The notes under the pieces were generated by a model. That model was not told where the DNA came from. It worked only from the letters and a program-made list of their open reading frames with translations, and did not search any database. A program made the translations under genes and the position numbers. Source: a virus. Taken from it: 21,060 nucleotides of DNA. Of this stretch, positions 1 to 21,060 are shown one piece after another; within the stretch, counting starts at the first letter, position 1, and each line of letters starts with the position of its first letter. The stretch spans positions 1 to 21,060 of the IMG/VR virus record IMGVR_UViG_3300007072_000334; one strand, written 5' to 3'.

Positions 1-2139
1 GTGAGCGCTGCCACGCCAAGGGAGATACGCCAGCCCTTCCGGCCCCGCGCCAGGATGCTCCAGCTGCTGGGCGACGAACTGATCGGGAGTGCACGTCTCG
101 CCGTCTTCGAACTGGTCAAGAACGCTTACGATGCGGATGCGAACGAGGTCGTCGTTCGCCTGGATATTGCCAGAGGGCGAGAGCCTATGATTACCGTGAC
201 CGACGATGGCGAAGGCATGACGCTGGAGGTGCTTCGGTCGGTATGGCTCGTGCCCGGCGACGACTATCGACAGAAGCAGCGGCAGTCGCATCAAAGAACA
301 ACTAGACATCACCGTCTCCCTCTCGGGGAGAAGGGACTCGGTCGCTTTGCTGTTCACAAGCTCGGAAACCGCATCAGCTTGGTGACGCGGGCTCGGAACT
401 CCGATGAGTGCGTGGTGGAAATAGACTGGAACGAACTGATCGCCCAGCCCTATCTGGATGAGGCACCGGTCAGGATAAGTGTCCGCCGCCCGGAGGTATT
501 CACGGGCAGGAGGACCGGAACGCGAATTCAGATCCAGCAATTGCGCACCACCGACTGGTCGCGTGGAGAGGTTCGTCGCCTTCACAATCAGATCACATCC
601 ATCTGCTCGCCGTTTGAGGAGCCGAGCGGATTTCGTGCTGTTTTGGAGGTTCCAGGCCGCGAAAGCTGGATCGCTGATCTGCCGGACGTCACAGAGATTC
701 TGAATAGGGCGATCTGGAAGTTCTCGTTTCGTCTGGACGGTGGGAAGTTCGATTGGACCTATGAATTCCGCAAAGTCCCCGGACTCAAACTGGACCGCAG
801 GGTTGTCGAAAAGTCAGGAGACAGGCTTAAGCTGCCCCCGCAGTCTGGCGATGATCGGATGGAAAAGAAGGTCGTCGCCGACCAGTCAACTACGGAAGGC
901 ATAGGCCCGGTTAGAGGTGAGTTCTACGTCTATGACCGGGACCGCGAGGTCCTCCGGCGCCTAGCCAATGTTCAATTGTTGACCAGCTATCTCGATGACG
1001 CGGGAGGTGTCCGTGTCTACCGGGACGGCATCCGGGTATATAACTACGGCGAGCCCGGTGACGATTGGCTCGGCCTCGACCTGCGTCGTGTGAACATCCC
1101 TACGCGTCGCATCAGCCGCAACATCATTCTGGGTGCGGTTCACGTCTCGCTGGAGACGTCGACAGGTCTCATCGAGAAGACCAATCGAGAGGGCTTCGTT
1201 GAGAACGATGCGTGTGCCAGACTGCGCCGCGTCGTCCTCGGAGCTCTCGCCGCTCTTGAAGAGGAGCGGCAGTTCGACAAGGACCGGATCAGGAAGCTGA
1301 CCGACAAGCCGGACGATCCAACGACCGCCAAGATCGAAAAGCCTATCGAGGAGCTGAGGCACGCGCTCGACAGACGGGGGGTGAGAGACGTGTTCGAGCC
1401 CTACGTGGCAAAGATCGAGCACGACTACCGGAACATGCAGGAAACGCTGCTGTCGGCAGGCATGTCGGGGTTGAACCTAGCGGTCGTATTTCACGAGGTG
1501 GAGCGAGGAGTTCGGGCGCTTCATCAGGTCATCGTGGAAGGTGCGAATCCCGAGGACGCGGCCCGTCAGGCACGGGACCTGATGCATCTTCTCGACGGCT
1601 TCGCGACACTGCTCCGACGTGACAGCAAGAAGCAGCACAGCGCCAGAAAGCTTATCGATGCGGCGCGACGGTTCAACGTTCTTCGGCTCCGCCATCATCG
1701 TGTCCGTCTCGTCTGCCCATTGCTCGACATTGACGACGACGGATTCCAATCCAGGTTCGCGTTCGGACTGGTACTAGGAGCGCTCAACAATCTCATCGAC
1801 AATGCGCTGTATTGGCTCAGGGTCAGATGGCCGGAGGTGCCGCCCGAGAACGAACCGCCCGAGCGGAAGCTCTACATCGGGGTGTCGGACGAGTTCGAAG
1901 CAGGTCCTGCCATCGTCGTCGCAGATAACGGAGCGGGATTTCAAGGAGACGATCCGGAACATCTGGTGCGGCCGTTCTTCACGCGAAAGCCGGATGGCAT
2001 GGGTCTCGGGCTGTATTACGCCAACTTGGCGATGGAGCTGAACGGCGGACAGCTGGCCTTCCCGCAGCCCGCCGAAATCGAGATTCCCAATGGGTTCGAC
2101 GGAGCGGTCATCGCTATGATCTTCAAGGGCGCAAAATGA
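1..2139 (+). CDS. Dual-GHKL ATPase (Hsp90/MutL-like plus histidine-kinase-like), putative sensor of a defence cassette
   Basis: A 712-residue ATP-binding protein with two GHKL modules. The N-terminal one (about residues 15-200) has an N box with E37, N41 and D44, a G1 box DDGEGM at 68-73 and a G2 box GEKGLGR at 109-115, as in Hsp90/MutL/MORC-type ATPases. Residues about 230-400 look like the transducer domain usual after such a module, and about 425-490 is charged and helical. A second, histidine-kinase-type ATPase closes the protein: N box N597/N601, G1 box DNGAG at 642-646, G2 box GMGLGL at 666-671. Just before it, VFHEVERG (H498) resembles the phospho-accepting H-box of histidine kinases. 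No membrane segment or signal peptide is visible, so it is probably cytosolic. The GTG at position 1 is taken as start because the N-terminus matches the expected family start, but it sits on the window edge and upstream sequence is unseen. The stop overlaps the next gene by 4 bases. Kinase activity is inference. Confidence 0.85.
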   Translation: MSAATPREIRQPFRPRARMLQLLGDELIGSARLAVFELVKNAYDADANEVVVRLDIARGREPMITVTDDGEGMTLEVLRSVWLVPGDDYRQKQRQSHQRTTRHHRLPLGEKGLGRFAVHKLGNRISLVTRARNSDECVVEIDWNELIAQPYLDEAPVRISVRRPEVFTGRRTGTRIQIQQLRTTDWSRGEVRRLHNQITSICSPFEEPSGFRAVLEVPGRESWIADLPDVTEILNRAIWKFSFRLDGGKFDWTYEFRKVPGLKLDRRVVEKSGDRLKLPPQSGDDRMEKKVVADQSTTEGIGPVRGEFYVYDRDREVLRRLANVQLLTSYLDDAGGVRVYRDGIRVYNYGEPGDDWLGLDLRRVNIPTRRISRNIILGAVHVSLETSTGLIEKTNREGFVENDACARLRRVVLGALAALEEERQFDKDRIRKLTDKPDDPTTAKIEKPIEELRHALDRRGVRDVFEPYVAKIEHDYRNMQETLLSAGMSGLNLAVVFHEVERGVRALHQVIVEGANPEDAARQARDLMHLLDGFATLLRRDSKKQHSARKLIDAARRFNVLRLRHHRVRLVCPLLDIDDDGFQSRFAFGLVLGALNNLIDNALYWLRVRWPEVPPENEPPERKLYIGVSDEFEAGPAIVVADNGAGFQGDDPEHLVRPFFTRKPDGMGLGLYYANLAMELNGGQLAFPQPAEIEIPNGFDGAVIAMIFKGAK

Positions 2140-3500
2140 TGCTGCCGTCTCCACGAATCATCGCGATAGACGATGAGCCCAAGCATCTCGATGGACTGGC
2201 GAAAAGCCTGAATCAATACGGCGCGGCGTGTCTGCAGATTCATTTTACCGGAGACATCACAGCCATCAAGGCGTGCCCGCATGTGCGAGTGATCTTTGCC
2301 GATCTCCACTTGCAGGAAAGCGGAGCAGCAAGCGATCACGCCCAGCATTTCGGGTTGATCGGGAGCCTGATCGAGGGAACGATCACGCCCTCCGGTCCAT
2401 ATGTGCTGATCCTCTGGACGAAGTATCCTGACCAGGCAAATGCTCTCCAGCAGTTCCTCGAACAGCGCCTCGAAGGTGTGTCGAAGCCTCTCTCTGTCGT
2501 AGCAATCGACAAGATGACCCATCTCTCTCCGGATGGGGACGTCAAGAGCATTGAGGACCTTGTGGCCGCGATCGTCTCAATCATCAGCCGGCAGCCACAA
2601 ATCGCAGCCGTACTCAACTGGGAAGAACGTGTCCTGGGCGCGGCCGCTGACACGGTCTCATCCCTTGTCAAACTCGCAGAATCAGTAGCGGCGCCAGCGG
2701 GTTGCGCGACGGAGCTCGGGCGTCTGCTTGCAAGATTGGCTGTGGAAGGAGTCGGCCAGGAGCATGTGGAACGCGACCGATTTCATGCCGTGAACGAGGC
2801 ATTGCTGCCGATCCTGGCCGATCGTATCGCTGCGCTCAGATCTCGTGATGGCGACGTCGAGACCTGGAAGAACGCATTTTCCAATGAGGATGTGCATGGA
2901 GCCCTTTCGCTAGACGAAGCGTCGAAGCTGAACCGGCTTCTTCATGTCGCGCCGGCGACCGATGCGAATACGGGAGCGGAGCGCGGGGCGGTCATCCCCC
3001 TGCCGGATGCAATGTCAGGTGAAAGGTTTGAGGAGACCTTCAGTCTCTCACCGCAAACGGCCGTCGAGACGCAGTTCTTTGGAAGCGGGTATGTCGCGGG
3101 CGACGCGCAGTTTCGGTGGGTACTGCTCCAGTCGCAGGCCGCGTGCGACTATGCTCAGAGACAACCCGGACCTCTACCGTTTTACCTCGGGCTGGACATG
3201 GAAGTCTCGAAGGCAAAGAAGGGCACCCCGCCAGCGGCGCTGTGGACCAGTCCGCCCTTTGAACTCGAGGGAAAGGTACGATTGTTGCGGGTCAACGCCA
3301 GATTCCAGGTATCACTCCCTCTGAACAGCGCCGAAGCCGTCAAGCCGATCTATCGCCTTCGCGACCAGCTGCTCGCCGACCTGATCAACCATGTCCATAC
3401 CTACAGCGCTCGTCCTGGGATGATCTCCTTTCGCGAGCGGAAGGCAAAACAGCAGGCCGCAGTGGTGCAACCCAAGCCGAACGGTGCGGCCGGACCGTGA
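2136..3500 (+). CDS. Response-regulator receiver protein with large unrecognised C-terminal region
   Basis: 454 residues. The first ~130 form a CheY-like receiver with all key residues: acidic pair D12/D13 (IDDEP), phospho-acceptor D56 (FADLHL), T95 (LWTKYP) and K126 (IDKM). The remaining ~320 residues are mixed and largely helical. They show no helix-turn-helix, GGDEF, HD or nuclease motif that I recognise, so this is not an obvious transcription factor. The start codon lies in the ATGA overlap with the ATPase gene; a second ATG follows immediately, and AAGGG sits about 8 bases upstream. Translational coupling implies that the two proteins act together, with the ATPase's kinase-like C-terminus phosphorylating D56 or otherwise controlling this protein (inference). 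The C-terminal region is the likely output or effector module. The gene ends only 10 bp from the convergent methyltransferase gene. Confidence 0.82.
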   Translation: MMLPSPRIIAIDDEPKHLDGLAKSLNQYGAACLQIHFTGDITAIKACPHVRVIFADLHLQESGAASDHAQHFGLIGSLIEGTITPSGPYVLILWTKYPDQANALQQFLEQRLEGVSKPLSVVAIDKMTHLSPDGDVKSIEDLVAAIVSIISRQPQIAAVLNWEERVLGAAADTVSSLVKLAESVAAPAGCATELGRLLARLAVEGVGQEHVERDRFHAVNEALLPILADRIAALRSRDGDVETWKNAFSNEDVHGALSLDEASKLNRLLHVAPATDANTGAERGAVIPLPDAMSGERFEETFSLSPQTAVETQFFGSGYVAGDAQFRWVLLQSQAACDYAQRQPGPLPFYLGLDMEVSKAKKGTPPAALWTSPPFELEGKVRLLRVNARFQVSLPLNSAEAVKPIYRLRDQLLADLINHVHTYSARPGMISFRERKAKQQAAVVQPKPNGAAGP

Positions 3501-3510
3501 CATTGGCGAG

Positions 3511-4464
3511 CTACTGGCCGCATGCCAGTGCTCTTACTACCGCGTCCATCACGGGTGGACAGACGCCATTTCCGAGCAATCGAATGCGTTCACGACGAGT
3601 ACCCACAGGAAGGCTGAAATCCTCGTCGAACCCCATTGCCCGCTTCAGCTCGGGAACCTGCAACATGCGAATTCTCGGGGCATTCCCGTCGTGCTCCACA
3701 AGGGCGAAGCGGTCTATGGTCGTGATTGTGCGCAGGGGGCGACTGAGAGGCTGCCAACCACCGCTGCCGTCGCTCCCATAATATACAAGCAGGAAGCTGG
3801 CCTCTTCCCCAAGCGCCTGAAAGCCACGTCTGGCCCGCTCAAGAGTGGCATCCGCGCGTCTGCGATCGAAGAGCGGAGAGGTCGTCCAGGTTCCCGCAGG
3901 GTCGAGTATGGCCTTCGCGGACTTGCGCCGGCCTGGGCGCTTGCTCACAGCCCGGGGCGGCTTCTCCTTGCGATCTCCTAGCAGGAAGAGACGTCGTCGT
4001 GTCTGTGCGACGCCGAAATCCGATGCGTCGAGAACATGCTCTTCAAGGTGATAGCCGAGCTCTCGCAGGTCGCGCTTCAGCTCGCCGTAGCGGGACCAGG
4101 GCCGCATATGGATCACGTTCTCAAGCACAAGCCACCTCGGCCTGAGCACACGAGCGTACTCGACGACCAGCATGGCGGTCGCTCGGCTGGCCTCGTCCCG
4201 CGGTGCCGCGCCCTTCGCACAGGTATGGCTCGTGCATTCCGGCGATGCGAGCAGGAGGTCGATCTCGCCGATCTGCTTCTTTAGAGTACAGAGACTGACG
4301 TGCTCAAGACGGCTGGTTATGGCCTGCGCACGGGGGAAGTTTGCGGCGAACGTCTCGGTTGCTATGGCGCACATGTCAATGCCGGCGACAACCTCCACGC
4401 CGGCTGCCCGCGCTCCGGCGCTGCTGCCGCCGGCGCCGCAGAACATGTCAAGCACCCGGATCAC
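3511..4464 (-). CDS. DNA (cytosine-5-)-methyltransferase
   Basis: A 317-residue C5-cytosine methyltransferase that transfers a methyl group from S-adenosylmethionine to cytosine in a specific DNA site. Visible motifs: motif I FCGAGGSS (8-15), motif II acidic D30, motif IV PECTSH with catalytic C77, motif VI ENV (115-117), motif VIII QTRRR (154-158), and motif X GNGVCPPV (298-305). Motif IV is PEC rather than the usual PPC. The target-recognition region between motifs VIII and IX is short (about 170-240). The start is a GTG at 4464, chosen because no ATG, GTG or TTG occurs in frame between it and the Vsr stop codon; the ribosome site is weak (GGGGA). It lies 84 bases downstream of Vsr on the same strand. 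The pairing fits either repair of deaminated 5-methylcytosine or a restriction-modification role. Target sequence unknown. Confidence 0.93.
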   Translation of the reverse strand: MIRVLDMFCGAGGSSAGARAAGVEVVAGIDMCAIATETFAANFPRAQAITSRLEHVSLCTLKKQIGEIDLLLASPECTSHTCAKGAAPRDEASRATAMLVVEYARVLRPRWLVLENVIHMRPWSRYGELKRDLRELGYHLEEHVLDASDFGVAQTRRRLFLLGDRKEKPPRAVSKRPGRRKSAKAILDPAGTWTTSPLFDRRRADATLERARRGFQALGEEASFLLVYYGSDGSGGWQPLSRPLRTITTIDRFALVEHDGNAPRIRMLQVPELKRAMGFDEDFSLPVGTRRERIRLLGNGVCPPVMDAVVRALACGQ

Positions 4465-4548
4465 TTGTCGGAATCCCCAAAGATACCAGAGCCAACCCGG
4501 CCAGGTTACCAGGTTTCGCGGATTTGGCCAGGTCCGATTTTCAGAATC

Positions 4549-5004
4549 TCATGATTTCATGAGGTCATGGATTCGAGGGAACCACCTGCCGGAGCCCTCT
4601 CCCAGGTGTTTGATGAGGCGCCCTCGCACAGCCTCCTCGTCCTGGGTTTCGCACTCCCAGATGACCAGAACCCGCCAGCCGAGCTTCCGAAGCGCCTCCT
4701 CACTGCGGCGATCGCGGGCAATGTTCCTTTCGAATTTTGCGGTCCAGAACGTCGTTCTAGTCTTGGGAATGTAGGCGTATTGGCATCCCCCATGCCGATG
4801 CCAGAAGCATCCGTGGACGAATATCGCCAGACGGTGCCGCGGAAAGACCAGATCAGGACGACCGGGGAGATTCCTGCGGTGCAGGCGGAAACGGAAGCCG
4901 AGCCGGTGAGCAATCCGACGGACAATAAGCTCGGGAGTGGTATCACGTCCCCTGATTTTGGACATGATTTCACTTCGCCGCTTCTTGTCCACAATGTCCG
5001 CCAT
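4549..5004 (-). CDS. vsr: Very short patch repair (Vsr) endonuclease
   Basis: 151 residues, the usual size of Vsr. The N-terminus carries the SKIRGRDTTPE signature, followed by GRPDLVF with the catalytic-type aspartate, then HGCFWHRHGGC (about 84-94), which holds the histidines and cysteine of the Vsr active and zinc site, and WECE near 116. In E. coli, Vsr nicks beside T:G mismatches that arise when 5-methylcytosine deaminates in Dcm sites. Here it precedes its own cytosine methyltransferase and is probably co-transcribed with it. In phage- and plasmid-borne cassettes Vsr-like nucleases may instead act as the cleavage arm of a restriction system; the sequence cannot separate the two roles. 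The 257-bp upstream gap probably holds the promoter, but I see no convincing -35/-10 pair. Confidence 0.94.
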   Translation of the reverse strand: MADIVDKKRRSEIMSKIRGRDTTPELIVRRIAHRLGFRFRLHRRNLPGRPDLVFPRHRLAIFVHGCFWHRHGGCQYAYIPKTRTTFWTAKFERNIARDRRSEEALRKLGWRVLVIWECETQDEEAVRGRLIKHLGEGSGRWFPRIHDLMKS

Positions 5005-5261
5005 CGCTCAGCACTCTTGACCCCTGGTCGGTAGTATTCCCGGTGGTATCCCCGAGATCCCTTAGCCGGTTGCCTCGGGAGCGCACCTTGGGCAGCCGGA
5101 TGGCAGTGGGTACCTGCCATGTATTCCTGCCTTATCGCTGCACTGCCCCGATGTCTTGCCGATTTGGCAATGGCAAGACTGGAATGAACAAATGCATCCC
5201 GTGGCTCATGCCTCCGTGGCAAGTCAGAATAGGCGTGCCCCCATCAGTCGCCAATCCGATT
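5005..5261. other. Gene-free boundary between cargo cassette and prophage lysis genes
   Basis: 257 bp with no credible coding sequence, tRNA or clear intrinsic terminator. It must hold the promoter for vsr and the methyltransferase if these are not read through from the late operon. It is also the natural place to look for a cargo-insertion boundary or attachment site, but no duplicated att-like core can be recognised from this window alone. The only structure is a small inverted repeat at 5153-5179. Confidence 0.5.
5153..5179. repeat. Perfect 8-bp inverted repeat with competing inner hairpin
   Basis: GTCTTGCC (5153-5160) is complementary to GGCAAGAC (5172-5179) across an 11-base loop. A second GGCAA at 5166-5170 lets the left arm pair in an alternative shorter hairpin. 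Neither strand has a following T-tract, so this is not a standard terminator. It could be an operator, a processing site or chance. Confidence 0.35.
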
Positions 5262-5492
5262 TCACCGACATGCCCGCATCTGGTCCCGCATGACCTGATA
5301 GTCGGCGAGTATCTGCTCGATGGCCGAGCCGGGTGGCAGGCGGTCGAGCTCGTCGGCCGCCCGGGCGAGGAACTCCTGGCTGTAGGGCACGACCGGCGGA
5401 CAGGGCGCGCCGTCAGAAGGTGCCGTCGCGCAGGCGGCGAGCAAGCTCGTCGCGATCGCGAGGGCGGCGAGCAGCGGCTTCCAGCTGGTCAC
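5262..5492 (-). CDS. Rz1-like outer-membrane lipoprotein (o-spanin)
   Basis: 76 residues with a classic lipoprotein signal: a short basic N-terminus, a hydrophobic stretch and the lipobox LLAAC, with C21 as the lipidation site. The mature peptide of about 56 residues starts with a proline-containing segment (CPPVVPY) and ends in a helical tail. It starts inside the upstream small membrane-protein gene in another frame and runs past its end, sharing 80 bp. That arrangement is typical of Rz/Rz1 spanins, which fuse inner and outer membranes in the last step of lysis of Gram-negative hosts. The assignment rests on lipobox, size, overlap and position. Confidence 0.75.
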   Translation of the reverse strand: MTSWKPLLAALAIATSLLAACATAPSDGAPCPPVVPYSQEFLARAADELDRLPPGSAIEQILADYQVMRDQMRACR

Positions 5493-5652
5493 GTTGCACC
5501 TCGATGGTCTTCCTCATGCGCTCGACGCGCTCGGCATTGCGCCCCGCCTGGCGGGCGCCCAGGAGCACGGCCGCGACGGCGGCCACCGCGGCAAGCCAGC
5601 CGAGGAGGCCGAGGGCGTTGCGGAGGAGCCAGGGCTGGATCAGGGCCCACAT
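5413..5652 (-). CDS. Rz-like inner-membrane spanin (i-spanin)
   Basis: 79 residues: an N-terminal membrane helix (about 10-33, LLGWLAAVAAVAAVLLGA) followed by a charged alpha-helical, coiled-coil-like periplasmic segment, the layout of i-spanins. The start ATG at 5652 is chosen over a longer in-frame ATG at 5736 because it forms a TGATG junction with the stop of the preceding hydrolase-like gene, which implies coupled translation. The extra N-terminal residues of the long form would be non-membrane and would overlap that gene. Its 3' end contains the start of the Rz1-like gene in another frame. The partner lipoprotein supports the call; sequence similarity alone would not. Confidence 0.7.
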   Translation of the reverse strand: MWALIQPWLLRNALGLLGWLAAVAAVAAVLLGARQAGRNAERVERMRKTIEVQRDQLEAAARRPRDRDELARRLRDGTF

Positions 5653-6329
5653 CACCGGAGCCCCTTGCGCCGGTCGTCGATCCGTGCCCAGAGCATCACG
5701 CCGATGCCGACCAGCGTAACGAGGAGCAGCGCCCATTTCGCGGCATCGAGATAGGGCGCGATTCCCACCAGGGCGTCCTGTGCCGGCCCGATCGTCTTCT
5801 GCACCGCTTCGATCGCCGCTGCGCCGAGCGTGCCGGTCGTCGCTGCCTGTCCGCCTCGCACGGTCCGGGTTTCGGCGAGTGGCCGCCCGGGTGGCAGCAC
5901 GCCGGCACGGACCAGCGCCGCGTCGATCTGCGCGTCCGTGTAGGGCTGCTGCCCGTTCTCCACCCGGATCATGGCGATGAGCACCGGTCGCAGATGCTCG
6001 ACGCGGTGGAAGTCGAGCGTCTCATCCGCGCCGAAGCCGCTCTCACGCGCCACGAAGGCGGCATAGGCCTCGGTGTCATTCTCGCTGGGCGGCGCCCAGA
6101 TGCGCACCAGCTTGCGGATGGTGTCCGTGCCGCGGCGGTCGTAGTGGGCGATGATCAGCGCGGCGCCGGCGCGCAGGCCCCAGATGGGACCTTCAAACTG
6201 CTCAAAGGCGCCGTCGGTGTTGCGCTCGGGCTCGATGCGCCCCTGCCAGCGGTTGGCCGGATTCAAGCGGATGTTGAGCGGGTTGTGGTTGCGGATGCCG
6301 CGCGGCAGGGCGCGCGTGGGCGTCATCAT
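5652..6329 (-). CDS. Phage 'structural protein'-type putative cell-wall hydrolase with C-terminal membrane anchor
   Basis: 225 residues. The N-terminal part has the RGIRNHNPLNIR motif, then a tryptophan/glycine segment, GPIWGLRAGA, and WAPPSENDTEAY, the pattern of a phage family often annotated 'structural protein' and suspected to be muralytic. After about residue 150 a linker leads to a membrane segment near 197-216 (WALLLVTLVGIGVMLW) and a basic tail. The ATG at 6329 is preceded by GGGAG (6336-6340) six bases away; a second ATG follows at 6326. It lies between a candidate holin gene and the spanins, so it is the best endolysin candidate here. Catalytic residues cannot be named with confidence. 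A virion-associated role is the alternative. Confidence 0.65.
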   Translation of the reverse strand: MMTPTRALPRGIRNHNPLNIRLNPANRWQGRIEPERNTDGAFEQFEGPIWGLRAGAALIIAHYDRRGTDTIRKLVRIWAPPSENDTEAYAAFVARESGFGADETLDFHRVEHLRPVLIAMIRVENGQQPYTDAQIDAALVRAGVLPPGRPLAETRTVRGGQAATTGTLGAAAIEAVQKTIGPAQDALVGIAPYLDAAKWALLLVTLVGIGVMLWARIDDRRKGLR

Positions 6330-6347
6330 GGGAGGCTCCCTCGAACC

Positions 6348-6365
6348 AAAAAGCCGCTTCGCGGC
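6348..6365 (-). terminator. Intrinsic-terminator-like hairpin before the hydrolase gene
   Basis: On the minus strand GCCGC-GAA-GCGGC is followed by TTTTT (plus-strand A-run 6348-6352). The stem is only 5 bp but fully GC, with a tight loop. It sits between the DUF6127-like gene and the ribosome site of the hydrolase gene and could attenuate lysis-gene transcription. Confidence 0.55.
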
Positions 6366-6405
6366 GGCCGGTTGGACGGTTCGGATCGGGATGGAGATCA
6401 GGACG

Positions 6406-6687
6406 TCAGCCAAGCAGCTTGAGCTTGACCCCCGCCCAGGCGAGAAGCGCGGCGAGTAACACGGTGGTGAGGACACGCACCGTGGTCTGCCAGACGGTGC
6501 GCCGGGCGAGTCGCAGCGCGCCCAAAAGCGAGCGCAGCTCGCGGATGTCCTCGCGCGCCTCGCCGTTATCGACGCCGATGTCCTTGAGGGCCTGCCTCGC
6601 GCCGCGAGCAGCCGCGGCAGCGAGCAGATCCTCGACCTCCGCGCGCGAGAGGCTCACCAGCCTCCCGTCAATGGGTTGGTCGTTCAT
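6406..6687 (-). CDS. DUF6127-like small membrane protein, candidate holin
   Basis: 93 residues with an acidic-helical N-terminus (LSRAEVEDLLAAAAARGAR), a conserved-looking IRELRSLLGALRLARRTVW segment, and one C-terminal membrane helix (about 69-90) ending in a short basic tail. This matches, by eye, the alphaproteobacterial DUF6127 family found in prophage lysis regions. The start at 6687 is chosen over an ATG 21 bases upstream because GGAGG (6695-6699) lies at proper distance. Position before the hydrolase and spanin genes suggests a holin-like role, which is inference. It is bracketed by two terminator-like hairpins. Confidence 0.65.
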   Translation of the reverse strand: MNDQPIDGRLVSLSRAEVEDLLAAAAARGARQALKDIGVDNGEAREDIRELRSLLGALRLARRTVWQTTVRVLTTVLLAALLAWAGVKLKLLG

Positions 6688-6700
6688 GGGAGTCCTCCAG

Positions 6701-6727
6701 AAATACAAAGCCCGCCTTACGGCGGGC
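6701..6727 (-). terminator. Intrinsic terminator downstream of the tail fibre gene
   Basis: On the minus strand GCCCGCC-GTAA-GGCGGGC forms a perfect 7-bp GC stem with a 4-base loop, followed by TTTGTATTT. It lies 29 bp after the fibre gene stop and just before the ribosome site of the next gene. This is the best terminator in the window; it marks the end of the morphogenesis operon or a late attenuation point. Confidence 0.78.
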
Positions 6728-6756
6728 GTGAAGGTCGTCGCCGAGCGCGGCTCGGC

Positions 6757-8037
6757 TCAGATCACCAGCGTCCCGGCCAGCGTGACCGCGATGTCGGCGA
6801 GCGTGGCGTCGGGGCTCGCGGGCGCGATCACCTCGAGGAGGTCGCCCGGTTCGAGGATGGTCTCGCTCGCGGCGATGAAGACGGCGATCGTGGCGCTCGC
6901 CGCGAAGCGGATGGCGCCGACGCTCGCGCCATTGCGCTGGACATCGAGATCCGTCTCCGCGGTGGCCACGACCCCGGCTGTCCCTTGGCTGCCGGCAAGA
7001 TCGACCTGGAGCCGCGAGCGCCGGGCCACGACCGTGCGCAGCAGCACCTCCGAGGCCGCGGGCGCGCCCGCCCTCGCGAAGGCGAAGTCCGCCGGCGGAT
7101 CGGCCGCGTCATCGGTCTCGACCACCTCGATGGCGAACCAGGTGCGCTCCAGGCTCCGGAGCTCACCCGATGCGCCGACGAAGACCGCAAGCTCGAACCA
7201 GTCGCCGGCGACGACCGGGAGGACCGCGCTCGCGATGTTCCGCATCTGATTGCTGTACCCGCTGTCGCCGCGGACGATGAAGGAGCCGCCGCCGACCACG
7301 GCGCCGCCGTTCTTGCGGATCTCGACCAGCTGGCTCGTCGGCGAGGTCTGCCACTCGATGTTGCCGACGAGCCGGACCTTGGTCACACCGGCCGGGATAG
7401 TGAGACGCGTCGGCTGGCCGGCGTCCCAGAGCGCGTCGCTGTCGTAGACGGCGCTCTGCCACGGGATCGCGACATAGGCGCCGGTCGTCGAGACGCTGAA
7501 GTTGGTGCTCCGCCGCACCAGTGCGCCCCGGAACGGCAGCAGCGCCCGCTGGAAGATGCCGACCCCGGCCGGTCCCCACACTGCGCCGTCGAACTGGAGT
7601 ACATCGCCTGGCGCCGCCGCTCCGACTGAGACGTCTGTCAGGTCGTTGAAGGCGCCGGCGCCGCCGCCCACGCCGAAGAGATCGCTGCCATTGCCCTGCA
7701 CCAGCACGGTCGCGCCGGGCACGATGATGACCTCGGCGCCCGAGCCCGTATACTTGGCGCGGACCTCCTGTCCACCGCTGGTCGCGTTGCGGATCGCGAG
7801 CCGGCGGTGGTTTGCCGGCAGCGTCAGGATGCGCGAGGCCGTCAGCGTGCCGGTGAGCACGATGAGCCCGTTGCGATTGGCCTGATCCGCCGTAAGCGTC
7901 ACGTTGGCGTCGGCCATCGCCAGCGACAGCGCCCGGTTCATGGCGTTGTCGAGGGCGTCGAAGGCGTCGTTGATCGTGACCTCCTTCTGGTTCTGCGCGG
8001 CCGCGACGTGGGTGATCGAGAGGTTGGGGCTCGGCAT
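6757..8037 (-). CDS. DUF2793-like tail fibre/collar protein
   Basis: 426 residues. The N-terminus (LSITHVAAAQNQKEVTINDA) resembles the AAQAQKEVT motif at the start of DUF2793 phage proteins. A beta-rich segment follows, then a low-complexity stretch near 130-150 (GVGGGAGAFNDLTDVSVGAA) like the 'DLTDVS' linkers of phage fibres, then C-terminal beta-sandwich-like parts. The start at 8037 forms a TGATG overlap with the tip gene stop. The open frame extends farther upstream, but that part lies inside the tip gene and has arginine-rich shadow composition. It probably decorates or extends the tail tip. Receptor binding is inference. Confidence 0.75.
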   Translation of the reverse strand: MPSPNLSITHVAAAQNQKEVTINDAFDALDNAMNRALSLAMADANVTLTADQANRNGLIVLTGTLTASRILTLPANHRRLAIRNATSGGQEVRAKYTGSGAEVIIVPGATVLVQGNGSDLFGVGGGAGAFNDLTDVSVGAAAPGDVLQFDGAVWGPAGVGIFQRALLPFRGALVRRSTNFSVSTTGAYVAIPWQSAVYDSDALWDAGQPTRLTIPAGVTKVRLVGNIEWQTSPTSQLVEIRKNGGAVVGGGSFIVRGDSGYSNQMRNIASAVLPVVAGDWFELAVFVGASGELRSLERTWFAIEVVETDDAADPPADFAFARAGAPAASEVLLRTVVARRSRLQVDLAGSQGTAGVVATAETDLDVQRNGASVGAIRFAASATIAVFIAASETILEPGDLLEVIAPASPDATLADIAVTLAGTLVI

Positions 8038-11000
8038 CAGGCGACCTCCAGGGTGACGGCGCGCGGGAAGCCGCGGCCGGCAACCGCGCTCAACTGGTAG
8101 ACGACGACGGAGAGAGCGGCCGGCACCGTGCCGAAGTCGGCGAGGATGTCGGCGTTGGCGTAGGTTGCGCTCGGGCTGGTCGAAGCGAGCGTGCGGAGCA
8201 CCGCGCCGCCGGGGCCGTCGAGGATGTCGAGCTCGTAGGCCTCGCTGGCTTCCCCGAGCGGCACCGTGCCGGCGCCGTCCTTGAGTTCGCCGCCGATGCG
8301 CGTGCGGCGGACCCAGGAGAGCGTGATGTTCGCCGGGCTGCCGCTCCTCACCGCCTTCACGTTCCACGGCGCGTAGGGCTTGAGGTCGCGGCCCGTGTGG
8401 CTCTGGACGAGCGTCTCGGCGTCCTCGAACAGCGTGCCAAAGCCCACCGCCCGCCAGGAGCGCGCGAGGCCGAGATCGCCGAGCGAGACGACGAGCGTCT
8501 CGATGTCGTCGGGATCCAGGAGCACGAAGAGCTCGCCAGCCGCGTGGCCGTCGACGAAGACATCCGTGCCCCGGCGGCCGCGCAGGAGGCCGCGAAGCGT
8601 GTAGGAGCCATCCGGGTTCAGCGTGACCTCGCGGAACTGGACGATCTCCGGCTCGCCGTTGGCCTTGAGCACGAGGGCGGCGTTGGCGCCGTTGACCAGC
8701 GCCTCCTGGGTCACGCTCTCCAGGCGATCGCCGCCTGTGGTCATGAACACCGTGAGGCTGTTCTCCTCGTCCGTGCCGAAGGGCGAGCGGGGCGAACCGA
8801 GCGCGTTGGCGGTGGCGCCCCAGGCGGCCTCGCTCAAGGCGCGCCCGATCTGCGCCCATGCGGAGCCATCGGCGCTGCGATAGAGGGCGGCGCCCGGCCA
8901 GCCCGGGCTGCCGAAGCCTGCCATCAGGTAGTAGGCCCTTGAGCCGGCGCCGCCGGCGTCATCGACATCGCGCAGGAGCGGCAGGTCGGGCAGGATCAGC
9001 CGCGTGGCAGCCTCGGCCCCGATCACCTGCGCCGGCCGGCCGGACCCGCCGTCGGCCGCGACGGTGGAGACGTAGGTGGCGGCCGTCTCCGATACACCTT
9101 TGAGCGCCAGAGAGAAGTCGGCGCCGACATCGAGCCGGGTGATCCGGGTGCGGAACGCTGATCCGCTCGGAAAGACCACGTCGACAACGTCGGTCGGATC
9201 GAGGCGCAGCCAGTCAGGCGGCAGCTCGGCCTCATAGGCGCTGCGCTCGATCCAGGCGCTATAGAGGGTCTTGGCGGCGATGCGCTTGGCCGTGGTGGCG
9301 TCGATGGCGAGCGCCAGCTCGAGGCTCGCCTGGTTGCGCGAGTGCATGGTCGCAAGCGGCAGCGAGGCACGCTTCTCGCTCTGTGTCCCCTGCTGGTAGT
9401 CGGCATCGCGGTCCATGTAGACGACGCTGATGCGCTCGGGCAGATCGACCTCCTGCGTGCGACGCTCGCGCCAGCTCTCGCCTGTCTGGCTGTCGAGCGG
9501 CACGAGATATTCGGCCGGGATCGCAGCGACCGGTGCGCGTCCGCGGCTGCGGAAGCGAAGCGTGTCGTCGCTTTCCGCAGCGTCAAAGAAATAGGCCTGC
9601 GCCAGGGGCTCGATGGCGCCGCGCACGGTGGTCTGCCGCCCGATGACATAGCCGGGAACCGTCGCCCCGAGCTCCGCGACGTCGATGTCGGCCAGGCCCA
9701 GCCCGGCCCGGCCGCAGAGGTCGGCGACGATGGCCGACAGCGCCTCGCCCTCGCCGCCGCCGCGATTGAGAAAGAGCCGCACCCACCCACTGCTGCTGCG
9801 CACCAGATGCGTGTCGGTGACGGCATCATAAACCTGAGCACCGCCTTCGCTGACCGCACCCGGCCAGATCTCATTGAGAACAAGAGCGCCCGTGGCGGTG
9901 TCCAGCTGGATGACGCGCGTGCCCCGCATCAGCGTCCAGCGCTGCCCCTTGAGCCGACTCTGGCCGAAGAACGGACCCTCGTAGTTGATCTGGCTCGGGA
10001 CGGCGGTCTTCCAGACGATGCCGGCATCCGCCCGCCACTTGAGCGTATAGATCGTCCCCGCCGATCCGCCGTTCGAGATCCGGGCCTGGAAGATCACGCT
10101 GTCGTCGGTGGCGTCGTAGGTGAGACCGCCGGCGGTGTCATAGAAGCCGGTGGCTCCGGCCTCGATCTCGGCGGGGGTGAAGCTCGCCACCTTCTCGAAG
10201 CTGACGCCCAGCGACTGGCCGGTGAGCGCATCGTACTGGGCGAGCGCCGAGACCCGGATGCGGTAGAGTCCGAGGCTCGCATGGTTGGTCCCCGTCCCGC
10301 TGCCGAGGAGCCAGCCCTCGCCGAAGCCTTCGCCGACCGCCCCGCCGATGGCGCCGCGCACGCGCGGCTCGGTCACGGTCTGGCCGGCACCCCACACGTA
10401 GCCCATGCTGTCGGCGCGCAGGAGCCCGATGTCGTCGAAGAGCGAGCCTGTGAGCAGGAAGTCGATGCGGCCGGAGGGGCCATAGGCCGAGACCATGCCC
10501 ATCCACGTGGTCGCGACGAAACGGAGGGTGGAATTCGAGAGCCCGTTGCTCGTCGAACCGAAGCGCCCGACCTCCTTCAGCGCATTTGGCTCGATGCGCA
10601 GGATCGGACGCGAGTTGCTCGACCCGGTGACAACGTAGAGATGGCCGTCCTCGCCGCAGAACAGCGTGGCGGGGAAGTTGTTGGGCGTGAGCTTGGTCAC
10701 GTCCGTCATCCGCGCCTGTCGGTCCTCCTTCATGGTGCGCAGGCTGAAGCGATGGAGGCCGGCGGCATCGGCGTTGCTGCTCGACGAGACGAAGTAGCCG
10801 TAGCCGCGCCGCCAATCGACCGCGAGCTCGTCGATCTGGTATGAGCCGAAGTAGCCGCCCTCGCCCGTGGTGATGAAGTCGAGGAGCTGGTAGGGCTGCT
10901 GGGCGGCGCGGCGGAAGGTGATCTCAGCCGTGATGTTGGGGATGCGGTTGCCGTAGTCGGCGAGCGCCAGGTCCTCGAACACGATGAGGCAGAGCCTGCG

Positions 11001-11543
11001 ATGGGCCGGCGCGCGCCCGGCGCCCACATGGGCCTCGATCAGGGGATCGGGCAGCTGGGTCTCGCTGCCAGGATAGAAGCGGAACCGCAGGTTGGGCTTG
11101 GCGACGTCCGGGCTCGCGCCGGTCTTGTCGTAGATGAGCTTGCCGTCGGCCCAGATGCGGAGCACGTCCTCGGCCAGCCCCTCGCCGAAGCTGAGCGCAA
11201 ACGAGGCGAAGTAGGAGTAGCTGATCGAGGTCTGGGTGCTGCGTCCGCCGCCGCCCTTGCCGCCCGACCTCGTGCGGGTCACGTTCTGCTGCTCGCGGAT
11301 TCCCGACGACCAGATCATGTTGCCGGCCATGCGCAGCGTGCCGTAACCGATGGGGATGGACGCCCCATAGGCAGAGGACGAGACAGTGAGGTCGCCGAGC
11401 CGCGGTCCCTCGGTGGTGACGTTCTGGCCCTTGGCCGGAAACAGCAGGTTGCCGACCACCGCGCCGACCAGCCAGCCGGCCTGCCAGCCGACACCGATGG
11501 CGGAGCCGAGCGCGGCCCCGCCCACTGCAACGAGGATGGCCAT
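8037..11543 (-). CDS. Phage tail tip/host-specificity protein (gpJ/GTA megatron-like)
   Basis: 1168 residues, the largest gene here. The N-terminus is glycine-rich and hydrophobic (about 1-35), then comes the GPRLGDLTVSSSAYGASIPIG segment typical of alphaproteobacterial tail tip proteins, with a hub-like domain to about 220. Residues about 230-590 contain repeated beta-strand and loop units (HLYVVTGSSNSRPILRIE, YVWGAG, DDSVIFQARISN) suggesting a beta-propeller. About 595-760 matches the conserved tail-hub region (LADLCGRAGL-like, with RGAIEPLAQAYFF and RFRSRG). Near 1055-1130 is an FN3-like domain (APWNVKAVRSG, ITLSWVRR). It follows the NlpC/P60 gene by 3 bases. It should close the tube and contact the cell surface. 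The domain limits are by eye. Confidence 0.88.
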   Translation of the reverse strand: MAILVAVGGAALGSAIGVGWQAGWLVGAVVGNLLFPAKGQNVTTEGPRLGDLTVSSSAYGASIPIGYGTLRMAGNMIWSSGIREQQNVTRTRSGGKGGGGRSTQTSISYSYFASFALSFGEGLAEDVLRIWADGKLIYDKTGASPDVAKPNLRFRFYPGSETQLPDPLIEAHVGAGRAPAHRRLCLIVFEDLALADYGNRIPNITAEITFRRAAQQPYQLLDFITTGEGGYFGSYQIDELAVDWRRGYGYFVSSSSNADAAGLHRFSLRTMKEDRQARMTDVTKLTPNNFPATLFCGEDGHLYVVTGSSNSRPILRIEPNALKEVGRFGSTSNGLSNSTLRFVATTWMGMVSAYGPSGRIDFLLTGSLFDDIGLLRADSMGYVWGAGQTVTEPRVRGAIGGAVGEGFGEGWLLGSGTGTNHASLGLYRIRVSALAQYDALTGQSLGVSFEKVASFTPAEIEAGATGFYDTAGGLTYDATDDSVIFQARISNGGSAGTIYTLKWRADAGIVWKTAVPSQINYEGPFFGQSRLKGQRWTLMRGTRVIQLDTATGALVLNEIWPGAVSEGGAQVYDAVTDTHLVRSSSGWVRLFLNRGGGEGEALSAIVADLCGRAGLGLADIDVAELGATVPGYVIGRQTTVRGAIEPLAQAYFFDAAESDDTLRFRSRGRAPVAAIPAEYLVPLDSQTGESWRERRTQEVDLPERISVVYMDRDADYQQGTQSEKRASLPLATMHSRNQASLELALAIDATTAKRIAAKTLYSAWIERSAYEAELPPDWLRLDPTDVVDVVFPSGSAFRTRITRLDVGADFSLALKGVSETAATYVSTVAADGGSGRPAQVIGAEAATRLILPDLPLLRDVDDAGGAGSRAYYLMAGFGSPGWPGAALYRSADGSAWAQIGRALSEAAWGATANALGSPRSPFGTDEENSLTVFMTTGGDRLESVTQEALVNGANAALVLKANGEPEIVQFREVTLNPDGSYTLRGLLRGRRGTDVFVDGHAAGELFVLLDPDDIETLVVSLGDLGLARSWRAVGFGTLFEDAETLVQSHTGRDLKPYAPWNVKAVRSGSPANITLSWVRRTRIGGELKDGAGTVPLGEASEAYELDILDGPGGAVLRTLASTSPSATYANADILADFGTVPAALSVVVYQLSAVAGRGFPRAVTLEVA

Positions 11544-11546
11544 GGA

Positions 11547-11981
11547 TCAGATGACGGGCTGGCGGAACCGAAAGGCGAACTTGATCTTGGCGAGCCACTC
11601 ACCGGCGTAGGGCTCCTCGATCACCTTGCGCCGGAGCGCATGGGCGTGGATGAGATGCGGATGGCTCAGCCGCTCGGTGAGGAAGCCGCAGTGGCAGGGA
11701 TAGGCCTGGTCAGCGAAGACGAGGATGTCGCCGGGCCTGGCATCGGGAATGGCGATGCCGTCCATATTGGTGCGGAAGTGCTCGACGAAGCCCTGACCCT
11801 GTGCGCGGCGGCCATAGGTGGTGTGGTCGTAGTCCGAGAGATCGAGGGCGCGCGCGACCTCGACCACGAGGCCGACGCAGTCGATGCCGGCGCGGCTCCG
11901 TCCCTGGTGCCGCCAGGGCACGCCGAGCCAGCTCCGCGCCTCCGCGACGATCTGCTCGGGCGTGATTATCTCAGCGGGCAT
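11547..11981 (-). CDS. NlpC/P60 family tail peptidase (GTA gp14-like)
   Basis: 144 residues with the NlpC/P60 papain-like fold markers: nucleophile C35 in GIDCVGL, H97 in PCHCGF, and a third polar residue around H112 in LIHAHA. ARPGDILVF before the histidine is characteristic. Such tail-tip peptidases cut peptidoglycan cross-links during DNA entry and may be cleaved from or bound to the hub. The start overlaps the upstream hub gene by 11 bases and the stop lies 3 bases before the tip gene. Gene position (hub, peptidase, tip) matches the Rhodobacter gene transfer agent. Confidence 0.9.
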   Translation of the reverse strand: MPAEIITPEQIVAEARSWLGVPWRHQGRSRAGIDCVGLVVEVARALDLSDYDHTTYGRRAQGQGFVEHFRTNMDGIAIPDARPGDILVFADQAYPCHCGFLTERLSHPHLIHAHALRRKVIEEPYAGEWLAKIKFAFRFRQPVI

Positions 11982-13551
11982 CGGGGTAGCTCATGATGGC
12001 GTCCTGGCCCGGCACGTAGGGCTCGCCGCGGAAGTTGAGGACGTTGGCAAAGCGCGCGATGCAGGTGTCGAGGCGCTTGTCGCAGCCGGGATGGATGCGG
12101 AAGAGATCGCCGACCCGGATCGCATAGCCCATGGGGAGGAAGAGCTCGATCTGGCCCGTGGCCTGTGTCCAGGCCTTGACCTCGATCGAGCGGCCGGTGC
12201 TCGGGCCGCTCTCCCAAGTGAGCACGCCGCCTGCGAACCAGCCGTCGGCCGCGCGCGGCTCGTCGATGGAGGCGGTCAAGACAGCACGGTCCGCCACATC
12301 CGCGACGAGCCCTGCACGGCTCCACGCCTCCATCGCCTCGAACACGGCGCTGCCATCCGTGGTCTGCTGGCCGACGCCCGTGTCGTAGGCGGGCTGGACC
12401 GCAGCGGTGGTGCCCGCCGCCACGCAGCGGTAGATCCGGTTCTCGTAGACGGCGGCGGTGCCGACGCCGGTGGTGGTGTCGGTGAAGTAGCCGGAAATCC
12501 CGTCGAGCGCGGCGTTGCAGACCGTGCCGCTCACGCGCGTCCCGTTGAAGATCACCCGCAGCTGCCGCGCGCCAGCCGGCACCAGGGCGTCAGCGATTTG
12601 GCGGAGCGTCCAGACGCCCGTCATCGCCTCGTTGCGAGTGTCGAGCGGCGTCGCGAGCACCGCGCCCGCATCGTCCAAGAGCTCGACGCGCAGCCGGCCC
12701 TGGTCGACCGTGTTGCCGCCGCCATTGGCCCGCCAGGCGCCAACGGTGAGGCGGTAGCCGCCGCTCTCGGTCGTGGTGGCATCGAGCACGCCTGCGAGAT
12801 CGACGGTCTGGCGGACCTCGAAGCTGGCGACATTGCCGCCTTCGAGGAAGTGCGTTCCCGTCTTCGGCCCGAGCGCGCCGCTCGAGGTCTTGGCCGACGC
12901 CGAGCCCGACGCCAGAGTCCAGCCTGATAGGCTCCCAGCGTCGAAGCCCGGATTCACGAAAGGGATGCCGATCGTCGTGAGCGCCGAGGACGTCCGGACA
13001 CGGACGACGTCGCCCACCGCATAGGCGGCCGAGCGCTGGATCTCCGGCGGATGGATCGGCACCTTGCAACGGTGGTCGCCGAGATCGGCGCGGCATTCGG
13101 GGCTGTAGAGCTCGCCGATGCGCTGGGAGAGCGCCTGGGTCATGCCCCTGAGCTCGGTGCGGAAGACGCCCTGCTCGGTCAGCACCACCTCGCCGAACCA
13201 GCCGCGGCGCATGCGCAAGCTGCCCATCGACGGGTCGGCCCAGTTGACGAGGAAGATGCGTACCTCGGCCTGATCGAACAGCCCGGCGCGCAGCTCCTCC
13301 TCGGTGATCGCTTGCGCGTCGAACACGCCCTCGACGTCGAGGTTGTCGACGCCGAGACTCGCGTCATTGGCGATCGCCGTGCGCGAGTAGCCCGAGCTCG
13401 CCTTGTAGACATCGCCCTCGAAGACGAGGTCGCGGTCGTGATCGGTGAAGAAGAACTCCCGCCCGTCGAGCCGGGTGATGCGCCAGCATGTGGCAAGCGT
13501 CGTCACCGGCCCGGCGAGATGGGCCGCGAGCGCTGCGGAAACCGACTTCAT
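11971..13551 (-). CDS. DUF2163/BR0599-type tail hub protein (lambda gpL-like) with large insertion
   Basis: 526 residues, well above the roughly 290 usual for this family. Residues 1-165 match the DUF2163 N-terminus (WRITRLDGREFFFTDHDRD; GYSRTAIA; LYSPECRADLGDHRC). Residues about 405-526 match the BR0599 C-terminal part (HPGCDKRLDTC, then NFRGEPYVPG). C153/C162 (C-x8-C) and C490/C497 (C-x6-C) have the spacing I recall for the iron-sulfur cysteines of lambda gpL. Between them sits an insertion: 195-358 starts NPGFDAGSLSGW and reads like a jelly-roll carbohydrate-binding module, followed by VYENRIYRCVAAGTT-type beta repeats. It overlaps its neighbours by 4 and 11 bases. It should link tail tube and tip. 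Confidence 0.88.
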   Translation of the reverse strand: MKSVSAALAAHLAGPVTTLATCWRITRLDGREFFFTDHDRDLVFEGDVYKASSGYSRTAIANDASLGVDNLDVEGVFDAQAITEEELRAGLFDQAEVRIFLVNWADPSMGSLRMRRGWFGEVVLTEQGVFRTELRGMTQALSQRIGELYSPECRADLGDHRCKVPIHPPEIQRSAAYAVGDVVRVRTSSALTTIGIPFVNPGFDAGSLSGWTLASGSASAKTSSGALGPKTGTHFLEGGNVASFEVRQTVDLAGVLDATTTESGGYRLTVGAWRANGGGNTVDQGRLRVELLDDAGAVLATPLDTRNEAMTGVWTLRQIADALVPAGARQLRVIFNGTRVSGTVCNAALDGISGYFTDTTTGVGTAAVYENRIYRCVAAGTTAAVQPAYDTGVGQQTTDGSAVFEAMEAWSRAGLVADVADRAVLTASIDEPRAADGWFAGGVLTWESGPSTGRSIEVKAWTQATGQIELFLPMGYAIRVGDLFRIHPGCDKRLDTCIARFANVLNFRGEPYVPGQDAIMSYPDAR

Positions 13552-14150
13552 GGTCGGATCTCGACGATGATGATCTGCCCCCAGCTGCCGAGCTGGTAGG
13601 TCTCGATCGTGATGTCCATCTGGTCGCTGTCGAAGCGGGCCGGCACATCGAACTCGAAGTCCGCCGTGACCTGCACGCCCGCTCCCGGCGCGGTCGTGAA
13701 AGTCACGATGCCGGTCGCCGTGTTCACGCTCCAGCCCGAGGCCGCCTCGACGCCGTCGCGATAGACCTTCACCGTGCCGGCGACGGGCTTGGTGATGAGC
13801 CGCGTCTCGATCTCGCCGCCGCTCGCATAGCGCTTGACCAGCTGGAAGGTCTTGGTCGTGCCATCGCCGACCCCGATGACCTGCGCGAAGGCCTGGAAGT
13901 CGGTCCAGTCCTTGAAGCGGAAGCCGTAGGCGCGGCCCTTCCGCGCGCGGAAGAAGGCGATGAGTTCGGCCACCTGCTCACGCTTCTTGAGGCCATGAGC
14001 AACGTTCCACTTGCCCCGTGCGTCCGCCCAGTTGGCGTTGCGCCGCTCGTGCCCGGAGACCGTGGTGACGACGGTGGTCGAGTAGCCCGGCCCGCCCGAT
14101 GCGCCATAGGAGATGTCGGGCGGGAACTGCACTTCGTGAAATCCGCTCAT
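13548..14150 (-). CDS. DUF2460 distal tail protein (GTA gp12-like)
   Basis: 200 residues, the normal family length. Hallmarks: FHEVQFPPDISYGASGGP at the start, then the SGHERRNANW segment, FFRARKGRAYGFRFKDW (about 66-82) and a beta-rich C-terminus with VTFTTAPGAGVQVTADFEFDVP. This protein forms the ring joining the tail tube to the hub. It starts 12 bases after the tape measure stop and its own stop overlaps the hub gene by ATGA. Confidence 0.93.
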   Translation of the reverse strand: MSGFHEVQFPPDISYGASGGPGYSTTVVTTVSGHERRNANWADARGKWNVAHGLKKREQVAELIAFFRARKGRAYGFRFKDWTDFQAFAQVIGVGDGTTKTFQLVKRYASGGEIETRLITKPVAGTVKVYRDGVEAASGWSVNTATGIVTFTTAPGAGVQVTADFEFDVPARFDSDQMDITIETYQLGSWGQIIIVEIRP

Positions 14151-14162
14151 CGCCCGTGCTCG

Positions 14163-16592
14163 TCAGAGATTGCGCCGCGCCCGATCGATGGCGCGGGCGG
14201 CGTCGGCCGCGATCTGGCCCTGGGCGTAGCGGAAGCCGCCCACGTCGGGCGTCGAGATGTTCATCACCACGGTGACGGGCGGCCGCCGGTCCTCGCTGCC
14301 GCGAAGCCCCGCGCCGAGGGTTGCCATCTGCTCACGGGTCAGCACTGCCTCTCCACGGCGCAGAATGGCCGGCATTTCGTCTGGGGCGATGCCGGCAAAG
14401 CCACCGGTGTGATATCGGGGCGCTGTCAGAAACAGGGCCGCATCGACGCCGCGCGCGGGTGCTGTGCTGCGCCCGACAAGGCCGCCCTCATGAAAGATAC
14501 CCGCGAAGATCTGCCCGAGGCTGCCGAACGGATCACCACTCCCGTTGCCGCCGCCGAGCCAGTTTGCGAGCGGCGCCAGGATCGCCTGGCGCACGGCGAT
14601 GCGGGTGATGTCCGCCATGATGCTGTCGGCGAAGGACGCGAACTCGAACTTGCCCGTGGTCACAAAGGAGACGAGCGCATCCTCCATGGTCTTGAAGGCG
14701 AGCGTGGTCGCCTGCTCGGCCGCCTTGGCGGAATCGCTCGCCGCGTCGGCATAGTCCCGGAGCGCCCGGGTGACGCCGTCCTGCCACTCCCGGCTCTGGC
14801 GGAGCAGCCGGTCCTGCGCCGCCGCCAAGTCCTCGTTCGCCTTGACGAGCGCGCGGCTGAACGTCTCCTGATCGATCGCGCCGGCGCTGAGCAGCGTGCT
14901 CAGGCGCTCGATGGTTGCGGCATACTCCTCGGTCGGGGTGCGCAGCTGCTCGACGAGGTGCCGCCCCTCTTCGCGCAGCCGCTCCTCCTCGCGCATCGTC
15001 TTGGCGAGCTCTTCGCGGGCTTGGCGTTCGTCGTAGAGGGCGCCGGCCAGCCGCTCGACTTCGGCGCGCTGCGCCGCCGTGGCGCCCTCCGAGAGGCGCG
15101 AGAGAGCCTGGTCGATGAAGGCCTGGCGCTCGTCGGCGAGGCCCGCGAGCTGCCGGCCGAGATCCTCGATCACGCGGGCATTGGCGGCGGCGACGCGGGT
15201 CGCGGCCTCCCGCGCCGGCCGCTCGATCGCCTCGATCCGGCGTCGCGCCAGCTCCTCGGCCCGGGCGATGGCCGAATCGACCTCCGCCGCGTTGCTGCCG
15301 TCCGGCGCCCGGAGCGCGTCGAGCCGCCGGCGCGTCTCGTCGAGCTCCCGGTTGACCCGCGCGATGCGCTCGGCGGGGTCGGTCGCGATCTGGTCGAGCG
15401 CGCGGTCGATCTCGCGGCGCTGCGTGCTCAGGAGCTCGGCCAGGCGCTCCGCTTCGGCGGCGCGGCGCCCGGCTTCCGCGCGGCGCTGCTCCTCGGCGAA
15501 GGCCTCGGCCTCGCTGCGCGCCTCAGCGATCAGGTCGTCGACCTGGCGCCTCAGATCCTCGACCAGGCGCTGGGTCACGGCGACGGCGCGCCGGTTGCCG
15601 CTCTCCCTGAGCCTCGCGAGCCGGTCCTCGGCCTCGATCAGCCGCCTGTTGGTCTCGACGATGCGGACCGAGATCGGGTCTTCCTCGAACAGCGAGGTGA
15701 TCCCTTCCACCGCCCGCGCCAGGGTGTCGAGCGCGCCTTCGGCGAGACCGGAGATCGCCGGCGTGCGGCCGATGGCCTTGAGGAGATTGCCCCAGGCATC
15801 GGACAGCCGGTTGGCGGCGCCGGTGAGGCCGCCGGCCTCGGCGGCGCTGGCGCCGCCCACCTGCTGTTCGAGCGCATCAAGGATAACCTTCTGCGCTTCC
15901 GCCGTCCGGCCGGTCTGGACCAGCGACTCGATCAGTTCGCGCTGCGAGGCGGTGAATGAGACGCCGACCCGGCGCAGCGCCGAGATGCCCTGGATCGGCT
16001 CTTCGAGCGCCTTGCCGAGCTGCGTGGCGCTGGAGCGCAGGTCCTGCCCGAACACCGTTGACAGGTCCTGCGCCAGGCGGATGGCGCGGGTGAAGGTCTC
16101 GCCGGAAACCGAGCGGAACGTCGCGAGGACCGAAGCCGCGTCCTGGACGGACTCGGCCGAGGCGAGCGTCGAGCGCTCCATCTCCTCGGCGAAGCCGGCG
16201 ATCTCACGCGCCGTCAGACCCGAGGCGTGGCCCGTCGCGCGCAGCACCGCCTCGAGGCGGCGGTAGGACCGGTCGGCCTCGGCCGCCTCCTGGACCCCGC
16301 GGACGAGGATGAGACCGAGGCCCGCGATCGCCGCGCCGGCCGCAAGGCCGGCCGGGCCGAGCCGCGAGAGCGCCCCGCCCAGAGGGCCGAGACGGCTGGT
16401 CAGCCCTTCGAGCGAGCCGCGGACCTGCCCGGCGGCGCCGTCGATCGCCTGGAGCGCGCGCGAGGCAGGGCGCGACGCGTCCTCGATGCGCTTGAGCGAG
16501 CGCTGGCCGCTCTCGCCCACATCGCGCAGCTCCGCCTTCACCTTGCCGCCGTCGATGACGGCGAGGCGCACAGCGAGATTGCGGGTGGTCAT
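14163..16592 (-). CDS. Tail length tape measure protein
   Basis: 809 residues. The N-terminal region is helical, with a hydrophobic glycine/alanine segment at about 79-100 (GPAGLAAGAAIAGLGLILV), then the phage tape measure core (residues 105-280: ATQLGKALEEPIQGISALRR, TAEAQKVILDALEQQ, NRLSDAWGNLLKAIG). A long charged coiled coil covers about 310-620, and the C-terminus carries a glycine-rich segment with FHEGGLVG. It is extended inside the tube, sets tail length and is ejected with DNA. At about 0.15 nm per residue this would give a tail near 120 nm, consistent with a siphovirus (inference). Its ATG overlaps the chaperone extension stop by 4 bases. Confidence 0.93.
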   Translation of the reverse strand: MTTRNLAVRLAVIDGGKVKAELRDVGESGQRSLKRIEDASRPASRALQAIDGAAGQVRGSLEGLTSRLGPLGGALSRLGPAGLAAGAAIAGLGLILVRGVQEAAEADRSYRRLEAVLRATGHASGLTAREIAGFAEEMERSTLASAESVQDAASVLATFRSVSGETFTRAIRLAQDLSTVFGQDLRSSATQLGKALEEPIQGISALRRVGVSFTASQRELIESLVQTGRTAEAQKVILDALEQQVGGASAAEAGGLTGAANRLSDAWGNLLKAIGRTPAISGLAEGALDTLARAVEGITSLFEEDPISVRIVETNRRLIEAEDRLARLRESGNRRAVAVTQRLVEDLRRQVDDLIAEARSEAEAFAEEQRRAEAGRRAAEAERLAELLSTQRREIDRALDQIATDPAERIARVNRELDETRRRLDALRAPDGSNAAEVDSAIARAEELARRRIEAIERPAREAATRVAAANARVIEDLGRQLAGLADERQAFIDQALSRLSEGATAAQRAEVERLAGALYDERQAREELAKTMREEERLREEGRHLVEQLRTPTEEYAATIERLSTLLSAGAIDQETFSRALVKANEDLAAAQDRLLRQSREWQDGVTRALRDYADAASDSAKAAEQATTLAFKTMEDALVSFVTTGKFEFASFADSIMADITRIAVRQAILAPLANWLGGGNGSGDPFGSLGQIFAGIFHEGGLVGRSTAPARGVDAALFLTAPRYHTGGFAGIAPDEMPAILRRGEAVLTREQMATLGAGLRGSEDRRPPVTVVMNISTPDVGGFRYAQGQIAADAARAIDRARRNL

Positions 16593-16948
16593 GGAAGACC
16601 GTCCGAGCGGATCCGTTCGTTCAGGGCCTTGACCAGCCCGGCCTCGCCGGCGGGCAGGAGCTCGGCCAGCGCATGGGCGTCATAGCCGAGCGCTTCGCCG
16701 AGCCGCAGCGCGGCCGCGAGATCGATGCCGACCACGGCGCCGGGCGCGATCCGCAGCTGGCTACTTGCTCGTGTGAGCACGTCCCAAGCCTGCCAGCCGG
16801 TATCGGTCAGCGGCTCATTGTCGATGTAGGGGCAGAGCACGCCGTCGACGCCGGACTCGCCCCGCGCACAGGGACGGCCGTCACGCCGGCACCCGTCGCA
16901 ATAGGCCGGCCCGCCGCCGAAGTGCCACTTGGCGCGGGCCGTCAGGCG
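16589..16948 (-). CDS. Frameshift-translated T-domain of tail assembly chaperone (lambda gpT-like)
   Basis: This 119-codon frame is open in the -1 register relative to the chaperone gene and is best read as its translational extension, giving a 236-residue fusion (117 + 119). No ATG, GTG or TTG occurs in this frame between about 17030 and the GTG at 16840, yet the codons upstream of 16840 look coding: KWHFGGGPAYCDGC, then RPC and VLC, giving four cysteines in a C-x2-C-x6-C-x10-C pattern that could bind zinc. An independent 83-residue product from the GTG is the alternative. The stop overlaps the tape measure ATG, the position of T in lambda. Confidence 0.72.
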   Translation of the reverse strand, partial: RLTARAKWHFGGGPAYCDGCRRDGRPCARGESGVDGVLCPYIDNEPLTDTGWQAWDVLTRASSQLRIAPGAVVGIDLAAALRLGEALGYDAHALAELLPAGEAGLVKALNERIRSDGLP

Positions 16949-16954
16949 TTTTTT
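16908..16954 (-). promoter_or_regulatory. Programmed -1 ribosomal frameshift signal (A-AAA-AAC slippery site plus stem-loop)
   Basis: On the minus strand the heptamer A-AAA-AAC (16954-16948) lies in the chaperone frame exactly as X-XXY-YYZ requires, three codons before its TGA. Seven bases later GGCCCGC (16940-16934) pairs with GCGGGCC (16914-16908); GCC (16933-16931) and GGC (16918-16916) extend the stem after a one-base bulge, with an inner AAGT/ACTT pairing in the loop. Slip site, spacing, stem and the open -1 frame all fit. Confidence 0.85.
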
Positions 16955-17298
16955 TCGGCGTCCAGCAGCAGCGCCGGACCGAGATATTGCCGCTCGAAGG
17001 ACTCTGCGATCGGCCAGAGGTCCATCAGCGCCTCGACGCCTTCGGGCGTCAGCCTGGCCGGCTCACCCTTTTCATCGCCGACGCCCTCCCAGCCGTCGAT
17101 CGCCGACTTGGCCAGCGCCTTGACGAGCGTGGCGGTCCGCTCACCGACCGCGCTGTCGTCCGTAATCGGATCAATGCCGCGCGCCACCGCCGCCCGCGCG
17201 GCCATGACGAGCGCCGTGGTGCAAGGGCGGACATGGACGCGCACGCCATGGCCGAGATCGAGCCAGTAGGGTTCGCGCTTCAAGTCGAGACGGATCAT
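16942..17298 (-). CDS. Tail assembly chaperone (lambda gpG-like)
   Basis: 118 residues, acidic to neutral and helical after a short beta N-terminus (IRLDLKREPYWLDLGHGVRV). No enzymatic motif. It lies between the tail tube and tape measure genes, where siphoviruses place their tail chaperone. It ends DAEKNA, and the AAA-AAC codons for K116-N117 form the slippery site that would produce the longer G-T fusion. The chaperone coats the tape measure during tail assembly. The ribosome site GAGG (17305-17308) overlaps the tail tube gene's TGA stop, suggesting coupled translation. The identification is from position and the frameshift rather than from sequence similarity. Confidence 0.82.
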   Translation of the reverse strand: MIRLDLKREPYWLDLGHGVRVHVRPCTTALVMAARAAVARGIDPITDDSAVGERTATLVKALAKSAIDGWEGVGDEKGEPARLTPEGVEALMDLWPIAESFERQYLGPALLLDAEKNA

Positions 17299-17306
17299 GG
17301 AAAACC

Positions 17307-18578
17307 TCAGCTGTAGCTGGTGACGTCGTTGAGGAGGTGCGCGCGCAGCATGGTGCCTTCCGCGTCATCGAAGGCGGCGCGCCAGTCGAAGCTCGCCTCG
17401 ACCCCGCCGGGGCCGGAGACGGCGTATTTGGGCTTGGGGAGGAAGACGCGCGGCAGCTCGAAGCGCAGCGCATACCCCTCGGGGAAGGTGAAGCCGTATT
17501 CGAGGGCGACCGGATCGCCGTCGGTGGCCTCGGCCACCAGCGTCGCGCCGTCGAAGCGCACCGACATCGCACCCTGCGCCGAGGCGAAGGTCGGATCGGC
17601 CGCCTCGATCTTGCCGTCCTCACGGATCACCCGTACCCGCTCCAGGTTGTTCGAGAAGGTGAGGCTGCCGCCGGTGACGCCAGCGAGGGCCGAGCCGCCG
17701 CGCCGGATGAAGCCGCGCCCCTGGCTGAAGCGCCGGAGCGTGTAGCTGTCCGGCGCCGCATCGACGGTGGCGGCATATCGCTCTTCGCCCCGGGCCACAA
17801 GCTGGAGGCGGGCGTTGGCGGGGCCCTCCTGGCCCATCTCGAAGGCGAGGCTCTCCATCACCGTGCCGAGGTGGCGGAAGAAGACCGGCGTCACCAGCTT
17901 CGGGTGGCCGATCTCGATCGTGTAGCTCGGGATGTCATCGGCGCCGCTCTCCCAGACATGCGAGTAGCCGCCGCCGGTGAGAGTGGGCCCCGAGACGCTC
18001 GCGACCGAGGCGGCGATGGTGAAGCCGTTCCCCGTGGGCCCGGCCATGTCGAGCTCGATCGCCAGCGTCTGCGTACCGGTCGGTCGCGAATAGGTGCACT
18101 TCGACACCTCCGCATCGGCCGAGGCGTTGAGGTCGGCGACCAGCTGGTCGACGGTCTGCGTCACCGTCCCCTGGATCTCCGTCTCATTGCCCGAGGCCGG
18201 GCCCGAGACGAAGGTCCACACCGCGCCGTTCAGCGTGATCGTGTCGCCGGGTGACGGGTTGGCCGCGAAGGCGATCGAGCCGCTCGCCTTGACCGCGGTC
18301 GTCACCGGATCGCCGAAGAGGCCGGTGAGCCAGAAACCCGTCCCCCGGAGATCGAGCGGGATCTCGATCTGGCCCTCGTCGGTGATGAGCCCCCGATAAG
18401 GGTCCTGAGCATTGCGCCCGCGCCCCAGCAGCGGATCGTCGCCGAGCGGCTGGGCCGAAGAGAGGTCGGTCGATTTGAAGTCGAGGCTTCGATAGCCGGA
18501 CAGCGGCGCCACGCCATAGCTGGCCTCGCGGGCAGCCTTGAGCGTGGCGTCCGCGCCGTAGGCGCGCACCTTGGGCAT
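17307..18578 (-). CDS. Phage tail tube protein with inserted surface domain
   Basis: 423 residues. Residues 1-95 (YGADATLKAAREASYG, FKSTDLS, TDEGQIEIPLDLRGTGFWL) and 210-423 (SYTIEIGHPKL, SLTFSNNLERVR) match phage tail tube proteins that polymerise as stacked hexamers. Residues about 98-204 (SPGDTITLNGAVWTFV, DLNASADAEVSKCTYS, AGPTGNGFTIAASVASVSG) form a separate beta-rich module resembling decoration domains of other phage proteins. It would project from the tube. A strong ribosome site AAGGAG lies at 18585-18590, six bases from the ATG, in keeping with high expression of a structural protein. Confidence 0.88.
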   Translation of the reverse strand: MPKVRAYGADATLKAAREASYGVAPLSGYRSLDFKSTDLSSAQPLGDDPLLGRGRNAQDPYRGLITDEGQIEIPLDLRGTGFWLTGLFGDPVTTAVKASGSIAFAANPSPGDTITLNGAVWTFVSGPASGNETEIQGTVTQTVDQLVADLNASADAEVSKCTYSRPTGTQTLAIELDMAGPTGNGFTIAASVASVSGPTLTGGGYSHVWESGADDIPSYTIEIGHPKLVTPVFFRHLGTVMESLAFEMGQEGPANARLQLVARGEERYAATVDAAPDSYTLRRFSQGRGFIRRGGSALAGVTGGSLTFSNNLERVRVIREDGKIEAADPTFASAQGAMSVRFDGATLVAEATDGDPVALEYGFTFPEGYALRFELPRVFLPKPKYAVSGPGGVEASFDWRAAFDDAEGTMLRAHLLNDVTSYS

Positions 18579-18584
18579 GGGGGA

Positions 18585-18590
18585 CTCCTT
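18585..18590 (-). promoter_or_regulatory. Strong ribosome binding site of the tail tube gene
   Basis: AAGGAG on the minus strand, six bases before the ATG at 18578. It is the best Shine-Dalgarno match noticed in the structural genes and fixes the tail tube start. Confidence 0.7.
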
Positions 18591-18600
18591 ATTATCGGGG

Positions 18601-19035
18601 TCAATCGGCGAGCGGGTCGCTCACCAGGTACTCGACCGTGACGACGAGCCGGGCGTTGAGGACAGGGGCGCCACCCTCGATCGCGAGCGCGCCGGTCTCG
18701 GGCGCGGACGGCATCAGGTTCTCGGCGAGGCCACCGAGCGACGGATCGACCCTGAGCGCCGCGCCGATGCCACTGAGGAGCATATCGAGCACAGCTTCTC
18801 CGCCGCCTTCCGGATCGCGCGGCACATAGGCCTCGATCTCGACGCGGTGGCTGTAGAACTCTCTGCGCGGATTGAGCGTCACGTCCGGCTCGCCGGGATC
18901 GCCGTCGCGCAGGATGACGAGCCCCTCCGCCGGCACCTTCTCGGGCAGGACCTCGTTGCGACGCACATTCGCCGAGAGGCCAGTACGCAGCGCCCCGGTG
19001 AGCGCAGCGAGAATGGTTTCGCGCTTCGACATCAT
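18601..19035 (-). CDS. DUF3168-like tail terminator / minor tail protein
   Basis: 144 residues: an N-terminal helix (SKRETILAALTGALRTGL), a central beta region (GLVILRDGDPGEPD; YSHRVEIEAYVP) and a C-terminal strand (ARLVVTVEYLVSDPLAD). Size and layout fit the tail terminator or gpU-like proteins, which cap the tail tube before head joining. The start is the first of two adjacent ATGs (19035 and 19032); the first forms an ATGA overlap with the preceding gene. The open frame continues upstream, but that part is arginine-rich shadow of the DUF6441-like gene. Placed directly before the tail tube gene, as expected. Confidence 0.72.
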   Translation of the reverse strand: MMSKRETILAALTGALRTGLSANVRRNEVLPEKVPAEGLVILRDGDPGEPDVTLNPRREFYSHRVEIEAYVPRDPEGGGEAVLDMLLSGIGAALRVDPSLGGLAENLMPSAPETGALAIEGGAPVLNARLVVTVEYLVSDPLAD

Positions 19036-19691
19036 CCGTCGTCCCGCGAAGCCGCGCGCCAGTGGCGCAGCACCAGCTCGGGCAGCCGGGCCTGCCAGCG
19101 GCGCGCGGCGCCCGCGACGTCGAGGCGCTTCTTGACGGTGACCTGCGGCACCAGGATGAAGATCGGCACGGTGACGAGGCCCCGGCCCGTCCGCAGCGCC
19201 GTCGCGCTCGCCCGCGCGAAGCCGCCCCGCTTGCCCCGGCGCGCGCGCAGGTTGTCGGCGACCAGCAGCGAGGGCGCGCCGCGGCGATAGACGAACCGCA
19301 AGCGCTGCCCCGTCCGCCGCTCCCAGCCGCCCGGCGTGATCTTGGCCCCGCCGTCGCCGTAGCGGCCGGCCGCCTCGGTCGGGATCGCGAGAAAGAAGCC
19401 ACGGGTCGAGCGGATGACGGCGCCGTCCTCGTAGATGCGGACGACGCCGGGCGCCTTGGACCAGACGAAGCCGGCGGCCGCGATGCTCGCCTGCCCCTTG
19501 GGGTAGACCTCCCCGCGCCAGGTGCGGGCGAGACGCTCGCCGAGGCCTGCGCCCGTGATCTGCCCGCGCAGCTCCGCCTTGAGCCCATCGGTCGCCTCGC
19601 GGGCACCACTCGTGACGGCCCGTTCCGCAGCCTTGACCTCCTCGGCCATCATCCGGCGCAGGTCGCCGGTCAGTGCGGCCGCGAGCCTCAT
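19032..19691 (-). CDS. DUF6441-like head-tail connector region protein
   Basis: 219 residues. The helical N-terminus (LAAALTGDLRRMMAEEVKAAERAV) is followed by a basic beta-containing core (LARTWRGEVYP; FVWSKAPGVVRIYEDGAVI; GFFLAIPTEAA; VPIFILVPQVTVKKRLD) and a C-terminal helix. I recognise this as the DUF6441 type found in alphaproteobacterial prophages between head-joining and tail terminator genes, the place of HK97 gp10/lambda gpZ-like proteins. The ATG at 19691 overlaps the upstream gene by ATGA and its TGA overlaps the downstream gene the same way. The exact role, probably head-tail completion, is inferred. Confidence 0.72.
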   Translation of the reverse strand: MRLAAALTGDLRRMMAEEVKAAERAVTSGAREATDGLKAELRGQITGAGLGERLARTWRGEVYPKGQASIAAAGFVWSKAPGVVRIYEDGAVIRSTRGFFLAIPTEAAGRYGDGGAKITPGGWERRTGQRLRFVYRRGAPSLLVADNLRARRGKRGGFARASATALRTGRGLVTVPIFILVPQVTVKKRLDVAGAARRWQARLPELVLRHWRAASRDDG

Positions 19692-20005
19692 GACGCCTTC
19701 CGCAGCTCTGCCGTCCAGACGAGGCGTTCGCTGTCGCGCACAGGCTCGCCCTGCACCACGAAGATCTCGCCGTCGATCTCGAAGGCATCGCCTTCCGCAA
19801 GCGTAGGTACTTCTGCCGTGCGCACCTCGACCACGGTGGTGGCGGCGAGCAGGCGCGTCTCGCCGAAGCTCCCGACGCGGTCCGGCTGTCGAAGGATGAT
19901 CCGCACCAGCAGCGGTGAGCCCGTGCCGCCCGCACGCCACAGGGCGTCCCGCGCTAGGTTGCGGTCGGCGAAGAGATCGCCGATCGCCTCGGCGAACACG
20001 CTCAT
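19688..20005 (-). CDS. Head-tail joining protein (gpFII-like)
   Basis: 105 residues, starting with a short helix (FAEAIGDLFADRNLARDALW) and then beta strands (LLVRIILRQPD; VVEVRTAEVPTLAEGDAFEI; EIFVVQGEPVRDSERLVWTAEL), the layout of small head-tail joining or attachment proteins such as lambda gpFII. It lies 32 bases after the capsid gene, with GAGGA before its ATG, and overlaps the next gene by 4 bases. Assignment is from size, fold pattern and position. Confidence 0.7.
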   Translation of the reverse strand: MSVFAEAIGDLFADRNLARDALWRAGGTGSPLLVRIILRQPDRVGSFGETRLLAATTVVEVRTAEVPTLAEGDAFEIDGEIFVVQGEPVRDSERLVWTAELRKAS

Positions 20006-20037
20006 GGCCTGTCCTCAGTATCCTTGGCGAAGCGGGA

Positions 20038-21060
20038 TCAGTTGCTGGAGAAGATGCGCACCGCGAGACGCGGACGCTTGTTGATGGGCAGGATCGAGGC
20101 CTCGGTCTTGACCTCGATGGCGCTGCCGTCGGGGCGCGCGATCTGGCGGGCGTAGATCGGCAGGCCCATCGTGTTGACCGTTTCGATCAGGTTGGCCGGC
20201 GCGCCGTAGGTTACGAAGGTGTCGAGCGTGCCCAAGGGAAACGCGATGCCTTCGCCGGCCGGGATCAGCGTCTCGGTGGCGCCGGTCGAGAGCGTGACGG
20301 TGGCGTTGTACTCCTCGAACATGATGCCGGCGAAGGGGAAGCGCCGGCGCGTGTCCTCGCGCAGCGGCTGGGCGCCCGTCGAGGAGTAGTACTTGTAGGC
20401 TTCCTCGACCTTGGCGTGGCCGATCAGCTTGTCGAAGAACTCGGGGCTGACAAGAGCGAGCACGCCGGTCATGGTCTCGCCCTTGAGCTCGGTCTCGACC
20501 TTGCGCAGCACGTCGCGCACCTTGCCCTGGACCTGGGTGCCGGCAGTGCCGAGCACGAAGTCCGTTTCGAGCTGGGCCAGTCCGAACTCGGTGAAGTAGT
20601 TGTAGAGCGTGGTGCCGGCGCCGTCCTTGACGATGCCGCGGAGCGCATTGACCTCCATGTACTCGCGCGTCTGGGCGTGCTTCACCCGCATGCGGGTGAG
20701 CTTGCGCTCCATGACGGTGGCGAGCGGATCGGCGGCGTCGGCCACGCCGAAGCCGCGCACGCCCTGGATGTCCTGCGGCGTGATCACGTCGTCGTGCGGG
20801 ATCCACGGCACCGTGAAGGAGCGCATGGAGCGCGTGTCGCGGTTGGCGACGGTGGCCGGGCCACCGAGCGGCACGGTGGGCAGGAGGTTCAAGACTCCTT
20901 CCGCCTGCTCGATGACGACGGAGCGCTGGGTCACGCCCTCGAAGCGGAACAGGCCCATCTGCCCGAGCCGGGTGTAGACGTTGGGCAGGATGTTGATGGC
21001 CTGGGTCATCTCGGCGAGCGAGTAGCCGCCCGCGTCGAACGGGTTGATCATGGCGACCAT
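20038..21060 (-). CDS. Major capsid protein (phage capsid E family)
   Basis: 340 residues, normal for lambda gpE-type capsid proteins. Recognisable parts: NPFDAGGYSLAEMTQAIN at the start, the GLFRFEGVTQRSVVIE region, PHDDVITPQDIQGVRGFG (about 88-105), RMRVKHAQTREYMEVNALRG, and the C-terminal FPFAGIMFEEYNATV and PAGEGIAFPLG segments. It has the HK97-like fold and forms the icosahedral shell. The start ATG coincides with the window edge, so a longer N-terminus cannot be fully excluded, although the first residues fit the family start. It is the first gene of the visible late operon; portal, protease and packaging genes should lie beyond 21060. Confidence 0.92.
   Translation of the reverse strand: MVAMINPFDAGGYSLAEMTQAINILPNVYTRLGQMGLFRFEGVTQRSVVIEQAEGVLNLLPTVPLGGPATVANRDTRSMRSFTVPWIPHDDVITPQDIQGVRGFGVADAADPLATVMERKLTRMRVKHAQTREYMEVNALRGIVKDGAGTTLYNYFTEFGLAQLETDFVLGTAGTQVQGKVRDVLRKVETELKGETMTGVLALVSPEFFDKLIGHAKVEEAYKYYSSTGAQPLREDTRRRFPFAGIMFEEYNATVTLSTGATETLIPAGEGIAFPLGTLDTFVTYGAPANLIETVNTMGLPIYARQIARPDGSAIEVKTEASILPINKRPRLAVRIFSSN

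What the first reader, a model, noticed from the sequence alone, without database searches (positions are those of the whole stretch)
1..5004. Candidate signal-controlled defence cassette: dual-GHKL ATPase and receiver protein facing a cytosine methyltransferase and Vsr nuclease
Seen: an ATGA-coupled ATPase/receiver pair on the plus strand converges, with only 10 bp between stops, on a methyltransferase/Vsr pair on the minus strand, all at the end of a prophage late region. Known: MutL/MORC-type GHKL ATPases occur in restriction-modification-like operons (described by Iyer, Abhiman and Aravind, recalled from memory), and two-component-like proteins are used by some anti-phage systems such as Detocs. 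Inference: DNA modification marks self, the ATPase senses invading DNA or its state, and phosphotransfer or ATP-driven clamping controls the receiver protein and possibly Vsr cleavage. I do not recognise this exact four-gene set as a named system. More members could lie before position 1.
Basis: partly seen in the sequence, partly recalled or inferred. Interest (0 to 1): 0.78.

Follow-up and report, generated by a model that had tools for sequence, protein, structure and literature searches.

The report
Methylation-linked MORC kinase cassette
Next to a phage's tail and lysis genes sits a four-gene set, found again in many kinds of bacteria, that joins a DNA-marking enzyme and a DNA-nicking enzyme to a signalling pair; it looks like a self/non-self DNA checkpoint, but what it does has still to be tested.

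Summary
The four genes are real, look intact and are as described: a MORC-type ATPase fused to a histidine-kinase core, a receiver protein with an unnamed output domain, a C5 cytosine methyltransferase and a Vsr endonuclease. The grouping is not chance. Of 48 bacterial loci chosen only by kinase similarity with at least 9 kb on both sides, 48 have the receiver, 45 a C5 methyltransferase within 5 kb and 31 a Vsr. Starting instead from the methyltransferase, 6 of 6 loci have Vsr and 5 of 6 a kinase-receiver pair, four of these of a distant family. The association is already in print: a computational 2021 paper (PMC8011034) reports kinase-like/receiver-like pairs beside C5 methyltransferases and Vsr. 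The window's proteins belong to a branch that the Pfam models from that work do not detect. New here: the kinase's front half folds like MORC3; receiver families seem to share one output domain; the pair is passed between different R-M systems; some sets have no recognised restriction enzyme; and the set lies just past the conserved part of a phage late block. Defence is likely but unproven.

The parts
1..2139 (+). MORC-type ATPase fused to a histidine-kinase core (712 aa, GTG start at the contig edge)
   Evidence: HATPase_c_3 at residues 33-147 and HATPase_c at 594-687; model pLDDT 83.8; best fold match MORC3 ATPase-CW over residues 14-427 (Z 23.8), rear residues 489-712 match sensor kinases (ZraS Z 18.7, rmsd 7.5; ThkA catalytic domain Z 18.7, rmsd 2.6)
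1492..1494 (+). His498 codon, predicted phosphoacceptor of the kinase (FHE motif)
   Evidence: His in 53 of 53 aligned kinases, following Glu in 52 of 53; the model is weak here (pLDDT about 55)
2136..3500 (+). receiver protein (454 aa): REC domain, helical linker, unnamed C-terminal output domain
   Evidence: model pLDDT 93.7; REC fold in residues 4-159, best Z 10.1; Foldseek best E 1.6e-3, a response regulator; no Pfam family
2301..2303 (+). Asp56 codon, predicted phosphorylation site of the receiver
   Evidence: Asp in 71 of 71 receivers; D12 71/71, D13 70/71, K126 70/71
3144..3149 (+). Cys337-Asp338 of the output domain
   Evidence: invariant in 71 of 71; the place is aligned by hhalign to a second receiver family (E 1.7e-5, probability 78.5), where Cys is in 4 of 4 and Asp in 3 of 4
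3511..4464 (-). C5 cytosine DNA methyltransferase (317 aa)
   Evidence: PF00145 6.5e-36; TIGR00675 110 bits, cut-off 100.65; best PADLOC model DrmMII 1.8e-92
4549..5004 (-). Vsr endonuclease (151 aa)
   Evidence: PF03852 5.6e-29; TIGR00632 2e-43; aligned over residues 2-128 to E. coli Vsr 1cw0, 8.8e-33
5262..21060 (-). phage lysis/tail/head block (context, not part of the cassette)
   Evidence: PHROG matches of six scanned ORFs; 38 viral loci with a related tail protein; shared DNA ends at about 5265

Best explanation
The four genes form one mobile, restriction-like module, most likely carried as cargo at the end of a phage late block. The methyltransferase marks self DNA with 5-methylcytosine. 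Vsr acts at or near the methylated sites (classically by nicking T:G mismatches that arise from 5mC; recalled). The kinase uses its MORC-type ATP-driven clamp to read the state of DNA (unmethylated, half-methylated, nicked or otherwise foreign) and changes the activity of its kinase core. It passes phosphate from His498 to Asp56 of the receiver, whose C-terminal output domain then carries out or licenses the response against non-self DNA. Shown here: the parts, their intact motifs, predicted folds and conserved linkage. Inferred: DNA sensing, phosphotransfer, what the output domain does, and that the purpose is defence.
For: Linkage chosen without looking at neighbours: of 48 full bacterial loci, receiver 48, C5 methyltransferase within 5 kb 45, Vsr 31; 48 methyltransferase ORFs lie at 0-5 kb against 2 at 5-9 kb, and 31 Vsr against 1. 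Reciprocal sample from the methyltransferase: Vsr 6 of 6, kinase-receiver pair 5 of 6. The pair keeps C5 methyltransferases while partners change: at least 13 changes of methyltransferase class and 21 of effector class on the kinase tree (no shuffled control was printed). The checked ATP-site residues of both GHKL domains and His498 are invariant in 53 kinases; Asp12, Asp56, Cys337 and Asp338 in 71 receivers. MORC3 is the best fold match of the front half, histidine kinases match the rear. At the same phage site L119 carries HsdR, HsdS-NADAR and PRTase-CE genes. In L009 the set, in the window's order, is followed by folD, gcvT and gcvP, and no nuclease other than Vsr was found, though its upstream genes stay unidentified. 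Vsr-type nucleases are predicted effectors of other defence systems (passages of PMC11090510 and PMC12458937).
Against: No experiment shows defence. The output domain matches no named Pfam family or solved structure by sequence, so the executing activity is unknown. In 13 of 48 full loci the set sits with an AspBHI-, EcoRII- or MvaI-type restriction enzyme that could do the cutting alone. No Vsr lies within 5 kb in 17 of 48, so it is not essential to the pair. One of six reciprocal loci (L238) has methyltransferase and Vsr without the pair. Gene 1 touches the contig edge, so the window may lack a fifth gene, and a host flank beside a prophage is not excluded. At the same phage site other relatives carry a UvrD-like helicase (L136), a Hypoth_Ymh protein (L107) or nothing recognised (L117).
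Confidence: 0.5

Rival explanations
1. The kinase-receiver pair is a regulator: it senses methylation or DNA damage and adjusts expression or activity of a neighbouring R-M system, without itself acting on foreign DNA.
For: Proposed as speculation in PMC8011034 (discussion). The pair sits beside R-M systems with an AspBHI-, EcoRII- or MvaI-type enzyme in 13 of 48 full loci and is exchanged between them.
Against: No DNA-binding domain was recognised in the receiver. 29 of 48 full loci have none of the effector types that I had seeds for, so often there is no obvious R-M nuclease to regulate; but some of these 29 hold other nuclease genes (for example a Uma2 gene in L011).
Confidence: 0.25
2. 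The kinase features are secondary; the protein works as a MORC/MutL-like DNA clamp or looping motor that recruits Vsr or another nuclease, with the receiver as a structural partner (paraMORC model of Iyer et al. 2008).
For: Best fold match of the front half is MORC3 (Z 23.8), with Hsp90-type ATPases at about 21 and MutL at 18.8; Iyer et al. link MORCs and paraMORCs to R-M genes and Vsr and propose DNA looping (passages).
Against: Invariance of His498, of the kinase ATP-site residues and of receiver Asp56 and Asp12 speaks for real phosphotransfer.
Confidence: 0.15
3. A methylation upkeep cassette: the phage methylates its DNA to evade host restriction, Vsr repairs 5mC deamination, and the pair monitors repair.
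For: The set lies next to a phage block; Vsr resembles E. coli Vsr over residues 2-128.
Against: 80 relatives come from bacterial genome records of 15 named phyla (whether inside prophages was not tested), and only 2 of 13 viral relatives have Vsr.
Confidence: 0.1

Closest known systems
Response_reg_2 / HEF_HK two-component-like elements (PF19192/PF19191; PMC8011034, 2021)
   Same: Adjacent MORC-kinase and receiver genes beside a C5 methyltransferase and often Vsr. The two PF19192 loci found here show MT-HK-RR (L242) and MT-HK-RR-Vsr (L243); L106, found by similarity to one of them, shows a kinase fragment at the record start, a receiver and Vsr. Kinase cores align at probability 99.2.
   Different: The window's proteins and the diverse relatives scanned do not match PF19192 or PF19191. 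Receiver 454 aa against 555 and 617, kinase 712 aa against 993 and 1003.
MORC/paraMORC GHKL ATPases of R-M operons (PMC2292703, 2008)
   Same: MORC-type GHKL plus S5 ATPase next to cytosine methyltransferases and Vsr (passages).
   Different: The window's protein adds a phosphoacceptor helix and kinase catalytic domain, and a receiver partner; the passages I saw name no receiver.
Shedu with GHKL domain, VcSduA / paraMORC3 (PMC12137116, 2025; passages)
   Same: GHKL ATPase domain needed for anti-phage defence.
   Different: VcSduA carries its own nuclease domain; no nuclease domain was detected in the window's kinase.
Detocs (recalled from memory)
   Same: Two-component signalling used for phage defence.
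   Different: No methyltransferase or Vsr as recalled; not compared by sequence here.

Membership tests
Response_reg_2/HEF_HK system | receiver matches PF19192 | tested here: not met
   P0002 not matched at E<=1; 8 diverse relatives not matched at E<=0.1; 0 of 9 records and genomes searched (the window and eight genomes of relatives) matched at E<=1
Response_reg_2/HEF_HK system | kinase matches PF19191 (DHp domain) | tested here: not met
   no PF19191 for P0001 at E<=1 or 2 relatives at E<=0.1; the model does match the kinases beside two PF19192 receivers
Response_reg_2/HEF_HK system | N-terminal HATPase_c_3 and C-terminal HATPase_c flanking a DHp-like helix with His-Glu | tested here: met
   profile match of the DHp plus catalytic part to HEF_HK kinases, E 3.7e-19
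Response_reg_2/HEF_HK system | genomic linkage with C5 methyltransferase and Vsr | tested here: met
Response_reg_2/HEF_HK system | receiver output domain homologous | tested here: inconclusive
   direct comparison weak (E 0.062 and 0.03); second family to window family E 1.7e-5, probability 78.5; second family to PF19192 proteins E 0.018, probability 2.6
MORC/paraMORC ATPases | GHKL plus S5 ATPase module | tested here: met
   MORC3 Z 23.8 over 303 aligned residues; MORC2, MORC4 and MutL also listed
Type II restriction-modification | cognate restriction endonuclease in the set | tested here: inconclusive
   none recognised among the four proteins (gene 1 matches only the GHKL part of GHKL-bearing restriction enzymes) and no hit to AspBHI/EcoRII/MvaI/Z1/Hsd/HNH seeds in the window, but the contig is cut at position 1
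Vsr endonucleases | Vsr family model and alignment to E. coli Vsr | tested here: met
   TIGR00632 147.5 bits, cut-off 97.85; 1cw0 8.8e-33
DISARM (DrmMII hit) | helicase and partner genes besides the methyltransferase | tested here: inconclusive
   only the methyltransferase matches a Drm model among the four proteins scanned; the other ORFs of the window were not scanned with PADLOC
Detocs | Detocs gene trio | not tested
   no Detocs model is among the PADLOC hits shown for the four proteins, but whether that 2023 library holds one was not checked

The most novel reading that the evidence does not exclude
A phosphorelay-coupled class of restriction: a MORC clamp reads DNA methylation or damage and, by His-Asp phosphotransfer, switches on a dedicated, still unnamed output domain shared by three receiver families. 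The C5 methyltransferase then serves as the self mark, without a canonical restriction enzyme.
Probability: 0.27. Interest if true: 0.8.

Novelty: new variant of a known kind. Interest (0 to 1): 0.5.

Why it matters
Eukaryotic MORC proteins are tied to silencing of methylated DNA (abstract starts listed), and their bacterial roots in R-M operons have been discussed since 2008; my searches listed no bench test of a bacterial MORC-kinase of this type. A widespread bacterial unit that joins a MORC clamp to a kinase, and keeps company with a cytosine methyltransferase whatever the rest of the R-M system, would make two questions directly testable: what MORC clamps sense on DNA, and whether restriction can be run by phosphorelay. 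The output domain is a concrete target with invariant residues.

Tried and rejected
Chance neighbourhood: rejected by the near/far counts and the reciprocal sample.

PemK/MazF-like output domain: I suspected an SH3-like barrel from the motif. Profile comparisons with four PemK proteins gave no support, Pfam gave no recurrent family over 68 C-terminal domains and solved structures none. One weak Foldseek row named PemK-like (E 0.18) is not evidence.

Direct homology of the receivers with PF19192 proteins: not significant with the two PF19192 sequences at hand. PF19192 is rare: 2 of 185 genomes of one class, 1 of 4 of an order, the same genome.

Single-protein viral scans with P0001 and P0002 found nothing; alignment queries worked. 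Nucleotide search of phage records with the phage part found none. The head-protein scan (80 loci kept) and the distant plasmid search were not used further. The Marinomonas kinase/response-regulator paper concerns a LuxR-type regulator (passages). Whether DefensePredictor's HATPase/REC prediction is this family could not be told from a figure legend.

Neighbour ORFs were chosen by length, and in GC-rich loci some are antisense artefacts (for example six upstream ORFs of L009, none with a Pfam match); the tblastn check covers only effector types that I had seeds for, and a Pfam scan of 52 neighbour ORFs from seven loci also shows Uma2, HsdR and HsdM domains, so 'none' does not mean no nuclease.
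Full report
What is there. The window is one 21,060-base IMG/VR contig. From 5262 to the end it holds a phage lysis, tail and head block on the minus strand (six ORFs scanned).

Proteins. Gene 1 (712 aa) has HATPase_c_3 near the front and HATPase_c at the rear. Its model (pLDDT 83.8) matches the MORC3 ATPase-CW module best, over residues 14-427 (Z 23.8; Hsp90/TRAP1, MORC4, MORC2 and MutL follow), and sensor histidine kinases over residues 489-712 (ZraS Z 18.7, rmsd 7.5; ThkA catalytic domain Z 18.7, rmsd 2.6). The helix around His498 is modelled with low confidence (block means 53-72). In an alignment of 53 kinases (the window and 52 of the 76 length-filtered kinases listed), the checked ATP-site residues of both GHKL domains and His498 are invariant. 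Gene 2 (454 aa) has no Pfam family. Its model (pLDDT 93.7) has a receiver fold in residues 4-159 (best Z 10.1; Foldseek best E 1.6e-3; best sequence match to a solved receiver E 0.012), a helical linker and an alpha/beta C-terminal domain. In 71 receivers (the window and 70 of the 81 listed) Asp12, Asp56, Gly284, Cys337 and Asp338 are invariant, Asp13 and Lys126 are in 70 of 71, and position 95 is Thr or Ser in 64 of 71. Gene 3 is a C5 methyltransferase and gene 4 a Vsr that aligns with E. coli Vsr 1cw0.

Is the grouping real? I took bacterial loci by kinase similarity alone (the best 80 of 395 relatives) and 13 viral loci, and scanned them with profiles built from a few seeds. Of the 80, 77 have the receiver directly downstream, 69 a C5 methyltransferase within 5 kb and 48 a Vsr. 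Of the 48 with at least 9 kb on both sides, the figures are 48, 45 and 31. Within those 48, 48 methyltransferase ORFs lie at 0-5 kb and 2 at 5-9 kb; for Vsr 31 and 1. Some loci are close kin (for example L061 and L062), so these are not independent events. The 80 record titles place them in 15 named phyla plus two unplaced, 52 being Pseudomonadota; many are metagenome bins. Of the 13 viral loci 9 have the receiver, 12 the methyltransferase and 2 Vsr; the four without a receiver (L096-L099) are distant GHKL relatives of 23-26% identity. The core order of the window occurs in 8 other loci (in L048 with a restriction-enzyme gene in between), and many other layouts occur. Of seven plasmid records with a receiver relative I viewed four: Burkholderia glumae, Rhizobium gallicum and two Agrobacterium; each has an annotated Vsr and C5 methyltransferase within about 10 kb of the kinase. 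A gut scaffold, L006, has methyltransferase, kinase and receiver in a row.

Reciprocal test. Starting from the methyltransferase (E <= 1e-40) in 385 genomes of one class and 369 of another, 2 and 4 genomes match. All six loci have Vsr close by. Five of six have a kinase-receiver pair: L231 of the window's family, and L230, L239, L240 and L241 of a more distant family (kinase 206-233 bits). In these four the receiver, of about 370 aa, was not found by my receiver profile; I recognised it by its receiver motifs and position, by alignment, and by the profile match below; a search of solved structures with one of them gave only a response regulator at E 1. L239 also has an AspBHI-like fragment and an HsdM-like stretch. 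L238 has methyltransferase and Vsr only. L232, from G437, has methyltransferase, kinase and receiver without Vsr.

A shared output domain. The window-type receivers align with the second family over the C-terminal 111 columns, including the Cys-Asp position (Cys in 4 of 4 of the second family, Asp in 3 of 4) and the terminal Arg-x-Gly (hhalign probability 78.5, E 1.7e-5). The second family aligns at the same motif with the two PF19192 proteins, but weakly (E 0.018, probability 2.6). I read this as one output domain in three receiver families; the third link is tentative. The domain has no sequence match in Pfam or solved structures.

Partners change. A tree of 93 kinases (quick method, SH-aLRT support only) needs at least 13 changes of methyltransferase class (like the window's, 30 rows; other, 54; 9 not counted) and 21 of effector class (the labels take any methyltransferase or effector in the locus, and no shuffled control was printed). 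Over all loci from L002 to L099, seen near the pair are AspBHI/Mrr-type enzymes (10 loci), EcoRII-type (8), MvaI/BcnI-type (6, and L041 by tblastn) and Z1 proteins (8); representatives were named by Pfam, the rest by similarity. Of 48 full loci, 13 have an AspBHI-, EcoRII- or MvaI-type enzyme, 19 any seeded effector and 29 none of them; some of the 29 hold other nuclease genes, for example a Uma2 gene in L011. L007, among the nearest kinases (77-78% identity), has an AspBHI-type enzyme next to the receiver at its contig end, so the window could be a form that lost or never had one, or whose enzyme lies beyond position 1. L009, with the window's layout, is followed by folD, gcvT and gcvP, and no nuclease other than Vsr was found; its upstream genes stay unidentified. 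L008, L010 and L056 hold the cassette, and L060 remnants of it, beside type I R-M genes.

Phage site. 38 viral loci share the tail protein, 35 of them at 72-91% identity over their best segment and three at 40-44%. DNA similarity to the window was seen in 36; in ten it ends between 5265 and 5299 and in none goes lower, six of these ten having more than 1 kb of further sequence. At that place L119 has HsdR, HsdS-NADAR and PRTase-CE genes by Pfam; L129 has ORFs of nearly the same sequence (seen, not scanned); L136 has a UvrD-like helicase, L107 a Hypoth_Ymh protein and L117 nothing recognised. L131 has a methyltransferase and Vsr some 4 kb after its own shared DNA ends. This makes cargo the likeliest reading of genes 1-4, though a host flank beside a prophage is not excluded.

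What is known. Iyer et al. 2008 (PMC2292703, passages) link MORC and paraMORC ATPases to R-M genes and Vsr. Bellieny-Rabelo et al. 2021 (PMC8011034; abstract and main text to the start of the discussion, Vsr passages, discussion; methods not read) describe kinase-like and receiver-like pairs with 91.6% linkage, C5 methyltransferases, and Vsr in 20 genera, most often directly downstream of the receiver-like gene. They offer control of R-M as speculation. The Pfam models from that work do not detect the window's family. Azotobacter, which they list for Vsr, carries the window-type set in L030, and that genome has no PF19192 match, so their orthologous group may include this family; I could not check their tables. 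In the listings of nine literature searches I saw no functional test of this set; most listed papers were not opened, and the library is open-access only. PMC13092281 (passages) lists HATPase and REC in a figure of predicted, unvalidated defence systems. PMC11090510 and PMC12458937 (passages) give Vsr-type nucleases as predicted effectors of other defence systems.

Verdict. This branch, its MORC-plus-kinase fold, the probable shared output domain, the partner exchange and the phage site are additions. Defence by methylation-coupled phosphorelay is the best but unproven explanation.

Noticed in passing
L119:12488-19431 and L129:16562-23493: Two phage relatives carry HsdR, HsdS-NADAR and PRTase-CE genes (Pfam scan of L119; L129 similar by its ORFs) right after the conserved late block: a variable cargo site in this phage group.
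   Followed up: partly
L131:17499-18979: A related phage contig ends in a C5 methyltransferase and a Vsr, in another orientation, some 4 kb beyond the DNA it shares with the window.
   Followed up: no
L230, L239, L240, L241: A second, distant MORC-kinase/receiver family (receivers of about 370 aa) sits beside the same type of methyltransferase and Vsr.
   Followed up: partly
L015:2759-6860: A second kinase-like gene (196 bits) with a small neighbour that reads like a receiver (my impression, no search) lies about 4.5 kb from the main pair on the opposite strand.
   Followed up: no
L012, L014, L060, L084: Receiver or kinase genes appear shortened or split into several ORFs, either decayed or through sequencing error.
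   Followed up: no
L010:13429-14861: Kinase and Vsr are close to the window's (Vsr 70%), but the methyltransferase is only 42% identical, as if swapped.
   Followed up: partly
L002:4492-4737: On the Burkholderia glumae plasmid a small ORF that reads like a ribbon-helix-helix protein (my impression, no search) overlaps the kinase start; small ORFs also precede the kinase on two other plasmids (L003, L005).
   Followed up: no

Follow-up and report, generated by a model that had tools for sequence, protein, structure and literature searches.

Comparative evidence for a lambda G/GT-type -1 frameshift in a phage tail chaperone locus with a conserved four-cysteine module

The window analyzed here, that is, the whole stretch of 21,060 nt from IMGVR_UViG_3300007072_000334 (positions 1 to 21,060), carries two overlapping ORFs, A and B, between the genes for a tail tube protein and a tape measure protein. 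The features of this locus are as follows.

17307..18578, minus strand: tail tube protein (Phage_tube_2, E 3.5e-47)
16942..17298, minus strand: ORF A, a G-type tail assembly chaperone of 118 aa when unshifted (phrog_313, E 3.4e-13)
16948..16954, minus strand: slippery heptamer A_AAA_AAC, at the homologous position in 62 of 62 sequences
16942..16944, minus strand: zero-frame TGA stop of ORF A
16907..16941, minus strand: downstream hairpin, its stem beginning 6-7 nt past the heptamer
16592..16948, minus strand: segment B, a putative T domain of 119 aa in the -1 frame, joined to A by the shift (DUF7697, 69.5 bits; AlphaFold pLDDT 91)
16832..16900, minus strand: four-cysteine module (Cys 17, 20, 27 and 39 of B), invariant in 24 representatives
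16838..16840, minus strand: GTG, the earliest standard start codon in the B frame, unconserved (missing at that place in L007)
16591-16589, minus strand: TGA stop of B
14163..16592, minus strand: tape measure protein, its start overlapping the stop of B (Tape_meas_lam_C, E 5.3e-29)

Further neighbors identified by family matches include DUF2460 distal tail, hub, NlpC/P60 and Rcc01698-like tip proteins, and a major capsid protein E lies upstream. Relatives of ORF A are annotated as tail assembly chaperones, while NCBIfam searched with A and B and Rfam searched with the window returned no match. The left end of the window encodes a protein with two HATPase domains (1-2139, plus strand), followed by an ORF without a family match (2136-3500, plus strand), a C5 cytosine methylase (3511-4464, minus strand) and a Vsr endonuclease (4549-5004, minus strand); positions 1-5004 form a modification or defence-like cluster adjoining the phage genes.

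The 3' end of ORF A reads GAA AAA AAC GCC TGA, where the heptamer is phased as a -1 tandem slip requires, and AAAAAAC occurs only once in the window (chance expectation 0.11). The initial annotation had placed an in-frame heptamer near the stop of A and had described the -1 frame as open through that stop with no standard start before 16840. Both descriptions hold: the heptamer occupies 16954-16948 and is followed directly by GCC TGA, and the -1 frame runs open from 17062 down to its TGA at 16591-16589, with ATG, GTG and TTG absent before 16840. A shift at this site would yield a fusion of 117 + 119 = 236 aa. Translation from GTG 16840 had also been said to lose four cysteines; however, this codon encodes residue 37 of the -1 segment, and the resulting product (MLCPY...) would lose three cysteines and retain the fourth.

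By protein similarity, 61 relatives were collected from annotated phages, viral contigs and bacterial genomes, and 24 representatives were picked at 90% identity. The lineage consists of phages and prophages, mostly of alphaproteobacteria, with a few cyanophages. The conservation of heptamer and cysteines that had been proposed as a check is evident among these sequences. With the window included, the heptamer stands at the same protein position in 62 of 62 (54 AAAAAAC, 6 GGGAAAC and 2 AAAAAAA), a YC-x2-C...C...C pattern follows soon after it in all 61 relatives, and the four cysteines are invariant in the 24 representatives. The distance from the start of the heptamer to the stop of A is 10 nt in most relatives and 73 to 124 nt in others, indicating that the heptamer, and not the stop, is fixed. 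The longer distance is found in nine relatives (L002, L003, L005, L006, L051, L052, L053, L061 and L062), in which the late zero-frame stop means that the DNA of the cysteine module also encodes a tail on the unshifted chaperone.

An alternative is that no frameshift takes place and that B is an independent gene whose translation starts at GTG 16840. This GTG is indeed present, and in two cyanophage records B is entered as an ORF of its own with a start inside B. However, the conserved sequence of B starts right at the end of the heptamer, upstream of all starts, and the heptamer is retained throughout the relatives. An independent start in relatives had been named as an observation that would count against the frameshift, but in 23 of the 24 representatives the stretch from the heptamer to the first cysteine contains no ATG, GTG or TTG, and the GTG is missing from the close relative L007, leaving this alternative very improbable.

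Substitution patterns bear on the frame in use after the junction. Pairwise counts over the first 20 codons of B gave pN 0.21 and pS 0.61 in the -1 frame, and pN 0.34 and pS 0.24 for the same DNA in the zero frame; the -1 frame after the junction is under protein-level constraint, whereas the zero frame is not. The pair formed by the window and L007 shows little constraint in the first 36 residues of B, with a pN/pS of 0.83 that rests on few changes.

Part of the searches for relatives used peptide patterns that included AKWHFGGG, so the way in which the sequences were selected could itself account for the conservation of that segment. As a control for this bias, a search was run with the DUF7697 (PF24752) model, which matches B only downstream of the cysteines. 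All 20 loci with legible upstream sequence carry an in-phase AAAAAAC or GGGAAAC and four cysteines, with a different cysteine spacing in one (L082); four of these loci coincide with L059-L062, leaving 16 that are new. The exceptions in this search were as follows: L067 is a decayed copy, L080 lacks such a frame, L083 matches below the cut-off and in an unrelated frame, and L072 lies at a contig edge. In L067, a prophage copy (447-599), the first cysteine is gone and no open chaperone frame is present at the junction; this copy is apparently decaying.

Downstream of the slippery site, a stem of at least 7 pairs begins 6-7 nt past the heptamer and occurs in two registers, one in the group of the window and the other in a group with Rhodobacter and Methylocystis sequences. 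Its stability was compared with 500 synonymous recodings drawn from local codon use, a control that accounts for the coding constraint of WHFGGG. The hairpin is more stable than the recodings in 22 of the 24 representatives (mean z -2.9; window z -3.7), and no better than them in L053 and L062. In contrast, the 91-nt stretch containing the hairpin gave no signal against dinucleotide shuffles (z -0.06) because the DNA is GC-rich throughout, making synonymous recoding the better control. The strong GC stem-loop initially annotated seven bases on is thus confirmed in position (6-7 nt) and in strength relative to recodings, but is unremarkable relative to shuffles. The stem shows few paired changes, such as G-C to C-G in L006, and the energy test therefore outweighs covariation.

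The heptamer and hairpin also bear on two other explanations of the frame change. RNA polymerase slippage on the seven-A run, in place of ribosomal slippage, would fit the presence of such a run in the window and in most relatives. However, some relatives have GAGGGAAAC in place of the A run, keeping the ribosomal G_GGA_AAC phase without a long homopolymer, and the conserved hairpin at 6-7 nt fits ribosomal slipping; polymerase slippage is accordingly a highly implausible source. Errors of sequencing or assembly at the A run could also have split a single continuous gene, since homopolymers are prone to error. The same split recurs in 61 other, independently assembled records, among them isolated phages and GGGAAAC relatives, and this explanation was rejected as having next to no chance of being correct.

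Collectively, the gene order, the family matches, the slippery site in every relative, the missing start codons and the conserved -1 frame support the lambda G/GT-like frameshift originally proposed, and the locus very probably (about 95%) encodes a lambda G/GT-type chaperone pair made by a -1 frameshift. In the mechanism that we infer, most ribosomes would read A to its TGA and produce the short chaperone, whereas a minority would slip one base back at A_AAA_AAC, aided by the hairpin 6-7 nt downstream, and produce the 236-aa fusion, whose added domain B would be a T domain of the DUF7697/DUF1799 type. By analogy with lambda, the A part may act as a chaperone that coats the tape measure protein, and B may recruit the tail tube protein.

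The frameshift mechanism of lambda G/GT and the role of the T domain are established (Levin 1993; Xu, Hendrix and Duda 2004; reviewed in PMC5009743). Like lambda gpG/gpGT, the present locus lies between the tail tube and tape measure genes, has its -1 slip site near the end of the first ORF and would fuse a T domain to the product of that ORF. However, the slip site is GGGAAAG in lambda and A_AAA_AAC here, and lambda T has zero cysteines, whereas B combines a four-cysteine module with a DUF7697 core. The Rhodobacter capsulatus phages RcKai and RcKemmy and the RcC cluster (PMC8601537) encode homologous A and B segments with 39-41% identity and share the four cysteines, but their slip site is G_GGA_AAC and their A stop lies 97 nt past the slip site, compared with 10 nt here. 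In RcKai and RcKemmy, a joined CDS is annotated as a tail assembly chaperone, and its 722-nt span fits a -1 join. In the paper describing the R. capsulatus phages, the frameshift is regarded as the usual case, and RcZahn is named as the phage lacking clear evidence of it (PMC8601537). In Acinetobacter phage Loki (PMC5313236), AAAAAAC likewise lies beside the stop of a tail chaperone gene (gp12/gp13), and the predicted fold is among the weak matches of B; the likeness seen here is one of site and predicted fold. Synechococcus phage Sc-Yong805-1 (L004) and Nostoc phage Nsp-JY21 (L005) are annotated with two separate genes, the second having a late start about 40 codons past the slip site. In both, the A_AAA_AAA site and the presence of the cysteine module upstream of the annotated start suggest a missed frameshift.

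Segment B scores above the curated cut-off of DUF7697 (PF24752; 69.5 bits versus 27) and below that of DUF1799 (PF08809; 18.6 bits versus 26). By profile comparison, B is a distant relative of DUF1799: the final 70 columns of DUF7697 and DUF1799 align (hhalign, 95%), and DUF1799 loci have these last 70 columns and the same slippery heptamer at the junction in common with B. However, the DUF1799 loci are without the cysteines, save L110 and L114, which belong to the cysteine lineage. Although the window B is a member of DUF7697 and phrog_11212 by score, both models start at about residue 65-68 of B, and the cysteine module is thereby omitted from them; unrecognised frameshifts may be the cause of this omission.

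Structures were predicted with AlphaFold for the A and B halves separately, with three alignment rows from annotated phage records left out. B is predicted with confidence to be mostly helical (pLDDT 91), and A was modeled with a pLDDT of 82. Foldseek returned weak matches for B (best E 0.026), the best named viral ones being mostly tape measure or tail assembly chaperones. Among solved structures, neither half found a match: Foldseek and VIA-align against the PDB gave unconvincing results for B, and Foldseek gave nothing for A. A profile search of the PDB with B yielded chance-level matches to Cdc37 (E 0.5).

The cysteines of B (residues 17, 20, 27 and 39 of the -1 segment) are spaced C-x2-C-x6-C-x11-C. 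The four cysteines and first two spacings given in the initial annotation are correct, but the last spacing is x11 and not x10. The invariant residues in the 24 representatives are R1, W8, F10, G11, G13, Y16, C17, C20, C27, C39 and G51, and the shortest forms of the module read C-x2-C-x3-C-x2-C. The invariance of these four potential metal ligands, in paired spacing, makes a metal-binding T-domain module plausible. We infer from this pattern that the WHFGGG-YC-x2-C...C...C module of B is more likely than not to bind a structural zinc ion. Alternatively, the frameshift may be real and the cysteines may hold no metal, serving in disulfides or in core packing; PDB searches found no solved relative of B, which leaves room for this option. 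However, the four cysteines are invariant with C-x2-C pairs, contracting to C-x2-C-x3-C-x2-C in the shortest forms. In addition, this protein, as a tail assembly chaperone, acts in the reducing cytoplasm. A role without metal is possible, though less probable than zinc binding.

The cysteines are missing from lambda T and from the DUF1799 relatives, so the module looks like a lineage-specific addition, placed after the slip site and ahead of the shared T core. The frameshift mechanism is already known, and the cysteine module is a variant that we did not find described: literature searches on zinc or cysteine in tail assembly chaperones, and on DUF7697, yielded no description of it among the papers retrieved. 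A further reading, whose chances appear evenly balanced, is that the zinc T-domain module of this lineage exists only in the frameshift product, that recruitment of the tail tube would be metal-dependent, and that the module's position ahead of every start codon explains its absence from the family models.

These comparisons provide strong evidence that DUF7697 and DUF1799, families named as unknown, represent T domains of tail chaperones made by frameshifting, and that the DUF7697 and phrog_11212 models start past a conserved four-cysteine module. They also make it simple to ask whether a metal is required for the T domain to work in these phages. In addition, the T-type segment (16592-16948 in the window) is matched by phrog_680 in 17 of 24 relatives; the label of this family, tail length tape measure protein, is probably wrong.
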